From NCBI GenBank assembly GCA_030647435.1, contig JAUSJX010000012.1:196063-260062 (forward strand): a DNA stretch of 64,000 nucleotides, in the 5' to 3' direction. The notes under the pieces were generated by a model. It was not told the origin of the DNA and did no database searches. It was given only the letters and a program-made list of their open reading frames with translations. The position numbers and the translations under genes are program-made. The DNA comes from Candidatus Rokuibacteriota bacterium. GTDB lineage: Bacteria > Methylomirabilota > Methylomirabilia > Rokubacteriales > CSP1-6. The first letter of the stretch is position 1. Each line of letters starts with the position of its first letter. Positions 1 through 64,000 of the stretch are shown here, one piece after another.

Positions 1-48
1 GACCTCGGCGTTGCGAACGCCGCGCTCTCCCAACTGAGCTAACCCCCC
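1..48 (-). tRNA. tRNA-Ala (anticodon CGC), partial
   Basis: The complement strand shows the 5' half of a tRNA: a G-rich acceptor strand, TA at positions 8-9, a D-arm with GCTC/GAGC stem, and an anticodon stem CGGCG/CGCCG enclosing the loop TTCGCAA, which reads anticodon CGC (codon GCG, alanine). The variable and T arms and the 3' acceptor strand lie beyond the left edge of the window, so identity rests on the anticodon and D-arm only. Confidence 0.9.
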
Positions 49-85
49 GAAGCAACCCGCTCATTCCGAAGCAACCCGCTCATTC
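48..85. repeat. 19-bp tandem duplication at the tRNA 5' flank
   Basis: The unit cgaagcaacccgctcattc occurs twice head to tail (48-66 and 67-85), perfectly conserved. It abuts the first base of the tRNA, so it occupies the immediate upstream, probably promoter-proximal, region of that gene. A replication-slippage duplication is the simplest explanation. Confidence 0.85.
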
Positions 86-139
86 TACCCGCGCCGCCCC
101 GCGCCTACAAGCCGCACGGCGCCCCGACGGGATCTGTCC

Positions 140-946
140 TCAGGGCTTGGGCGCCTGGCTCTCCCCGAGGGCGCGCAGGATCGGCGCGAACAGGTCGATG
201 GGCAGCGGGAAGAACGTCGTGGTGTTCCGCTCCGACGCGATCTCCCGCATGGTCTGCAGATACCGGAGCTGGACCGCGATCGGGAAGCGGGTCAGGACGG
301 CGGCCGCCTCGGCCAGCTTTGCCGCGGCCTGGAACTCGCCCTCCGCGTTGATGACCTTCGCCCGCCGCTCGCGCTCGGCTTCGGCCTGCTTCGACATTGC
401 CCGCTGCATGTCCTGGGGCAGGTCCACGTTCTTGACCTCGACCGCGGCCACCTTCACGCCCCACGGGGTCGTGTGCTGGTCGATGATGCGGGTCAGCTCC
501 TCGTTGATCTTTTCCCGCGAGGCCAACAGGTCATCCAGCTCCTGCTGGCCCAGCACGCTCCGGAGCGTCGTCTGCGCCATCTGGGACGTCGCGTAGAGGT
601 AGTCCTCGACACTGATCACAGCCTTGTTGGCGTCGAGCACGCGGAAGAAGATGACCGCGTTGACCTTGACCGAGACGTTGTCGCGCGTGATCACGTCCTG
701 CGGCGGCACGTCCATGACGACCGTCCGCAGGCTCACCTTGACCATCTTGTCGACGAAGGGAATCAGCAGGATGAGCCCGGGGCCGGTGCCGTCGCCGCCC
801 GGGTTGATGATGGCCGGCGACTGCCGGCCGAAGCGGAAGATGACCGCCCGCTCGTACTCGCGCAGGATCCGCACCGAGTTGAGCAGGACGAAGAAGGCGA
901 TGATGACGACAGGGATCAGGCCGAGCGTCCAGTCGAGACCACGCAT
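140..946 (-). CDS. Slipin/stomatin-like SPFH (band 7) membrane protein
   Basis: The product (268 aa) has one N-terminal hydrophobic segment (about residues 8-26) followed by a band 7/SPFH domain ([12 protein letters not shown], then a GPG turn, then the [13 protein letters not shown] segment) and a charged alpha-helical stretch rich in Ala/Glu near residues 185-215, the usual slipin layout. Such proteins form membrane microdomain oligomers. It follows an NfeD-type protease by 20 bp, and slipin-NfeD pairs are a well-known conserved gene couple in which NfeD is thought to cleave or modulate the slipin. A GGAGG ribosome-binding site lies 8 bases before the ATG. It is the last gene of a long minus-strand run. 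Confidence 0.93.
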
Positions 947-966
947 GGTCGGAGCCTCCTAAGGGG

Positions 967-2277
967 TTAGGGCCTGTCGCCCGCGCGGCTGACCCTGAGC
1001 GTCAGCCCATCCACCGCAGTCACGCGCACCTTCTCGCCTGCGGGGATCGCGCCCCCGTTGGCAACCGCGCGCCATATCTCGCCATCCACCTGCACCTGCC
1101 CGTCAGGTCCCCCGTCAGGTCCCAAGGCTGAGCGGGCTACCGCAAGGCGGCCCACCATGCTCTCCGGCCCCGTTACCGACGGCCTCATCATCGCGCGCAC
1201 CCCCGCCGACACGGCCCAGCCAACGAGGCCCGCCATCGCGCCCACCGTCGGGAGGATCACCGTCCACGAGACACGGAACCCCAACTCCGGCGCCTCGTAT
1301 AGCATGAAGGAGCCCAGGACCATGGCGACGACGCCTCCGATGGTGAGCACCCCGTGGCTCACGATCTTGATCTCCGCGATGAGCAGCGCCAGCCCGAACA
1401 GGATGAGCAGGACACCCGCCCAATTGATAGGCAGGCTCTGGAAGGCGAAGAAAGCGAGAATGAGGGAGATGCCGCCGATGACGCCCGGCAGGACCACGCC
1501 GGGGTTCTGCAGCTCGAAAAAGATCCCCAGCATGCCGACCATCATCAGGATGTACGCGATGTTGGGATCCGTGATGAGCGCGAGAAATCTGTCGCGGAAC
1601 CCGACCTCGATCCGCTTCAGCTCCGCATTCCGCGTCTCGAGCGTCACGGTGCCACGCACGGTTTTGACGCTCCGGCCATCCACCTTGGCGAGCAGGTCCT
1701 GGAGGTTGTCTGCGATGAGATCCACGACCTTGAGCTTCACCGCCTCGCGCTCCGTCACCGAGACCGACGCGCGAACGGCCTTCTCCGCCCATTCGACATT
1801 GCGACCGCGTTCCGCGGCAAGGCTGCGGGCGAAGGCCGCCGCATCGTTCGCGACCTTCTTGGACATCTCCTTACCCATCTCGCCACCACTCGCCGCCACG
1901 GGGTGGGCCGCGCCGATGTTGGTGGCGGGGGCCATCGCCGCCACGTGCGCGGCCATGGTGATGAAGACGCCGGCCGAAGCCGCTCGAGCGCCCGTCGGAG
2001 CGACGTAGACGATGACGGGGATCTCGGCGTTGAGGATCGTCTGCGCCATGGTGCGCATGGAGCGCTCGAGTCCGCCCGGCGTGTTGAGCTGGACCACGAG
2101 CGCCTGGGCGCGCTCGGCCTGCGCGCGCTCGACCGCGGCGGTCAGGAGGCGCGCGGTGACCGGCGTGATCGCGCCATCGATGTCGATCACCGCCACGGGC
2201 TGCGCCGCGCGCGCCGGTCCCGCGCCGGCCAGGGCCAGGCTCGCGAGCACCGCACCGGTGACCATCATCTTTCGCAT
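967..2277 (-). CDS. NfeD-family ClpP-class membrane serine protease
   Basis: The 436-aa product has a signal peptide/TM (about 1-24), an S49/ClpP-like protease domain (NTPGGLE oxyanion motif and a GARAASAG segment holding the likely nucleophile Ser), a multi-TM block (about residues 235-345) and a C-terminal NfeD OB-fold. This is the long NfeD form that pairs with slipins, and the slipin gene follows by 20 bp. The ATG at 2277 is preferred because hydrophobic signal sequence follows at once and GGGGAG sits just upstream. Two more in-frame ATGs (2298, 2319), each with its own purine-rich site, would add 7 or 14 residues; they lie in a 21-bp tandem repeat. Confidence 0.92.
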   Translation of the reverse strand: MRKMMVTGAVLASLALAGAGPARAAQPVAVIDIDGAITPVTARLLTAAVERAQAERAQALVVQLNTPGGLERSMRTMAQTILNAEIPVIVYVAPTGARAASAGVFITMAAHVAAMAPATNIGAAHPVAASGGEMGKEMSKKVANDAAAFARSLAAERGRNVEWAEKAVRASVSVTEREAVKLKVVDLIADNLQDLLAKVDGRSVKTVRGTVTLETRNAELKRIEVGFRDRFLALITDPNIAYILMMVGMLGIFFELQNPGVVLPGVIGGISLILAFFAFQSLPINWAGVLLILFGLALLIAEIKIVSHGVLTIGGVVAMVLGSFMLYEAPELGFRVSWTVILPTVGAMAGLVGWAVSAGVRAMMRPSVTGPESMVGRLAVARSALGPDGGPDGQVQVDGEIWRAVANGGAIPAGEKVRVTAVDGLTLRVSRAGDRP

Positions 2278-2335
2278 AGGACTCCCCGCTTGGCGCATAG
2301 GACTCCCCCCTTGGCGCATACGACCCTCCCTTCGG
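2273..2335. repeat. Three 21-bp tandem units carrying RBS plus ATG
   Basis: Units at 2273-2293, 2294-2314 and 2315-2335; the first two differ at one base and the third is diverged. On the coding (minus) strand each unit carries a purine-rich Shine-Dalgarno-like run and an in-frame ATG for the NfeD-type protease, so the translation start module itself is triplicated. Because the unit is 21 bp the reading frame is preserved through all copies. Confidence 0.85.
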
Positions 2336-2357
2336 CCGGGAAGCTCCAGAGGCCGGA

Positions 2358-3575
2358 TCAGAGCGCGCCGCGAAGGCCTTCGACCGCCTCGGCCAGGCGC
2401 ACGATCTCGGCGGACGTATTGTAGACCGAAAAGCTCGCGCGGAGCGTCCCGACGATCCCGAGCCGCTTCATGAGCGGCTGGGCGCAGTGGTGCCCCGCGC
2501 GGACGGCGATGCCCCGCTCGTCGAGGAGCGCCGCCCCGTCGTGCGGATGGATGCCTTCCACGTTGAATGCCACCACGGCCCCCTTGAGCTCGGGGTTCCG
2601 TGGGCCGTACAGGGTGACCCCAGGGATCGTCTCGAGAGCCTCGAGCGTCAGCCTGCAGAGCTCCCGCTCGTGGGCTTCGACCCGCCCCATCCCGAGCTTG
2701 TCGAGATACTCCACCGCGGCGTGGAGGCCGACGGCCTCGGCGATGGGCGGCGTCCCCGGCTCGAAGCGCCACGGAAGATCGTTCCACTGCGCATGATCGA
2801 TCCATACTTCCTTGATCATCTCGCTGCCGCCCATCCCCGGTTCGAGCCCCTCGAGCGTCTCGCGGCGGCCGTACAGGACCCCGATGCCCGTGGGCCCCAG
2901 CATCTTGTGACCCGAGAAGACGTAAAAGTCGCAGCCGAGCGCCGCCACGTCCAGCGCCAGATGCGGCGCCGCCTGGGCGCCGTCGAGGAGCACCAGCGCC
3001 CCCGCCTCGCGGCTTTTGCGAACGAGGTCGGCCACCGGGTTGATGGTCCCGAGCACGTTCGAAACGTGCGCCACCGTCACGAGCCTCGTGCGCGGCGAAA
3101 GCAGGCGGGCAAAGGCGTCCATGTCGAGGAAGCCGGCGTCGGTGACCGGGACGGCCTTCAGGACCGCTCCCCGCTCCCGGCACACCATCTGCCACGGGAT
3201 CAGGTTCGAGTGGTGCTCCATCTCCGTGACGACAATCTCGTCGCCTTGCCTCAGCGTGCCCGCCACCGCGCGGGCGATCACGTTGATGCCCTCAGTGGTC
3301 CCGCGCGTGAAGATGACCTCCTCGCGGAACCGCGCGCCGATGAACCCGCGCGCGGCGTCCCTCGCGGCCTCGTAGAGCTCCGTCGCCTCCTCGCCCAGCG
3401 TGTGGATCGAGCGGTGGACGTTGGCGTGACTGCGCTCGTAGTAGCGCTGCATGGCTTCCAAGACCTGCCGGGGCTTCTGGCTCGAGGCCGCGGAGTCGAG
3501 GTAGACGAGAGGCTGGCCGTGGATCTGGCGAGCCAGGATGGGAAAGTCGGGCCGCGTCCTCTCGCCGAGCGTCAC
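2358..3575 (-). CDS. sufS: SufS-type cysteine desulfurase
   Basis: A PLP-dependent class V aminotransferase-fold enzyme (405 aa) that takes sulfur from cysteine for Fe-S cluster building. Visible are the PLP lysine K224 in SGHKMLGPTG, the cofactor-contact HH in EMEHHSN (about 121-122) and the persulfide-forming Cys364 in RAGHHCAQPLM, typical of group II SufS. The start is a GTG at 3575 that overlaps the sufU stop as GTGA; no better start lies upstream and family similarity begins within the first few residues (LARQIHG, LDSAA). It is coupled to sufU directly upstream. No sufB, sufC or sufD is present in the window. Confidence 0.96.
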   Translation of the reverse strand: MTLGERTRPDFPILARQIHGQPLVYLDSAASSQKPRQVLEAMQRYYERSHANVHRSIHTLGEEATELYEAARDAARGFIGARFREEVIFTRGTTEGINVIARAVAGTLRQGDEIVVTEMEHHSNLIPWQMVCRERGAVLKAVPVTDAGFLDMDAFARLLSPRTRLVTVAHVSNVLGTINPVADLVRKSREAGALVLLDGAQAAPHLALDVAALGCDFYVFSGHKMLGPTGIGVLYGRRETLEGLEPGMGGSEMIKEVWIDHAQWNDLPWRFEPGTPPIAEAVGLHAAVEYLDKLGMGRVEAHERELCRLTLEALETIPGVTLYGPRNPELKGAVVAFNVEGIHPHDGAALLDERGIAVRAGHHCAQPLMKRLGIVGTLRASFSVYNTSAEIVRLAEAVEGLRGAL

Positions 3576-3943
3576 AGCGCCACCTCCCGCCCCTCGAGCG
3601 CGCCCTGGAGCACCGAGAGCGGCAGCGTCACACACTTGAACCGCGTCGGCCGGATGTCGGCCTCGAGCCGCTCGAGGAGCGCCGCGGGCTCGACGGCGGC
3701 CGCCTCCTCCACCGTGCGTCCGATCACCATCTCGAGCAGCAGGTCGGCCGACGCGGCGCAGATCGCGCAGCTGTCGCCTCGATGGCGCGCATCCGAGAGG
3801 CGTCCGTCGGCGATCCGGCACTCGATACGGATCCGGTCGCCGCAGAGCGGGTTGACGCCCTCGAAGGCGAGGTCCGGCAGCAGCAGCTCACCCCGGAATC
3901 GAGGCCGCCTGAACCGCTCGCGGATGACGCTGCTGTAGATCAT
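3572..3943 (-). CDS. sufU: SufU-type Fe-S assembly protein (sulfur acceptor/scaffold)
   Basis: The 123-aa product carries the SufU zinc/active-site set: Cys34 and Asp36 in NPLCGD, Cys59 in GDSCAIC, and Cys104 in RFKCVTLP. In Bacillus-type systems SufU is a zinc protein that accepts persulfide sulfur from SufS, so its pairing with sufS here (4-base GTGA overlap) is the expected arrangement. It follows a molybdopterin-binding gene by 16 bp within the molybdenum-hydroxylase gene run, which may tie Fe-S supply to maturation of the small subunit or to sulfuration of the Mo centre; that link is inference. Confidence 0.93.
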   Translation of the reverse strand: MIYSSVIRERFRRPRFRGELLLPDLAFEGVNPLCGDRIRIECRIADGRLSDARHRGDSCAICAASADLLLEMVIGRTVEEAAAVEPAALLERLEADIRPTRFKCVTLPLSVLQGALEGREVAL

Positions 3944-3959
3944 TCAGCTACTCTGGCCG

Positions 3960-5003
3960 CTACTCGGGCAGCTCGCCGCGCGCAGCGCTCTGCCGGTACG
4001 GCGGGAAGCGCCACGCGCTGTCGCGCGACAGCAGCCCCCCGTGACCGATCGCCGCCAGGTCGGCATGGTCCACCGTCTCGCCGGCGAGGATCCGGGGCAG
4101 GACGAGATCGAAGGAAGTTGCCTGGGAGAACATCCCGCAGGCCGGCATGCCGAGGACGGGGCAGTCGCGCCACCGCGCCAGCCACAGGAGGCTGCCCGGA
4201 TGGGCCGGCGTTCCATGGCGCACCATCCGGCCGCCGGCCAGCTTGAGCCCTTCGAAGATCGCGTCGAGCGGGTCGAGCGAGGCGGCGCCCGCGGCGATGA
4301 CGAGCTCAGCGCCTTCGGCGGCTAGCGCCTCGAGCCCGTCGGCAACGGCGCGCGCTTCGTCGGCGCAGTAGTGGACCGGCAAGAGACGGGAGCCGAGCCA
4401 GTCCACCTTCTCGCCGAGCGCGGCCTCGAACCGGATCCGCTGCTGGGCCGGCAGGCTCGCGCGGGTCAGCGCACCGATACGGCGGGGCGTGAAGGGCTTG
4501 ACGGTGACGAGCCCGGTCGCGGCCCAGGCGCACTCCTCGGCCCGCTTCACGTGGGCCTCGCCGATCGCGAGCGGAACGATCTTGGCCCGCGCCACAGCCT
4601 CGCCCGCCTCGACGGGCTGGAGATCGTAGAGCGTGTAGACGGCCATCCCCTCCTGGGCATTGACCTCGGCCAGCGCCTCTCCGCGCACGCGCAGCAGCCC
4701 GCGGCGGGTCGCAGCCAGGGTCCACTGCCCGCCGCTGTAGCCTCGGACCTCCACTCCCTCTCCGGCAGCGGCTTGCGAGAGGCGCGCGCCGGCCGGCTCC
4801 TCGTGGATGTCGCCCGGCTCGAGCTCGAGCACGTGGATCTCGCGCCAGGACAGCGTCAGCAGTCGCGCGGCCGCGCCCGCGTCAAGGACCTGCCCTTTCT
4901 CCACCGCGACCTTCCCCTGCGCATCGCGCACGTCATGGCAGATGACCCGGCCTTCGAGCGCGGGGGCCGCCGCGCCGTCGCGGAGAATTCGGATCGCCTT
5001 CAC
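3960..5003 (-). CDS. Molybdopterin-binding MoeA/MogA-like protein
   Basis: The 347-aa product resembles the molybdopterin-binding (MoCF_biosynth) proteins found beside xdhC and cox genes. The N-terminal half (to about residue 160) has a MoeA-like beta-rich segment; the C-terminal half contains LVIAAGAASLDPLDAI, matching the GG(T/I)S-D-D substrate loop of the MoeA/MogA fold in weakened form, and a CPVLGMPACGMFS turn. The canonical GGTS motif is not present, so the exact reaction (molybdate insertion or cofactor carriage) is unsure. It lies 18 bp after xdhC and 16 bp before sufU, in line with a cofactor-maturation role. Confidence 0.75.
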   Translation of the reverse strand: MKAIRILRDGAAAPALEGRVICHDVRDAQGKVAVEKGQVLDAGAAARLLTLSWREIHVLELEPGDIHEEPAGARLSQAAAGEGVEVRGYSGGQWTLAATRRGLLRVRGEALAEVNAQEGMAVYTLYDLQPVEAGEAVARAKIVPLAIGEAHVKRAEECAWAATGLVTVKPFTPRRIGALTRASLPAQQRIRFEAALGEKVDWLGSRLLPVHYCADEARAVADGLEALAAEGAELVIAAGAASLDPLDAIFEGLKLAGGRMVRHGTPAHPGSLLWLARWRDCPVLGMPACGMFSQATSFDLVLPRILAGETVDHADLAAIGHGGLLSRDSAWRFPPYRQSAARGELPE

Positions 5004-5021
5004 GTCTTCAGCCCCCGGCCG

Positions 5022-6110
5022 TCATTTAAGTCCCCGGCGAACCTTCTCGCTGATCGGCAGGCAGGTGGCGCCGCGCTGGACGGCCAGCACCTCGGCCAGC
5101 ACAGCCAGCGCGATCTCCGGCGCCGTCTGCGCCCCGAGATCGAGGCCGATCGGCACCCGCACCCTGCCGAGTGCGTCCTCACTGAGGCCATCTTCTCGCA
5201 AGAGGTCGAGTATTGCCTTGCCCCGCCGGCTCGATCCCAGGAGCCCGATATAGCCCACGGGCGTCCCGAGCGCGTGACGGAGCACCGGCAGATCGTACTT
5301 GTAGTCGTGCGCGACGAGGACCAGCGCCGTCGACGGCACCAGCGGGACGGCCCGGATCAGCTCGGACGGGATGCCGACCTTGAGCTCATCCACGTCGGGG
5401 AAGCGCTCGCGCGTGGCGAAGCGCGGCCGCCCGTCCACGACGATGGTCTTGAAGCCGAGAATGCGCGCGAGCGAGCAGAGCGGCATGGACACGTGACCGG
5501 CTCCCACGATCAGCATGATGGACGGCGGCGCGAAGACCTCCGCGAAGATGCGCGTCCCATCGACCGTCAGCGTCGAAGATTTGCCCGATCGGATCGGCCC
5601 CTGGGCTTCCGCAGCTGCGCGGTCGTTGAGGTCCGCGGAGCCGACGCTGCCCTCGCGCTCCCCGGTGTCGAGAAGGAGGAGCTTCGCGCCGTTGTCGGGG
5701 CCGTCGAGCCTGGTCAGCAAGGCGGACCGGCCGCCGGCTTCGCCGTGCTTCCGGAGCCGCTCGTAGAGCCTGAGCGTCTCGCCGCCCGGCTGTTGGAGGT
5801 CCACCGGCTCCACGAAAACCTCGATGGTCCCACCGCAGGTGAGCCCGATCTCCCACGCTTCCTCGTCGCCCAGATTGAGCTCGAGGAGCCTCGGCGCGTG
5901 CGCCGCGATCACCGAGGCGGATTCCTCGATGACTTGTGCGTCAACGCAGCCGCCGATGGTGACCGAGCCGAGCACGCGGCCGCCTTCGCCCACGAGCATC
6001 TTGGCGCCTTCCTTGCGCGGTGTCGTCCCCCGCGTGTTGACCAGGGTCGCCAGCGCCACCTTGCCTTCGGCGCTCTTCAGCCTGTCGAGATGGTCAAACA
6101 GTTCGCTCAT
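5022..6110 (-). CDS. XdhC/CoxF-type molybdenum-hydroxylase maturation factor
   Basis: The 362-aa product has the N-terminal XdhC/CoxI domain (VALATLVNTRGTTPRKEGAKM and the conserved GSVTIGGCVD with Cys54) and a C-terminal Rossmann domain (IVGAGHVSMPLC, VVDGRPRFATRERFPD, GLLGSSRRGK). Family members bind the molybdenum cofactor, aid sulfuration and deliver it to xanthine dehydrogenase or CO dehydrogenase family enzymes. The start at 6110 overlaps the stop of the VWA gene (ATGA); a longer upstream frame exists but lacks family similarity. Position between the CoxE-like protein and the molybdopterin-binding protein supports a maturation role. Confidence 0.93.
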   Translation of the reverse strand: MSELFDHLDRLKSAEGKVALATLVNTRGTTPRKEGAKMLVGEGGRVLGSVTIGGCVDAQVIEESASVIAAHAPRLLELNLGDEEAWEIGLTCGGTIEVFVEPVDLQQPGGETLRLYERLRKHGEAGGRSALLTRLDGPDNGAKLLLLDTGEREGSVGSADLNDRAAAEAQGPIRSGKSSTLTVDGTRIFAEVFAPPSIMLIVGAGHVSMPLCSLARILGFKTIVVDGRPRFATRERFPDVDELKVGIPSELIRAVPLVPSTALVLVAHDYKYDLPVLRHALGTPVGYIGLLGSSRRGKAILDLLREDGLSEDALGRVRVPIGLDLGAQTAPEIALAVLAEVLAVQRGATCLPISEKVRRGLK

Positions 6111-7264
6111 CGCACCCTCAGATGAGAGGCGAGCTCTCTGAGGCTCGCGAGATTGTGCGCGGCGGCGAAATGGTCCACGAGCGGGAGCGCGGCGGCCATG
6201 CCGCGCGTCAGCGGCTCGTAGGATGGATTGCCGAGCAGCGGGTTGAGCCAGATGACCCGGGCGGCGCGACGCTTGAGCGTCAACATCTCCTGCACCAGGA
6301 CGTCGGGCTCGCCGGTGTCCCAGCCGTCGGAGAGCAGCAGCACGATAGTCCGCCGGTCCACGAGGCGGCCCCACGTCTGGTTGAACTCTCGGATGGATTC
6401 ACCGATGCGCGTGCCCCCGGAAAAGTCTCGCACTTCCGTCAGGCGCCGGAGCGCTCCCTTGTAGGACGGGCCGCGCAGGAGGTCGGAGACGCGGGTCAGA
6501 CGCGTCGCGAAGGTGAAGGTCTCCACTCGCCCGAAGACGTTCTGCAGCGCGTAGAGGAACTGGAGCAGGAAGCGGCTGTAGAGATCCATGGAGCCCGACA
6601 CGTCGCAGAGCAGCACGAGGCGCACCTTGCGGCGTCGCCGGGCGCGGCGCCGCAGCTCGATGATCTCGCCCTTCATGAGGTTGGCCCTCATGCTGCGCCG
6701 CAGGTCGATCACGCCCCCCCGCCGCGTGGGCTTGCGCCGCCGGCTCACCCGGCGCGCGAGCCGCCTCGCGATCTGCACGGTCAGCCGGGCGACCTCGTCG
6801 AGCTGCTCGGCGGGGAAGGTCGAGAAGTCCTGATCCATGAGCGCCTCGCGGTCGGAAAGGCCGGGCACCTCGACCGGCTCGTCGTCAGCGGCCTCGCCCT
6901 GGTCCCAGTCGTCGAGGGCCACCTGCGCCTGCTTCTCCCGCGCAGTCTCGATAGCGCCGGAATCCAGCTCCTCCTCTTGCCGGAAAGGTTGGACGGCGGC
7001 GATCAAGCCGTCGAGTCCCTGCCCATCTTCCGCGTGAAACCTCCAGAAGGCCTCGAAGCAGCGGTCGAAGGCGGGCTGTTCCTCCACGCGGCTCATGAGG
7101 ACCGTTCGAAGCGCCAGGTAAACCTCGGCGCGGTCCATCAGGTCCACGGCCGCGAGAGCGCGGACGGCGTCCATGACCGCTGACGTGGTCACCGGCAGCC
7201 CGGAAGCGCGCAGCATGGCGCCGAAGGCCAGCGTGGCGCGCGTGAGGTCCCGGGGCGCCCCCAT
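6107..7264 (-). CDS. CoxE-like VWA-domain protein
   Basis: The 385-aa product ends in a von Willebrand A domain with the MIDAS motif DVSGSM at residues 221-226, preceded by a highly basic Arg-rich linker (about 165-215) and an acidic middle region. This is the CoxE type that works with a MoxR/CoxD AAA ATPase as a two-part chaperone in maturation of the Mo-Cu or Mo-S site of CO dehydrogenase family enzymes. The chosen ATG (7264) begins 4 bases after the ATPase stop; an upstream ATG at 7345 would overlap the ATPase by about 80 bases and adds a low-complexity tail. Confidence 0.9.
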   Translation of the reverse strand: MGAPRDLTRATLAFGAMLRASGLPVTTSAVMDAVRALAAVDLMDRAEVYLALRTVLMSRVEEQPAFDRCFEAFWRFHAEDGQGLDGLIAAVQPFRQEEELDSGAIETAREKQAQVALDDWDQGEAADDEPVEVPGLSDREALMDQDFSTFPAEQLDEVARLTVQIARRLARRVSRRRKPTRRGGVIDLRRSMRANLMKGEIIELRRRARRRRKVRLVLLCDVSGSMDLYSRFLLQFLYALQNVFGRVETFTFATRLTRVSDLLRGPSYKGALRRLTEVRDFSGGTRIGESIREFNQTWGRLVDRRTIVLLLSDGWDTGEPDVLVQEMLTLKRRAARVIWLNPLLGNPSYEPLTRGMAAALPLVDHFAAAHNLASLRELASHLRVR

Positions 7265-7268
7265 TGAT

Positions 7269-8159
7269 TCAGCTCTGGGCGGCGACGAAGCGCCCGATAC
7301 CGCCTGTGGCGAGCTCCCGCTTGAGACGCTTGATGTCGTCCGCATCCTTGACGACGCAGCCGAGCGTTTCCGTCACGAGCTCCTCGTCGAGGTGGTCGGC
7401 GTGCAACGACGAGAGCGCCTGGGCCCAGTCGAGCGTCTCGGCGACGCCCGGCGCCTTGGCCAGCCGGATGGTCCGGACCGTCTCCATGAAGCGCGAGATC
7501 TCCCTCGCCAGGCGCTCGTTGACGCCGGGGACTTTGCGCGTGACGATTCTCACTTCCTTGTCGAAGCCGGGGAAGTCGATCCAGAGGTAGAGGCAGCGGC
7601 GGCGCAGCGCGTCCGACAGCTCGCGGACGCGGTTCGAAGTGAGGATAACGTAGGGCGGTTGGGTCGCCTTGATCGTGCCGATTTCCGGGATCGTCACCTG
7701 GAAATCGGAGAGCACCTCAAGGAGAAAGGCCTCGAATTCCTCGTCGGCCCGGTCGATCTCGTCTATCAGTAGTACCGGAGGTGCTCCCGTCGCGCTGATG
7801 GCCTGCAGCAGCGGCCGCCTGATCAGAAAGGGCGGCGAGAAGATGGCCGCCTCCTTCTCCGACATCGTGTGCGCCGTGCTCTCCTCGAGCTTGATGTGCA
7901 GGAGCTGCTTGGGATAGTTCCATTCGTACAGCGCCTGGGCGGCGTCGAGCCCCTCGTAGCACTGGAGGCGGATCAGGCTGGTCCCGAGCATCCTCGCCAT
8001 GACCTTGGCGACCTCGGTCTTGCCCACCCCGGCGTGCCCCTCGATGAGGAGCGGCTTCTTGAGGGTCATCGCCAGGTGGACGGACGTGGCGATGGCCGGG
8101 TCCGTGACGTAGTCGGCGGACTCCATCATCTCGTGGATCTTCTTGATCTCGGCTCTCAT
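7269..8159 (-). CDS. MoxR-family AAA ATPase (CoxD-like)
   Basis: The 296-aa product has a full AAA core: Walker A GHAGVGKT (about residues 41-48), Walker B VLLIDEIDRAD, sensor-1 ILTSN and the arginine-finger/sensor segment ELSDALRRRCLYLWIDFP. MoxR ATPases act with VWA proteins as metallocofactor-insertion chaperones; in CO-oxidisers CoxD is needed for building the active site. The VWA partner follows after 4 bases. Upstream, three 18-bp repeats separate it from the MocA-like gene. Confidence 0.94.
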   Translation of the reverse strand: MRAEIKKIHEMMESADYVTDPAIATSVHLAMTLKKPLLIEGHAGVGKTEVAKVMARMLGTSLIRLQCYEGLDAAQALYEWNYPKQLLHIKLEESTAHTMSEKEAAIFSPPFLIRRPLLQAISATGAPPVLLIDEIDRADEEFEAFLLEVLSDFQVTIPEIGTIKATQPPYVILTSNRVRELSDALRRRCLYLWIDFPGFDKEVRIVTRKVPGVNERLAREISRFMETVRTIRLAKAPGVAETLDWAQALSSLHADHLDEELVTETLGCVVKDADDIKRLKRELATGGIGRFVAAQS

Positions 8160-8166
8160 AGGCCTC

Positions 8167-8220
8167 TCAGTTTACCGCGGCCCTTCAGTTTACCGTGGCC
8201 ACTCAGTCTACCGCGGATCG
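8167..8220. repeat. Three 18-bp tandem repeats between mocA-like and moxR genes
   Basis: Units starting with tcag at 8167, 8185 and 8203 share the core tcagtttaccg with a few substitutions. On the coding strand the array starts inside the last codons of the MocA-like gene, includes its TAG stop and runs to the GAGAGG ribosome-binding site of the MoxR ATPase. The array therefore forms the whole intergenic spacer and sets the distance between the two genes. Confidence 0.85.
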
Positions 8221-8798
8221 TCGGGGGGGCTCAGGCTCTCGTAGTCCTCCGGCGTGTCGATGTCCCTGGGCATAGGGGAGCCGATGTCGACCTGGGCCAG
8301 CCGTGACGGGTCCCGTAGGACGACGGCGCGCGCTCCACGGTCCCCCGCGAGTTCCAGCAGCTCGGGGAAGACCGAGGCGGCGAACAGGACGGGGTTGCCC
8401 AGGCCGTCGGCATACCGGGGCGCGGCAATGCACTTGCCGGGCCTCTTCAACGCTTCGAGCAGAGCCGGTATGACCTCTGCGGGGACGCCCGGCTGGTCGC
8501 CCAGGGCGATGAGAACGGCAGTGGTCCCCGCAGCCAGCGCGCGCACGCCGGCGCTCACGGAGGAGCCCTGCCCCGCCTCGGGGGTCGGATTGACCACGAA
8601 GCGCACCTCCAACCCGTCGAGCGCCCGCGCCAGCGCCTCGTGTTCCGGCGGGGCGACGACAAGCACGTGGCGGATGCCCGCCGAGATCACGCGCTCGACG
8701 GCATGCCGGATGATGGGCCTGCCCTCGACCTCCAGCAACAGCTTGGGGCGCCCCATCCGGCGGGACAGCCCGGCCGCAAGAATGATCGCAGCCGTCAC
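8208..8798 (-). CDS. MocA-like molybdopterin nucleotidyltransferase
   Basis: The 196-aa product is a MobA/MocA-type nucleotidyltransferase: N-terminal AAIILAAGLSRRMGRPKLLL holds the nucleotide-binding LAAGxSxRMG-x-K signature, and VLIALGDQPGVP is the metal-binding GDQP motif. In the xanthine-dehydrogenase/CO-dehydrogenase setting the family makes molybdopterin cytosine dinucleotide from CTP, the cofactor used by this enzyme class; the CTP preference is inferred from context. The GTG start at 8798 is chosen because the family signature starts 4 residues later and a GGGGCGG run precedes it; no ATG lies close. It sits directly behind a strong hairpin terminator. Confidence 0.85.
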   Translation of the reverse strand: MTAAIILAAGLSRRMGRPKLLLEVEGRPIIRHAVERVISAGIRHVLVVAPPEHEALARALDGLEVRFVVNPTPEAGQGSSVSAGVRALAAGTTAVLIALGDQPGVPAEVIPALLEALKRPGKCIAAPRYADGLGNPVLFAASVFPELLELAGDRGARAVVLRDPSRLAQVDIGSPMPRDIDTPEDYESLSPPDDPR

Positions 8799-8807
8799 CG
8801 CCGCCCC

Positions 8808-8844
8808 AAAAACACTCGCCCCGCGGACGTGAATCCGCGGGGCG
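8808..8844 (-). terminator. Rho-independent terminator/attenuator after the FAD-subunit gene
   Basis: A perfect 11-bp GC-rich stem (8817-8827 with 8834-8844), 6-base loop, is followed in the minus direction by AGTG and five T residues (8808-8812). It lies 18 bases past the stop of the FAD-subunit gene and ends only about 10 bases before the GTG of the MocA-like gene. It likely lowers transcription from the three structural genes into the maturation genes. Confidence 0.8.
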
Positions 8845-8862
8845 CGATGGACTCGACCCGGA

Positions 8863-9723
8863 TCACTTCTTGGCGGCCGCCGCCTCCATGGCACGCTTGG
8901 CGAAGACCCTGAGCAAGTGCTGCTTATACTCGACGGAGCCTTGGAGATCGGCCTGGACGTCCACGCCCTCCGCCGCGCTCGAAGCCGCCGCCTGGATCGA
9001 GGCCGCATCGGCGGGCTTGCCGGCTATGGCGGCTTCGACGCCCTTGGCACGTGTCGCCTTGGTGCCGGCACCCGTGATGCCGATGCTGGCCTTACTGATC
9101 TTGCCTCCGTCCAGGGTCAGGACCGCCGCGACGCCAACGACGGCGAAGCGTGAGGCCGGATGCGGGAACTTGGCGTAGGCGCACTTGACGTTCGCCCCAC
9201 ATGCCGGGACACGGATTTCCGTTAGAATCTCATTCTCTGCGAGCGCAGTAGTCAGAAGCGCCTTGAAGAAGTCATCGACCTTGATGGTCCGCTTGCCCTT
9301 GGGCCCCTCGGCCACGAGCTCGGCCCCGAGAGCGATGACAGCAGCCGGCCAGTCAGCGGCCGGGTCCGCGTGGGCGAGACTCCCTCCGAGAGTGCCCATG
9401 TTGCGCACCATGGGGTCGCCGATGTGACCCGCGACCTCCGGCAGGAGCGGGCACTTGCTCTTGAGGACGGCCGAGGACTCGATCGCGTAGTGGGTGGTCA
9501 TGGCGCCGATGACGAGGGTGCCGCCCTCCTCCTTGACTCCGGCGAGCCCCGACACCTTGCCGATGTCGATAAGGTGCTTCGGCTGGGCCAGGCGCAGCTT
9601 CATCGCCGGGAGAAGGCTATGGCCGCCGGCGAGAAGCTTGGCCTCGTCCTTGTACTTGGCCAGGAGATCGACAGCCTCCTTGACCGTGCCGGCCGTGTGG
9701 TACTCGAACTGGGCTGGATACAT
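8863..9723 (-). CDS. coxM: CO/xanthine dehydrogenase-type FAD-binding subunit
   Basis: The 286-aa product is the medium, FAD-carrying subunit of a molybdenum hydroxylase, passing electrons from the Fe-S subunit to an acceptor. Both FAD signatures are present: AGGHSLLP (about residues 32-39) and TLGGSLAHADPAADWP (about 112-127), followed by the CO-dehydrogenase flavoprotein C-terminal domain. Length is typical for CoxM. It follows the large subunit after 11 bp, giving the order small-large-medium (S-L-M) rather than the M-S-L order of classical form I cox operons. Confidence 0.95.
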   Translation of the reverse strand: MYPAQFEYHTAGTVKEAVDLLAKYKDEAKLLAGGHSLLPAMKLRLAQPKHLIDIGKVSGLAGVKEEGGTLVIGAMTTHYAIESSAVLKSKCPLLPEVAGHIGDPMVRNMGTLGGSLAHADPAADWPAAVIALGAELVAEGPKGKRTIKVDDFFKALLTTALAENEILTEIRVPACGANVKCAYAKFPHPASRFAVVGVAAVLTLDGGKISKASIGITGAGTKATRAKGVEAAIAGKPADAASIQAAASSAAEGVDVQADLQGSVEYKQHLLRVFAKRAMEAAAAKK

Positions 9724-9734
9724 GGGCGTCTCCC

Positions 9735-12122
9735 TTACTTCTTCGATTTGGCGGCCTGGATGGTCTTCCAGACCCGCTCAGGCGTGAGCGGCATGACTTC
9801 GATGTGGTCAACGCCGAAGCCCGACAGCGCGTCCACGACCGCGTTGACGACAGCCGGGGTGGAGGCGATGGTCCCCGTCTCTCCCGCCCCCTTGATGCCG
9901 AGCGGGTTGACCGGCGTTGGCGTCTCGGTGCGCGCGGTCTCGTACATCGGCAGCATGTCGGCCTTCGGCACCGCGTAGTCCATGAGGCTGCCGGTAACGA
10001 GCTGGCCGGACTCCTCGTCGTAGACCGCCCCCTCCCAGAGGGCTTGCGCCACGCCCTGGGCGATGCCGCCGTGGACCATCCCGTCGACGATCATCGGATT
10101 GATCACGTTCCCGACGTCGTCCACGGCCACGTACCGCACGATCTTCACGTGGCCGGTATCGCCATCGACCTCGACGACGCAGGCGTGGGCCCCGAACGGG
10201 AAGCAGAAGTTCGAGGGATCGTAGAAGCTCGTCTCCTCGAGCCCGGGCTCGAGGCCCTCGGGGTACTTGTGCGGCACGTAGGCGGTGAGGGCCACCGCGC
10301 CCCAGGGCACTGCCTTGCCGGGGGCACCGCGCACCTGGAACTGCCCACCGACGTACTCGATGTCGCTGGCCGAGGCCTCGAGGAGGTGCGCCGCGATCTT
10401 CTTGCCCTTCTCCAGGATCTTGTTGACCGACATGTGGAGCGCCGTGCCCCCCACCGAGGCGGAGCGGCTGCCGTAGGTGCCCATGCCGAACGGGATCGCC
10501 CCGGTGTCGCCGTGGACGACCTCGACCTGGTCGATCGGGATCTGGAGCCCGTCGGCCACGAGTTGGGCGAAGGTGGTCTCGTGCCCCTGGCCGTGCGAGT
10601 GTGAGCCCGTGTAGACCGTCACCCCTCCCGTCGGGTGCACGCGCACCTTGCCGGACTCGTACAGCCCGGCCCCGGCGCCGAGGGCGCCCACGAGCTTCGA
10701 GGGCGCGATGGAGCAGGCCTCGATGTAGGTCGAGAAGCCGACGCCGAGGTAGCGGCCCTTCTTCCGTGCCTCCGCCTGCTCGGCCCGGAACTTCTTGTAG
10801 TCGAACATCTGGAGGAGGCGGTCGAACGCCTTCGGGTAGTCGCCGCTATCGTAGGACACCGCCACCAGGGTCTGATACGCCCCCGAGAACTTCGGAATGA
10901 AGTTCTTCCGCCGGACGTCGGCGGGGTCCATCTTGAGGGCGGCCGCTGCGGCGTCGACCATCCGCTCGAGCACGTAACAGGCCTCGGGCCGGCCCGCACC
11001 CCGGTACGCGTCCACCGCGGTGGTATTGGTGAACACGCCGGTGACCTCGCAGCGGATGGCGCCGATGGTGTAGACGCCGTTCAGGAGCGTGCCGTAGAGG
11101 AAGGTCGGAACGGCGGGCCCGAAGGTGGAGAGGTACGCTCCCAGGTTCGCAGTCGTCTTGACGTGGAGGCCCAGGATCTTGCCGTCCTTGGACATCGCCA
11201 TCGCGGCATCGGTGACGTGGTCTCGCCCGTGGGCGTCCGTCACGTACGCCTCTCGGCGCGTCGAGGTCCACCTGACGGGCCGCTTGAGCTGGCGCGACGC
11301 CCACGAGCAGACGACCTCTTCGTTGTAGAGGAAGATCTTGGAGCCGAAGCCGCCCCCCACGTCGGGAGAGATGACCCGCACCTTGTGCTCGGGAATGCCG
11401 AGGACAAAGGCGCACATCAGGAGGCGGTGCACGTGCGGGTTCTGCGACGTCACCCAGAGCGTCAGGTCGCCGGTCGACTCCTCAAAGCGCGCGACGCAGG
11501 CCCGCGGCTCCATCGCGTTGGCGACGAGCCGCTGGTTGACGATGCGCTTCTTGACGACGACGTCGGCGCTCTTGAACGCGGCATCGAGGTCGCCGCCTCC
11601 GAGCTCCCACTTGAAGGCGACGTTCCCCGGCGCGCCAGCGTGAATCTGCGCGGCTCCAGCCTGTGCGGCCCCGGCGGTTGCCGTCACCGAGGGCTTCGCC
11701 TCCCAGTCGACCGCCACGAGCTCGGCGGCGTCGAGAGCCGCGTCCTGGCTGTCGGCGATGACCACCGCAACGGGGTCCCCCACGTGGCGGGCCACGTCGG
11801 AGGTCAAGGGCATGTGGGGAACCATGGCCAGGTCCTGCACGACGCCGGGGACGTTCTTGTCCTTGCGAAGATCCCACCCGCACGGCAGCGAGTTGACGCC
11901 GGTCATATCCGTGCCCGTGAACACCGCCACCACGCCGGGGTACGCGAGGGCCTTCGCCGTGTCGATCTTCCGGATCTTCGCGTGCGCGTGAGGGCTCCGG
12001 ACGAAGGCCGCATAGGTCATCCCGGGCAGCTTGAGATCGTCCGTGTAGTTGCCCTTTCCGGTGATGAAGCGCGGGTCCTCGCGCCGCTTGATGCTCGCGC
12101 CCAGCAGTCTTGCCGTCGCCAT
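9735..12122 (-). CDS. coxL: Molybdenum-hydroxylase large subunit, form II CoxL-like
   Basis: The 795-aa product is the catalytic molybdopterin subunit. It has the a/b hammerhead start ([23 protein letters not shown]), the GGGFGSK cofactor contact (about 256-262) and GAGETG near the C terminus with the conserved catalytic Glu. Residues 372-378 read AYRGAGR, the form II signature; true form I CO dehydrogenases carry AYxCSFR with the copper-bound Cys. Form II enzymes are widespread, and their physiological substrate is usually unproven, so CO oxidation should not be assumed. It follows the small subunit by 12 bp. Confidence 0.93.
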
Positions 12123-12134
12123 GGTCGAGCCTCC

Positions 12135-12608
12135 CTACTTCCCCGCCATCTGCTCGGCGGCGTACTGGATGGCCTTGACGATATTGTGGTAGCCCGTGCA
12201 GCGGCAGAGGTTGCCATCGAGCTGGTGGCGGATCTGCTCCTCCGTCGGCTTGGGGTAGCGCTGGAGGAGCTGCGCCGCCGACATGATCATGCCGGGCGTA
12301 CAGAAGCCGCACTGCAGGCCGTGCTTCTCCCAGAAGGCATCCTGGATCGGATGCAGCTTGCCGTCCTTGGCCATGCCCTCGATGGTCGCGATCTGGGCGC
12401 CGTCCGCCTGGACGGCCAGCATGGTGCAGGACTTGACCGCCTGGCCGTTCAAATGGATGGTGCACGCTCCGCACTGGCTGGTGTCGCACCCCACGTGGGT
12501 GCCCGTCAGACCGGCCAGTTCGCGGATGAAGTGGACGAGGAGCAGCCGCGGCTCGACCTCGTGGGTGTGCTTGACGCCGTTGATGGTGATGCTCACGGAC
12601 TTTTTCAC
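12135..12608 (-). CDS. coxS: Two-[2Fe-2S] small subunit of molybdenum hydroxylase
   Basis: The 157-aa product carries both cluster motifs: plant-ferredoxin type Cys41, Cys46, Cys49 and Cys61, and the helical domain set Cys100, Cys103, Cys135 and Cys137 (CGFCTPGM and CRCTGY). It transfers electrons from the Mo centre to FAD. The GTG start at 12608 is chosen over an upstream ATG because a strong GAGGAGG site lies 8 bases before it and family similarity starts at SVSITING. It is the first gene after a good sigma-70-like promoter, so it likely heads the operon. Confidence 0.95.
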
Positions 12609-12693
12609 CGCGCGTACCTCCTCAGAGGACTGGATGCTGATCGATGAACGCCGCCTCTCATTCGAGGGATCGAGGCCGGCGAAAGCGAGCAAC

Positions 12694-12722
12694 ACCGTAG
12701 TCCCGCCGGGCCGCCATGTCAA
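12694..12722 (-). promoter_or_regulatory. Sigma-70-like promoter for the molybdenum-hydroxylase operon
   Basis: On the minus strand a perfect -35 TTGACA (12717-12722) is followed by a 17-base spacer and a -10-like TACGGT (12694-12699). The predicted transcript starts near 12687, leaving about 80 untranslated bases before the GTG of the small subunit. The -10 box matches the consensus at only three of six positions. Confidence 0.6.
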
Positions 12723-12736
12723 GGACGGTCTGCAAC

Positions 12737-15700
12737 TTAGATCCTTCTCAGCCGTTCCAAGTTTTCGAGGGCGATCTGGACGGGCCGCCAGGCGAGGAAG
12801 GTCTCCCGCAGGGCGGCCTCGGGCGCCCGCTCGGCGATCGCATGGATCGTGTCGGCAGCCAGCGCGGCCACTGCCGTGGCATCGTCCCCCTTGCCCCTCG
12901 CCACGCGATCGCCGGCGGCCCGGGCCGCCAGGGCTAGGGCCAAGCTGTGGGCCGACTGCCAGATGAGGTTCGGGTACTCGATGCGCCGCGCGATCCCTAG
13001 CGCCTCGCGGAGGTCGACCTCGGCCCGTGTCCAGTCGTGTGCCACAGAAGCGATCCGGCCCCGCAGCAAATGGGCCTTGCCCACGTACTTGAGCGAGCTC
13101 GTCGCGCGCGCCTGGACCAGCGCCTTCTCCACCTGCAGCAGCGCCTTCTCGGGCTCACCGAGGGCCAGCAAGGTCTCGGCCAAGTACGTCGCCAGGTGCA
13201 TGGCCCAGCGCCACCGGTGGGCGCCGAAGCCGGACTTCTCCACGCGGACGAGGCTGTCCTCGGGCACCGCCAGCGCCTTGCCGGTTTCGTCAAGGTGGAG
13301 GTGGTCGTATCCGGTGTTGATGAGGGCGCTCACCTCCACGTTCTGGTTCTTGATCCGGTGCCCCATCTCCTGGCTTTCGCGGTTGAGCTCGGTCGCGCGA
13401 CGGAAGTCGCCCAGTTCCTGGTAGAGCCATCCCAACGAGTTCGTCAGGCGCCCCGTCACCCAGGCTGTCTCGCGGTCCCGCGCCAGGCTCAGCCCCTGGT
13501 TGATAACGGCCAGCCCCTGGGCGTGCTCGCCCAGCCCGACCAGGGCGAGACAGCGGAAGGCCAGCGCGATCAGCTCGGAGAGGCCGTCGTGGTTCTCGCG
13601 GGCCGTCTCCTCCCCCCGGCGGCAGAGCGGGATCGCCTTGTGGAACTCGGCGCGCCAGTGGGCGTGGGCTCCGAGCCAGGTGAGGTTCTGCGCGATGGCA
13701 TCTTTGAAGCCGCGGGCCTCGCTGATGCGGAGCGACTCCTCGAGCTTCTCATCCCCCTTCACGAGATCGCCTTCCATCTGATAGAGGAGCCCGAGGTAGC
13801 ACAGGCTCTTGGCCACCGCCTCCTCGTCGCCGATCTCGCGACCGATGCGGAACGCTTCTTCGGCGAAGGCCTTGGTCTGCGGCACGTGCTCGGCAGAGAA
13901 GGTCAGATAGTGAGCGAGGGAAAGGTCCACGAGGGCCTGGGCTTCAGCAAAGCGGTCGCCCGCCTCCCGGGCCATCGCGAGCATCCTGTTGAACTCCGCG
14001 ATGGCCTCCGCGGGTCGGCTCATCAACCGCCAGATCTGTCCACGCCGCTGGTAGATTTCCATGATCCGCTTCGGCGCCAGCGGCGGCGAGACGCGTCCGG
14101 AGATATCGAGGGCTTTCGCATAAGCGTCGAGAGCCGACTGGTTGGCGAAGGCATCCTTCGCCCGATCGCCCGATCGGACCAGGAACTCGAAGGCCTTCGG
14201 CCAGTCCTCGCCGCTGACGAAGTGGTGGGCCAGCTCCTGATAGTGGTCGGCCAGCCGGTCGGGGTACAGCTCCTCGATGGCGCCGCCGACAGCCCGGTGC
14301 AGCTCCCTCCGGCGCTCTTTCAGGAGGCTGCTGTAGGCCACGTCCTGGATCACGGCGTGCTTGAAGATGTAGGCAGGCTCGGGCAGCAGCCCCTGCTCGT
14401 AGATGATCTCGAGCGCCTTCAGCTCCTGGAGGAGCCCCTCGAGCTTTCCGGTCAGCCCGGCGATGCGCTCCAGTAGCCGCTTGAGGAACTGGCGACCGAT
14501 CACCGACGCGAGCTGGACGGTGCGCTTGCCGTCGTCCCCAAGCCGGTCGAGGCGAGCCATAATGATGTCGTGGATGGTCTCGGGCACGCTCACCTCGCCC
14601 ACCCCCTTGACCATCCGGAGGCCGCCGTTCTCGCGCCTCAGGACGCCGAGATCGAGGAGCGTCTTCGCCACCTCCTCGACGAAGAGCGGCACGCCCTCGG
14701 CCTTGTCCAGGAGGGCGGCCTTGAGCTCCACCGGGAACTGGTCCGTGCCCAGCACGAGGCCAGCCATGTCCAGGGCCTCGGCCTCCGAGAGCGTGTGCAG
14801 GGCGAGGGTCGTGTAGAAGCTGCGGCTCCCGAAGGGCGGGTTGTACCCGACCCGGTAGGTCATGAGGACCATGATCGGCGCGCCGGCCACCGAGCCCATG
14901 AGCGAGTTGAGATACTCCTCCGTGCTGGCGTCGATCCAGTGGAGGTCCTCGAACACGAATACGATAGGCCGAATGGACGCTCCCCGCAGCGCCAACGCGC
15001 GCATGGCCTCCAGCACCCCCTTCCGCCTGGCGGGCGCGTCCATCGCGGCGACAGCCGGATCGCCCGGGTCCACGGACAGCAGGTACCGCACGTACGGGAT
15101 ATACGCCTCGAGCTGCCCCATGCGCCGCATGCCGTGCTCGACCTTGGCGATGATCTCGGGCTCGCCGTCGAACTCCTCGATGCTGAAATTCTCCCGAAGC
15201 TGGTCGAGGAGCGGCAGAAACGGGATGGACTGGCCGAAGGAGATGCACTGGCCCTCCAGCCACGTGACGGCCTCGCCCGCCTCGGCCATCCGCCGGCGGA
15301 ACTCGAGCAGCAGCCGTGACTTGCCGATACCGGCGTCGCCCGAGATAAAGACCACCTGCCCCCGCCCGGCCTTGACCTCGGTGAAGCGCTCGAGCAAGGT
15401 GGCGACCTCGTGAACCCGACCCACCAGCGGCGTGAGTCCGCGCTCCACGGATGCCTCGAAGCGCGACCGCCGCAGCCTGGGCCGCAGCACTTCCCAGGCC
15501 CGGACCGGAGCGTGGCCCTTGACGCTCACCTCGCTGAGGTCGAGGGTCTCGAAGAACGACGAGATCACCCGGTGGGTCGCCTCGGTGACGACCACGCTCC
15601 CTGGCCGCGCGACTTGCTGCATCCGCGCCGCCAGGTTCGTCGTGTCGCCGACCGCGGTGTAGTCCATGCGCAGGTCGTCGCCGATCCGGCCCACCACCAC

Positions 15701-16312
15701 GAGCCCGGTGTTGATTCCGATCCGCATCTGGAGTTCCGGGCCGCCCTGGGCCTTCAGCTCCTCCCCGTAGTCTCTGAGCGCCCGCTGGATCCCAAGCGCG
15801 GCGTGGACAGCCCGCCGCGGCCCATCCTCGTGGGCGATCGGGGCGCCGAACAACGCCATCACCCCGTCGCCCGTGTACTGGTTGATGGTGCCCTCGAAGC
15901 GGTGGACCTCTGCCGTGATCACCTCGAAACACCGATCCATGATGCGATGCACGTCCTCGGGGTCGAGCTTCTCGGCCAGCGGCGTGAAGCCGGCGACGTC
16001 GGTAAAGAGCACGGTCACCTGCCGCCGCTCGCCCTCGAGGGCCGAGCGGCTCGTCAGGATCTTCTCGGCCAGGTGCTTGGGCGTGTACGAAGCAAGACGG
16101 GCCTGGAAATCCGCTCCCGGAGGTGGCACGGTCGGTGAGGACGCCGGCGCGGCCTCGGCCGCACCGAGCTGATGGCCGCACTCGAGGCAAAACTTCGCCG
16201 CCGGCGGCAGCTCGGTCCCGCACTGCGGACATGCAGCCGCCAAACGCTGGCCGCACTCGAGGCAGAACTTGGCGCGCTCGGGGTTGTCGTGGCGGCAGGC
16301 TGGGCAGATCAT
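12737..16312 (-). CDS. Double zinc ribbon, adenylate cyclase, AAA ATPase, TPR protein
   Basis: A 1191-aa multidomain protein. Residues 1-46 form two zinc ribbons (CPAC...CLEC and CPQC...CLEC). Residues 98-275 are a class III nucleotide cyclase with both metal-binding aspartates (D105 in FTDVAGFT, D149 in TGDG) and the [10 protein letters not shown] segment, so it looks catalytically intact. An AAA_16/STAND-like NTPase follows (Walker A GDAGIGKS, 325-332; [10 protein letters not shown] as Walker B), and about residues 720-1150 are TPR-like helices. Such proteins are thought to couple peptide or metabolite sensing to cyclic-nucleotide output; the input is unknown. Its ATG overlaps the larC stop (ATGA), so it is co-translated with nickel-pincer cofactor genes. 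Confidence 0.9.
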
Positions 16313-17538
16313 GGCTGGAGCAGCCGCCGACCGTCGGCCCGCGCCTGGTCAAGGACCTCGCGGACCGGCAGTCCCTTCTCCTTCGCGATGCGGCGGACCT
16401 CGGCGAACTCGGGCGTCGCGGTCACCACCCGCCCGGCGAGCCGCGACACCTTGAAGGGCACGGGGCCGTAGGCGGTCGCGAGGGTAACGGTCTCGCGGTC
16501 GAGCCGCTCTCGCTGGTAGGCCGTCCAGCGCACGCCGATGGTCGGCGACTCCTCGAAGAGAACGCGCGAGAGCTCGGTCACGCGGTCGGGGGCGCAGAGG
16601 GCCGTCAAGACTATGCCGGGCCGGCTCTTTTTCATCGTGACCGGCGTCAGGTAGACATCGAGGGCGCCCGACTCGAAGAGCCGTTCCATTACGGCCTCCC
16701 AGAGCTGCGGCTGCATGTCATCCACTGTCGTCTCGACCTGCACGATGGTTTCGCGCCCGGCGGGCCCTGTCGCCTGGCCCAGGAATACGCGGACGAGGTT
16801 CGGGGTCTCCAGGTCCATGGTCCCGGCGCCGTAGCCCACCGCCTCCACCGTCATGGCCGGCATCGCCCCGGCCGACACCGACAGCGTCGTAAGGATGGCC
16901 GCGCCCGTCGGCGTCACGAGCTCGCGCCTCACTCCCGTGTCCACCACGGGGAAACCCTTGAGGAGCTCGGCCGTGCCGGGACCCGGGATGGCCATGCGCC
17001 CATGCGCCCCCGTGACGAAGCCTCCGCCCACCGGCAGCGCCGAGCAGTGAACGGCGTCCACGCCGAGGAGATGGAGGCCGACGCACGCGCCCACCACGTC
17101 TACGATGGCGTCCACCGCCCCCACGTCGTGGAAGTGGACTTGGTCCACGGTCGTCCCGTGAACGCGAGCCTCGGCGTGCGCGAGCCTCGTGAAGATCCGC
17201 CCCGCCCGGTCTTTCACTGGCGCGTCGAGCCCGCTCGCCGCGATGAGCTCGAGGATCGCGCCGAGGTTTCTATCCGGGTGGTGGTGCTCGTCGTGCGGAT
17301 GCGCGTGCGAGTGCCCGGCATCCGGGCGCGTGTGAGAGTGATCGTGAACGTGGACGTCCACCTTCGTGGCGCGGAAGGCGCCCTTCATTACCTCGCGCCG
17401 CTCGAGCGTGAAACCCGGCAGCCGGAGCTTGGCGAGCTCGCCCTGGAGCGCCTCGAAGGGTACCCCCGCATCGACGAGGGCGCCCATGATCATGTCTCCC
17501 GCGGCGCCGCTCGGACAGTCGAAGTAGGCGATGCGCAC
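16309..17538 (-). CDS. larC: LarC, nickel insertion protein for the nickel-pincer cofactor
   Basis: The 409-aa product matches LarC, which inserts nickel into the pincer nucleotide by a CTP-dependent reaction. The start IAYFDCPSGAAGDMIMGAL is the conserved LarC N terminus; a His/Asp-rich stretch (about residues 62-88, many His) is a likely nickel-binding or storage segment; the C-terminal part (VETTVDDMQPQLWEAVMERL, SRPGIVLTALC) is the CTP-binding half. It is a single uninterrupted frame, unlike the programmed-frameshift larC1/larC2 of Lactobacillus. It lies 9 bp after larB and overlaps the cyclase start. Confidence 0.95.
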   Translation of the reverse strand: MRIAYFDCPSGAAGDMIMGALVDAGVPFEALQGELAKLRLPGFTLERREVMKGAFRATKVDVHVHDHSHTRPDAGHSHAHPHDEHHHPDRNLGAILELIAASGLDAPVKDRAGRIFTRLAHAEARVHGTTVDQVHFHDVGAVDAIVDVVGACVGLHLLGVDAVHCSALPVGGGFVTGAHGRMAIPGPGTAELLKGFPVVDTGVRRELVTPTGAAILTTLSVSAGAMPAMTVEAVGYGAGTMDLETPNLVRVFLGQATGPAGRETIVQVETTVDDMQPQLWEAVMERLFESGALDVYLTPVTMKKSRPGIVLTALCAPDRVTELSRVLFEESPTIGVRWTAYQRERLDRETVTLATAYGPVPFKVSRLAGRVVTATPEFAEVRRIAKEKGLPVREVLDQARADGRRLLQP

Positions 17539-17547
17539 CGTATAACC

Positions 17548-18306
17548 TCAGCGGACCTTGGAGGCGAGCTTGTTGATCTGGTTGGCTTGGGCGGCAGCGC
17601 CGTAGCCGTTGTCTATGTTGACCACCGACACCCCCGGCGCGCACGAGTTGAGCATGGCCAGCAGCGCCGCCACCCCGCCGAAGGAGGCGCCGTAGCCCAC
17701 GCTCGTCGGCACCGCGATCACCGGCCGGTCCACGAGGCCGCCGATCACGCTCGGCAGAGCGCCCTCCATGCCCGCCACGGCGATGATCACGTTGGCCTCG
17801 TTGAGCCGGTCGAGGTGCGGGACGAGGCGGTGGAGTCCGGCCACGCCGCAGTCATAGAGCCGCTCGACGCGGTTGCCCATCGCCTCCGCCGTTACCGCGG
17901 CCTCCTCGGCCACGGGCAGATCCGAAGTGCCGGCACTCACAACCATGATGAGTCCGACGCCCGCGTGGCCCAGTGGCTTGACAACGACCAGCCGTGCGTC
18001 CGTGTGAACCGCGCACTCGAGCCCGGAGACCGTCAGGGCGTCGATCACCGCCGGCTCCGCACGCGTCGCCAGAATGTTGTCGTGACTCTCAGCGAGGCGC
18101 CTGACGATGGCCACCACCTGCTCGGGAGTCTTGCCCTGGCAGAACACGGCCTCCGGCACGCCGTGCCGCAGCGAGCGATGCAAATCCACGCGGGCGAAGC
18201 GGAGGTCGTCGACGGGCAGATCGCGGAGCCGCGCCAGCGCCTGGTCTGGCTGGAGCGTTCCTCTCGCGACCGACTCGAGGAGCTGCCTTACTTTTTCTTT
18301 ATCCAT
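17548..18306 (-). CDS. larB: LarB, pyridinium-3,5-biscarboxylate mononucleotide synthase
   Basis: The 252-aa product matches LarB, which carboxylates and hydrolyses nicotinic acid adenine dinucleotide as the first step of nickel-pincer cofactor synthesis. The C-terminal two thirds show the PurE-like carboxylase fold: VVSAGTSDLPVAEEA, YDCGVAGLHRL, AVAGMEGALPSVIGGL and AVPTSVGYGASFGG. The gene begins inside the last codons of larE (overlap about 19 bases) and is followed by larC after 9 bp, so the three cofactor genes are tightly coupled in the order larE-larB-larC. Confidence 0.96.
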   Translation of the reverse strand: MDKEKVRQLLESVARGTLQPDQALARLRDLPVDDLRFARVDLHRSLRHGVPEAVFCQGKTPEQVVAIVRRLAESHDNILATRAEPAVIDALTVSGLECAVHTDARLVVVKPLGHAGVGLIMVVSAGTSDLPVAEEAAVTAEAMGNRVERLYDCGVAGLHRLVPHLDRLNEANVIIAVAGMEGALPSVIGGLVDRPVIAVPTSVGYGASFGGVAALLAMLNSCAPGVSVVNIDNGYGAAAQANQINKLASKVR

Positions 18307-19115
18307 GCCAGTGCCTCGTTCGCGCTGCCGCTCCGGAACCCCTGGAGGTCCAGCGTGACGTAGAGATAGCCCAGCTCGCGAAAGCGCTTCACGATCGCCT
18401 CGTGCCGCCCGTCCTCGAAGAGCCGCCCCATCTCTTCCGGCGGCAGCTCGAGGCGCGCCAGCCTGTCGTGGTGCCGCACCCGAAACTGACGGAAGCCGAG
18501 GCTCCGGATGAAGGCTTCGGCCGCGTCAATGAGCCTGAGCTTCTCGGGGGTGATGGCTTCACCGTACTGGAAGCGGGAGGACAGACACGCGAAGGAGGGC
18601 TTATCCCAGGTCGGCAGCCCAAGCTCGCGGGAGAGCGCCCGGATCTCTTCCTTCCACATCCCGGCTTCGATCAGGGGGGCCCTCACGCCGGCCGCCTTGG
18701 CCGCGTCCATGCCCGGCCGATGGTCGCCCAGGTCGTCCATGTTGGCGCCGTAGACCATGATCGCGTCGCCGTGCTGTCGCGCGATCGGGCCGAGCTTCGC
18801 GAAAAGCTCCTCCTTGCAGAAGAAGCAGCGATTGGGAGAATTCAGCGCGTACTGCGGATTGTCCAGCTCGCGAGTCTTGACCACCAGATGCCGCATGCCG
18901 AGCAGATCCGCGAGCCGCCGTGTCTCGTCGAGCTCCGAGGCGGGATACGTCTCGGAATCCGCCGTGACCAGCACGACGCGGTCACCGAGGGCCTCCCGCG
19001 CCGCGCGCGCGAGGAAGGTCGAGTCCACACCGCCTGAGAACGCCACGAGGACCTGGCCCATCCCCCGGATGATCCCGAGGAGGCTTTCGTGCTTCGCGGC
19101 AAGCGCGGCGTCCAC
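18288..19115 (-). CDS. larE: LarE, ATP-dependent sulfur transferase for the nickel-pincer cofactor
   Basis: The 275-aa product has the PP-loop ATP-pyrophosphatase motif AFSGGVDSTFL (about 25-35) and the LarE landmark SFACLSSRF. Cysteines are Cys97 and Cys100 in RCFFCK plus Cys177 in SFAC. The single-Cys type LarE sacrifices its cysteine sulfur; homologues with three conserved cysteines have been proposed to carry a [4Fe-4S] cluster that permits catalytic sulfur transfer, and this protein fits that three-Cys pattern. It starts 1 bp after the PfkB kinase stop and overlaps larB. Confidence 0.94.
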   Translation of the reverse strand: MDAALAAKHESLLGIIRGMGQVLVAFSGGVDSTFLARAAREALGDRVVLVTADSETYPASELDETRRLADLLGMRHLVVKTRELDNPQYALNSPNRCFFCKEELFAKLGPIARQHGDAIMVYGANMDDLGDHRPGMDAAKAAGVRAPLIEAGMWKEEIRALSRELGLPTWDKPSFACLSSRFQYGEAITPEKLRLIDAAEAFIRSLGFRQFRVRHHDRLARLELPPEEMGRLFEDGRHEAIVKRFRELGYLYVTLDLQGFRSGSANEALAWIKKK

Positions 19116-19116
19116 G

Positions 19117-20028
19117 CTACCCCTCCAGGCGGACCATCTCTGCGAAGGCCAGGAGCCGTTCCTCGATCTCGCGCCGCTCCAGTCGCTTGAGCCTCTCCAG
19201 CGAGAAATCTTCCACCGTGAAGGAGGCCATGGCGGCTCCCCTCACCATGGCCCGCCGGAGGGAGGCCGGGTCCGTGGCGTCCTGCTGCGCGAGGTAACCC
19301 ATGAAGCCGCCGGCGAAGGTGTCCCCCGCACCGGTCGGGTCGAAGACGGCCTCGAGCGGGAAAGCCGGAGCGAAGAAGTACTGGCCGCTCGACACCAGGA
19401 GGGCGCCGTATTCGCCGCGCTTGATCACCACGGTCCGGGGGCCCATCTCGCCGATCGTCCGCGCCGCCTTGATCAGGTTGGGCTCGCCCGCCAGCATGCG
19501 CGCCTCGGCGTCGTTGATGAGCAGGACGTCCGCCCGCGCCAGCACGCGGAGGAGGTCCACCCGCTTACCCTCGATCCAGAAGTTCATGGTGTCGAGCGCG
19601 GTGAGCGCGGGCCGCTCCATCTGCTCGAGGACCCCCAGCTGGAGGACCGGATCGATGTTCGCGAGGAACAGGAAGCGCGCCTTCCGGTGCACCGGCCCGA
19701 GATTCGGCTTGAAAGCCGCGAAGGCATTCAGCTGCACGTCGAGCGTCCGCGCCTCGTTGAGGTCGAAGCCGTACTCCCCCGTCCACCGGAACGTCTTCTG
19801 GCCTGCCAACACCTCGAGCGCCGTGACGTCCACGCCTCGTCCCCTCAGCAACTCGAGGTGCTCCTTCGGGAAGTCCGTGCCCACGGCACCCACCACGCGC
19901 ACCTGGGTGAAGAAGCTCGCCGCGTAGGAGAAATACGTCGCCGAGCCGCCCAGCGCCTCGGTCACCTTGCCGAACGGCGTCTTGACGCTGTCGAGCGCCA
20001 CCGAGCCCACGACCACGAGATCAGCCAC
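19117..20028 (-). CDS. PfkB-family sugar/nucleoside kinase
   Basis: The 303-aa product is a ribokinase-fold kinase: N-terminal VVGSVALDSV, GGSATYFSYAA, and the C-terminal PfkB signature DPTGAGDTFAGGFMGYL with the catalytic Asp. Substrate cannot be read from sequence. The start overlaps the mtnP stop by 8 bases and the stop is 1 bp from larE, so it is translated between methylthioadenosine salvage and cofactor genes; a ribose- or nucleoside-type substrate is plausible but unproven. Confidence 0.88.
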   Translation of the reverse strand: MADLVVVGSVALDSVKTPFGKVTEALGGSATYFSYAASFFTQVRVVGAVGTDFPKEHLELLRGRGVDVTALEVLAGQKTFRWTGEYGFDLNEARTLDVQLNAFAAFKPNLGPVHRKARFLFLANIDPVLQLGVLEQMERPALTALDTMNFWIEGKRVDLLRVLARADVLLINDAEARMLAGEPNLIKAARTIGEMGPRTVVIKRGEYGALLVSSGQYFFAPAFPLEAVFDPTGAGDTFAGGFMGYLAQQDATDPASLRRAMVRGAAMASFTVEDFSLERLKRLERREIEERLLAFAEMVRLEG

Positions 20029-20929
20029 GCCGGGGTCCTTTCCGTGCGGCCGGGAAGTACTTGTCGAGCAGGAAGCCGAGGCGCTTCCGGACTTTCGGCG
20101 GGAAAGCCTTGGGATCCGTGATGACAGCGCTCCGGAGCGCGTCCGGACAGCCCTGGCCGCACGAGGCGGGAATGCGGGAGATCACGCGGCGGAGGACCTC
20201 CTTGGCCGTCGCGACGTTCTTCATCAGGTTGGCGACCACCGCCTCCACGGTCACGGCGTCGTGCTCCTCGTGCCACACGTCGTAGTCCGTCACGAGGGCC
20301 AGCGTCGCGTAGCACAGCTCGGCCTCGCGCGCGAGCTTGGCCTCCGGCATGTTGGTCATGCCGATGATCGACACGCCCCAGCGGCGGTAGATCTCCGACT
20401 CGCCCTTGGTCGAGAAGTGCGGACCCTCGATGCAGATGTACGTGCCGCCCCGGTGGACCCGGGCGCCCACGTCGCGCCCAGCCTGCGCCAGCGCCGCCGC
20501 AACCCCGGCGCACACGGGGTGGGCCATGCCGACATGGGCCACGATCCCCTCCCCGAAGAAGGACCCGACCCGGCGCCTGGTGTGGTCGTAGAACTGGTCG
20601 GGCACAACGAGCTCCAGAGGATGGATATCCTCCTTCATGCTGCCCACCGCGCTGATGGAGACGAGTGCCTGGGCGCCGAGCTTCTTCATGCCGTAGATGT
20701 TGGCCCGGTAGTTGAGCTCCGATGGAGTCAGCCGATGGCCGCGGCCGTGACGCGGCAGGAAGATCACGCGCCGGCCGCCGAACCGGCCGGTGCAGTAGGC
20801 GTCCGAAGGATCACCGAACGGGGTCCGGACCTTGACCCAGCGGATGTCCTCCAGCCCCTCCATCTCGTACAGCCCGCTGCCGCCGATGACCCCGACGGTC
20901 AGCTCGCTCGCGGCTCGGGGCGGGCTCAC
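20021..20929 (-). CDS. mtnP: S-methyl-5'-thioadenosine phosphorylase
   Basis: The 302-aa product cleaves methylthioadenosine to adenine and methylthioribose-1-phosphate. Seen are the phosphate loop GVIGGSGLYEMEGLE, FLPRHGRGHRLTPSELNYRAN, the ribose site IIGMTNMPEAKLAREAELCYA and TDYDVWHEEHDAV, whose two Asp residues match the adenine-binding pair of human MTAP, favouring 6-amino purines. The start is a GTG at 20929 overlapping the mtaB stop as GTGA; a longer open frame upstream has no family similarity. Confidence 0.93.
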   Translation of the reverse strand: MSPPRAASELTVGVIGGSGLYEMEGLEDIRWVKVRTPFGDPSDAYCTGRFGGRRVIFLPRHGRGHRLTPSELNYRANIYGMKKLGAQALVSISAVGSMKEDIHPLELVVPDQFYDHTRRRVGSFFGEGIVAHVGMAHPVCAGVAAALAQAGRDVGARVHRGGTYICIEGPHFSTKGESEIYRRWGVSIIGMTNMPEAKLAREAELCYATLALVTDYDVWHEEHDAVTVEAVVANLMKNVATAKEVLRRVISRIPASCGQGCPDALRSAVITDPKAFPPKVRKRLGFLLDKYFPAARKGPRRG

Positions 20930-22257
20930 GCCGCTTCCAGGACGCCGCGCGCGCCACGGCGGTCGGTTTCCGTCAGCCGCACGGTCGCGAAGCGCCGCCC
21001 CAACCCCTCGGGCCCGGCGAAGCTCACCTCGACGTAGTTGGATGTCAGCCCGGTCAGCCCGCCGTCCGCCTGGCGCTCCTCGAGCACCAGCACCTCGACG
21101 GCGCGCCCCAGCAGTGCTCGCCTGAAGGCCACGCCCTTGTCGACACCGAGCGCGCGGAGCCTGCTGCTGCGCTCGCGGATCGCTGAGGCCGCCACGCGGT
21201 GCCCCATCTTCGCCCCTTCCGTGCCCTTGCGGTCCGAGTACGCGAAGACGTGAAGGTAGGAGAGCGGCAGCTCCCCGACGAGGGCCATCGTCGCCTCGAA
21301 GTCGGCCTCCTCCTCGCCCGGGTGTCCGACGATGACGTCCGCGCCGAGCCCAAGGTCGGGGATGGCCGCCGCGAGCCGCTCGGCGAGCGTCCGGTACATG
21401 GTCGTATTGTACGGCCGGCGCATGAGCCGAAGGACCCGGTCGCTGCCGCTTTGAAGCGGCAGGTGCAGGTGCGGCGCGACGACCGGGAGCATCGTGACAG
21501 CCTGGATGAGCTCCGGTGTGAAGTAGGACGGCAGCACCGAGGAGAGCCTGAGCCAACGCAGGCCTGGGACCTCCGCGAGCCGCGTCACCAGGAGCGCCAG
21601 GCTCGTCCGGGGCAAGAGGTCCCAACCGTAGTGGCCGATGTCCACCCCTGTGAGCGTGATCTCGCCGTAGCCCGCCCCGACCAGCGCCTCGAGCTGCTCC
21701 ACGAGGACCTTCGGCTCCTGGCTCCGGCTCCCGCCGCGGGCCGCCGGCACGATACAGAAGGCGCATCGATGCTGGCAGCCGTCCTGAATCTTGACGAAGG
21801 CGCGCGATCGCCCGCTCATGCGGTGGACTGGCGCCGCGGGCACCTCGCGGGCATCGGCGATCGGCCCGACCCGCACCTCCGGCCGGTCCCGCTTGACGAG
21901 AGAGTCGAGCAGCTCGGGCAGCCGGTATTTCTCCTGGTTGCCGAGGACGAGGTCGACGCCGGGCATGCGGGCGAGCGCCTCCGGGTCGGTCTGGGCCAGG
22001 CAGCCGGTGACGACGACGAGCGCGTCAGGGTTGGCGCGCGTGATGCGCCGGATCGCCTGCCGGTCGGAGAAGTCGGCACGGCTGGTGACCGTGCACGTGT
22101 TGACGACATAGACGTGGGCCGGAGCGCCTTCCTCCACCGCCCGGTACCCGGCCTGCTCGACGAGCGCCCGCATCTCCTGGGACTCGACCTGGTTGAGCCG
22201 GCAGCCGAGCGTGGCGAAACCGACCGTCCTTGAATTAGCCAGTTGGCCGCCGCTCAT
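20926..22257 (-). CDS. mtaB: MtaB-type tRNA threonylcarbamoyladenosine methylthiotransferase
   Basis: The 443-aa product is a radical-SAM methylthiotransferase. The N-terminal UPF0004 domain has its three cluster cysteines (TLGCRLNQVES, NTCTVT, TGCLAQ), the radical-SAM motif is CQHRCAFC, and a TRAM-like tail follows. The LGCRLNQ start and length place it in the MtaB (ms2t6A37) branch rather than MiaB or RimO. The ATG at 22257 overlaps the rlmN stop as ATGA; the extra upstream open frame is discarded because family similarity starts at GFATLGC. Confidence 0.92.
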   Translation of the reverse strand: MSGGQLANSRTVGFATLGCRLNQVESQEMRALVEQAGYRAVEEGAPAHVYVVNTCTVTSRADFSDRQAIRRITRANPDALVVVTGCLAQTDPEALARMPGVDLVLGNQEKYRLPELLDSLVKRDRPEVRVGPIADAREVPAAPVHRMSGRSRAFVKIQDGCQHRCAFCIVPAARGGSRSQEPKVLVEQLEALVGAGYGEITLTGVDIGHYGWDLLPRTSLALLVTRLAEVPGLRWLRLSSVLPSYFTPELIQAVTMLPVVAPHLHLPLQSGSDRVLRLMRRPYNTTMYRTLAERLAAAIPDLGLGADVIVGHPGEEEADFEATMALVGELPLSYLHVFAYSDRKGTEGAKMGHRVAASAIRERSSRLRALGVDKGVAFRRALLGRAVEVLVLEERQADGGLTGLTSNYVEVSFAGPEGLGRRFATVRLTETDRRGARGVLEAA

Positions 22258-23288
22258 ACTTCGACTGCCTCCTTGAGCTGCCCGCAGGCCGCCCCGATAT
22301 CCTCGCCCTTGCTCCACCTAACGGTCGCCCGGATGCCGTGCTCGAGCAGGAGCTCCTGAAAGCCCATGATCCGGTGGAGCGCCGGGCGCTGGAAGCCCGA
22401 GTCCTCCCAGTCGTTGAAGGGGATCAGGTTGATCTTCGCCCGGATGCCCTTGAGCAGCCGCACCAGCCGGCGCGCGTCCTCTGGAGCGTCGTTGACGCCC
22501 TCGAGCAGGACGTACTCGAAGGTGATGCGCTGGCGGAAGGCAACGGGGAAGCGGCGGCAGGCCTCGAGCAGTTCCTCAATAGCGAAGCCCTTGTTCACCG
22601 GCATGATCCTGTCGCGGATCTCGTTGCTGGTCGCGTGGAGCGAGATAGCCAGGTTGACCTTGAGGTTCTCCTTGGCGAGGCGCTCGATCCCGCCGACGAG
22701 CCCGACGGTCGAGACGGTGATCCGGCGGGGCGAGAAGCCGAAGGCCTTGGGATCGGTCAGGATCCGGAGAGACTGGACGGTCGCGGCGTAGTTGGCCAGC
22801 GGCTCGCCCATGCCCATATAGACGATGTGGGTGATGCGCTCCCCGGACCCGAGCGTCGCGCGCGCCGCCAGGACCTGCCCCACGATCTCCCCTGCCGTGA
22901 GGTTGCGCTCGAGCCCCATGGTGCCGGTCAGGCAGAAGGCGCACGCGAAACCGCAGCCGATCTGGGTCGAGACGCACAGGGTCAGGCGGTCGCGGTCGGG
23001 CATGAGGACCGACTGGATGCGGGCGCCGTCCTCCAGGGTCAGCACGAGCTTCTGGCTGCCGTCCTGGGAAGGCGTTCGCCTCTCGATCTGAGGCACCGCC
23101 ACCGTCGCCCTCCCACCCAAGGCCGCCCGGAAGTCCCGAGGCAGGTCGGACATGGCCTCAATGTCCGTGGCGCCCTTTCCGTAGAGCCACGAGGCAATCT
23201 GGCGGCCCCGATACCGGGGCGCGCAGAGCGACTCAGCGAGATCTTCGAGCTCCGAGGGCAGGAGGTCGAGCAGGTTCAGGCGGGACAT
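22254..23288 (-). CDS. rlmN: RlmN 23S rRNA/tRNA adenine-C2 methyltransferase
   Basis: The 344-aa product is a radical-SAM dual-specificity methylase (23S rRNA A2503 and tRNA A37). The CxxxCxxC motif is CGFACAFC within STQIGCGFACAFCLTGTMG; GMGEPLANY and the C-terminal GAACGQL provide the SAM loop and the second, methyl-carrying Cys. It heads the coupled block rlmN-mtaB-mtnP-pfkB-larE-larB-larC-cyclase. Confidence 0.96.
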   Translation of the reverse strand: MSRLNLLDLLPSELEDLAESLCAPRYRGRQIASWLYGKGATDIEAMSDLPRDFRAALGGRATVAVPQIERRTPSQDGSQKLVLTLEDGARIQSVLMPDRDRLTLCVSTQIGCGFACAFCLTGTMGLERNLTAGEIVGQVLAARATLGSGERITHIVYMGMGEPLANYAATVQSLRILTDPKAFGFSPRRITVSTVGLVGGIERLAKENLKVNLAISLHATSNEIRDRIMPVNKGFAIEELLEACRRFPVAFRQRITFEYVLLEGVNDAPEDARRLVRLLKGIRAKINLIPFNDWEDSGFQRPALHRIMGFQELLLEHGIRATVRWSKGEDIGAACGQLKEAVEV

Positions 23289-23541
23289 ACGCGCCGTAGG
23301 ATAGCACAGGACTTGTCCACGGAAGTTGTGGGAGGCCCGTGGATAAGCCTGTGGGTGGCTCGCCGCGGATCAGGACATTTCAGGCACTAAGAGCGAATCG
23401 CTCAATGGCTCGGCACCGCACTGCGCGCAGACGGCGCGACGGCCCTACTTGTCGCCCTGGACTTCCTTCAGAAGCTCCGACACACGATCGGTGAGGTCGA
23501 ACAGCTCACGGACCCGTGGGGCCGGAGCCGGCGCGACACCC
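23289..23541. other. Intergenic region upstream of rlmN, no convincing gene
   Basis: This 253-bp gap holds the presumed rlmN promoter region (a TATCCT hexamer near 23300 on the minus strand is the only box-like element) and a small dyad gagcgaatcgctc near 23391. An in-frame stretch on the minus strand (23447-23541) reads like a short charged protein tail but has no start codon. A 16-bp motif at 23406-23421 recurs once near 29740. Confidence 0.5.
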
Positions 23542-25038
23542 TCACCGGAGCGCCGCCTCGTGCAGTGGCATCCACTGATCCGACCGCGGGGTCCAGCTCA
23601 CGCGGTCGCGGCTCGCGTAGATGTCCACCTGCTGGAGCAGGAAGACCCAGGTCGCGTCTTCGACCATGGCGCGAGCCAGGTCGCGGTAGACCTGGCGTCG
23701 CTTGGCCGCGTCCATGGTGCCGCGCCCAAGGTCGAAGAGGGCATCGACGCGCTCGTTCTTGTAGTAGAGGCCGCGGCCCTTGGACGAAACTAGATTATAG
23801 AGCTCGTCGCCGTCCTGCATCGGCCCACCGAGACCCAGGAGGTAGGCGTCCTGGAACTGCTTGCCGAGATAACGCTTGAAGTAGGCGCCCCACTCGGCCA
23901 CCTGCACCTTGGGCTTGAACCCGGCCTTCTGCCACTGTCCCCCAAGGGCCTCGGCTATTTCCTTGTCGCCCTGGTAGCGCCCCGCGGGCGACTCGAGCGT
24001 GATTTCCAGGCCGTCTGGATAGCCTGCCTCGGCGAGAAGCTTCCGCGCCCGCGCCGGGTCATGCACATAACCCTTGACGCTCGCGTCGTATCCGAACATC
24101 TGCGGCGTGAGCGGCCCCTCGAGCCTTCGGCCGCTGCCCTCGAGCACGTTCTTGACGATGGCGTCGACGTCCGTCGCGTAGTTGAGCGCCTGGCGGACCC
24201 GCACGTCGGACAGCGGCTTCTTGAAAGCATTGAGCCCCAGGTAGATGATCCAGCTGCTGGGCACGCGCTGAACGCGGAGGCCACCGACACGCTCCAGCTC
24301 GCGCGCGAGGCTCGGCGGGACCGTCGTGATGAGGTCGACCTCGTTGTTTCGGAGCGCCGCCGCCCGCGTGAAGGGCTCGGGGATGGGCTTGTAGATGACC
24401 CTCCTGATCTTGGGTGCTCCCCGCCAGTGGCGGTCGAAGGCCTCGACGACCAGACGGTCGTCCTTGACAAGCTCGACGAAGCGGTAGGGCCCCGTGCCGA
24501 CGGGCTTGAGCGCCATGCCCTGGTTGCCCTTCTCGGCGGTGTACTTCGGCGGCACCATGGGAAAGTCCAGCAGCCGGTTGATGAGCGGCGCGTACGGCTG
24601 GCGGGTGACGAGGTTCACCGTGTAGTCGTCGATGACGTCCACCCGCGCGATCTCGGCCATGTTGGCGCGGTTGGGCGACTTCTGCTCCGGATCGAGCACC
24701 CGCTGGAAGGTGAACCGCACCGCCTCGGCGTTGAAGGACTCGCCGTCGTGGAACACGACGCCGCGCCTGAGCTTGAGCTGCCACGTCGTGTCATCGACGA
24801 GCCGCCACGACTCGGCCAGCTGGGGCACGATGCGGTTGTCCGCGTCGCGCCCGACCAGCGAATCGAAGATGCTGACGCCGACCATCGCCCGGATGGACGA
24901 GAGGTTCATGGTCGGGTCGAGGTTCTCGGGCGTCCACGGGATGGCGACGCGGAGCTCGCCCTGGGGCTGGGCTCCCCCGCCGCCCGGGAGCAGGATGAGC
25001 ATCGCCGCCGCGGCGCATGCCGCCAGGCGGAGCCTCAC
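23542..25038 (-). CDS. ABC transporter substrate-binding protein, family 5 (peptide/nickel type)
   Basis: The 498-aa product has a signal peptide (about 1-23, AAAMLILLPGGGGA) and the SBP_bac_5 layout: ESWRLVDDTTWQLKLRRGVVFHDGESFNAEAV is the conserved family signature region, with a large two-lobed periplasmic body. Such proteins deliver peptides, nickel or glutathione-like ligands to Dpp/Opp-type permeases. No permease or ATPase gene lies nearby, so it is an orphan. Its start overlaps the stop of the upstream UroD-like gene (ATGA), so the two are co-translated. Confidence 0.92.
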   Translation of the reverse strand: MRLRLAACAAAAMLILLPGGGGAQPQGELRVAIPWTPENLDPTMNLSSIRAMVGVSIFDSLVGRDADNRIVPQLAESWRLVDDTTWQLKLRRGVVFHDGESFNAEAVRFTFQRVLDPEQKSPNRANMAEIARVDVIDDYTVNLVTRQPYAPLINRLLDFPMVPPKYTAEKGNQGMALKPVGTGPYRFVELVKDDRLVVEAFDRHWRGAPKIRRVIYKPIPEPFTRAAALRNNEVDLITTVPPSLARELERVGGLRVQRVPSSWIIYLGLNAFKKPLSDVRVRQALNYATDVDAIVKNVLEGSGRRLEGPLTPQMFGYDASVKGYVHDPARARKLLAEAGYPDGLEITLESPAGRYQGDKEIAEALGGQWQKAGFKPKVQVAEWGAYFKRYLGKQFQDAYLLGLGGPMQDGDELYNLVSSKGRGLYYKNERVDALFDLGRGTMDAAKRRQVYRDLARAMVEDATWVFLLQQVDIYASRDRVSWTPRSDQWMPLHEAALR

Positions 25039-26021
25039 GCCCCGGCTCCTTTGACCGCCCGCACCGCCGCGTCGAGGTATTCATCGGGAGCGGCGAGCGG
25101 CAGCACGCAGCCCGGCGCGATGATGACCCCTATGCCCCCGGTCTGCCCAATGGCGTCGGCGACTTCGGCCGCCACGGCCGAGGCCGGGCCCTCGAGCAGC
25201 GTCTCCTTCTCGTTGAGCCCGCCGGCCACCGCCCCACTGAAGCGCCTGAGCGCATCGCCGAGCGACGGCGCGGTCAGCCTGTCGTGCCAGTTCACGGCCG
25301 CCACCGGCAAGGTCGCCTTCCGGTCGAAGTAGATGTGCTCGCCGTGGAGGTGGAGCATCGTGAAGAGGGTGCTGCCGTTCAGGCTCTCGAGCATCCGCCA
25401 GGAGTACGGCATGCTGAACCTCGCGTGCTCGCCCTCGTCCAGCACGTCGCGGCTGGCGTCCTGCGAGGCGTAGAAGATGCCGTCGGCCCCGACCTGCGCC
25501 ACGGCGGCGACGTAGCGGATGACCGTCTCCGTGATGGTATCGAGCGCGGCCATGACGGCGTCCGGATGATCTCTGAGGTCGCCGAGCAGCCGGTCGCCCG
25601 CCAGCTTGCGCGCGATGGTGAGGGGGGCGAACACGGTGTGCAGCACCGGGACGTCGTCGCTCCTGTCTGCGAGGATGAGCCGGAGCGCCTCGAGCTCACG
25701 CCCGAGCGCCCCCTGCCCCGGGTCGAGAGCCTTGAGCTTCGCCCAGTCCGAGACCTCCCGGATAGCGTGCTGCGTGCACGTCTTTGCGCCGTTGGGGGAT
25801 CCCCGGTACGCGACCCTGCACCCCCAGTCCTCGACGCAGTAGACGCCGCTCGACATGATCTTGATGAAGTCTAGGTCCCACTTGCGCTGGAAGGCGAGCA
25901 TGGCCTCGGCGAGGCCCGCCGAGGTATGGTCGACCTCGGGGACATGCCGCCAGAACGCCACCGGCGGCCGGTCCACCGGCCGCCGGGCAAGCGCTGCCCG
26001 GACTCGCTCTCCCTTGGTCAT
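25035..26021 (-). CDS. Uroporphyrinogen decarboxylase-like / MtaA-type methyltransferase family protein
   Basis: The 328-aa product belongs to the URO-D superfamily, with the start MTKGERVRAAL typical of that family. LHLHGEH (about residues 230-236) and APGCVLPL (about 305-312) place His and Cys as in the zinc-binding H-x-C...C motif of corrinoid methyltransferases, while haem-pathway HemE active-site features are weak. It is therefore more likely a methyl-transfer or related decarboxylase than HemE. It is coupled to a periplasmic solute-binding protein, which suggests uptake and processing of one substrate; this is inference. Confidence 0.85.
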   Translation of the reverse strand: MTKGERVRAALARRPVDRPPVAFWRHVPEVDHTSAGLAEAMLAFQRKWDLDFIKIMSSGVYCVEDWGCRVAYRGSPNGAKTCTQHAIREVSDWAKLKALDPGQGALGRELEALRLILADRSDDVPVLHTVFAPLTIARKLAGDRLLGDLRDHPDAVMAALDTITETVIRYVAAVAQVGADGIFYASQDASRDVLDEGEHARFSMPYSWRMLESLNGSTLFTMLHLHGEHIYFDRKATLPVAAVNWHDRLTAPSLGDALRRFSGAVAGGLNEKETLLEGPASAVAAEVADAIGQTGGIGVIIAPGCVLPLAAPDEYLDAAVRAVKGAGA

Positions 26022-26050
26022 CGCCGGGCAAGTCTATCATTTCTGTCACA

Positions 26051-26080
26051 GGGAACTTTCCGCCCGCGCTATGGTCTTAA
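26051..26080 (+). promoter_or_regulatory. ECF-type promoter upstream of the sigma factor gene
   Basis: GGGAACTT (26051-26058), a 15-base spacer, then GTCTTAA (26074-26080), close to the sigma-E-type GGAACTT...GTCTAA consensus. The same motif with the same spacing recurs at 27715. It lies in the 60-bp gap between divergent genes, immediately before the sigma factor, as expected for autoregulation. Confidence 0.7.
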
Positions 26081-26081
26081 C

Positions 26082-26642
26082 GTGCGGGAAGGAGATGCCG
26101 CCGATGCCCCGGAATTCCTCGACAGGCTGCGGGCGGCCGACGCGCGGGCCTTCGAAGAGCTCGTCGCCTCCCACCAGCATCGCGTGTTCGGCGTGGCCCT
26201 GCGCATGCTCAGCGGCGCGGCCGAAGCCGAAGAGGTGGCGCAGGAAGCCTTCCTGCGCGCGCACCGGAGCCTTGGCGAATTCCGCGGGGATGCCAAGCTC
26301 TCCACGTGGCTCTACACCATCGTCTCCCGACTCTGCCTCAACCGGCTGGCGTCGGGAGATCGCAGGGCGGTCCGTCACGGCGAAGAGATCCTGCTTCGGG
26401 TGGCCGATGAAGGCGGCGGACCCGAGGTCCAGGCGGAGCGCGGCGAGCTCGAGGAAGCGCTCCACCGCGCCATCGCGGAGCTGCCCGAGGAGCGCCGGGT
26501 CGTGATCGTCCTGAGAGACCTCGAAGGTCTCTCCTACGAGGAGATCGCCCTGGCGCTCGGTCTCGAGCTGGGCACGGTACGGTCGCGGCTTCACCGGGCG
26601 CGCATGGACCTCAAGGAGAAGTTGGAGCGGTTCCTGCCATGA
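26082..26642 (+). CDS. ECF RNA polymerase sigma factor
   Basis: The product (186 aa from the GTG at 26082) has region 2 (ARAFEELVASHQHRVFGVALRML, then DAEEVAQEAFLRA-like helix, and FRGDAKLSTWLYTIV) and region 4 (LPEERRVVIVLRDLEGLSYEEIA, GTVRSRLHRAR), the two domains of a group 4 sigma factor. No in-frame ATG precedes region 2; the GTG at 26082 is the closest reasonable start, but it falls at or just before the predicted transcription start of its own ECF promoter, so the true start is uncertain. The stop overlaps the anti-sigma ATG (ATGA), a usual sign of sigma/anti-sigma coupling. Confidence 0.93.
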   Translation: MREGDAADAPEFLDRLRAADARAFEELVASHQHRVFGVALRMLSGAAEAEEVAQEAFLRAHRSLGEFRGDAKLSTWLYTIVSRLCLNRLASGDRRAVRHGEEILLRVADEGGGPEVQAERGELEEALHRAIAELPEERRVVIVLRDLEGLSYEEIALALGLELGTVRSRLHRARMDLKEKLERFLP

Positions 26643-27712
26643 ACTGCCACGAGACGCGAGAGCGGCTGTCCGACTTGCTCGACCTGGCCCTGGCCGTGCC
26701 CGAGCGCGCCGAGGTTGGAGCCCACCTCGACGGCTGCCCGGACTGCCGCCGGGAGCTCGACCGGCTGCGGGCGACGGTCTCGCTCCTCTCGCGCGTCGAG
26801 CGTCCACGGGCGCCGGTGGGCTTCGTCGACCGCGTGATGGCCGCGGACCATCCCGTCCCCTGGTATCGCAGGCTCGGGCGCCGGCTCTTCCTGCCGCTGA
26901 ACATCAAGCTGCCTGTCCAGGCCGCGGCCATGCTCGTCATCGCCGTCCTCGGCGTCTATCTTCTTCAGCGCACTCCCGAGTGGAGGGACGCTGCGCGGCC
27001 CGAGCTCCAATCGCCCGCATCTCGGTCGGAACCTTCCGGCACAACGCCGGCCGCGCCGACTTCGCCGCCCGCCCCGAGCCAGAAGGATTTGAAGGCGGGC
27101 AAGGTCGATTCGGGGAATTTGTCCGAGCCCGCGCCCCAGGCCGCCCGCGAGACCGAAAATGCCGTGCGCGACGGGAGGCGGCTCGACTCTCCGCAGTCCT
27201 CCCCTCCCTCAACGCAGGAGTTCAAGCAGGACCCCAAGAAGGAAGCCGACGCCGACCGTCTCCAGAAGGCGGGCGCCCCCACCTCCCAGGCCGCGCCCGC
27301 TCCCCAGGTCGCGGCATCCAGCGCTCCCGCTCCCGCCGCGCCTCCCGCTGAATCGTGGGCGAAGAGTCGGGACGCGGCCGAGGGACAGTCCGGGGCGCTC
27401 GCCCCGGCGCCGCCGGCGATGTCGGCCAAGCGCCAGTCGGCCATGTCCGGCGTGCTTGGCCGTCTCAACGTCAAGAGCCGCCCGGCGGCCGTGCGGGGCC
27501 TGGCTGATCTCCTCGTTCGCCTCGGGGGCAGCGAGACCGGGCGCCGCCAGGAGCTGGGGGCGACGGTGGTCGAAGTCCTGGTCCCGGAAGCCCGCTACGC
27601 CGACTTCGTCCGCGGCCTCACGACACTCGGAGCCTGGACCCCTGAGGGCCAGCCGGCGGCCCTGCCCACCGACCCTCCGCAGATCCGCCTCAGCATCCGC
27701 ATCTCCGAGTAG
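26639..27712 (+). CDS. Zinc-binding membrane anti-sigma factor
   Basis: The 357-aa product starts with an anti-sigma ZAS/zf-HC2 domain (His29-x3-Cys33-x2-Cys36 in HLDGCPDC), which would bind the ECF sigma in the cytoplasm, then one TM helix (about 91-109). A long Pro/Ala/Ser-rich linker (about 115-260) leads to a folded C-terminal domain (about 265-357, SAMSGVLGRLNVKSR to IRLSIRISE) of unknown function in the periplasm. The layout suggests an envelope signal sensed outside and release of sigma. It is coupled to the sigma gene by ATGA. Confidence 0.88.
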   Translation: MNCHETRERLSDLLDLALAVPERAEVGAHLDGCPDCRRELDRLRATVSLLSRVERPRAPVGFVDRVMAADHPVPWYRRLGRRLFLPLNIKLPVQAAAMLVIAVLGVYLLQRTPEWRDAARPELQSPASRSEPSGTTPAAPTSPPAPSQKDLKAGKVDSGNLSEPAPQAARETENAVRDGRRLDSPQSSPPSTQEFKQDPKKEADADRLQKAGAPTSQAAPAPQVAASSAPAPAAPPAESWAKSRDAAEGQSGALAPAPPAMSAKRQSAMSGVLGRLNVKSRPAAVRGLADLLVRLGGSETGRRQELGATVVEVLVPEARYADFVRGLTTLGAWTPEGQPAALPTDPPQIRLSIRISE

Positions 27713-27714
27713 CC

Positions 27715-27743
27715 CGGGAACTTCTCCCCGCCCGTCCGGTCTA
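27715..27743 (+). promoter_or_regulatory. ECF-type promoter before the DUF4139 gene
   Basis: GGGAACTT (27715-27722), a 15-base spacer, and GTCTAA (27738-27743) repeat the motif found in front of the sigma factor gene, with identical spacing. The GTCTAA box is 55 bases before the ATG at 27799. It begins three bases after the anti-sigma stop codon, so it gives the secreted DUF4139 protein its own promoter within the regulon. Confidence 0.75.
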
Positions 27744-27798
27744 ACCCTCCAGAAGCGCCCAATACCGGGCACATATAATACATGCAGAGGATGGACCC

Positions 27799-29208
27799 AT
27801 GACCAAGCGGCTGATTGCTCTGACTCTTGTGGTGGCGCTCTGGAGCGCCCAGCTTGTGGCGGCGGCGCCGCAGGCCATCACGCGCGACGACCAGAAGGAC
27901 CTGATGGTCACCATCTACAACGGCAACCTCGGCCTCGTGAAGGACACCCGCGAGGTCCGTTTCGACGCCGGCATGCTCGAGGTCCAGTTCGCCGACGTCG
28001 CCGCGCAGATCGACCCGACATCGGTCCACCTCAAGTCGCTGACCGATCCGTCCGGGCTGAAGATCCTCGGGCAAAACTACGAGTACGACCTCCTGACCTC
28101 CGGCAAGCTCATGGAGAAGTACGTGGGCAAGAAGGTCCGCCTCTACCAGTCGAACGGCTCGTACCAGGAAGCGACGCTGCTGAGCACCAACGGGCCCGTC
28201 TACGAGATCAACGGGCAGATCCACATGAGCCACTACGGACAGGTCGTTCTGCCGGCGCTGCCCGAGAACCTGGTCTCGAAGCCGACGCTCGTCTGGCTCC
28301 TGCGCAACACCAAGGCGGCGGCCCAGCGCGTCGAGGCCTCCTATCTCACCGGGGGCATCAACTGGAAGGCCGACTACGTCATGGTCATCAACGCCGCCGA
28401 CAACAAGAGCGACCTGACCGGCTGGGTCACGATCGACAACAAGAGCGGCGCGACCTATTCGAACGCCGCGCTCAAGCTGGTCGCGGGCGACATCAACCGC
28501 GCGAAGGACCGGCGCCAGGAAGGGCGCATGATGGACATGGCGGCCAAGGCGGCATCGTCGGTGGCGGCCGAGCGCGACTTCAAGTCCGAAGGTTTCTTCG
28601 AGTACCACCTGTACACCCTCGACGGCCGGACGACCATCAAGGACAACCAGACCAAGCAGCTCTCGCTGATGTCCGCTTCCGACGTGCCGGTGGACAAGCA
28701 CTTCATCTACTACGGCGCCGCCGAGTACTACCGGACGCAATACGGCGTCCCCATGTCCAACCAGAAGGTCGGCGTCTACCTCGAGCTCAAGAACAGCAAG
28801 GAGAACCGGCTCGGCATGCCGATCCCCAAGGGTCGCGTGCGGGTCTACAAGGCCGATACCTCCGGCAGCCAGCAGCTGATCGGCGAGGACTGGGTCGACC
28901 ACACGCCCAAGGACGAGAGGATCAAGATCAAGATGGGCGACGCCTTCGACGTGATCGGCGAGCGCACCCAGAAGGACTGGAAGCGGATCGCCTCGAACCT
29001 CTACGAGGTCGAGTGGGAGATCTCGCTGCGGAACCACAAGAAAGAGGCCGTGACCGTCGAGGTCGTCGAGCCCATGCCCGGAGACTGGGAGGTGATCCGC
29101 GCGAGCCACCCGCACGAGAAGATCCAGGCCTTCACGGCGCGGTGGAAGATCCCCGTGCCGAAGGAAGGCGAGACCAAGCTCAGCTACCGCATCCGCGTGC
29201 GCTTCTGA
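27799..29208 (+). CDS. Secreted DUF4139-domain protein
   Basis: The 469-aa product has a signal peptide (about 1-22, cut near VAAAPQA) and the DUF4139 family core, with the diagnostic LTGGINWKADYVMVIN segment, VDKHFIYY, LELKNSKENRLGMPIPKGRVRVYK and a C-terminal EKIQAFTARWKIPVPKEGE block. Function of the family is not established. Its ECF-type promoter puts it under control of the adjacent sigma factor, hinting at an envelope-stress or surface role. The next gene starts within its stop codon. Confidence 0.88.
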   Translation: MTKRLIALTLVVALWSAQLVAAAPQAITRDDQKDLMVTIYNGNLGLVKDTREVRFDAGMLEVQFADVAAQIDPTSVHLKSLTDPSGLKILGQNYEYDLLTSGKLMEKYVGKKVRLYQSNGSYQEATLLSTNGPVYEINGQIHMSHYGQVVLPALPENLVSKPTLVWLLRNTKAAAQRVEASYLTGGINWKADYVMVINAADNKSDLTGWVTIDNKSGATYSNAALKLVAGDINRAKDRRQEGRMMDMAAKAASSVAAERDFKSEGFFEYHLYTLDGRTTIKDNQTKQLSLMSASDVPVDKHFIYYGAAEYYRTQYGVPMSNQKVGVYLELKNSKENRLGMPIPKGRVRVYKADTSGSQQLIGEDWVDHTPKDERIKIKMGDAFDVIGERTQKDWKRIASNLYEVEWEISLRNHKKEAVTVEVVEPMPGDWEVIRASHPHEKIQAFTARWKIPVPKEGETKLSYRIRVRF

Positions 29209-29708
29209 TGGGCGCCGGCCGTGGGGGGCTCGGGAGGATCGCGGCCCTCGCACTCCTGACGCTTGCCCACGCGGCGCCGGCTGCGGCGCTCAGCTGCGTT
29301 CACTTCCCCTTTCAACAGCCAGGCAAGCGCTTCGGCACCACGGAGCTCGTGGCCCACGTCGAGGTGCTCGACGTGCACGCCGACCGGATCATGGACGTCC
29401 GCGTCCTTCGCGTGCTCCACGGGCGCGAGGATCGGCCGGTCGTCAGCGTGGAGGTGGCCGGGGCCCTCGGCTGGAACATGCCGCAGCAGTGGGGCTTCGA
29501 GCCCTTCAGGCGGAGCACCCAGTGGGTCATCGTGATGCTCCCGGCTCAGAAGGGGAGCGCAGCCTGGCAGCCCCAGCTCTGCCGGGCCTTCCTCAAGGTC
29601 GAAGGCGGCAGCGCCGTGGGCTACGTCAGCGATCTCACCAGCCGTGACCGTGTGACGCTCGACGACCTCGCCGCGCGAGTCGCCTCAGCAGCCCTGTGGC
29701 AGCCTTAG
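29208..29708 (+). CDS. Small secreted protein of unknown function
   Basis: This 166-aa protein begins at an ATG overlapping the previous stop by one base (TGATG), so it is translationally coupled to the DUF4139 gene. A signal peptide covers about residues 1-27 (GGLGRIAALALLTLAHAAPAAA), followed by a compact domain with two cysteines (near residues 30 and 127), hydrophobic beta-like strands (VVSVEVAG, QWVIVMLP) and Trp residues. No family is recognised. Co-expression suggests it works with the DUF4139 protein. Confidence 0.7.
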   Translation: MGAGRGGLGRIAALALLTLAHAAPAAALSCVHFPFQQPGKRFGTTELVAHVEVLDVHADRIMDVRVLRVLHGREDRPVVSVEVAGALGWNMPQQWGFEPFRRSTQWVIVMLPAQKGSAAWQPQLCRAFLKVEGGSAVGYVSDLTSRDRVTLDDLAARVASAALWQP

Positions 29709-30068
29709 GGACGTGTCGTGTAGTTGGTAGCTTAGCCCGTGGCTCGGCGCCGCACAGGAGCGCTTCTCCGACAGGCTCTTAGGGCGGGAACGGGCCCCTG
29801 CCGCCTGGAGCACACGGTCGCCCTCGGCTCCGAGACGACGGGTACCTGCGCCTCACGACTCTCACCTGCATGGTCTCGACACTCTGAACGTGCGGTCGTA
29901 CCCCAATCCGCGTGAACAACTTGCTTGACTTCAGAAAGCCCCCTGTCACAGATGCTGACACAGGGGAAACTTGGGTATTGTTTTCCCCAGCAAATGCTTC
30001 ATAATCTCTCCACTGCCCATCAAAACCGTCAAGGAAGACGACAGGAGGGGGCCTGCCTGGGGGCAGCT
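29709..30068. other. Convergent intergenic region with overlapping inverted repeats
   Basis: No gene is seen in these 360 bases. Two hairpins share a GGGG arm: CCCCTGT (29940-29946) with ACAGGGG (29960-29966), and GGGGAAAC (29963-29970) with GTTTTCCCC (29980-29988); only one can form at a time. No T-tract follows on either strand. A 16-bp motif at 29740-29755 matches one at 23406-23421 with a single mismatch, and a short CTGCC/GGCAG hairpin lies just past the receiver gene's stop (about 30053-30066). Confidence 0.6.
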
Positions 30069-30437
30069 TCAGTAGGCAGACCGAAGCTTGGACAGGATTT
30101 CGGTCAGTTGTGCCAGGCCGGTCGGTTTTTCGAGAACTGCAACGGCGCCAAGTTCCTTGGCCTTCGCGGCGGCCCCAGAGGCCGCGTGGCCGCTAATGAC
30201 GACGACCGGGAGGAGCGGATGACGGCTGCGGATCTGAGCCAGCACGGTGAGGCCACTGAGACCCGGCATGACGAGGTCCATGAAGACGCCGTCCACCGGT
30301 GTGGCCGCGAGGACATCCAGAGCCTCGGAGCCGTCGAGGGCCACCAGGGCCTCGTACCCCGCCGCTCTGATGGCGTCGGCCAGGACCTCGGCCACCACAG
30401 GCTCGTCTTCCACCACCAGGATTCTCATGACCGCCAC
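30069..30437 (-). CDS. Stand-alone response-regulator receiver protein
   Basis: The 122-aa product is a bare receiver (REC) domain: acidic pocket VVEDEP (Glu10, Asp11), phospho-acceptor Asp54 in VFMDLVMPG, the Ser/Thr switch in VVVISGH and the Lys in LEKPTG. There is no output domain, so it probably acts as a phosphate shuttle or by protein binding, like CheY or Spo0F types. It is divergent from a sigma-54 activator across a 56-bp gap with an 8-bp perfect dyad. An alternative ATG lies 9 bases downstream (30428). Its kinase is not adjacent. Confidence 0.9.
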   Translation of the reverse strand: MAVMRILVVEDEPVVAEVLADAIRAAGYEALVALDGSEALDVLAATPVDGVFMDLVMPGLSGLTVLAQIRSRHPLLPVVVISGHAASGAAAKAKELGAVAVLEKPTGLAQLTEILSKLRSAY

Positions 30438-30450
30438 GGTATGACTATCC

Positions 30451-30470
30451 TGACCGGCCCTCGCCGGTCA
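30451..30470. promoter_or_regulatory. Perfect 8-bp inverted repeat between divergent regulators
   Basis: TGACCGGC and GCCGGTCA flank a 4-base loop in the short divergent gap between the receiver gene and the sigma-54 activator. Position fits an operator acting on either gene; no T-tract follows on either strand, so a terminator is less likely. Confidence 0.6.
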
Positions 30471-30493
30471 AGGAAGAAAGTCTCGCGGGCGTC

Positions 30494-31939
30494 ATGAAAG
30501 GCGCCTCCGTCCTCATCCTGGACGGCAATCCCGAGAGTCGGGAGACCCTGGAGCGGGCCATCGAGCATGCGGGCCATACGGCCTTGGTGGCCCGAACGGG
30601 GCCCGAGGCATTGGCGCTCCTATCCAATCTCCGCCCCCCGCTGGCCCTGGTGGACGTGGACGAGTTGGGCGATGAAGCGTTCAGCGTGCTCCGGGAGATA
30701 ACCCTGGGCACCTCGGACACGGTCGCCCTCGCCGTGTCCAGGGCGAGCAACACGGGGCTGGTGGTCCGCGCCATCCGGGCGGGTGCCGCGGACTTTCTCG
30801 TGAAGCCCCTTTCAGCCCAGGCGCTCGTGGGCGCGCTCAAACGGGCACTGATCCAGAACGGGGCGGCCCCGGTCGAGCCGACCCACCGGAACGTCGAGGC
30901 AGTCGAGCCGTCGGCCCCGGACCTCGAGCTCCTTTTTGGGAAAAGCCGGCACATGCGCGCGGTCGAGGACATCGTGAGGCGGGCCGCGGACACCAACACC
31001 ACGATCCTCCTCCAGGGCGAGAGCGGCACCGGCAAGGAGATGGTGGCCAACGCCATTCACCACATCTCCGACCGGCGCGACAAGCCCTTCCTCAAGATCA
31101 ACTGCGCGTCCCTGCCGGGCGAGCTCCTCGAATCGGAGCTGTTCGGCCACGAGAAGGGAGCCTTCACGGGCGCCCATCGGAGGAAACCGGGCAAGTTCGA
31201 GCTGGCCTCCCGGGGCACCTTCCTCCTCGACGAGATCGGGGAGATGGTGCTGGGTCTGCAGGCGAAATTGCTCCACGTGCTCCAGGACGGCGCCTTCTTC
31301 CGGTTGGGCGGCAGCGAGCTGATCAAGACCGACGCACGAGTCATCGCCGCGACCAACCGCGACCTCGCCTCGGTCATGGCCAAGGGGGCGTTCCGGGAGG
31401 ACCTCTACTACCGGCTCAACGTCGTGGCGATTTCGATCCCGCCGCTCCGGGAGCGGCGCGAGGAGATTCCGTTCCTCGTCGAGCACTTCGTGGAGAAGTC
31501 CTGCCAGCAGTACAACCGCGCCGCCCCGAACATTTCCCTCGAGACCATGCGTCTCCTCAAAGAATACAATTGGCCGGGCAACGTTCGGGAATTGGAGAAC
31601 ATGATTAAGCGGGCGGTGGTGCTGCAGAGCGAGGCTCTGATCCCCGAGGAGATCGCAGTCCGACGCCAGCAACCGTTGCCCTCGCGGCTGGTTCGGGGGC
31701 AGAGCGAGTCGGCCCCGCCGCTCGCGTCCTCTTCGGTGCCGGAGATGGGGCTCAAGGATGTGGCGAAGCAAGCCGCCCTCGCCGCTGAGAAAATCGTTAT
31801 CAAGGAGGTTCTCGAACAGGTGCGCTGGAATCGGGCGGAGGCCGCACGGCTACTCAAGATCAGCTATAAGGCGATGCTCTATAAGATCCGGGCGGCCGGC
31901 CTTGACGAGTCCAAGCACCAGAAGCCTGATGGGAAATAG
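30494..31939 (+). CDS. Sigma-54-dependent response regulator (NtrC/PrsR-like)
   Basis: The 481-aa product has an N-terminal receiver (phospho-acceptor Asp54 in ALVDVDE, Lys104 in FLVKPL; the usual acidic pair is reduced to a single Asp10), a sigma-54 AAA+ domain (Walker A GESGTGKE 175-182, intact GAFTGA loop 222-227, Walker B TFLLDEIGE) and a Fis-type C-terminal HTH (WNRAEAARLLKISYKAMLYKI). It activates sigma-54 promoters. In exosortase-linked polysaccharide loci the kinase PrsK pairs with such a regulator (PrsR); the PrsK gene lies near the far end of this locus, so this is the best partner candidate. Confidence 0.92.
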   Translation: MKGASVLILDGNPESRETLERAIEHAGHTALVARTGPEALALLSNLRPPLALVDVDELGDEAFSVLREITLGTSDTVALAVSRASNTGLVVRAIRAGAADFLVKPLSAQALVGALKRALIQNGAAPVEPTHRNVEAVEPSAPDLELLFGKSRHMRAVEDIVRRAADTNTTILLQGESGTGKEMVANAIHHISDRRDKPFLKINCASLPGELLESELFGHEKGAFTGAHRRKPGKFELASRGTFLLDEIGEMVLGLQAKLLHVLQDGAFFRLGGSELIKTDARVIAATNRDLASVMAKGAFREDLYYRLNVVAISIPPLRERREEIPFLVEHFVEKSCQQYNRAAPNISLETMRLLKEYNWPGNVRELENMIKRAVVLQSEALIPEEIAVRRQQPLPSRLVRGQSESAPPLASSSVPEMGLKDVAKQAALAAEKIVIKEVLEQVRWNRAEAARLLKISYKAMLYKIRAAGLDESKHQKPDGK

Positions 31940-31945
31940 TTTCCC
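31931..31945. repeat. GGGAAA/TTTCCC dyad at the activator stop codon
   Basis: GGGAAA, a 3-base centre (the TAG stop codon) and TTTCCC form a perfect dyad at the end of the sigma-54 activator gene. Related GGGAAA half-sites occur at 29963-29988 and 32067-32088 around the same regulators. It is not followed by a T-tract. Confidence 0.5.
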
Positions 31946-32043
31946 TGTTCCTGACCTGTTTTTCCCTAACTCCTCCTTCGGAGTTCTCTCTGGATATCTG
32001 AACAATCGGTCGAGATTTGCGGCTCGGCTCAGCTCTTCCTCCG

Positions 32044-32088
32044 GCTACTTCGCCACCTAAGTAGCTGGAAACAGGAGAACCTGTCTCC
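32044..32088 (+). promoter_or_regulatory. Paired inverted repeats, candidate activator-binding sites
   Basis: Dyad 1 is GCTACTT with AAGTAGC (32044-32050 and 32059-32065, perfect 7 bp). Dyad 2 is GGAAACAGG with CCTGTCTCC (32067-32075 and 32080-32088, one mismatch in 9). They sit side by side just upstream of the sigma-54 promoter. Confidence 0.5.
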
Positions 32089-32124
32089 CGCAGGCCTGAG
32101 ACCGCGACTCGGCCCCAGGGCGGA

Positions 32125-32140
32125 TGGCGCAAACTTTGCA
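32125..32140 (+). promoter_or_regulatory. Sigma-54 promoter for the GGDEF-like/activator operon
   Basis: TGGCGCAAACTTTGCA matches the TGGCAC-N5-TTGCA consensus with one change, and the invariant GG and GC are exactly 10 bases apart. Transcription would start near 32151, about 108 bases before the ATG at 32259. Two dyads lie upstream. Confidence 0.8.
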
Positions 32141-32258
32141 TTGTGGAATGGCTTTTACGGCCATCGGGCCCGGCGCACCAAGATGTCTCGCGCCTGAGGC
32201 GCATGTCGTGGGATTGTGATTTGACCCGGAGCCGTTCGGGGTCGAGGCTCAGGGTGCG

Positions 32259-32840
32259 ATGCAACCAGATGTTTCTACGGACCCCCTTAGGATGGGAGAG
32301 CTCTTCGTGACCGATTTTGTGGACGCCGCTACGGGCGTCTTTTCCGAGTACGCATTTCAGCACATGTTGACCCGTGAAACGGGACGGGCCGCGCGCTATC
32401 AGGACTTCTTCTCGCTCTGCCTCGTCAAGCCTGATGTTGATGAGGGTAGTGAGGAGAGCGAGGAGGAGATCGAAGCCGCGATCTTGAAGAAGATCCTCGA
32501 GTTCGTCCGCTCGACGGATATGGTGGGCCGTCTGGCACCCGGCATCGGCATCGTGTTGCTCTACACCTCGGGCGAGGACGCGATCGGCGTTGCCAACCGG
32601 ATCCGGACCGGCATCGAGCAGGTGACGTTCACGGACCGCCCGGCCGGGCGGTCGCACCGGCTGACCTTGAGCATCGGCGAGGTCTCCTTCCCCCACCACG
32701 GACACGACCGCCTGACCCTGCTCGTCATGGCGGCCCAGTGCCTCGGCCACGCCGCCGAGCGCGGAGGCAACCGGGTGGTGTATGCGTCGGAACTCGAGCC
32801 TCGCGGGGGATCCGCTGCCGCCGAGGGTGCGGGCTCATGA
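32259..32840 (+). CDS. Degenerate GGDEF-domain protein
   Basis: The 193-aa product follows the GGDEF fold closely (DAATGVFSEYAFQHML, RAARYQDFFSLCLVKPD, RSTDMVGRL, ANRIRTGIE, LTLSIGEVSFPHHG, AAERGGNRVVYAS), but the catalytic GGDEF loop is replaced by APGIG at residues 93-97, so cyclic-di-GMP synthesis is not expected. It may bind nucleotides or act as a protein partner. Its stop overlaps the start of a sigma-54 activator (ATGA), pointing to a joint regulatory role. Transcription is probably from the sigma-54 promoter upstream. Confidence 0.82.
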   Translation: MQPDVSTDPLRMGELFVTDFVDAATGVFSEYAFQHMLTRETGRAARYQDFFSLCLVKPDVDEGSEESEEEIEAAILKKILEFVRSTDMVGRLAPGIGIVLLYTSGEDAIGVANRIRTGIEQVTFTDRPAGRSHRLTLSIGEVSFPHHGHDRLTLLVMAAQCLGHAAERGGNRVVYASELEPRGGSAAAEGAGS

Positions 32841-34249
32841 GGCTCCTGGTTCTCGACGAGCCGCTGGAGGTGGTACCCCGGCTACAGGGCCTGCTCGCCG
32901 GGAGCGAATGGGAGACCCGCTTCGTCGGCTCCCTCGACGAGTTCCACCTTGCGCTCAAGAGCTGGGGTCAACCGGACATGGTCATCGTGAACCTCACGCT
33001 CCCGCTCACGGCATGGCAGCTGGCCCAGCACCTGAAGCGGTTGGGCGGCTCGCAGACGGGGCTGATCCTGGTCGACGAGCCGGCAGCGCCCGGGCTCGAG
33101 CATCTCAAGTCTCTGACGGGCATCGAGTGTCTGGCTCGGCCCGCCACCCCTGCGAGCCTGGATGGCGCATTAAGAGCTGCGCTCAAGCAGCGCTGCGCGC
33201 CGAGGCGGCCAGGCGGGTCGGCGGGCCCCAGGAGGGAGGCGGCCTACTGCGGGATCATCGGACACTCCAAGGAGCTCCGGCATGTGATCGCCAAGATCAA
33301 GAAGGTCGCCCCGGGCGACGCCAACGTCTGCATCATGGGGGAGAGCGGCACCGGCAAGGAGCTCGTCGCCCGCGCCGTCCACCAGAACGGCCCGCGCCGC
33401 AACCGTCCGCTGGTCACCCTGGACTGCACCGCGGTCCCCGAGGGGCTCATGGAAAGCCAGCTCTTCGGCCACGTGCGGGGCTCCTTCACCGGAGCGGTCG
33501 AGAACCGCGACGGAGTCTTCTCCCTGGCCCACACCGGCACGCTTTTCATCGACGAGATCAGCGAGCTGCCGCTCTCGCTTCAGGCTAAGCTCCTGCGCGT
33601 GATCCAGACGCGGGAGTTCGTCAAGGTGGGCGGGACCAAGCCCGTGCGCATCGACATCCGGCTGGTCACCGCAAGCAACAAGGACCTGCGCACCGCCGTC
33701 GAGGAGGGCACCTTCCGGGAGGATCTTTACTACCGGATCGCGGTAGTCATGCTCGAGGTCCCGCCGCTGCGGAACCGGCGGGAGGATATCCCCGCGCTGG
33801 CCGAGCACTTCCTGCAAAAGTTCAGCGCGGCGCACCGCAAGCCGATGCCCAAACTGACCGCACAGGCCGTCGAGCTGTTGACCTCCTACGACTGGCCCGG
33901 CAACGTGCGCCAACTGGAGAACTGCATCGAGCAGGCGGTGGTCCTGTGCGACGGCGACGCCGTGGACGTGGATGCGCTGCCGCTTGCGGAGACGACGCCC
34001 AAGCGGAGCGGCCCGCCGGGCGTGCGGGAGCCCGTGGGGTTCACGCTGCGCGAAGTGGAGCAGGAGTATATCCTGCGAACCCTCAAGGCCGTGGGAGGCA
34101 ACCGCACCCGTGCCACGCGCCTGCTCGGCATCAGCCTGCGCTGTCTTCAGTACCGGCTGAAGGCCTACGGCCAGGCCGGCACCGAGCCTCAGGCGCGCAT
34201 CTCCGAAGCGCCCGAAACCCAATACCCACTTAGGAGTGTGACGTCATGA
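32837..34249 (+). CDS. Sigma-54 activator with pseudo-receiver domain
   Basis: The 470-aa product has a receiver-like N-terminal domain in which the phospho-acceptor is Asn52 (VIVNLTLP) and the conserved Lys is Arg101 (LARPAT), so phosphorylation control is unlikely. The AAA+ part is complete: Walker A GESGTGKE (168-175), GSFTGA (215-220, Ser for the usual Ala), Walker B TLFIDEISE, and a Fis-type HTH (GNRTRATRLLGISLRCLQYRL). The ATG at 32837 overlaps the GGDEF-like stop; the gene's own stop overlaps the Wza-like gene start. Control may come through the GGDEF-like partner. Confidence 0.9.
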   Translation: MRLLVLDEPLEVVPRLQGLLAGSEWETRFVGSLDEFHLALKSWGQPDMVIVNLTLPLTAWQLAQHLKRLGGSQTGLILVDEPAAPGLEHLKSLTGIECLARPATPASLDGALRAALKQRCAPRRPGGSAGPRREAAYCGIIGHSKELRHVIAKIKKVAPGDANVCIMGESGTGKELVARAVHQNGPRRNRPLVTLDCTAVPEGLMESQLFGHVRGSFTGAVENRDGVFSLAHTGTLFIDEISELPLSLQAKLLRVIQTREFVKVGGTKPVRIDIRLVTASNKDLRTAVEEGTFREDLYYRIAVVMLEVPPLRNRREDIPALAEHFLQKFSAAHRKPMPKLTAQAVELLTSYDWPGNVRQLENCIEQAVVLCDGDAVDVDALPLAETTPKRSGPPGVREPVGFTLREVEQEYILRTLKAVGGNRTRATRLLGISLRCLQYRLKAYGQAGTEPQARISEAPETQYPLRSVTS

Positions 34250-35073
34250 GCCGTTTGCGCTGGCTGTTGCTGGTTCTCTCAGCTGCCGTGCTGATCCTGC
34301 CGCTGTCCGCGCCCCGCGCGCAGGTGTCCGACAAGGCTTATATCATCGGACCCGAGGACGTACTCGAGGTCCAGGTGTGGGAACGGAAGGATCTCAATCA
34401 GACGGTGTTCGTCCGTCCGGACGGCCGGACCTCGCTGCCGCTGGTGGGCGAGATCATGGTGGCCGGCAAGACCATACAGGAGCTCCAGGACCACCTGGCC
34501 AAGGTCTACGAGAAGACCGTCCAAAGCGCCGTCGTCACCGTCATCGTCAAGGAGATCAAGAGTCGCCCGGTGTACTTCGTCGGGGGCTTCGGCCGGCCCG
34601 GGCCGATGCAGCTCACCCGCGAGATGACGCTGATGCAGGCCATCTCCGTGGTCGGCGGAGTTGTGCCCGGCGGCGACGCGGAGAACGGCTACGTGCTGAG
34701 GGGCGACAAGCGCATCGCGGTGGACTTCTACAAGATGCTCCAGAGGGGCGACCTCAGCCAGAACACCCGGCTCGAGCCCGGAGACACTGTGGTCGTCCCG
34801 ATCGCCGACTTGGTCTATGTCCAGGGCGAGGTGAGGACGCCCTCCCCCCTCAAGTACACCACTGACCTGACCCTGCTCAAGGCAATCACCCTGGCGGGTG
34901 GGCTCACGCCCCTGGCGGCCTCCGGCCGCGTCGATCTGCTCCGCGGAAGGACTGGTGAGAAAAAGGAACGAATCCGCGTGGACGTTGATAAGATCATGCG
35001 AGCGCCTGATGAGAACCCTGACGTGAGCCTCAAACCCGACGATATAATCTATGTCCCGCAGAGGCTTTTCTAG
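34246..35073 (+). CDS. Wza-like polysaccharide export protein with SLBB domains
   Basis: The 275-aa product has a signal peptide (about 1-25) and the Poly_export domain (YIIGPEDVLEVQVWERKDLNQTVFVRPDG region) followed by two SLBB-like segments (VYFVGGFGRPG and VYVQGEVRTPS). No lipobox Cys is seen at the signal cleavage site. It would form the periplasmic/outer-membrane channel for the polysaccharide. Length and position match the export protein of exosortase-associated loci. Start overlaps the activator stop (ATGA). Confidence 0.93.
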   Translation: MSRLRWLLLVLSAAVLILPLSAPRAQVSDKAYIIGPEDVLEVQVWERKDLNQTVFVRPDGRTSLPLVGEIMVAGKTIQELQDHLAKVYEKTVQSAVVTVIVKEIKSRPVYFVGGFGRPGPMQLTREMTLMQAISVVGGVVPGGDAENGYVLRGDKRIAVDFYKMLQRGDLSQNTRLEPGDTVVVPIADLVYVQGEVRTPSPLKYTTDLTLLKAITLAGGLTPLAASGRVDLLRGRTGEKKERIRVDVDKIMRAPDENPDVSLKPDDIIYVPQRLF

Positions 35074-36601
35074 ACGAGTTGATGTCAAGTGCGGGGAGGG
35101 GCGGCTGCTCCTCCCCGCACTGCTGTTCGCCGTTTTTCTCGGATTCGCTCCCGCCGGCCTAAGTCCCCTCGGACACCCTCTGGCCTGGGCCCAGACGCCG
35201 TCGGCCCCATCGCCAAGCGAGGCACCCCAGTCGCAGGACAGCACGCCGTCCTCACCCCAGCAGCCCAGCCCTCCCCCGGGTCCCCAGCAGCAGCCGGCGG
35301 CGACGCTCCCGTGGACCCCTCCCGTCGCGCCGCCGCCCTCTCAGAGCCATGTCCCCGGCCTCTTCGTGCCGCCCATACATATTGCCCCGGGGGCGACCTT
35401 TGAGTACCACCCGACGCTTACGCTGTCAGAGCAATACACAGACAACTTCAACCTGAGCACGAGCGCGCAGGGCAAGCAGAGCAACTTCCGCACGACCCTG
35501 TCCCCCGGCTCCACTATCCTTATAAACACCGCCAAGACTCAAGGAAGCGTGTCGGCAACCTCCGGACTCACCCACGACAGCTCGACGGGCGAAATCGACT
35601 TCAACGCCTTCCCGAGTCTGTCGGCCTCCATTCGGCACTCATTCAACCCCAGGCTCAGCCTCACGCTCACTGATTCGTTCAACCGCAACGATAACCCTAG
35701 CGTGGCAGACTCCTCCGGGCTCCGACGAGAGCGCCAGACGTTCACCTCCAATACCTTCGGGGCCTCCGTGGACTGGCTCATCGACCTGCTCCAGACCCAG
35801 TACTACTACCGGAACTCGTTCTTCAGCAACAGCGATACGAACAGCACCAGCCAGAACAATACGAACAGCACCAGCCAGATCTTCGGCTTGAGCGCTTCGA
35901 CGCGGGTTGGGGCGCTCAATACCGTCCAGGTCGGCTACGAGTACTCGATCAGCGAGATGCAGCAGGACGTGACCTCCTTTGGCAACCTGTTTTCTGCCTC
36001 CGTCTCTCACCAGCTCGGCACGTACGCCTCGGCGGGAGTCCAGGGCTCCTACTCCATGCAGACGCTCAACGACCTGAAGATCTGGAACGGCTCGGTCTTC
36101 GGTACCTACGGGCTGCCCACCGGGTTCTCATTCTCCGGCAGCCTCGGCTACAGCCTCCTCAGCAGCGACGTTGCCTCCAATCAAGGCGGGTTCACCGGAA
36201 ACATCAACGCGAGCTATGCCCATGCCCGTGGCGTGATCAGCCTTGGAATCTTCCAGGACTACCGCACGACCTACCAGGGTGGCCAAATCGGTCAGAGCGG
36301 CGTGGATCAGAGCGGCCAGAACTTCGGCGTGGTCCAAACGCTGGGCCTCACGGGGAACTTCACCTACCAGCTCACGCCGTTCATCGGCAGCTTTATCCAG
36401 GCAGCCTATACTCAGAACGAAAACACGGGCATCGGCAACACCAAGTCGAACACGAGTCAGGATTACTTCACAGCGAACGCGGGGGTCAACTGGTCTCTCC
36501 TCCGCTGGCTCAACCTGAGCCTCCAGTACACCCGCAACCAATACAATCAGCCCGATAGAAGCGAAAACCGCGGTCTGCTCTCGCTTACCGCGACCTTCTA
36601 G
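35051..36601 (+). CDS. Outer-membrane beta-barrel, exosortase-locus type
   Basis: The 516-aa product has a long N-terminal signal region (about 1-48), a Pro/Gln/Ser-rich linker (about 50-105) and then many alternating amphipathic strands rich in Asn, Ser, Thr and Gln, ending in aromatic Phe as typical for BamA-inserted barrels (LLSLTATF). It fits the PEP-CTERM-associated outer-membrane barrel family (TIGR03016-like), thought to help polymer export. It overlaps the Wza-like gene by 23 bases. Codon use looks less GC-rich by eye than in its neighbours. Confidence 0.85.
   Translation: MSRRGFSRRVDVKCGEGRLLLPALLFAVFLGFAPAGLSPLGHPLAWAQTPSAPSPSEAPQSQDSTPSSPQQPSPPPGPQQQPAATLPWTPPVAPPPSQSHVPGLFVPPIHIAPGATFEYHPTLTLSEQYTDNFNLSTSAQGKQSNFRTTLSPGSTILINTAKTQGSVSATSGLTHDSSTGEIDFNAFPSLSASIRHSFNPRLSLTLTDSFNRNDNPSVADSSGLRRERQTFTSNTFGASVDWLIDLLQTQYYYRNSFFSNSDTNSTSQNNTNSTSQIFGLSASTRVGALNTVQVGYEYSISEMQQDVTSFGNLFSASVSHQLGTYASAGVQGSYSMQTLNDLKIWNGSVFGTYGLPTGFSFSGSLGYSLLSSDVASNQGGFTGNINASYAHARGVISLGIFQDYRTTYQGGQIGQSGVDQSGQNFGVVQTLGLTGNFTYQLTPFIGSFIQAAYTQNENTGIGNTKSNTSQDYFTANAGVNWSLLRWLNLSLQYTRNQYNQPDRSENRGLLSLTATF
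35835..35879 (+). repeat. 24-bp in-frame tandem repeat in the barrel gene
   Basis: The 21-base block starting atacgaacagcaccagcc occurs at 35835 and again at 35859 (period 24), giving the protein repeat TNSTSQN-NTNSTSQ. It probably lies in an extracellular loop, where length variation would be tolerated. Confidence 0.8.
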
Positions 36602-36859
36602 TCAGCACTCCGCTGCCCAGTAGCTGAACTACAGTCCTCTGCGCCACGCGCAAAGCTTGCATAGCTGCCACACCGGGTAACTGCTCGATTCTCCACACCT
36701 CGGATGAGGGCCACGCAATTCGCGCGCGAGCGGAAGCCGGTTGCCGGTTGTGGGCAAGAAACTTCCCTTCGCCCAGAACAATTAGGCAAATAAAATCAAC
36801 GAGTTATCTTCGGCTCCTTCGGGGAGAAGTGGCACCGTCCTTGCGTCTCTTTGAGCACC
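36602..36859. other. Intergenic region before the sugar transferase
   Basis: A 258-bp gap with no gene. Its first 200 bases are locally less GC-rich and hold no clear dyad except a short GCAA/TTGC element near 36650. The last 30 bases carry a sigma-54 promoter directed at the biosynthetic genes. Confidence 0.6.
36830..36845 (+). promoter_or_regulatory. Sigma-54 promoter for the polysaccharide biosynthesis genes
   Basis: TGGCACCGTCCTTGCG matches the consensus TGGCAC-N5-TTGC exactly, with GG and GC 10 bases apart. Predicted transcription start is near 36856, only a few bases before the likely GTG start of the sugar transferase, so the message may be almost leaderless. Confidence 0.88.
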
Positions 36860-38230
36860 GTGCTCAGAATATTCCGACACTACGTGCCCGGGTTGGCCCT
36901 CCTGATCTTTGCGGGAGATCAGGCGATCGTCGCCCTCTCCTTCCTTGCCGCCGATGCCGGCGGCATGTGGGTAGGACGCGGAGCGACGGGTCCCAAGCTC
37001 CTTTCGGTTGCGGCTCTTATCACGTTTGCTCTCTACCTCGGCGATCTCTACAACATGCGTCTCGGGCTCGGCCGGCGGGAGATGATTGCCCGGCTCCTGA
37101 TCTGCCAGGGCGCCGCGGGCATCGGTATCGCGGCCGTGGGGTTCGCCGTGCCGTCGCTCCGACTCGGCCGTTTCGCCTTCTTCAGCATCGTCATGGCCGC
37201 GACCCTGGGTCTGGCCGCGTGGCGCGCGGCGTGGCTCAGCGCGTCGGCGCACGACCGGATGAAGCTCCGCGTGCTGGTCGTGGGCGTGGGCCCGGTGGCG
37301 CGCTCCATCGCGGAGCTGGTGCCGACCAGCTCTCGGCCGTTCACCATCATCGGATTCCTCGACGACGCCTTGGGGGCCGCTGACTCCCTTCCCGAGGGCT
37401 ACGAGCTCCTGGCCAAAACCAAGGACCTCACCGCCATCGTGGAGGAGACGCACCCCGACCTCTTGGTTGTGGCCCAGATCGAGCGGAGGGGCCAGTTCCC
37501 GGCCAAGGCTCTCCTCGACTGCCGGCTGCGGGGTATCCAGGTCGAGGACTGGCCCACCTTCTACGAGAAGGCGACCGGGAAGATCCTCGTCACCTCCCTC
37601 CGCCCGAGCTGGCTCATCTTCTCCGACGGCTTCGTCAAGACGCGCCGGACGGAGGTCGTCAAGAGGTTCCTCGATATGACCCTGGCCTTCCTCGGCCTCG
37701 TCCTGGCCCTGCCGGTCATGACCGCCGTGGCCGTCGCCATCAAGCTCGACTCTCTCGGGCCCGTCTTGTTCCGCCAGCCGCGCCTCGGGCAGAACGGCAG
37801 CGTCTTCATCCTCGACAAGTTCCGCTCCATGCGCCAGGACGCTGAGAAGGACACGGGGCCGGTCTGGGCCCAGGACGGCGATCCCCGGATCACCCGGATC
37901 GGAGCCTTTCTCCGGCAGACACGGCTGGACGAGCTGCCCCAGCTCTTCAATGTGCTGGTCGGCCACATGAGCTTCATCGGCCCGCGACCCGAGCGCCCCG
38001 AGTTCGTCTACGAGCTTCAGAAGGTGATCCCGTTCTACATGGAGCGCCTCTCGGTCAAGCCGGGGATCACGGGCTGGGCGCAGGTGAAGTACCGGTACGG
38101 CGCCTCGGTGGACGATGCGCTGCAGAAGCTCCAGTACGACCTCTACTACATCAAGAACCTCTCCCTGTTCCTGGACCTCCTGATCCTGCTCAACACCGTC
38201 CAGGTGGTTCTGTTCGCGCGGGGCCGATGA
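36860..38230 (+). CDS. Polyprenyl-phosphate priming sugar transferase (EpsB/TIGR03013 type)
   Basis: The 456-aa product has four to five N-terminal TM helices, a Rossmann-like CoA-binding-type middle (LRVLVVGVGPVARSIAEL) and a C-terminal bacterial sugar-transferase domain (KRFLDMTLAFLGLVLALPVM; FRQPRLGQNGSVFILDKFRSM; DELPQLFNVLVGHMSFIGPRPERPEF). It puts the first sugar phosphate on the lipid carrier. The GTG at 36860 is preferred because VLRIFRHYVP matches the family N terminus; the TTG at 36851 lies upstream of the predicted transcription start. No clear ribosome-binding site precedes either. Confidence 0.93.
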   Translation: MLRIFRHYVPGLALLIFAGDQAIVALSFLAADAGGMWVGRGATGPKLLSVAALITFALYLGDLYNMRLGLGRREMIARLLICQGAAGIGIAAVGFAVPSLRLGRFAFFSIVMAATLGLAAWRAAWLSASAHDRMKLRVLVVGVGPVARSIAELVPTSSRPFTIIGFLDDALGAADSLPEGYELLAKTKDLTAIVEETHPDLLVVAQIERRGQFPAKALLDCRLRGIQVEDWPTFYEKATGKILVTSLRPSWLIFSDGFVKTRRTEVVKRFLDMTLAFLGLVLALPVMTAVAVAIKLDSLGPVLFRQPRLGQNGSVFILDKFRSMRQDAEKDTGPVWAQDGDPRITRIGAFLRQTRLDELPQLFNVLVGHMSFIGPRPERPEFVYELQKVIPFYMERLSVKPGITGWAQVKYRYGASVDDALQKLQYDLYYIKNLSLFLDLLILLNTVQVVLFARGR

Positions 38231-38274
38231 TGACGGCACTTCTCACATTCGTCACCTAAGGAGCAGGCTGACCG

Positions 38275-40482
38275 ATGGACATTCTGACGAACCTCAAGCA
38301 GGTCGGTCTCTCGCTGTTCAGCCGGCGCAAGCGCTGGGTCATCCTGGCCGCGGCGCTTGGCCTGGTCCTGTTCCTGCCGGCCGCCTACACGCTGTCCAAG
38401 GAACCGCCTCGCTTCCGGACCAGCGCGGTGGTCTACCTCGAGAACAAGGCGGAGCGGGTGCCGATCTTCCAGGAGTTCTCCCCCAACCGGCCCCTGCCCG
38501 TGCAAATGGCCATCCTCCAAAGCCGGGCGCTCGCCGAGGCCGTCATCGAGGCGCTGCCGCGGGCCTCGGTCGAGGACCTGATGGAGAATCCCTACAGCCG
38601 GGACTACTGGCTGGAGCTCCAGAACTCGTGGCGCCGGCTCCAGGGCCAGGAGCCTCTGGTCGAGAGTCCCCAGCGGCGCGCCCTCATGGAGATGCAGGCT
38701 GCGCGCGTCCGCTTCTCCACCCATCGGGGCGGCGGCATCGTCGAGATCATTGCGGAGGCCTCCAAGCCCCGGGTGGCTCTCGACATCGCCAATACCTACA
38801 TGGACGTCCTCGTGACCCGGACGCGCTCCTTCAACATCGATGACGCCAAGAGCACCCGCGAGTACCTGACCCAGCAGACCGGCCAGGTGGCCGAAGCGCT
38901 CAACGCCAGCGAAACCACCCTGAGCCAATTCACGCTCTCCAAGGGCGGCATAAGGGTCCCGGACCGCTTCTCCGAGACGGCCGGCCGCCTGTCCCAGCTC
39001 GAGAGCAGCATCGCCGAGGTCCAGACCAACAAGAACATGAGCCAGACCCGCCTGGCTGGGCTGCGCGCCAAGTTGGAAGCCATGCCGGGCGCGCCGCCCA
39101 AGGCCACCCCGGCGGCGGCGGCGCCCTCGTCGGTCAACACCGGCAGGCTCCGGGCCAAGCTGTCGAGCCTGGAGGCCCAGCTGGTCGAGGCCAAGGGCAA
39201 TTATCCGGACGACCATCCGCGACTCCGCTCGCTTCGCCAGCAGATTGCCGACGTTCAGCGCGACCTGGGGGACGCGGTGAAGGAGTCGACCTCCGCCGAC
39301 CTCACCGGCAGCAGCGTCCCCGCTCAGGATCGGGCGGCATTCGCGGAGATGGTGGGGGCGCTGGAGACCTCGGTCGTCTCGCTCACTGCTCAGGAGAGCG
39401 CGCTGCGCGAGCAGGCGTCGGCCCACCGCAAGAATCTCGCCGGTCTTTCCAAAGACGAGCTCGAGTACCGCCGGCTTGCCTCGGAAGCAGAGACGAACCG
39501 CAAGCTGGCGACATTGCTCCAGGACAAGCTGGGCGCCGCTCGCCTCCGCGAGCAGGGTGAAATGAACGCCGTGAAGGTGATCGATCCACCCGGGACGCCA
39601 AGTCCAGCCCCCAACGAGAGGCGCTTGAAGTTCCTTGGCATTGCCCTGGCTCTTTCTTTCGTCGTCGGCGTGGCGGGACCTGGAGTCGTCGAGTACTTCA
39701 ACCGACCCATCCAGACTGAGCACGACGCTCGCCAGATCACCGGGCTGCCCGTGCTGTCCGCCGTGCCCTTGGTGCAGTCGCGCCGGGTGCTGTTCAGCCA
39801 GCGGGCCGCAAAGCCCGGTGACGTCGTTGGGGAAGACTACATCCTGTTCCTGGACGCGATCCGGCGCCTGCGCGTCGAGATCCAGCTTCTTGCCGAAGAG
39901 ATGCCGCTCCACCGAATCCTCGTGGCCAGCGCCCTGCCGGGCGAGGGGAAGTCCACTGTCGTGTACAACCTCGGCTTGGCTCTCGGCGAGGTCGGCAAGC
40001 GCGTGATCATCGCCGACGCCGACTTCCATCGGCCCACCCTCCACCGCACCGCCAAGACCAACAACGAGCGTGGCTTCACCGATCTGCTGGCCGGCACGGG
40101 AGACCTAAGCCATTCGCTGACCGAGATCAGCGACGGCGTACGGCTGGCCCCGCGCGGCTCCGGGCTGACCGTGCCAGCCCGCGCCGGGCTTGGCACGCGT
40201 CGCCTCGTGGAGGTCCTGGCGGGCATGTCGGCCGAGGCCGACTACGTGCTGATAGATTCCTCCCCGGCCCTGCTCATTCCGGAGAACCTCTACGTGGCCG
40301 CCGCCGCCGACGGGATCATCCTGGTGGCGGATTCGGGCTCGACGCGGCCCCGCGACCTACTCCGGGCCAAAGAGGTGCTGGAGCACTCCGGCACGCCGGT
40401 GATCGGTGTGGTCGTCAACCGCATGCCGCTCAAGTCCGTGAACTACTACTACCGACGCTACTCCGCGTACTACCACAACTAG
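38275..40482 (+). CDS. Wzc-type chain-length determinant with tyrosine autokinase
   Basis: The 735-aa product joins an N-terminal Wzz domain (TM about 21-40, coiled-coil middle about 200-430, second TM about 450-470) to a C-terminal BY-kinase: Walker A ALPGEGKST (about 553-561), Walker A' VIIADADFHRP, Walker B VLIDSSPA, and a tyrosine-rich tail NYYYRRYSAYYHN. It controls polymer length and export by cyclic tyrosine phosphorylation. Many exosortase loci split these functions in two genes; here they are fused. An AAGGAG site precedes the ATG. Confidence 0.94.
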   Translation: MDILTNLKQVGLSLFSRRKRWVILAAALGLVLFLPAAYTLSKEPPRFRTSAVVYLENKAERVPIFQEFSPNRPLPVQMAILQSRALAEAVIEALPRASVEDLMENPYSRDYWLELQNSWRRLQGQEPLVESPQRRALMEMQAARVRFSTHRGGGIVEIIAEASKPRVALDIANTYMDVLVTRTRSFNIDDAKSTREYLTQQTGQVAEALNASETTLSQFTLSKGGIRVPDRFSETAGRLSQLESSIAEVQTNKNMSQTRLAGLRAKLEAMPGAPPKATPAAAAPSSVNTGRLRAKLSSLEAQLVEAKGNYPDDHPRLRSLRQQIADVQRDLGDAVKESTSADLTGSSVPAQDRAAFAEMVGALETSVVSLTAQESALREQASAHRKNLAGLSKDELEYRRLASEAETNRKLATLLQDKLGAARLREQGEMNAVKVIDPPGTPSPAPNERRLKFLGIALALSFVVGVAGPGVVEYFNRPIQTEHDARQITGLPVLSAVPLVQSRRVLFSQRAAKPGDVVGEDYILFLDAIRRLRVEIQLLAEEMPLHRILVASALPGEGKSTVVYNLGLALGEVGKRVIIADADFHRPTLHRTAKTNNERGFTDLLAGTGDLSHSLTEISDGVRLAPRGSGLTVPARAGLGTRRLVEVLAGMSAEADYVLIDSSPALLIPENLYVAAAADGIILVADSGSTRPRDLLRAKEVLEHSGTPVIGVVVNRMPLKSVNYYYRRYSAYYHN

Positions 40483-40518
40483 GCCGAACGCCGTCGGACC
40501 CCGAAAGGAAACGAACTC

Positions 40519-41835
40519 GTGAGCACCTCGATTGACACGCTGGAACGCAGAATCGATACGCGAGCGGCAACTGTGGCGGTGGTCGGCATGGGCTATGTCG
40601 GGCTGTCCCTGGCGGTAGAGCTATGCCGAGCGGGCTTCCGGGTGCACGGCATCGACCTGGACGTGGAGCGGGTGAGTCTCCTGAACCGGGGTGCGTCGTA
40701 CCTCGTCGACGTGACGGGCGAGACCCTTGCGCCCCTGGTCCGGGAAGGCCGCCTTACCGCCACGACAACCTTCGAGGTCGCCGCTGCCAGCGACGTCCTG
40801 ATCGTCTGCGTCCCGACGCCGCTGCGCAAGAGCAAGGAGCCCGACATCTCGTTCATCCTGGCGGCGCTCGAGAGTCTGCTGCCCCATCTGCGCCGGGGAC
40901 AGCTGATGGTCCTCGAGAGCACAACCTTCCCCGGCACCACTGAGGAGGTCGTCCTCCCTCGCCTCGAATCCCGTGGCTGGGTCGTCGGCGGCGACTTCTT
41001 CCTGGCATTCTCCCCGGAGCGCGTGGACCCGGGCAACCGGCAGTTCACCACCGCCAACATCCCGAAGGTGGTGGGCGGGGTGACGCCGGCCTGCACGCGG
41101 TTGGCCGCGGCACTGTACCGCGTGATCACGGGCTCGGTGTTCGAGGCCTCGAGCCCGCGAGTCGCCGAGACCGCCAAGCTGCTCGAGAATACGTTTCGCA
41201 GCGTGAACATCGCGCTGGCCAACGAACTGGCGGTCGCCTGCCGAAAGATCGGCGTGGACCCGTGGGAGGTGATCGAGGCGGCGGCGACCAAGCCGTTCGG
41301 CTTCATGCCCTTCTACCCGGGTCCGGGCATCGGCGGCCACTGCATCCCGGTGGACCCGCTGTACCTGTCCTGGAAGATCCGGCTCGCCGGCCACGAGACG
41401 CAGTTCATCGCCCTCGCCGACCAGATCAACCGCGCCATGCCGGAGCACGTCGTCACCCTGGTAGCCGACGCGCTGAACGAGCGCGGCCGGGCGGTGCGCG
41501 GGGCCATGGTCCTCGTCCTGGGCGTCACCTACAAGCCCGACGTCAACGACATCCGTGAGTCACCTGCCCTCGAGATCATCCAGACGCTGGCCCGCAAAGG
41601 CGCCCAGGTTTCCTACGCCGACCCCTTCGTCCCGCAGTTGGCGCTCGGCGATCTGAAGCTCGCGGCGGTGGAGCCTTCGGCCGAAGCCGTCGCGGCCGCC
41701 GACTGCGTGCTGATCCTGACCAACCACTCGGCCTTCGACTACGCGATGGTCGCCGACCGCGCCACGCTGGTCGTCGACACACGCAATGCCATGAAGGACT
41801 ACCGACGTTCCCGGCCCTGGATCGTGACGCTCTAA
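40519..41835 (+). CDS. UDP-sugar 6-dehydrogenase (WecC/WbpA-like)
   Basis: The 438-aa product has an N-terminal Rossmann domain (VAVVGMGYVGLSLAVELC), the middle dimer domain and a C-terminal UDP-binding domain (VLVLGVTYKPDVNDIRESPALEI). The catalytic Cys is Cys275 in GIGGHCIPVDPLYLSWK. This motif set fits the UDP-HexNAc dehydrogenase group that makes HexNAc uronic acids; with wecB in the same operon UDP-ManNAcA is a reasonable product, though UDP-GlcNAcA is possible. GTG start at 40519 after GAAAGGAAA. Confidence 0.9.
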   Translation: MSTSIDTLERRIDTRAATVAVVGMGYVGLSLAVELCRAGFRVHGIDLDVERVSLLNRGASYLVDVTGETLAPLVREGRLTATTTFEVAAASDVLIVCVPTPLRKSKEPDISFILAALESLLPHLRRGQLMVLESTTFPGTTEEVVLPRLESRGWVVGGDFFLAFSPERVDPGNRQFTTANIPKVVGGVTPACTRLAAALYRVITGSVFEASSPRVAETAKLLENTFRSVNIALANELAVACRKIGVDPWEVIEAAATKPFGFMPFYPGPGIGGHCIPVDPLYLSWKIRLAGHETQFIALADQINRAMPEHVVTLVADALNERGRAVRGAMVLVLGVTYKPDVNDIRESPALEIIQTLARKGAQVSYADPFVPQLALGDLKLAAVEPSAEAVAAADCVLILTNHSAFDYAMVADRATLVVDTRNAMKDYRRSRPWIVTL

Positions 41836-41844
41836 GAGGTCCCT

Positions 41845-42858
41845 ATGTCCACCGTTCTCGTCACAGGCGGCGCCGGCTTCCTCGGCTCCCACCTCGTCGA
41901 TCGGCTCCTGGCCGATGGAGCAAGCGTGAGGGTCCTCGACAACCTGTCCACGGGCTCGCTCGATAATCTTCGGGCGGCCGCCCGCTGGCGGTCCGATGAG
42001 GCCGCGGCCGCGCCCTCTGCCGGGACTCGGCTCGAGGTCATTCTCGGCGACATCCGTGACCGCGAGCTGGTGCGCCGGGCCATGCGCCGGGTCGCAGGTG
42101 TCTTCCATCTGGCCGCGCTGCCACCGAGCGGCGCCTCTTTTTCAGATCCGGCCGAGTTCCACACGGTCAACGTCCAGGGCACCCTCAATGTCCTTGAGGC
42201 GGCCCTGGCGGAGGGGGCGGGTCGCGTGGTGTTCGCCTCCTGCGCCTCCGTCTATGGCTCTCCGTCCCCCGGCCTGGTGATGGAGGACGGGCCGGTCCAG
42301 CCCGCCTCGCTCTTCGCGGCGTCCAAGCTGGCCGGCGAGATGTACTGCCGCGTGTTCTACACCAAGCACGGGCTCGAGACGGTCGCCCTCCGCTACTTCA
42401 CGGTCTACGGCCCGAGGCAGACCAGGGTGGACGACAGCCTGACCGTCTCGGCATTCATCGACGCGCTGCGCCGGCGCCGACCTGTCATGGATGCCGATGC
42501 CGCGGCGGCTCTCGACTTCACCTACGTGGACGATGCCGTGGATGCCACGGTGGCCGCCGCGACGGCAGCAGCGGCGGCCGGCCAGACGATCAACGTCGGC
42601 TCAGGGCAGACCGCGTCGGTCCAGGAGGTCCTGTCCATCCTGAGTCGGCTCCTGGGCCTGCAGCCAGTTGCCGGTGCCTGGCCCGAGCCCGCCTCCCTCC
42701 CGAGAACGCAGCAGCCTCAGGCCAGCCGCGCCGCCGAGCTCTTGGGCTACGTGCCACGGGTCTCTCTCGTCTCCGGACTCTCGCGCGTTGTCCAGTCCCT
42801 GACTGAATATCAGCAGTCCAACGATCCGGCCCTGGCTGAGATCGGTGCAGATGAATAA
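41845..42858 (+). CDS. NAD-dependent epimerase/dehydratase family, catalytic Tyr replaced
   Basis: The 337-aa product is an extended SDR (TGGAGFLGS cofactor motif, DI at 69-70, HLAALPP) of the UDP-glucose 4-epimerase/WbpP kind. The active-site Ser region (ASCASVYGS) is kept, but the YxxxK pair reads Phe157-x3-Lys161 (SLFAASKLAGE; codon TTC at 42313), so the usual catalytic base is missing. It may have another activity or none; a sequencing error cannot be excluded. Start is 9 bases after the dehydrogenase stop. Confidence 0.88.
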   Translation: MSTVLVTGGAGFLGSHLVDRLLADGASVRVLDNLSTGSLDNLRAAARWRSDEAAAAPSAGTRLEVILGDIRDRELVRRAMRRVAGVFHLAALPPSGASFSDPAEFHTVNVQGTLNVLEAALAEGAGRVVFASCASVYGSPSPGLVMEDGPVQPASLFAASKLAGEMYCRVFYTKHGLETVALRYFTVYGPRQTRVDDSLTVSAFIDALRRRRPVMDADAAAALDFTYVDDAVDATVAAATAAAAAGQTINVGSGQTASVQEVLSILSRLLGLQPVAGAWPEPASLPRTQQPQASRAAELLGYVPRVSLVSGLSRVVQSLTEYQQSNDPALAEIGADE

Positions 42859-43735
42859 CGTATTGACGTTTGACGTCGAGGAGTACTTCCACGCGGAGGC
42901 CTTCGCGGGCGTGGTTCGACCGGAGGACTGGCCGACGTTCGGCAGCCGCGTGGTCGACCCTACCGAACGCCTCCTCGACATGCTCGACTACGCCGACGTC
43001 CGGGCGACGTTCTTCGTCCTGGGCTGGGTGGCGGAGCGCCAGCCGGGCCTGGTCCAGGAGATCCATGCCCGCGGGCACGAGCTGGCTTGCCACGGGTACA
43101 GCCACCAGATGATCTCGCGACTGACCCCGCAGGAATTCGCCGAGGATGTGAAGCGAGCGAAGAAGGTGATCGAGGACATTGCGGGAACCCGCGTGATCGG
43201 GTACCGGGCGCCGACGTTCTCCGTCACGCGCCAGACCTTGTGGAGCCTCGAGGTGCTGATGGAGGCCGGCTTCCGGTACGACTCGAGCATCTTCCCCATC
43301 GTCCACGACCGGTACGGCATCCCGGACGCCCCACGCTTCGCCCACCGGATCCCCATCTTCGCCAACCGGATCCCCATCGTCGGCAATGGCTGTGCCATCG
43401 CCGAGCTGCCCCTCTCGACGCTCTCCGTCTTCGGGCGGCGACTGCCGGTGGCGGGCGGCGGCTACTTCCGCCTTCTCCCCTACGGGCTCACGCGTCTCGC
43501 TATTCGACACCTCAACAAGGTCGAGCGCCAGCCGGCCGTGGTCTACCTCCACCCGTGGGAGCTCGATCGACACCAGCCCCGGCTGTCCGTCGGGCGGCTG
43601 ACCCGGCTCCGCCACTCCATCAACATCGACGAGACCGAGGACAAGCTGTGCCGGCTCCTCGCAGACTTCCGTTTCGCCCCCGCCGCGCAGGTCCTCGCCG
43701 AGACCGGCGTCCTCGTTAGCGGAGAGGCGTCGTGA
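42851..43735 (+). CDS. Exosortase-locus polysaccharide deacetylase (DUF3473 type)
   Basis: The 294-aa product (ATG 42851; GTG 42845 is an alternative) opens with LTFDVEEYFH, the hallmark of the PEP-CTERM-locus deacetylase subfamily (TIGR03006-like). The NodB-fold metal site is visible in TFDVEE and HGYSHQMI, with RAPTFSVT as the next motif and the DUF3473 tail (PVAGGGYFRLLPYGLT, VVYLHPWELD). It probably removes N-acetyl groups from the polymer. It overlaps the epimerase stop by 8 bases and wecB by GTGA. Confidence 0.92.
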   Translation: MNNVLTFDVEEYFHAEAFAGVVRPEDWPTFGSRVVDPTERLLDMLDYADVRATFFVLGWVAERQPGLVQEIHARGHELACHGYSHQMISRLTPQEFAEDVKRAKKVIEDIAGTRVIGYRAPTFSVTRQTLWSLEVLMEAGFRYDSSIFPIVHDRYGIPDAPRFAHRIPIFANRIPIVGNGCAIAELPLSTLSVFGRRLPVAGGGYFRLLPYGLTRLAIRHLNKVERQPAVVYLHPWELDRHQPRLSVGRLTRLRHSINIDETEDKLCRLLADFRFAPAAQVLAETGVLVSGEAS

Positions 43736-44817
43736 AGCTCGCGGCCGTCGTGGGGGCGCGCCCGAACTTCGTCAAGGTTGCTCCAATCCTGGCCGCGCTG
43801 CGCCAGCGCAGCGGCATCTCCACCACGCTGATCCACACGGGCCAGCACTACGACGCGGAGATGTCGGGGGGCTTCTTCGCCGACCTGGAGCTGCCCGAGC
43901 CCGACGTGAATCTGGGGGTACGGGCAGCCAGCGCCGTGGCGCAGATCGCCGAGATCATGGCCCGGCTCGAGCCGATACTGGTCGCCGAACGGCCCGACAC
44001 GCTGATCGTAGTTGGAGATGTCAACTCCACGCTCGCCGGCGCGCTGACCGCGGTGAAGCTGGGACTCCGCGTCGCCCACGTGGAGGCCGGTCTCCGGAGC
44101 TTCGACCGGAGCATGCCCGAGGAGCTCAACCGGGTGCTCACCGACCAGATCTCCGATCTCCTGTTCACGACCGAGCCGGCGGCCAACGAGAACCTCGCTC
44201 GCGAGGGCATTCCCGCCGATCGCGTCCACTTCGCAGGCAACGTGATGATCGACACGCTGTTCCGTTGTCGCGAGCGCGCCCAACGGTCCGCCATCCTGGC
44301 CACGCTCGGGCTCTCAGCGGGCCAGTACGCGGTGCTTACGCTGCACCGGCCGAGTAACGTGGACGACAACCGGGCCCTGGGGCGCATGCTTGCCGCCATT
44401 GAGCGGATCCAGGCGGACCTGCCCGTGGTCTTCCCGGTCCACCCACGCACCCGCCAGCGCCTCGAGGCCCTCAACGGGCAGATGCCGGACATGCCCGGCC
44501 TCCGCCTGGTATCGCCCCTGGCCTATCTCGACTTCGTCCAGCTGATGGCCAACGCGCGCTGCGTACTCACCGACTCGGGAGGCATCCAGGAGGAGACGAC
44601 GGCCCTGGGTATCCCGTGCCTCACCCTCCGGACCAATACTGAGCGGCCTGTCACCATCCAACGGGGCACCAACAGGCTGGTGGGAGTAGAACCCGAGGCA
44701 ATCTACGCCGGCTGGCAGGACGTGGGCCGGGGCCACTGGCCCGCCGGCGAGCTGCCGGAGCTCTGGGATGGCAAGGCGGCGGGACGGATCGTCTCCGTCC
44801 TGCTGGGTGAGCGGTAG
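43732..44817 (+). CDS. wecB: UDP-N-acetylglucosamine 2-epimerase
   Basis: The 361-aa product is a non-hydrolysing WecB: GARPNFVKVAPIL start, HTGQHYD, VVGDVNSTLAGAL, HVEAGLRSFDRSMPEELNR with the catalytic Asp/Glu region, VTLHRPSN-like LTLHRPSNVDD, and LTDSGGIQEETTALGIP. It makes UDP-ManNAc, the substrate for the upstream dehydrogenase. GTG start overlaps the deacetylase stop. Confidence 0.95.
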   Translation: MKLAAVVGARPNFVKVAPILAALRQRSGISTTLIHTGQHYDAEMSGGFFADLELPEPDVNLGVRAASAVAQIAEIMARLEPILVAERPDTLIVVGDVNSTLAGALTAVKLGLRVAHVEAGLRSFDRSMPEELNRVLTDQISDLLFTTEPAANENLAREGIPADRVHFAGNVMIDTLFRCRERAQRSAILATLGLSAGQYAVLTLHRPSNVDDNRALGRMLAAIERIQADLPVVFPVHPRTRQRLEALNGQMPDMPGLRLVSPLAYLDFVQLMANARCVLTDSGGIQEETTALGIPCLTLRTNTERPVTIQRGTNRLVGVEPEAIYAGWQDVGRGHWPAGELPELWDGKAAGRIVSVLLGER

Positions 44818-44826
44818 GAGCAGGCC

Positions 44827-45846
44827 GTGGAAATCAGACCGCTCACCACGGAGACCGTCGAGTGGGACGCGTTCGTCCGCTCCGCCGTCCACGGGAGCCC
44901 GTTCCACTTGCTGGCGTGGAAGCGCGTGGTCGAGGCCGCGTTCGGTCATCGGCCCCACTACCTCATGGCGGCAGGTTCGGACCGCGTGGAAGGCGTGCTG
45001 CCGCTGTTCGAGGTACCGGGCCTCTTCGGGGGGCGCGGGCTCGTCTCGGTACCCTACGGGGTCTACGGCGGCGTTTGCGCGACATCCCCCGAGGCGCGCG
45101 CGGCGCTGCTGGAAGCCGCCACCCGGCTGGCGCGGGAGCGCCGGGCCGACTACGTGGAACTGCGCCACAGGAGCGGCCAGCAGGTGGACTTGCCGACCAA
45201 GTCGCTGTACGTGACGTTCGCCCGTCCGATCTCAGCCGACTCCGAGGAGAACATGGCGGCCATCCCCCGCAAGCAGCGGCGGATGATCCGCCAGGGCGTC
45301 AAGTTTGGCCTCCGGTCGGAGTTCGGGCTCCAGCATCTGGACGCGTTCTACGAGGTCTACGCCGAGAGCGTCCGAAGGCTGGGCTCCCCGGTCTTCCCCC
45401 GCACCCTCTTCCGCGCCATCGCCCAGGAGTTCAAGCAGGACTGCGAGCTGCTGACCATCTGGCGCGAGGGACGACTTCTCGCCGGCGTGCTCACCCTTCT
45501 CTATGAGGACCGGGCGCTCCCTTACTACGGCGGCGCGCTCGGCGCGGGTTCCCAGTTCGCCGTCAATGACTTTATGTACTGGGAGCTCATGTGTCGCGTG
45601 GCCGCGGCGGGTTACCAGATCTTCGACTTCGGCAGGAGCCGCGAGGGCACCGGCCCGTATCACTTCAAGCGGCACTGGGGATTCGAGCCTGAGGCCCTGC
45701 CGTACCAGTACATCCTGCAGCGGGGCTCCATCCCGAACCTGAGCCCGTCCAACCCAAAGATGCGCCTGGCCATCGCGGCCTGGAAGCGCCTGCCGCTCGC
45801 CGTGACCAAGGCGCTCGGACCCCGTCTCACGAGGTACCTGCCGTGA
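44827..45846 (+). CDS. FemAB-family exosortase-locus protein
   Basis: The 339-aa product has two GNAT-like halves typical of FemAB peptidyl/acyl transferases; SPFHLLAWKRVVEAAFGHRPHYLMA and the C-terminal FDFGRSREGTGPYHFKRHWGFEP match the exosortase-associated FemAB group (TIGR03019-like). It may attach an amino acid or acyl group to the sugar polymer or its precursor; the donor is unknown. GTG start 9 bases after wecB. Confidence 0.88.
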   Translation: MEIRPLTTETVEWDAFVRSAVHGSPFHLLAWKRVVEAAFGHRPHYLMAAGSDRVEGVLPLFEVPGLFGGRGLVSVPYGVYGGVCATSPEARAALLEAATRLARERRADYVELRHRSGQQVDLPTKSLYVTFARPISADSEENMAAIPRKQRRMIRQGVKFGLRSEFGLQHLDAFYEVYAESVRRLGSPVFPRTLFRAIAQEFKQDCELLTIWREGRLLAGVLTLLYEDRALPYYGGALGAGSQFAVNDFMYWELMCRVAAAGYQIFDFGRSREGTGPYHFKRHWGFEPEALPYQYILQRGSIPNLSPSNPKMRLAIAAWKRLPLAVTKALGPRLTRYLP

Positions 45847-45868
45847 CCTCGCGAAACGCCGACGCCCG

Positions 45869-47107
45869 ATGAGAATCCTGATGCTCGGTCCGTGGGTGCC
45901 CTCGGCACGGTACCCGGTGGAGGCGGAGCGGCTCCTCCGCTTCGCCCGACACCTCGTCCATGGTCACCGGCTCACGCTCGCCTTTGCCACAGACGTCCCC
46001 GACCACTCGGGGACGATCCTGGCGCTGCGTGCCGAGTTTCCGGACATGGAGTTCGCCGTCGTGCCGCGCCGCCTCCGGCGGCTGTGGAGCGCGCTCCGCC
46101 TGTTCGCCAAGGCGTCGGTCGAGCTCACGTACTTCGACTCCGCCGCGCTTCGCACCCGCCTCCGCGACCGTGAGCGGACCTCCCCCTTCGACGTGGTCTA
46201 CGCCGCGTCGGCCGGCATGATCCAGCACGCGCTCGACCTGGAGCGCCCAGGGCCGCTGGTGATCGACTTCGGGGACCTCGACTCAGAGTGGTGGGAGCGC
46301 CGCGCTGCGGGAAGCCCCCGGCTCAAGGCGGGATTCTATCGCGCCGAGGCGGCCAGGGTGCGCGAGTTGGAGCAGGCCGCCGCCCGGCGGGCCACGGTCT
46401 CCATGGTGTCGAGCGTCCAGGCCGCCGAGCGGATTGCTTCCTTCGCTCCCGGGGTCCCCGTCGTCGTGGTCCAGAACGGCGTGGATCCGGAGCGCTATCC
46501 GGCGGGCCCCCATCGGGCGGCCGAGCCGGTCATCGCATTCACCGGCTCCCTCGAGGGCGCCGGCGGGTTCGACGCTGCCACAAAGTTCTGCCGCGGGGTG
46601 CTGCCCGCGGTCCGCGCTCAAGTGGCCGGCGCTCGTGTCGTGATTCCCGGCCGGTACCTGCCCCGGTCCGCGCGACGCTTGGCGCGGCTGCCCGGCGTCG
46701 AGATCGTCGGCAACGGCGTGGACCTTCGGGCCCTCTTCCGACACGCCGCCGTCGCCGTCTCGCCCTCAGGCGACTCCAACGGGGCGCGCCAGGGGGCGCT
46801 CGAGGCCATGGCCGCTGGCGTGCCGCTTGTGGCGAGCCGAAAGAGCCTGAACGGGCTATGGGCGAAGTTCGATCAAGAGGTGTACGTCAAGGACGACCCC
46901 GGGGCCATGGCCCGCCGCCTGGTCGAGCTGCTCAGCAGCGAGTCCATGCGCGCGGAGGTGGGCAGCCGCGGCCGGGCTTTCGTCCGCGCGCACCATTCAT
47001 GGGAAGCCGCGGCTGTCCACGTCGCCCAAGTGGTCGACCGCGTCCTGAGCATCACGCCCCGCGCGTTCCGGCCGGCGGCAGCCCCTGAGGCGCCTGCGAA
47101 ACCATGA
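45869..47107 (+). CDS. Glycosyltransferase family 4-like, exosortase-locus type
   Basis: The 412-aa product has a GT-B fold: N-terminal ILMLGPWVPSARYPVEAERLLRFARHL, the DFGDLDSEWW segment seen in exosortase-associated transferases (TIGR03087-like), VVVQNGVDPERYP in the linker, and the sugar-nucleotide site VAVSPSGDSNGARQGALEAMAAGVPLVAS with the EAMA glutamate. Adds a sugar to the growing repeat unit; linkage unknown. The stop overlaps the next ATG (ATGA). Confidence 0.9.
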   Translation: MRILMLGPWVPSARYPVEAERLLRFARHLVHGHRLTLAFATDVPDHSGTILALRAEFPDMEFAVVPRRLRRLWSALRLFAKASVELTYFDSAALRTRLRDRERTSPFDVVYAASAGMIQHALDLERPGPLVIDFGDLDSEWWERRAAGSPRLKAGFYRAEAARVRELEQAAARRATVSMVSSVQAAERIASFAPGVPVVVVQNGVDPERYPAGPHRAAEPVIAFTGSLEGAGGFDAATKFCRGVLPAVRAQVAGARVVIPGRYLPRSARRLARLPGVEIVGNGVDLRALFRHAAVAVSPSGDSNGARQGALEAMAAGVPLVASRKSLNGLWAKFDQEVYVKDDPGAMARRLVELLSSESMRAEVGSRGRAFVRAHHSWEAAAVHVAQVVDRVLSITPRAFRPAAAPEAPAKP

Positions 47108-48207
47108 AGATTCGTCGCATCACCGATCGCGCGGACTTCGACGCGCTGGCCCCCGTCTGGGACGCCGTCGTGGCGGAGAGCGGACAGACCTCGCCCTTCC
47201 ACAGCCATGACTGGTTCGTCTGCTGCTGGAACGCCGCCCTTCCGGACCGCCAGCCGGAGGCGCTCGTGGTCGAGGACGCGGCCGGCCCGGTGGGGCTCGT
47301 GCCCCTTGTCAGGTGGAAGGGCGATCTCCACGGCGTCCCTGCCCGATTCGTGGGCCTCCTTCACGTACCCGACACTCCCTTCGTAGACTGGCTCTCCGTC
47401 GGGCCTCCAGAGCCCATCATCGAAGCCGTCATGAAGGACCTCGCCAGGCGTGAGGACTGGGACGTGCTCGCGCTCGCCGGGCTGCCGGCCACCTCGGTCA
47501 CGGTCAAGGCGCTGGAGGCTTGGCTCCCCGGCCGCTTCCGCTGGCACCAGACGAGCGTTCTCCGCTCTCCATCCCTCGTGGTGTCGGGCACGTGGGAGGA
47601 ATTCTGGGCCGGCAAGAGCCAGCGATTCAAGAAGACCATCCGCAACGTCGCCAACCGCCTGGCCAAGGCGGGGACTCTCGCCGTCGAGCAGCACCGCGAG
47701 GTCCAGCCCGACGGGCGGGTTTTCGCCGAGCTCCTCGACGTCTCGCGCCGGAGCTGGAAGGCGCCTCGCCAGGTCGCCATCGCCACCATGCCGCGCATGC
47801 CGGAGTTCTTCGGCGAGCTTACCGTGCGCGCCAGCGCGCGCGGGTGGCTCCGCCTCTGGGTCCTCCGCCTCGACGGCCGCGCGGTGGCGACCGAGTATCA
47901 GCTCGAGGACGGCGGGCGGGTCCATGCGCTGAGGGCGGAATTCGACGGGTCCCTCCCCGAGGAGCTCTCTCCCGGCACCCATCTCAACGCCGAGATCGCG
48001 CGCGCCCTGTTCGCGCGGTCCGGAGTGCACGAGTACGACATGGGCCCGGGGGAGAACGAGTACAAGTCACGCTGGACCTCGGACGCCCACGAAACCGTGG
48101 GGCTGCGCATCTACCGGCCCGGGACGTACGGCGCGGCGCTGTACGCTCTCGAGGCCCGCGCGGTGCCGGCGATCCGAAAGCTTCGACGCCAGGGAAACCC
48201 GGCATGA
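47104..48207 (+). CDS. CelD/BcsL-family GNAT acetyltransferase-like protein
   Basis: The 367-aa product fits the CelD/BcsL acyltransferase family: SPFHSHDWFVCCWNAALPD at the N terminus, FWAGKSQRFKKTIRNVANRLAK mid-protein, and the GNAT-type AEIARALFARSGVHEYDMGPGENEYKSRW tail. It likely acylates the polysaccharide or its precursor. It is the second FemAB/GNAT-like gene in the locus, separated from the first only by the glycosyltransferase. Confidence 0.85.
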   Translation: MKIRRITDRADFDALAPVWDAVVAESGQTSPFHSHDWFVCCWNAALPDRQPEALVVEDAAGPVGLVPLVRWKGDLHGVPARFVGLLHVPDTPFVDWLSVGPPEPIIEAVMKDLARREDWDVLALAGLPATSVTVKALEAWLPGRFRWHQTSVLRSPSLVVSGTWEEFWAGKSQRFKKTIRNVANRLAKAGTLAVEQHREVQPDGRVFAELLDVSRRSWKAPRQVAIATMPRMPEFFGELTVRASARGWLRLWVLRLDGRAVATEYQLEDGGRVHALRAEFDGSLPEELSPGTHLNAEIARALFARSGVHEYDMGPGENEYKSRWTSDAHETVGLRIYRPGTYGAALYALEARAVPAIRKLRRQGNPA

Positions 48208-50048
48208 GCCTCATCGGCGGACTCGTCTATCGCGATCCGACGCGCCCGGTCGAACCGGGCCGCCTCTCCCTCGGGTCCCTCGCCGATCCCGGTGCCGGTC
48301 GAGGGACCCGGATCGGCCTCCCGGGCGCCCTCCTCGCGACCGAAGGGGAGCAGGCGGCATGCGCGCAGTGGGACGGCGCGGCGGCCGCGATGGATCACGA
48401 CCTCACCAACCTGGACGAGATCCGCGGCTCCTCGAAGGTCGAGCCAACGATCCGCGTCCTCGAGGACGGCTATCGCCGCCACGGCGCCCGGTTTCTTGCG
48501 GCTCTCCGCGGGGGCTTCGCGCTGGCGCTCTGGTGGCCGCGCTCCCGTCGCCTCCTGCTGGCCGCCGACCGCTTCGGCATCCGGCGCCTCTACTACGCGG
48601 CGACACCAGAGGGCATCGCCTTCGGGACCCGCGTCAGCGTCCCGCTGGCGCTGCCGGGGACGACATCGGCGGTGGATCCCGAGGCGGTCTACGCCTACCT
48701 CAATTACAGCGCGATCCCCGCCCCGCAGACGGTCTACCGCGCCATCCGGCGGCTGCCCCCGGGCCATCTCCTCGAATGGGAGGACGGCCGGCTCCGTGTG
48801 GAGCCCTATTGGGACATGCGGTACACGGAGCGGGCGATCTCACGCACCGCTGCCTCGGCGTCGCTCCGCCGGCACACCGAAGAGGCGGTAGGTGATGCAC
48901 TCCGTGGCGCCGACCCGAAGCACACGGGGGCCTTCCTGAGCGGCGGCACCGACAGCAGCACTGTGGTGGGGCTCATGACGCGCCTGACGGGCGAGCGCGT
49001 CAACGCCTTCTCGATCGGCTTCCTCGAGACTCGGTACGACGAGCTCCAGTACGCCGAGCTGGCCGCCCGGCACTTCGACGCCGCCCACTACACCCGCGTG
49101 GTCACAGCCGATGACGCCTTCAGCTGCCTGCCCGAGGTGGTCGAAGCCTACGACGAGCCCTTTGGCGACAATTCGGCGCTGCCCACCTTCCTCTGCGCGC
49201 GCCAGGCGCGCGAGACAGGAATGCGGCTGATCCTGGCCGGGGACGGCGGCGACGAGATCTTCGGCGGCAACGAGCGCTACCGCCGCGAACAGATTCTGGC
49301 CCGCTACCGGTTGATCCCTGGAGCGATCCGGAAGGGCCTGATCGAGCCCATTCTGGGCGCCGTAAAGCCGGGCCGCATGGACGTGTTGGGCAAGGCCCAG
49401 CGCTATGTCGGCCGGGCGTCGCAGCCGAATCCCGACCGGTTCTACTCCACAGAGTTCTTCATCGCCCGCGAGCGCCTACGGCTCCTCCACCCGGACTTTC
49501 TCTCGGCGGTCACCGCGGACGCTCCGTTCCGGATCGCCCGCCGCCACTTTGACGCCGTCACCGCCCGGAGCGAGCTCAACCGGCTGCTCTATGTCGATCT
49601 CAAGATCACCATCGGCGATAACGACCTATTCAAAGTGACGCGGATGGCTGAGCTGGCCGGCATCGCCGTGCGCTTCCCGATGCTGGACCCGCGGCTGGTG
49701 GAATTCACGGGCACCCTCCCCGCCTGGCACAAGGTCCGGGGAACGGAGAAGCGCCACCTCTTCAAACGCGCGTTCTCGACCCTGCTCCCGGCGGCCACCC
49801 TGGCCAAGGTCAAGCACGGCTTTGGACTGCCCATCAGCGACTGGCTCCGCACCCACGGGCCGTTTCGCGAACTGGCGCGGGACACGCTCCTGTCCCGCCG
49901 GAGCCGGGAGCGTGGGTACTTCGCGCCCGGAGTGATGGAGGAGCTCTTCCGGCTCCACGAGGATGACCGCACCCCGTTCTACGGCGATCTGCTGTGGTCG
50001 CTCCTCATGCTGGAGCTCTGGCACGGGCACCATGGAGACGTCGCATGA
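48204..50048 (+). CDS. Asparagine-synthase homologue lacking the glutaminase nucleophile
   Basis: The 614-aa product has an intact synthetase half (AFLSGGTDSSTVVGLM pyrophosphatase loop, ILAGDGGDEIFGGN, KHGFGLPISDWLR), but begins MSLIGG instead of MCGI, and the glutamine-binding NGEIYN motif is replaced by a DHDLTNLDEI segment. The N-terminal domain therefore cannot hydrolyse glutamine in the usual way; ammonia or another amine donor would be needed. Two intact paralogues follow 8 kb downstream. The ATG at 48204 overlaps the previous stop; an extended upstream frame is only an antisense-like shadow. Confidence 0.9.
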   Translation: MSLIGGLVYRDPTRPVEPGRLSLGSLADPGAGRGTRIGLPGALLATEGEQAACAQWDGAAAAMDHDLTNLDEIRGSSKVEPTIRVLEDGYRRHGARFLAALRGGFALALWWPRSRRLLLAADRFGIRRLYYAATPEGIAFGTRVSVPLALPGTTSAVDPEAVYAYLNYSAIPAPQTVYRAIRRLPPGHLLEWEDGRLRVEPYWDMRYTERAISRTAASASLRRHTEEAVGDALRGADPKHTGAFLSGGTDSSTVVGLMTRLTGERVNAFSIGFLETRYDELQYAELAARHFDAAHYTRVVTADDAFSCLPEVVEAYDEPFGDNSALPTFLCARQARETGMRLILAGDGGDEIFGGNERYRREQILARYRLIPGAIRKGLIEPILGAVKPGRMDVLGKAQRYVGRASQPNPDRFYSTEFFIARERLRLLHPDFLSAVTADAPFRIARRHFDAVTARSELNRLLYVDLKITIGDNDLFKVTRMAELAGIAVRFPMLDPRLVEFTGTLPAWHKVRGTEKRHLFKRAFSTLLPAATLAKVKHGFGLPISDWLRTHGPFRELARDTLLSRRSRERGYFAPGVMEELFRLHEDDRTPFYGDLLWSLLMLELWHGHHGDVA

Positions 50049-51049
50049 GCCTCAGGGATCAGGCCATCCGCGCGGTCTCGAGCGCCCTCTACCACAGCCG
50101 CCTCCTGGGTCCGATCGCGACGGCGGCCATCTACGCGAGCCCCAGACGTGGCTTCCCGATCCTGACGTTCCACCGGGTCAACGACGACCACGACCCGTTC
50201 TTGCCCGCTATGCCCACGGTCGTGTTCGCGGCGCGCATTGCCCACATCGCACGGCACTACCGGGTGCTGGCCGTGGAAGATCTCGTGGAGCGCGTGCGCC
50301 AGGGCACGGCGCCCCGCAACGCCCTGGCGCTGACCTTCGATGACGGCTATCGCGACAACCTGAGCCACGCGGCCCCGATCCTGGCCCAGCACAGGTTGCC
50401 GGCAACCATCTTCCTGGCGACGGGTTACATCGGGACGCCGGATGTGCCGTGGTTCGATCGCGTAGCCCTCGCCTTCAAGCTCTCCCGGCGCAGGGATGTC
50501 ACGCTCCCCGGCTGCCAGCCGCTACACATCGAGACCGAAGGAGACCGGCTCGCCGGCCTCAAGCTCGCGATGGGCTGGCTCAAGACTCTTCCTGACGACG
50601 AGCGCCGCCGAGCGGTGGAGCGGCTGGTGGCCGATCTCCGACCCCGGGGGCCCGGGCGGCCAAAGCGAGTCATGCTCACCTGGGAGGAAGTGGACGCCCT
50701 GCGCGGGCTCGGCTTCTCCATCGGGGCCCACACCGTGACCCATCCCATCCTGTCGCGCGTGACGCCGGAGCGCGCCCGCGAGGAGATCCAGGGATCCAAG
50801 GACGCTATCGAGCGGACCCTGGGCGTGCCCGTCCGCGCCTTCGCCTATCCGAACGGTGGCCCCGAAGACTATAGTTCGACGACGGTCCGGCTCGTGCAGG
50901 AGTGCGGCTTTACCTGCGCGGTGAGCGCGCGCCGGGGTCTCAACGGACCTGCCATGCCTGCATTCGAGCTCCGGCGTGGAGGCCCCTGGGAGGCTCACCT
51001 GCCCACCTTTGCCCTCAAGCTGGCCTACTACCGGCTGACGGGCGCCTGA
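50045..51049 (+). CDS. NodB-type polysaccharide deacetylase
   Basis: The 334-aa product has the NodB motifs ALTFDDGYRDN (metal-binding Asp pair) and GAHTVTHPILS, plus FAYPNGG as motif 3, following FPILTFHRVNDD. An N-terminal amphipathic segment precedes. It is distinct from the DUF3473-type deacetylase earlier in the locus. ATG overlaps the asparagine-synthase-like stop (ATGA); glmS follows after 15 bp. Confidence 0.92.
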   Translation: MSLRDQAIRAVSSALYHSRLLGPIATAAIYASPRRGFPILTFHRVNDDHDPFLPAMPTVVFAARIAHIARHYRVLAVEDLVERVRQGTAPRNALALTFDDGYRDNLSHAAPILAQHRLPATIFLATGYIGTPDVPWFDRVALAFKLSRRRDVTLPGCQPLHIETEGDRLAGLKLAMGWLKTLPDDERRRAVERLVADLRPRGPGRPKRVMLTWEEVDALRGLGFSIGAHTVTHPILSRVTPERAREEIQGSKDAIERTLGVPVRAFAYPNGGPEDYSSTTVRLVQECGFTCAVSARRGLNGPAMPAFELRRGGPWEAHLPTFALKLAYYRLTGA

Positions 51050-51064
51050 GGAGAACGATCGCGC

Positions 51065-52903
<1,839 letters not shown>

Positions 52904-52946
52904 TGATCTCAGCGCCCAGAATCGCCTTCGTCGCCGGGGAGCGCTC

Positions 52947-54344
52947 ATGAGCGGGCTGAGAGACGTCGTCTTTCTCATTGTCCTCATCGGGCTCGTGCCG
53001 GTCAGCCTGATCCGCCCCTGGCTCGGTATCCTCGCCTGGTACTGGATCGCATTCATGGTGCCGCATGGGCTGACGTGGGGTTTCGGACGAACGCTCCCTG
53101 TCGCGATGCTGATCGGGGGCGCAGCCCTCGTGGGTTGGGTGTTCACGAAGGATCGGAAGCCGATTCCGCGGACGTGGACGGTCTTTGCGCTCCTGCTTCT
53201 GGCCGCGCACTTCACGCTGACCACCATGCTCGCCTACAACCCGCAGGAAGCATGGGGCAAGTGGGTGTGGGTGAGCAAGGTCCTCCTCATGACCTTCGTG
53301 ACCATGACCTTGTTCCAGGAGCGGGCCCGGCTGCGCTGGCTCTACATGGTCACGGCGCTCGGCCTGGGATTCTACGGGCTCAAGGGTGGGGTCTGGGTCC
53401 TGCGGACCGGCGGAGGCGAGCGCGTCTTCGGCCCCGACATGAGCTTCTTTGCCGACAACAACACGCTCGGGCTGGCGCTCTGCATGATCCTCCCCATGCT
53501 GCTGTACCTCTCGCGTGAGGAACCCCGGCCCTGGCTGAAGAAGGTCCTGCGGGTTACCTTCTTCTTCACCATCATCGCCATCGTCTTTACTTACTCGCGG
53601 GGCGCCTTTCTGGGACTCGTGATCATCCTCGCCGTCCTGATCTGGCGCTCCCCCTGGCGCCTTCGGTTCGGGATAGTCCTCCTCATCGGAGCGCTCGTCG
53701 CCGCCCCGTTCCTGCCTGACCGTCTCTGGGAGCGGATCCAATCCATCGGCGAGCAGGAATCGGCCGCGACGCGTGACACCTCCGTCCAGGGGCGATTCGA
53801 GGCCTGGCGCACCGCCTGGAACATCGCGCTCGACCATCCCTTCGCGGGCGGCGGCTTCCGGGCCCTGTGGAACGAAGACATCTGGAACATCTACTACGGG
53901 TCGGACTTCCTGGCGGTCCGAGACACCCACAGCCTCTACTTCGAGGTGCTCTCAGAACACGGCTTCCTGGGCTTCGGCCTCTATCTCCTTGTCCTCGCCG
54001 GCACGCTGGTGACCCTGCGGCGGATCCGGAAGCGGTGGCGGGGACACGCGGAGTACGGCTACCTCGCCAACTATGCGGAGATGACCCAGCTCTGCCTCTA
54101 CCCGTACATGATTGCCGGGGCCTTCATTACGGTCGCCTACTTCGACCTCTACTTCTACTTCGTCGCGTCCAGCGTCATGCTCCGCGCGCTCTCGAACGAG
54201 GCGGAGAAAGCCCTGGTGCCTGCGCCGGTCCCGGCCCGACGCGGGCGGACAACGGTTGCCTCGGCGTTGGCTCTACCGGCTCGAGCGCCGCGCCGTCCCC
54301 TGCCCTCGCCCCGTCCTCTGCCCTCGAGGAAGCGTCATGCGTGA
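52947..54344 (+). CDS. O-antigen-ligase-like protein, exosortase-locus type
   Basis: The 465-aa product is a polytopic membrane protein (about 10-11 TM) with a Wzy_C/O-antigen ligase domain. Its N terminus (RPWLGILAWYWIAFMVPHGLTWGF) matches the exosortase A-associated O-glycosylation ligase group (TIGR03097-like), and the large periplasmic loop carries FEAWRTAWNIALDHPFAGGGF and DTHSLYFEVLSEHGFLGF, the conserved ligase motifs. It would join lipid-linked glycan to an acceptor, possibly protein. GGGGAG precedes the ATG at 52947. A Pro/Arg-rich tail ends the protein. Confidence 0.88.
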   Translation: MSGLRDVVFLIVLIGLVPVSLIRPWLGILAWYWIAFMVPHGLTWGFGRTLPVAMLIGGAALVGWVFTKDRKPIPRTWTVFALLLLAAHFTLTTMLAYNPQEAWGKWVWVSKVLLMTFVTMTLFQERARLRWLYMVTALGLGFYGLKGGVWVLRTGGGERVFGPDMSFFADNNTLGLALCMILPMLLYLSREEPRPWLKKVLRVTFFFTIIAIVFTYSRGAFLGLVIILAVLIWRSPWRLRFGIVLLIGALVAAPFLPDRLWERIQSIGEQESAATRDTSVQGRFEAWRTAWNIALDHPFAGGGFRALWNEDIWNIYYGSDFLAVRDTHSLYFEVLSEHGFLGFGLYLLVLAGTLVTLRRIRKRWRGHAEYGYLANYAEMTQLCLYPYMIAGAFITVAYFDLYFYFVASSVMLRALSNEAEKALVPAPVPARRGRTTVASALALPARAPRRPLPSPRPLPSRKRHA

Positions 54345-55119
54345 GACCTTCGTCAACGTCTTCCGGCACTGGGACCTGATCTCGAGCTTCGCCCTGCGCG
54401 ACATCAAGGCGCGCTACAAGCAGACCGCGCTCGGCGTCGCCTGGTCCCTGCTCCAGCCGCTGTCCATGATGGTCGTCTTCACCCTGGTCTTCTCGCTCTT
54501 TGCCAAGGTGCCGAGCGACGGGATCCCCTATCCAGTCTTCGCTTACAGCGCCCTGATCTTCTGGACCTTCTTCTCCAACGCCATCAGCGGCGGGACCGTC
54601 GCGATGGTGTCGAACGCCACGTTGATCCGGAAGATCTATTTCCCGCGCGAGACTCTCCTGATCGCGGTCCTCCTGGCGGGACTCCTCGACCTCGGCGTGG
54701 CCTCGCTGCTCTTCGTCGGGATGCTCTTCTACTACAAGGTGTCGCTCTCGCTGGCTGCCTTGTGGGTCGTCCCGCTGCTCCTCGTGCAGATCACGCTGAC
54801 TTTCGGCGTGATCAGCCTGACCTCGGCCGCTCATGTGAACTTCCGTGACATGGGTCACGCCCTGCCGCTTGTCGCCCAGCTCTGGATGTTCGCCACGCCC
54901 GTCGCCTACCCGATCAGCGTGATTCCGGGGTGGCTCCATCCCTTCTACATGCTCAATCCCATGGCCGCCATCATCGACGGCTACCGTCGCGCGCTCATCC
55001 TCGGCACCGCCCCCGAGCTACCGGCTCTCGGCATGAGCGTCGCCATCACCGTCATCATTACCGCCATCGCGCTCTCGGTGTTCAAACGCGCCGCGCGCTC
55101 CTTCGCGGATGTGATCTGA
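54337..55119 (+). CDS. ABC-2 polysaccharide exporter permease (Wzm-like)
   Basis: The 260-aa product has the ABC-2 permease start DLISSFALRDIKARYKQTALGVAWSLLQPL and six predicted TM helices ending AIALSVFKRAARSFADVI, as in Wzm/TagG exporters of undecaprenyl-linked glycans. It overlaps the ligase-like gene by 8 bases and precedes its ATPase by 16 bp. Together they would move finished polymer across the inner membrane. Confidence 0.94.
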   Translation: MRETFVNVFRHWDLISSFALRDIKARYKQTALGVAWSLLQPLSMMVVFTLVFSLFAKVPSDGIPYPVFAYSALIFWTFFSNAISGGTVAMVSNATLIRKIYFPRETLLIAVLLAGLLDLGVASLLFVGMLFYYKVSLSLAALWVVPLLLVQITLTFGVISLTSAAHVNFRDMGHALPLVAQLWMFATPVAYPISVIPGWLHPFYMLNPMAAIIDGYRRALILGTAPELPALGMSVAITVIITAIALSVFKRAARSFADVI

Positions 55120-55135
55120 AGGGATCCGCGCCCTC

Positions 55136-56368
55136 ATGTCCGACACGACCATCGAGCTCTCCGGCGTCTCCAAGCGATACCGGCTCCGCCACGGCTGGTA
55201 CGTCACCTCGCTCAAGGACGAGGTGGGGCGCCTCACGGCGCGCCTTCTCGGCCGCGACGTCCAGCCGCGCGAAGAGTTCTGGGCCCTTCGCGACGTCAGC
55301 TTCTCGCTCGAGCGCGGCGAAGTCTTGGGACTGATCGGGATGAACGGCGCCGGGAAGAGCACCCTGCTGAAGATCCTGTCTCGGGTCACGGTGCCTACCA
55401 CTGGCTCCTTCGTGACCAACGGCCGGCTCGGCTCGCTCATCGAAATCGGGGCCGGCTTTCACCCGGACCTGAGCGGTCGGGAGAACATCTTCCTGAACGG
55501 CTCCATCATGGGCATGACCCGCCGCGAGGTTCAGCGCAAGTTCGACCAGATCGTGGCCTTCGCCGAGGTCGAGCGATTCATCGATACCCCCATCAAGTTT
55601 TATTCCTCCGGCATGCAGATGCGGCTGGGCTTCGCAGTGGCCGCTCACACGGACCCGGACATTCTGCTCATCGACGAGATCCTGGCGGTCGGCGACGCCT
55701 CCTTCCAGGCCAAGTGCCTGAACAAGCTGGCCGAGCTCAAGGAGCAGGACAAAACCATCATCCTCGTCTCCCACCACCTGCCGAATATCACCGAGCACGC
55801 CAAGACTGTGCTCTGGATTGACCACGGCACGATCCGCATGTTCGGGGATTCCGACGCCGTCGTGGATGCATACCTCGAGCATGTCACCGCGGACATGAGC
55901 GCCGAGGACAGCCACCACGAAGCCCGGGACAGCGGCGGCGATCGGCCGATTTCCATTCTCGACGTCGCCATGGCCGACGCGAGCGAGCGGTCCCAGAACC
56001 GCTTCGATCGCGAGGATACGGTGGTCATTGACGTCACCTACTCGGCGTCACGACCGATCCCCGGAGTCGTGTTCGGCGTCTCCGTCCACGATGTTCACGG
56101 CTACGATCTGGGAGGCGTCGTCACCGATCCAGACTCGATCAAGGTCACGGCGCCGGTGGATCACGGCGTCCTTCGTCTGACGCTCAGCCCCCTGCTGTTC
56201 AACAAGGGCGCGTACACGCTGGACGTCTATGTCCTTGATCCGGCGACGAGGCGCTATTACGACCTCCGCCGGCGCGCGCTTCGGCTCGTGGTGGACGGCC
56301 ACCGCGCGGCCTCACGCGAGTCCACCGGATACGTCTTTTATCCCCATCAGTGGGAGCGGCTCAAGTGA
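55136..56368 (+). CDS. ABC exporter ATPase with carbohydrate-binding tail (Wzt-like)
   Basis: The 410-aa product has a complete ABC domain (Walker A GMNGAGKST, signature YSSGMQMRLGFAV, Walker B DILLIDEILAVGD, switch His in LVSHH) and an extra C-terminal domain of about 150 residues (ISILDVAMADASERSQ to the end) like Wzt_C, which in O-antigen exporters recognises the modified non-reducing end of the chain. That links export to a finished, capped glycan. Confidence 0.93.
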   Translation: MSDTTIELSGVSKRYRLRHGWYVTSLKDEVGRLTARLLGRDVQPREEFWALRDVSFSLERGEVLGLIGMNGAGKSTLLKILSRVTVPTTGSFVTNGRLGSLIEIGAGFHPDLSGRENIFLNGSIMGMTRREVQRKFDQIVAFAEVERFIDTPIKFYSSGMQMRLGFAVAAHTDPDILLIDEILAVGDASFQAKCLNKLAELKEQDKTIILVSHHLPNITEHAKTVLWIDHGTIRMFGDSDAVVDAYLEHVTADMSAEDSHHEARDSGGDRPISILDVAMADASERSQNRFDREDTVVIDVTYSASRPIPGVVFGVSVHDVHGYDLGGVVTDPDSIKVTAPVDHGVLRLTLSPLLFNKGAYTLDVYVLDPATRRYYDLRRRALRLVVDGHRAASRESTGYVFYPHQWERLK

Positions 56369-56381
56369 GGCGCGGCTAGCC

Positions 56382-58280
56382 ATGTGCGGGATCGCCGGGA
56401 TCGTCAACCTGACGGGTCACCCCGTGGATGAGGCGCTCCTGCGCGCCATGACCACGGTCCAGGCCCATCGCGGCCCGGACGGTGAGGGCATCGTCTGCCG
56501 CGGCGGCGCCGGGCTCGGTCACCGGCGGCTGGCCATCATCGACCTGGCCACCGGGGATCAGCCCATGGCCAGCGAGGACGGCGCGATCCGGATCGTGTTC
56601 AATGGGGAGATTTACAACTTCCGCGAGCTGCGCCGCGAGCTGGAGTCGCGCGGGGCCCGCTTCGCCACGACGTCCGACACCGAGGTCATCCTGCGGGCCT
56701 ACGAGGCCGACGGCCCGGCCTGCGTCACCCGGCTGCGCGGGATGTTCGCGTTCGCCATTCTGGACGAGCGGGCCCGCCGGCTCTTCCTGGCGCGCGACCG
56801 CGCGGGCATCAAGCCGCTGGTCTATGCCTGGGACGGACGGCGGCTTCTCTTCGCCTCCGAGATCAAGGGCATCCTCGAGGACCCCGGCGTGCCGCGCGAG
56901 CTCGACTGGGACGCGCTGGGCGATTACCTGACCTATCACTATGTGCCGGCGCCCCGCACCATCTTCAAGGCGATCCGGAAGCTGCCGCCGGCCTCCACCC
57001 TGGTGCTACCGCTGGAGGGTGGCGAGCCCGTGGTGTCGCGCTACTGGACGCTTCGCCTGGATCCCGACCAGGGCCCGACGGAACAGGAGTGGATCGAGCG
57101 GTTACGGGCGGAGCTGGCGGATGCCGTGCAGAGCCACATGGTCAGCGATGTGCCCATCGGCGCCTTCCTGAGCGGCGGCGTGGACTCGAGCACCGTCGTC
57201 GCCCTGATGGCTCAGGCCTCTTCCGCGCCTATCCGCACCTTCTCCATCGGCTTCGACGAGGCCGACTTCGACGAGCTCCGCTTCGCCCGCCAGGTCGCCG
57301 CCCGCTACGGCACCGACCATTACGAGCTGGTGGTCAAGCCCAATGCGCTCGACGTCCTGCCCAAGCTCGCCTGGCACTTCGACGAGCCATTTGCCGACTC
57401 CTCGGCCATTCCGACCTACTACGTGTCCAAGATCACCCGCGAGCATGTCACCGTGGCGCTCTCCGGGGATGGCGGCGACGAGAACTTCGCCGGCTACCGC
57501 CGCTACGCCCGGGCCCTGGCGCTCCACGAGCGCCTCGACAGCGGGCCGGCGCGCCTGGCCCATCCGCTCTGCCGGCTCGCCTCGGCCCTCCTGCCGACCG
57601 GTGCGCCCGGTCAGGCCTGGGCGGGGCTCCTCGGGGCCGAGCCGCTCGAGCGGTACTTCCGGCTGGTCACCTATCAGCGCCATGAGACGCTCCGCCGCCT
57701 CCTGTCCGACGAGCTGGCCGATCTGGCCCGTTCCGCCGCGGATCCCGCGGTCTTCTCGCGGCTGGCCGCCGAGGCCGGCGCGCCGGACTATGTATCGGCT
57801 CTCCAGCACATCGACATCGCCACCTATCTGCCCGATGACATCCTGACCAAGGTGGACCGGACCAGCATGGCGGTGTCGCTCGAGTCTCGCGTGCCGCTCC
57901 TGGACCACCGGCTCATGGAGCTCGTGGCGACCATCCCGTCCGGCCTCAAGCTGCGAGAGGGCACCGGGAAGTACCTGCTCAAGCGCGCCATGGCCAATGA
58001 CCTCCCGCCGGAAATCCTCACGCGGAAGAAGATGGGCTTCGGCGTGCCGCTGGGCGCCTGGTTCCGCCGCGAGCTTCACGACATGACGCGTGATGTGCTG
58101 CTGGGGCCGCAGGCCCGGCAGCGCGGCATCTTCCGCACCTCGGAGGTGGAAGCGCTCATGGCCACCCACGACGCGGGCCGCCGCGACTGCTCGGCGCGTC
58201 TCTGGTCGCTCATCTGCTTCGAGCTGTGGATGCGGCAGTGGGTGGACCGCGCCCCGGCGGCCGCACGGGAGGCCCCGTAG
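56382..58280 (+). CDS. Asparagine-synthase-family amidotransferase (exosortase-locus type 1)
   Basis: The 632-aa product is complete: glutaminase nucleophile Cys2 (MCGIAGIVN), VFNGEIYNFRELR, SDTEVILRAYE, and synthetase loop AFLSGGVDSSTVVALM, ALSGDGGDENFAGYRRY, DILTKVDRTSMAVSLESRVPLLDH. It resembles the exosortase-associated amidotransferase 1 (TIGR03108-like), which probably amidates a uronic acid or other carboxyl in the polymer rather than free aspartate. The ATG at 56382 starts MCGI, 13 bases after the ATPase gene; longer frames upstream are not real. Confidence 0.93.
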   Translation: MCGIAGIVNLTGHPVDEALLRAMTTVQAHRGPDGEGIVCRGGAGLGHRRLAIIDLATGDQPMASEDGAIRIVFNGEIYNFRELRRELESRGARFATTSDTEVILRAYEADGPACVTRLRGMFAFAILDERARRLFLARDRAGIKPLVYAWDGRRLLFASEIKGILEDPGVPRELDWDALGDYLTYHYVPAPRTIFKAIRKLPPASTLVLPLEGGEPVVSRYWTLRLDPDQGPTEQEWIERLRAELADAVQSHMVSDVPIGAFLSGGVDSSTVVALMAQASSAPIRTFSIGFDEADFDELRFARQVAARYGTDHYELVVKPNALDVLPKLAWHFDEPFADSSAIPTYYVSKITREHVTVALSGDGGDENFAGYRRYARALALHERLDSGPARLAHPLCRLASALLPTGAPGQAWAGLLGAEPLERYFRLVTYQRHETLRRLLSDELADLARSAADPAVFSRLAAEAGAPDYVSALQHIDIATYLPDDILTKVDRTSMAVSLESRVPLLDHRLMELVATIPSGLKLREGTGKYLLKRAMANDLPPEILTRKKMGFGVPLGAWFRRELHDMTRDVLLGPQARQRGIFRTSEVEALMATHDAGRRDCSARLWSLICFELWMRQWVDRAPAAAREAP

Positions 58281-58282
58281 CC

Positions 58283-60175
58283 ATGTGCGGGATAGCCGGC
58301 TTCGCCTTCACCGACCCCCGGCACCCCGTGGACCGGGAGCTCCTCGGTCGTATGACGGGCGTCCTGCGCCACCGCGGGCCGGACGCCGACGGCTCTCACT
58401 TCGGGCCGGGCGTGGGACTGGGACACCGGCGGCTCAGCATCATAGACCTCGCCACCGGCGACCAGCCTATCTACAACGAGACCCGCTCCGTCGCCGTGGT
58501 CTTCAACGGCGAGATCTACAACTTCCCCGAGCTGGCGCGCGAGCTCGAGGCGCGCGGGCATACCTTCGCGACCCGGTCGGACACGGAGACCATCGTCCAC
58601 GCCTACGAGGACTTCGGCCTCGAGTTCGTGAAGCGGCTGCGCGGCATGTTCGCCTTCGCGCTCTGGGACGAGTCCCACCGCCGCTTGGTCCTGGGGCGGG
58701 ACCGCGCGGGAAAGAAGCCGCTCTACTACCACGCCGACGGGGAGCGCCTGGTCTTCGCCTCCGAGATCAAGGCCCTCCTGCAAGATTCGAGCATCAAGCG
58801 GCGCGTCTCTCCGGAGGGATTGAGCGACTATTTCACCTTTGGCGTCATCCCGGCGCCCGGCACCGTGTTCCAGGACATCCAGCAAATCCCGCCCGGGCAC
58901 CTTCTGGTCTGGGAGCGCGGCCGCGTGCGCCTGCACGAGTACTGGGACGTGGTCTTCGACCGCACGGGGCCCGCGACGCCCGGTGCGGCGTCGGAGGCCT
59001 TCTCGGCCCTCTTCGACGAGGCCGTCGGCATGCGGATGGTCGCGGACGTGCCGCTGGGCGCCTTCCTCAGCGGCGGGGTGGACTCCTCCGCCGTCGTCGC
59101 CTCCATGGCCCGGCAATCCGCCCGGCCCGTGGTCACGACCTGCGTCGGCTTCGTCGAGCGCACCCACAGCGAGCTCGAGCACGCCCGGGTCGTGGCGAAG
59201 GCGCTGGGCACCGAGCACCACGAGGTCCTGGTCAAGCCCGACGCGATCAGCGATCTGCCGCGACTCGTCTGGCACCTGGACCAGCCCTTCGCCGATTCCT
59301 CGGCGCTGCCCACCTACTACGTCTCCCGTGCCGCCCGCGAGCGGGTCACCGTGGTGCTGTCCGGCGACGGCGGCGACGAGCTCTTCGCCGGCTATCAGCG
59401 CCGCTACGGCGTCCACCGGCTGGAGCAGCGGCTGCGGCGGCTCATCCCCGGCCCCGTGCGTCGCGGGGTCCTCGGCCCGCTGGCGCGGGTCTACCCACGC
59501 TCGGACCTCATCCCGCGGCCGCTGCGCCTCAAGCTCGTGCTCTCGAACCTCGGCCAGTCATTCGAGCGCGCCTATTTCAACGATATGTCGCTGTTCCTTG
59601 ACGAGGAGAAGCAGGCGCTCTGCACCCCCGAGTTCCTCGCCCAGGCCCGGCACCACGATCCCATCGCCGGCTTCGCCCGGCACTTCGAGCGGGTCCGCGA
59701 CGCCGATCCGCTCTCGCGCATCCTCTACGTGGACTTCAAGACCTGGCTTGCCAACGACATCCTGGTCAAGGTGGACCGCATGAGCATGGCCTGCTCACTC
59801 GAGGTGCGCTCGCCGCTCCTCGATCACAAGATCATCGAGTTCGCCGCGAGCCTGCCGCCGCAACTTAAGTTCCGCGGCTCCGTCTCGAAATACCTGCTCA
59901 AGCGTCACGTGGCGGAGCGACTGCCCGCCGCGGCCGTCCACCGCCCCAAGCAGGGGTTCGAGCTGCCGCTCGCGGCATGGCTGCGAGGGGATCTGCGGGA
60001 CATGGCGCGTGACCTGTTGTTCTCCACCCAGGCGGCGGGCCGCGGGTATGTGCGGCCCGAGGCAGTCAAGCGGATCTGGGATGCTCACCAGAGCGGCTAC
60101 CGCAACCAGTCCTCACAACTCTGGGCGCTGATGGTGCTCGAGCTCTGGCACCGGCAATACGTAGATACGCCATGA
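58283..60175 (+). CDS. Asparagine-synthase-family amidotransferase, second intact copy
   Basis: The 630-aa product is intact, with Cys2 (MCGIAGFAF), VFNGEIYNFPELAR, SDTETIVHAYE, AFLSGGVDSSAVVASM, VLSGDGGDELFAGYQRRYG and ILVKVDRMSMACSLEVRSPLLDH. It starts 2 bases after its paralogue's stop and clearly arose by duplication, but sequence has diverged, so a different carboxyl acceptor is likely. Its stop overlaps the methyltransferase start (ATGA). Confidence 0.93.
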   Translation: MCGIAGFAFTDPRHPVDRELLGRMTGVLRHRGPDADGSHFGPGVGLGHRRLSIIDLATGDQPIYNETRSVAVVFNGEIYNFPELARELEARGHTFATRSDTETIVHAYEDFGLEFVKRLRGMFAFALWDESHRRLVLGRDRAGKKPLYYHADGERLVFASEIKALLQDSSIKRRVSPEGLSDYFTFGVIPAPGTVFQDIQQIPPGHLLVWERGRVRLHEYWDVVFDRTGPATPGAASEAFSALFDEAVGMRMVADVPLGAFLSGGVDSSAVVASMARQSARPVVTTCVGFVERTHSELEHARVVAKALGTEHHEVLVKPDAISDLPRLVWHLDQPFADSSALPTYYVSRAARERVTVVLSGDGGDELFAGYQRRYGVHRLEQRLRRLIPGPVRRGVLGPLARVYPRSDLIPRPLRLKLVLSNLGQSFERAYFNDMSLFLDEEKQALCTPEFLAQARHHDPIAGFARHFERVRDADPLSRILYVDFKTWLANDILVKVDRMSMACSLEVRSPLLDHKIIEFAASLPPQLKFRGSVSKYLLKRHVAERLPAAAVHRPKQGFELPLAAWLRGDLRDMARDLLFSTQAAGRGYVRPEAVKRIWDAHQSGYRNQSSQLWALMVLELWHRQYVDTP

Positions 60176-60906
60176 CAGGCTTCGAGCGACAGTGGCAGAG
60201 CCGGTTCGAGAAGTTCGCCACTCGGCACCAGCCCGAGCATCTTGTCTCAGGCTGGTCCGCGGCGGGCCTCCGGCGCCGTGTGGCCGTCTTCGAGGCGCTC
60301 CTCGACCGGGGCCTCCTCGGCGCCGGGGCCCGCGCGCTCGAGCTGGGCTGCGGGGCGGGGACCTATGTCCGTGTGCTCGCCAAGCGCGGACACCCGGTGG
60401 TCGGCCTCGACTACTCGCTGCCGAGCCTTCGCCGCGCGGTGGCGGCGGACGTACCGCGGGTGGGACGGTATGTCTCCGGCGATGCCTCCTGCCTCCCGTT
60501 CCAGGACCGGAGCTTCCAGGTCGTCGCCTGCATCGGCGTACTCCAGGCCCTGGAGGGACCCGAAACCGCGCTCGCTGAAATCGCCCGCGTCCTCGGACCT
60601 TCCGGGGTGGCGGTGGTCGAAACTCTCAACCCGTGGGGTCTCTTGGCCGCGTTCCGCAGACTCTCGGCCTTCATCCGGCGTCAGCCGACCCGGCTTCGCT
60701 ATGGCTCGCCGGGGGCGGTCGAGCGGACAATGGCTTCCTTGGGCCTCCGGCCCGTCCGCCGACTCAGTATTCTGCTTCCCCCACGCTCCTTGCCCGGCCT
60801 CGAGCGCACGCTCGGACAGCCCTGGGTTGTTCGAGCGCTCGAGACCATGCCGGGCGTTCGGGCGTTGGCTCCGCAGGCCTACTGGATCGTTGGAGTGAAA
60901 GCATGA
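60172..60906 (+). CDS. Class I SAM-dependent methyltransferase
   Basis: The 244-aa product has the SAM motif LELGCGAGTYVRVLA (about 57-71), GLDYS acidic loop, GDASCLPFQDRSFQVVACIGVLQALE (motif II/III) and LGPSGVAVVETLNPWG. No TM. It may methylate a sugar of the polymer, perhaps the cap recognised by the exporter tail; that is inference. It overlaps the preceding amidotransferase and the following kinase by ATGA. Confidence 0.9.
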   Translation: MTGFERQWQSRFEKFATRHQPEHLVSGWSAAGLRRRVAVFEALLDRGLLGAGARALELGCGAGTYVRVLAKRGHPVVGLDYSLPSLRRAVAADVPRVGRYVSGDASCLPFQDRSFQVVACIGVLQALEGPETALAEIARVLGPSGVAVVETLNPWGLLAAFRRLSAFIRRQPTRLRYGSPGAVERTMASLGLRPVRRLSILLPPRSLPGLERTLGQPWVVRALETMPGVRALAPQAYWIVGVKA

Positions 60907-62966
60907 TGGCCGGCGCTCCCCTGGTTGCCGCTGCCCTGAGCCTGGTCTTTGCAGGGATCTCCCTGCTTCGGCCACCCCGCCGGCTGCGGCAGGTCACGTT
61001 CGCCGGTGGAATGGTCACCTTCGCGCTCCAGTCGCTCCTGGTCTACGGGCTCCTGTTCTACTCGCTGACGCCCGAGAGCCACCAAAGGTGGATGATTGCG
61101 CTCCAGTCCGTGGCCCTCCTCGTGCCGATTCCCTGGTGCCTGTTCGCCTTCCTGGCAGGCCGCCACGCCGATGCCCGCATCCCGCGCGGCTGGCGGTTCT
61201 CCCTGTCGCTGGGGAGCGCCGGCCTGGCGGTCACGGCCGCGGTCAACGTGCTCTGGCCCTTCTTCCTCGTGCCGAACGCCACGGGCCCCTTCCGCTACGC
61301 CCAGCTCTCCTTGCTCGGTCAGGGCGGGATCGCCATCGAGCTGCTCGCCACGATCGCGGTGCTGTACGGTCTCGAGCCTTCTCTTCGCAACTCACAGGGC
61401 TCCGTCCGGTGGCAGTTCAAGTACCTGGCCCTGGGCTTGGGGGGCATCTTCGCCGTCAGGTTCTACCTGCTCGGCCAGGCCCTGCTCTTTCACGTGCTCG
61501 ATCGGCAGAGCCTCCTCATCGAAACGAGTGCCCTGATCATCGGCGAGCTTTTCGTCGCTATCGGGCTCCTCCGTTCGGGCGCCCTTCGCACCGATCTGAC
61601 GGTCTCCCGGCACTTCGTGTACCGGTCCACCGTGGTGGGCCTGTGCGGCCTCTATCTTTTCCTTGCCGGCGCAGCCGGATGGCTCCTGAACGCGCTGGGG
61701 ATTCCCGAGGCGGCGCTCGTGGGCACCCTGGTCGTCTTCGTCGCCGTGATGGGCCTGGCGGCCCTTGCGCTGTCGGAGAGCCTGCGCTGGCGATTCAAGC
61801 GCTACATCAGCACCCATTTCTACGCGGACAAGTACGACTACCGCCAGCAGTGGCGGACGTTCACGGCCAACTTGACGGCGCGGGTCACACTCGACGGCCT
61901 CGCGACCCAGCTGCTGCGGAGCGTCACCCAGACCATCGGCGCGCGGAAGGCCGCGCTGTACTTGGCAGACGAGACCGACGGCGCCCTTCGGTTCCATTCC
62001 GTCCTCAGTGCCGGACCGCTCCCGAAGACGCTCGAGGCGACACCCGATGACTTCCTGACGGGCCAGAAGGCGCCTGAGGCGCGGCACCTCACGACTCTCG
62101 GGAACGGTCGGGCGGAGGCCCTGCTCGCCGCGGGGCTCGTCCTGGCCGTCCCCCTGCGCACCCAGGGACGCCTGGTGGGGGTGTTGCTGGTCGGAGCCGA
62201 GCAGACCGGCGCGCCCTATACCCAGGAGGACCTGGATCTGCTCACCACGCTCGGAGAGCAGGCGGCCAGCGCCACCGCGACCGTTCAGCTCTCCGAGCGC
62301 CTGGCCCAGTCCCGCGCCTTCGAGGCCTTCAACCGGCTCTCGTCCTTCATCATCCACGACCTCAAGAACTCGGTCTCGGCGCTCTCGATGCTGACCCAGA
62401 ACGCGCCGAAGCACTTCGACGATCCTAAATTCCGGGTCGGCGCGCTCGGGACCCTCACGCGCACGGTCGCGCGCATGCAGAAGCTCGTCGGCAGGCTGTC
62501 AACTCGCCAGCCAGCGACCGAGCTCGAGTTCGAGAGCCTGCCGCTGGACGAGCTGGCGCGCGACACAGTCGCGTCCATGTCGATGGGGCCCGTGCTTCAC
62601 CTGACGCTGGCCCTCGACTCCGTGTCCTGCGTCCGAGGCGATAGCGACGCCATCCAGCGTGTCATACAGAACTTGATCACGAACGCCGTTGAGGCGATGG
62701 ACGGCGAGGGTACGATCACGCTCCGCGTCTGCCGTCAGGACGGCATGGTCGCCTGCGCCGTGACGGACACAGGCTGCGGCATGACCGAAGAGTTCGTCCG
62801 GACCTCGCTCTTCGTGCCGTTTCAGACCACGAAGAAGGGCGGCTGGGGCATCGGCCTCTACCAGGCGCGCGAGATCATGACGGCGCATGCCGGCCGCATC
62901 GAGGTCTCGAGCCAGGAGGGGCGCGGCACCACCGTGACACTGCTGTTCCCGGAGGAGAAACCGTGA
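60903..62966 (+). CDS. prsK: PrsK-type membrane histidine kinase
   Basis: The 687-aa product has about eight to nine N-terminal TM helices (to about residue 290), a GAF domain (about 320-455, TLDGLATQLLRSVTQTIGARKAALYL) and a kinase core: phospho-acceptor His485 in FIIHDLKNSVSALSML, N box DAIQRVIQNLITNAVEAM, and G boxes DTGCGM and GGWGIGLYQ. This layout is that of PrsK, the kinase of exosortase (PEP-CTERM) systems that acts with a sigma-54 regulator. No regulator is adjacent. The first of two ATGs (60903) overlaps the methyltransferase stop. Confidence 0.9.
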   Translation: MMAGAPLVAAALSLVFAGISLLRPPRRLRQVTFAGGMVTFALQSLLVYGLLFYSLTPESHQRWMIALQSVALLVPIPWCLFAFLAGRHADARIPRGWRFSLSLGSAGLAVTAAVNVLWPFFLVPNATGPFRYAQLSLLGQGGIAIELLATIAVLYGLEPSLRNSQGSVRWQFKYLALGLGGIFAVRFYLLGQALLFHVLDRQSLLIETSALIIGELFVAIGLLRSGALRTDLTVSRHFVYRSTVVGLCGLYLFLAGAAGWLLNALGIPEAALVGTLVVFVAVMGLAALALSESLRWRFKRYISTHFYADKYDYRQQWRTFTANLTARVTLDGLATQLLRSVTQTIGARKAALYLADETDGALRFHSVLSAGPLPKTLEATPDDFLTGQKAPEARHLTTLGNGRAEALLAAGLVLAVPLRTQGRLVGVLLVGAEQTGAPYTQEDLDLLTTLGEQAASATATVQLSERLAQSRAFEAFNRLSSFIIHDLKNSVSALSMLTQNAPKHFDDPKFRVGALGTLTRTVARMQKLVGRLSTRQPATELEFESLPLDELARDTVASMSMGPVLHLTLALDSVSCVRGDSDAIQRVIQNLITNAVEAMDGEGTITLRVCRQDGMVACAVTDTGCGMTEEFVRTSLFVPFQTTKKGGWGIGLYQAREIMTAHAGRIEVSSQEGRGTTVTLLFPEEKP

Positions 62967-63880
62967 ACGGCGCGGTGGCCGAGGAGAAGGTTGTGGATGG
63001 CGATGTTGCCCGACAGACCGTCGCGGACGGCGTCGCCCTTCGTGCCGAGAGTCCTCTGTCCTGGCTGGCCCTTGGGATCGCCGCCGCCGCCGCGCTGGGA
63101 CTCTATGCGCCCGTCGTGATCAGTATGGCCGCAGACTGGAGCGAGTTCCCGAGCCTCTCCCATGGCTTCGCAATACCACTCATCTCCGCCTACCTGCTGT
63201 GGCACCGGCGCCGCCTGCTCGCGGAGGCGCCCGTCGAGGGGTCGATCGTCGGCCTGCCCCTCATCATCCTCGCGCTGGGGATGCTCGTCATCGGGTCGCT
63301 GGGCGGCGAGCCGTTCGTCGCGAGGCTGTCGCTGCCGCTTGCGCTGCTCGGAACCGTCCTCTTTCTCGACGGCACCCGCGTCGCCCGTCACGCCTGGGTC
63401 CCCATCGCCTACCTGGCGTTCATGATTCCGCTCCCGTACCTGACGCTCAGTGCCCTCACCTACCGGTCGCAGCTCTTCGACGCCGGGGTCACCGCCGCCG
63501 CCCTCGGATGGCTCGGCGTGCCCGTGCTGCGAGACGGCGTGATGCTTCACCTGGCGAACATGACGCTCGAGGTGGCCGCCGACTGCAGCAGCGTCCCCGC
63601 CATCGCCGCCCTGCTGGCGCTCGGCGGGGCCTATGCCCAGATGCAGCCGCGGCCCACCTGGATCCGCGTGGCGCTCACGCTCTCCGCGGCACCGCTCGGG
63701 CTTCTCTCGAATATCGTCCGCCTCATCGTCACGTCGCTCAGCGCCTACTACCTGGGCCCCGTCGCTCTCAACAACGTGATCCACAAGTTCAGCGGGACCT
63801 CGGTCTTCCTCGCGACGGTTGTCCTCCTGGTGGTCCTCGACGCGCTCCTGACGCGCATCTGGAGGAGGGCGTCCTCGTGA
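62963..63880 (+). CDS. Exosortase (XrtA-like transpeptidase)
   Basis: The 305-aa integral membrane protein has about eight TM helices and the exosortase triad: Cys208 (VAADCSSVPAI), Arg253 (LLSNIVRLIVT) and His274 (NNVIHKFSG). Exosortases cut PEP-CTERM proteins and hand them to another molecule. The residue after Cys-Ser is Ser instead of the common Gly, and the EpsI domain is a separate downstream gene rather than fused, so subtype is not assigned. GTG start overlaps the kinase stop (GTGA). No PEP-CTERM substrate is seen in the window. Confidence 0.92.
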   Translation: MNGAVAEEKVVDGDVARQTVADGVALRAESPLSWLALGIAAAAALGLYAPVVISMAADWSEFPSLSHGFAIPLISAYLLWHRRRLLAEAPVEGSIVGLPLIILALGMLVIGSLGGEPFVARLSLPLALLGTVLFLDGTRVARHAWVPIAYLAFMIPLPYLTLSALTYRSQLFDAGVTAAALGWLGVPVLRDGVMLHLANMTLEVAADCSSVPAIAALLALGGAYAQMQPRPTWIRVALTLSAAPLGLLSNIVRLIVTSLSAYYLGPVALNNVIHKFSGTSVFLATVVLLVVLDALLTRIWRRASS

Positions 63881-64000
63881 GGACCGGCTGGCGGCTCGGC
63901 GTGATCTTGATTCTCTTCGCCGCAAGCGCCGTTGTCCTCCGCATGGCCCCGCCGGTGAAGGGCGCCGTGAATCCCGTCTCGCTGTACGCGGTCCCGATGA
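63877..64000 (+). CDS. EpsI-like protein, 5' end only
   Basis: A GTG overlapping the exosortase stop (GTGA) opens a frame that runs to the window edge (41 codons). It starts with a short basic head and one hydrophobic segment (WRLGVILILFAASAVVLRM), as expected for EpsI-type proteins that follow exosortases. Only position and the TM support the call; the diagnostic FP-x-IG-x-W region would lie beyond the edge. Confidence 0.6.
   Translation, partial: MRTGWRLGVILILFAASAVVLRMAPPVKGAVNPVSLYAVPM

Follow-up and report, generated by a model that had tools for sequence, protein, structure and literature searches.

An asparagine-synthetase-like family without a glutaminase site, associated with exosortase-A systems: a candidate carboxylate-amine ligase

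The window (the whole stretch of 64,000 nucleotides analysed here) encodes a 614-residue asparagine-synthetase (AS)-like protein, designated AS-star (48204..50048, + strand), that has no glutaminase site, and the locus raises the question of which nucleophile its ATP-dependent half would join to a carboxylate. A preliminary description offered ammonia, a free amine, ammonia from a paralogue or another nucleophile, which is a reasonable list; it also placed the feature at 48204-48430, which identifies the right gene but spans only its N-terminal part. The reading preferred here, in which our confidence and our doubt are evenly balanced, is that AS-star uses ATP to join a carboxylate to an amine, that it does so on a sugar associated with exosortase systems, and that the amine comes from the substrate. 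Both the substrate amine as nitrogen donor and the sugar carboxylate as its partner are what we infer from the lines of evidence below.

Catalytic residues of the window protein

AS-star starts with MSLIGG (48204..48221, +), in contrast to the MCGI(A/V)G of intact enzymes. Aligned with two intact XrtA-type amidotransferase paralogues of the same cluster, AS_A (56382..58280, +) and AS_B (58283..60175, +), it carries Ser in place of the catalytic Cys2 and lacks HRGPD, HRRL and SDTE altogether, which bears out the earlier statement that MCGI had been replaced. The NGEIYN glutamine-binding loop had been described as gone; its motif is indeed lost, but by substitution and not by deletion, as DHDLTN occupies its position (residues 64-69, 48393..48410, +). 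Both paralogues retain MCGIAG, NGEIYN and SDTE and, as previously stated, share the cluster with AS-star. They lie 6.3 kb downstream on the same strand with intergenic gaps of less than 50 bases, so that a single operon containing all three genes is plausible.

The ATP-dependent half is intact, again in agreement with the preliminary description. It contains the PP-loop SGGTDSS (residues 246-252, 48939..48959, +), the binding site of ATP pyrophosphate, the GDGGDE motif (residues 346-351, 49239..49256, +), whose D347, D350 and E351 correspond to AsnB E348, D351 and E352, and a K.KHGFGLP signature (residues 535-543, 49806..49832, +), whose K537 corresponds to AsnB K449. A further family signature, DND (residues 472-474, 49617..49625, +), places D474 at the position of AsnB D384 and human ASNS D400. 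All the residues expected of a synthetase (SGGTDSS, D347, D350, E351, K537) are thus present, whereas the N-terminal catalytic Cys and NGE loop of TIGR01536-type glutaminases are absent. Domain searches agree: Pfam Asn_synthase matches with 266 bits, GATase_7 covers residues 72-144 only, and TIGR01536 (asparagine synthase, glutamine-hydrolysing) scores 245.8 bits, under its cut-off of 267.1. The equivalent of the ASNS gate residue Arg142 is still Arg in the window protein, which counts against the preferred reading.

An upstream MCGI hidden by a sequencing or gene-calling error, the one case named in advance as fatal to this picture, has a negligible probability and was rejected, as independently assembled orthologues and the whole clade lack the Cys. 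Orthologues start with MT (G033, 64% identical), VS (G006) or MR (G014), and another (L061, 62% identical) has SNILGG at the MCGI position. In addition, the AS-star start codon overlaps the stop of the upstream transferase gene GNAT2 (47104..48207, +) in an ATGA, which argues against an artefact.

One clade with a conserved synthetase half

Phylogenetic analysis places the glutaminase-dead proteins in one clade (support 100/99) beside the XrtA-type enzymes. Its members are encoded in Rokubacteria-like genomes, Acidobacteriota, KSB1 and Proteobacteria, two of the sequences (L061, L088) coming from possible misbins. NCBIfam models run on four members gave no match at cut-off.

Across the 81 aligned members, Cys2 is found in none of 75 scorable rows (42/42 in intact enzymes) and the Asn of NGE in 0/80 (56/56 intact). 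The Asp of SDTE persists in 11/81, and two further N-domain residues (AS_B numbering), Arg139 and Glu161, in 0/81 and 1/81, respectively, each being present in 56/56 intact enzymes. In the synthetase half, the PP-loop Ser and Asp are conserved in 81/81 and K537 in 80/80, and D474 is Asp in 80/80 against 0/54 intact XrtA-type paralogues. D347, D350 and E351 are likewise found in 81/81; 76 of the 81 rows were retrieved by the patterns LAGDGGDE and [VI][ED][AS]YDEPF (best 80 of 414), and the conservation of these three residues and of A345, which lie inside the patterns, is partly by construction. The counts for D474, K537, the PP-loop, Cys2 and NGE are free of this bias. All residue counts leave out open reading frames with short N-termini, three in AS-star (84 to 81) and four in the intact set (60 to 56), and some start codons were set by rule. 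A Cys at position 5 (MSGICGW), found in many members, was considered as a relocated nucleophile and rejected as a family feature: this column is Cys in 25 of 81 rows, F, A, Y, G, L, V, S, T or a gap in the others, and Gly in the window protein.

The two halves have evolved differently. Mean pairwise identity within AS-star is 0.249 for the N-domain and 0.476 for the C-domain, against 0.566 and 0.428 for the intact paralogues, a set of different make-up. For nine close pairs from other genomes, dN/dS is 0.05-0.11 in the C-domain and 0.09-0.29 in the N-domain; two sequences are shared among these pairs, and dS exceeds 1.2 in two of them. Taken together, the glutaminase half is shown to have lost its catalytic residues, while the synthetase half keeps them and is under purifying selection. 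Decay to a pseudogene was rejected on dN/dS and the open frame. For the window protein compared with L010 and L061, values are 0.58 and 0.43 in the N-domain and 0.23 and 0.27 in the C-domain; these are higher than in the close pairs, an observation that counts against the preferred reading.

These data also bear on a non-catalytic role, in which AS-star would form no bond and act as a pseudoenzyme or regulatory subunit by binding ATP or one of the intact paralogues. One of the two active sites is dead, and intact homologues are present in all 23 AS-star genomes of the class sample described below, as such a role would have it. In the synthetase half, however, the residues for ATP binding and catalysis do not vary, conservation is no lower than in the (differently composed) intact set, and dN/dS in close pairs is low; we assign this role little probability.

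Structurally, the window protein is modelled (pLDDT 93.3) as a whole two-domain AS fold, the N-domain of which superposes from residue 2 on AsnB, the GlmS glutaminase domain and EgtC, in keeping with an Ntn fold. On this model, the dead glutaminase domain keeps its predicted fold, yet its sequence has drifted, and it may serve mainly as a structural scaffold. Three ORFs left out of the residue counts have short N-termini. One (L137) is truncated by a contig end; the other two (L130, L134) lack most of the N-domain, having about 150 residues ahead of the PP-loop. The end of another gene lies immediately before them, where a full domain would not fit, so that their shortness looks like real loss.

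The fate of the N-domain weighs on the possibility that AS-star is an ammonia-dependent synthetase forming a uronamide or other primary amide, supplied with free NH3 or with NH3 from a TIGR03108-type or GlmS partner in a complex. In AsnB-type enzymes, ammonia reaches the synthetase site via the N-domain; in AS-star this is the least conserved part of the protein, Arg139 and Glu161 are lost, and the two shortened members have mostly dispensed with it. A further ammonia enzyme would also be hard to justify alongside two intact amidotransferases. In its favour, the window's cluster encodes three intact glutaminase enzymes that could act as partners, AS_A, AS_B and, between these and AS-star, the class II enzyme GlmS (51065..52903, +; MCGIVG), and a TIGR03108 enzyme scoring at least 700 bits occurs in 23/23 AS-star genomes of the class sample, a co-occurrence expected anyway because TIGR03108 is a core XrtA gene. 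Human ASNS, moreover, runs on added ammonia, and its R142I and R142A variants keep ammonia-dependent activity, according to the passages available from PMC11615228. On balance, we regard ammonia dependence as possible but somewhat unlikely.

Association with exosortase-A systems

Of 143 genomes sampled from the class, 23 encode AS-star; XrtA is found above cut-off in 21/23 AS-star genomes and in 6/120 others (p = 8.9e-18, a value that ignores genome relatedness), or in 20/22 once the centre genome is set aside. Conversely, AS-star occurs in 21 of the 27 XrtA-positive genomes of this sample; six lack it, and two AS-star genomes have no XrtA above cut-off. Within the window's phylum, where only 3/95 genomes reach the XrtA cut-off, the corresponding figures, with any match at E 0.001 counted, are 5/5 AS-star genomes and 29/90 others, again ignoring relatedness. 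An exosortase match is absent from 6 of 50 AS-star genomes. The window's own exosortase (62963..63880, +) scores 197 bits with Exosortase_EpsH and 156.9 bits with XrtA, under the cut-off of 208, which, like the exceptions in both directions just given, counts against the preferred reading. Overall, the distribution of AS-star is like that of an exosortase-A component for which no model exists.

The surrounding genes, all on the + strand, fit this setting. They encode a UDP-sugar dehydrogenase (NDP-sugDHase, 40519..41835), a possible source of uronic acid, a TIGR03006 XrtA-system polysaccharide deacetylase (42845..43735), a WecB UDP-GlcNAc 2-epimerase (43732..44817), a TIGR03019 XrtA-system FemAB protein (44827..45846), a TIGR03097 exosortase A system-associated O-glycosylation ligase (52947..54344) and the PrsK histidine kinase of XrtA/PEP-CTERM systems (60633..62966). 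AS-star itself is flanked by GNAT2, a transferase with an Acetyltransf_6 domain, and by a second polysaccharide deacetylase, deac2 (50045..51049, +), whose probable start overlaps the AS-star stop (ATGA; the mechanical ORF begins at 49994). The Acetyltransf_6 domain is also present in the FemAB protein.

Within the window's phylum, GNAT2 orthologues accompany AS-star in 5/5 genomes and deac2 in 4/5. Among the 90 genomes of this phylum without AS-star, GNAT2 occurs once at full length (G004) and once as a 76-residue fragment (G036), and no deac2 orthologue was found. In 79 flank-limited AS-star loci, a deacetylase cluster lies near 24 and a GNAT cluster near 15, these clusters being graph communities built from flanks of at most 8 kb that may be impure. 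The transferase and deacetylase beside AS-star are therefore kept in Rokubacteria-like genomes and not everywhere, which counts against the preferred reading.

A ligase-decarboxylase cassette (TIGR03098/TIGR03099) lies beside AS-star in some genomes (e.g., L110, L119, L078) and was rejected as a universal amine source. TIGR03099, a decarboxylase that might produce an amine, exceeds its cut-off in 14 of 35 selected AS-star genomes, with three more at E < 1e-130; the window's genome has none over cut-off and only a distant decarboxylase. This, too, counts against the preferred reading.

Proposed reaction and relation to known enzymes

If the preferred reading holds, AS-star would adenylate a carboxylate with ATP, as AsnB does, and couple it to a substrate amine instead of glutamine nitrogen. 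A sugar specific to the cluster would probably contribute the carboxylate, as its uronic acid or as an aminoacyl group. The amine could sit on a sugar that the neighbouring deacetylase has unmasked, belong to an amino acid or be bound to a carrier. The family-wide Asp474 is a residue suggesting a substrate amine in the active site: the equivalent D400 of human ASNS has been modelled to help bind an amino group (PMC6748925, in the part available). D474 alone cannot show amine use, because the ammonia users AsnB and ASNS have the same Asp.

A parallel exists in the Wbp/Vim pathway. In the accessible sections of PMC7468200, WbpS (PGN_1234) is described as an AS-like uronic acid amidotransferase that converts uronic acid to uronamide by AsnB-type amidation, together with VimA, a GNAT-type transferase, and VimE, a CE4 deacetylase, and the resulting sugar is the attachment point of sorted proteins. 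All of these gene classes, and that of the uronic-acid dehydrogenase, are represented in the window's cluster by Pfam/NCBIfam annotation (GNAT2 and the FemAB protein; two deacetylases; AS-star, AS_A and AS_B; the UDP-sugar dehydrogenase), and the GNAT2/AS-star/deac2 trio resembles VimA/WbpS/VimE by gene class. The trio may work in a similar way with a different nitrogen donor, finishing an amino-acid- or amine-decorated sugar of an exosortase or exopolysaccharide pathway.

The linking compound of exosortase systems is itself called unidentified by Veith et al., who speculated that it is an amino-acid-modified sugar (PMC7468200, same sections). AS-star is a candidate builder of the compound to which these systems attach proteins. 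In its strongest form, which we think unlikely, it would form an amide between a uronic sugar and an amino acid or amine, and the product would be the nucleophile to which XrtA joins its cargo, the PEP-CTERM linking compound, chemically parallel to yet distinct from the Wbp/Vim sugar of type IX secretion; AS-star would then be a common part of exosortase-A systems that has gone unrecognised. Its frequency among XrtA-positive genomes and its own catalytic signature would give exosortase chemistry a concrete gene and reaction. In work on floc formation, asparagine synthase genes, not necessarily AS-star, are described in exopolysaccharide clusters of Thauera and Rubrivivax, and mutation of RGS1_10407 alters growth mode and colony form (passages of PMC4784049 and PMC3684757). 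No description of the AS-star family was recognised in the available portions of the open PMC literature on AS enzymes, exosortases and polysaccharides.

Among named families, the nearest to AS-star, both on the tree and by NCBIfam score (334.7 bits), is TIGR03108 (XrtA/PEP-CTERM amidotransferase, eps_aminotran_1), with which it shares gene clusters, GDGGDE and the PP-loop. The cut-off of 816.9 is missed by a wide margin by AS-star, and also missed by the window's intact paralogues (697.3 and 747.6). The TIGR03108-type enzymes examined have intact Cys2, NGE and SDTE, whereas AS-star has no intact glutaminase, has signatures of its own (AGDGGDE..GN.RY, T..DNDL.KV, K.KHGFGLP) and carries Asp at position 474 in place of mostly I, L or V.

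More distant are the AS-like ligases that join a carboxylate and an amine in lasso peptide and ikarugamycin-type macrolactam formation: the window protein scores 140.8 bits with NF033535 (cut-off 525) and 76.3 bits with NF033561 (cut-off 300), far under both. General Pfam/NCBIfam annotation of its neighbours in the window includes no lasso gene.

Beta-lactam and carbapenam synthetases (BLS, CPS) show the same kind of glutaminase loss as AS-star and use a substrate-borne amine as nucleophile, so that intramolecular ring closure to a lactam deserves consideration. The fold is common to all three (1m1z, Z 28.3; 1q19, Z 26.8). However, the family profile scores AsnB (126.8 bits) above beta-lactam synthetase (72.7) and carbapenam synthetase (65.8), and a beta-lactam or lasso lineage, suggested in the preliminary description, finds no support in these profile scores as a specific kinship. 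These synthetases rely on a Tyr-Glu catalytic dyad; at what we take to be the position of BLS Tyr348 and AsnB E348, AS-star has Asp347 in 81/81 members and no Tyr. The polysaccharide-gene setting differs as well, and we give ring closure very little probability. The clade represents a further lineage in which the AS scaffold has lost its ammonia supply.

The closest solved structure to the AS-star model is the hydroxyamidotransferase TsnB9 (7ylz; VIA Z 33.3, 533 residues, 2.9 A), which shares the AS fold at 22% identity and presumably works in another pathway. With respect to the amidotransferase of the Wbp/Vim pathway, compared here by description, AS-star stands apart in having lost the residues for taking ammonia from glutamine.

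Loss of the glutaminase site in the AS* family

AS* (48204-50048, + strand) encodes a 614-residue asparagine-synthetase-like protein. Pfam places Asn_synthase on residues 221-607 (266 bits); GATase_7 is matched just in part, over residues 72-144. It falls under the NCBIfam cut-offs of both TIGR03108, the exosortase A (XrtA) amidotransferase model (334.7 bits, cut-off 816.9), and TIGR01536, the asparagine synthase model (245.8 bits, cut-off 267.1). No NCBIfam cut-off was reached by the four AS* proteins tested (P0001 from the window, L110, L119 and L078); as far as these show, the family has no model of its own. The preliminary description had proposed a homologue with a lost glutaminase site, an intact ATP-dependent half and two intact paralogues, and all three points hold. 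In an alignment with AS_A (56382-58280) and AS_B (58283-60175), the window protein lacks the glutaminase Cys, HRGPD, HRRL, the NGE loop and SDTE, every one of which is present in both paralogues. A sequencing error hiding an MCGI start, also raised there, is contradicted by the orthologues, as the Cys is absent from each one read at its N-terminus. Clear orthologues were found among 60 relatives in G033 (64%), G006 (54%) and G014 (57%); G094 has a partial one, and further ones are in records L061 and L068, the latter a Candidatus Rokubacteria contig.

A pattern search of genome_contigs extended the family, the best 80 of 414 relatives all having AS* as top window match. Residues were counted in 81 glutaminase-dead (AS*) and 56 intact sequences from the same loci. 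Cys2 occurs in 0/75 AS* versus 42/42 intact rows with a residue in that column, the NGE Asn in 0/80 versus 56/56, the NGE Glu in 2/76 versus 56/56 and the SDTE Asp in 11/81 versus 56/56; N-domain Arg139 and Glu161 (AS_B numbering) are likewise kept in 0/81 and 1/81 AS*, versus 56/56 each. All 81 AS* rows retain the PP-loop Ser and Asp, D347, D350 and E351 of the synthetase half, and K537 is found in 80/80. The Cys2 position is filled by S, T, G, A, D, P, N, R, H, Q, E, K, I or F; because the replacement varies so freely, Ser as a conserved stand-in nucleophile was rejected.

Two short genes outside the 81 rows, L130 827-2380 (Rhodoferax MAG) and L134 1427-2998 (Polaromonas), have ∼150 residues before the PP-loop, versus ∼245 normally, and a different gene ends shortly upstream; most of the N-domain is thus missing. 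They may be natural synthetase-only ligases. By eye, the gene ending upstream resembles a small acyltransferase.

On the synthetase half, AS* forms a single clade (50 AS* rows of 105, SH-aLRT 100), as it does in a mixture-model tree with outgroups (30 rows of 59, 100/99). The latter tree has long outgroup branches and an uncertain root, and one outgroup row, an AS-related protein from a cyanobacterium, is placed next to AS* with weak support. Within AS*, pairwise identity averages 0.249 in the N-domain and 0.476 in the C-domain (0.566 and 0.428 within intact enzymes). In nine close AS* pairs from other genomes, dN/dS is 0.09-0.29 and 0.05-0.11 for the two domains, with the N-domain not looser in the pair L065/L084; the window AS* gives 0.58 and 0.23 against L010 and 0.43 and 0.27 against L061, at dS of ∼0.9-1.0. 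The enzyme half is therefore strongly held and the former glutaminase more loosely, the latter being probably retained as structure. Both domains are kept in an AlphaFold model built from 68 sequences (mean pLDDT 93.3, pTM 0.93), in which residues 25-29 are poor. Beside these constraints, the reading of AS* as a pseudoenzyme, which has the dead glutaminase in its favor, appears improbable.

Gene neighborhood and association with exosortase A

The window is an exosortase/exopolysaccharide cluster. It holds sigma-54 regulators, an export protein, a priming transferase, a chain-length/tyrosine kinase and a UDP-sugar dehydrogenase, together with a TIGR03006 deacetylase, WecB, TIGR03019 FemAB, a TIGR03087-like glycosyltransferase, the Acetyltransf_6 transferase GNAT2 (47104-48207), AS* and the polysaccharide deacetylase deac2 (50045-51049), as well as GlmS, a TIGR03097 O-ligase, Wzm/Wzt, AS_A, AS_B, PrsK and an exosortase. 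AS* shares an ATGA with each neighbor: at 48204 its start overlaps the upstream stop, and at 50045 its stop overlaps the likely deac2 start. Joint translation of the three genes is therefore probable.

The GNAT2-AS*-deac2 block is present in G033, G006, G014 and L061, and G094 has the GNAT2-AS* pair followed by the contig end; the remaining gene order is largely alike, with some genes moved or missing. Among 95 phylum genomes, AS* occurs in five (E <=1.7e-197; best intact enzyme 7.8e-134). GNAT2 orthologues (E <1e-79) are found in all five and in G004, whose contig stops before the expected downstream AS* position, while G036 carries a 76-residue GNAT2 fragment (55% identity). Four of the five AS* genomes also have a deac2 orthologue (E <1e-100), the G094 contig having ended. 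Uncorrected for kinship, Fisher p is 1e-7 for GNAT2-AS* (3.6e-7 counting the fragment) and 1.6e-6 for deac2-AS*.

The exopolysaccharide operon includes a complete GlmS gene (51065-52903), flanked by deac2 and the O-ligase; G033 and G006 likewise have it after deac2. At 35051-36601, a 516-residue protein with zero NCBIfam matches is conserved in the equivalent position of G033, G006 and G014 (34-44% identity). L061, labeled 'Actinobacteria' (MAG contig), has a Rokubacteria-like GNAT2-AS*-deac2 block (62-64% identity), and the AS* of L088 ('Acetothermia', 3-kb contig) nests with Ectothiorhodospira; both may be misbinned.

AS* behaves like a component of XrtA systems. An exosortase is present in 44/50 AS* genomes reached through loci. 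A fairer sample took 143 genomes evenly across the class to which G131 belongs: 23 carry AS* (604-900 bits, E <=1.8e-181), 27 carry an XrtA above cut-off and 21 carry both (p = 8.9e-18; 4.3e-17 minus the centre genome). AS* lacks an above-cut-off XrtA in G187 (weaker exosortase match) and G195 (no exosortase match), and XrtA lacks AS* in G161, G178, G209, G220, G249 and G281. A TIGR03108 enzyme of at least 700 bits accompanies AS* in 23/23, two being cut by a contig end. AS* and XrtA share a contig in nine genomes, at a distance of 9.5-70 kb, and lie on different contigs in the remaining twelve.

The window exosortase (62963-63880) is under the cut-offs of the specific types listed (XrtW 180.3 of 425 bits, XrtA 156.9 of 208); a second, XrtA-like exosortase lies on contig C138 of the same genome (198.7 bits).

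Active site and proposed function

An AS fold whose glutaminase is dead is already known from beta-lactam synthetase, carbapenam synthetase and lasso cyclases; for the AS* family, its XrtA link and its signatures, no description was found in searches of an open literature library. VIA-align of the AS* model with solved structures places TsnB9 best (Z 33.3), then AsnB (30.2), human ASNS (29.1), beta-lactam synthetase (28.3) and carbapenam synthetase (26.8). Ring closure by AS*, with the shared fold and the dead-glutaminase precedents on its side, seems very improbable. A Streptomyces plasmid 'asparagine synthase-related protein' (L161 2620-4428; starting MSGIAGW, without the NGE loop, close to a gene encoding amino acid adenylation domains) is another glutaminase-less AS-like enzyme, outside the AS* family. 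On a Mesorhizobium plasmid (L160 429-3070), asnB precedes genes for an acyl carrier protein and an adenylate-forming enzyme, a possible carrier-linked amidation cassette.

AS* signatures are A345 (AsnB Ser346), N356 (Tyr in AsnB), a T..DNDL.KV stretch, R517, K535 and D474, which aligns gap-free with AsnB D384 and ASNS D400 and is Asp in 80/80 AS* and 0/54 intact XrtA-type enzymes (mostly I, L or V). In a human ASNS modeling study, Glu364, Asp367 and Asp400 surround the inhibitors' amino group, Ser362 is set at the ribose hydroxyl and Lys466 at the phosphate (PMC6748925). The ASNS ammonia gate is described as involving Asn74, Glu76, Arg142, Asp405 and Glu414 (PMC11615228). AS* lacks the counterparts of Asn74 and Glu76; the Asp405 counterpart remains in 1/80 and the Glu414 counterpart in 28/80. 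From these residues we infer that the site may hold a substrate amine, the internal ammonia supply being lost. Positions 142 and 405 alone are no bar to ammonia use because AsnB has Ile and Asn there, and the window AS* has Arg at 142. Ammonia use by AS* is a possible but doubtful reading. Since AS_A and AS_B could already make a primary amide, AS*, with ATP activation of the carboxylate retained and glutamine use abandoned, would most simply join the activated group to another amine. We give this amine-ligase reading an even chance.

In other phyla, AS* lies beside a TIGR03098 adenylate-forming ligase and a TIGR03099 PLP decarboxylase (L110, L119, L078), the pair of exosortase-A systems: within it in L110 4677-10827 (ligase-AS*-decarboxylase) and directly after it in L119 4858-9581 (ligase-decarboxylase-AS*). 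This cassette could supply the amine; TIGR03099 is over its cut-off in only 14/35 AS* genomes and below it in the window's genome.

A comparison is offered by the Wbp/Vim pathway. Veith et al. describe a sugar to which type IX secretion cargo is attached and whose synthesis involves VimA (amino-acid transfer, TIGR03019-like), VimE (CE4 deacetylase) and WbpS (uronamide), and speculate that exosortase systems, in whose loci TIGR03108 was noted, make a similar compound (PMC7468200). The window holds the same kinds of gene in duplicate, the second set being the overlapping GNAT2-AS*-deac2 trio.
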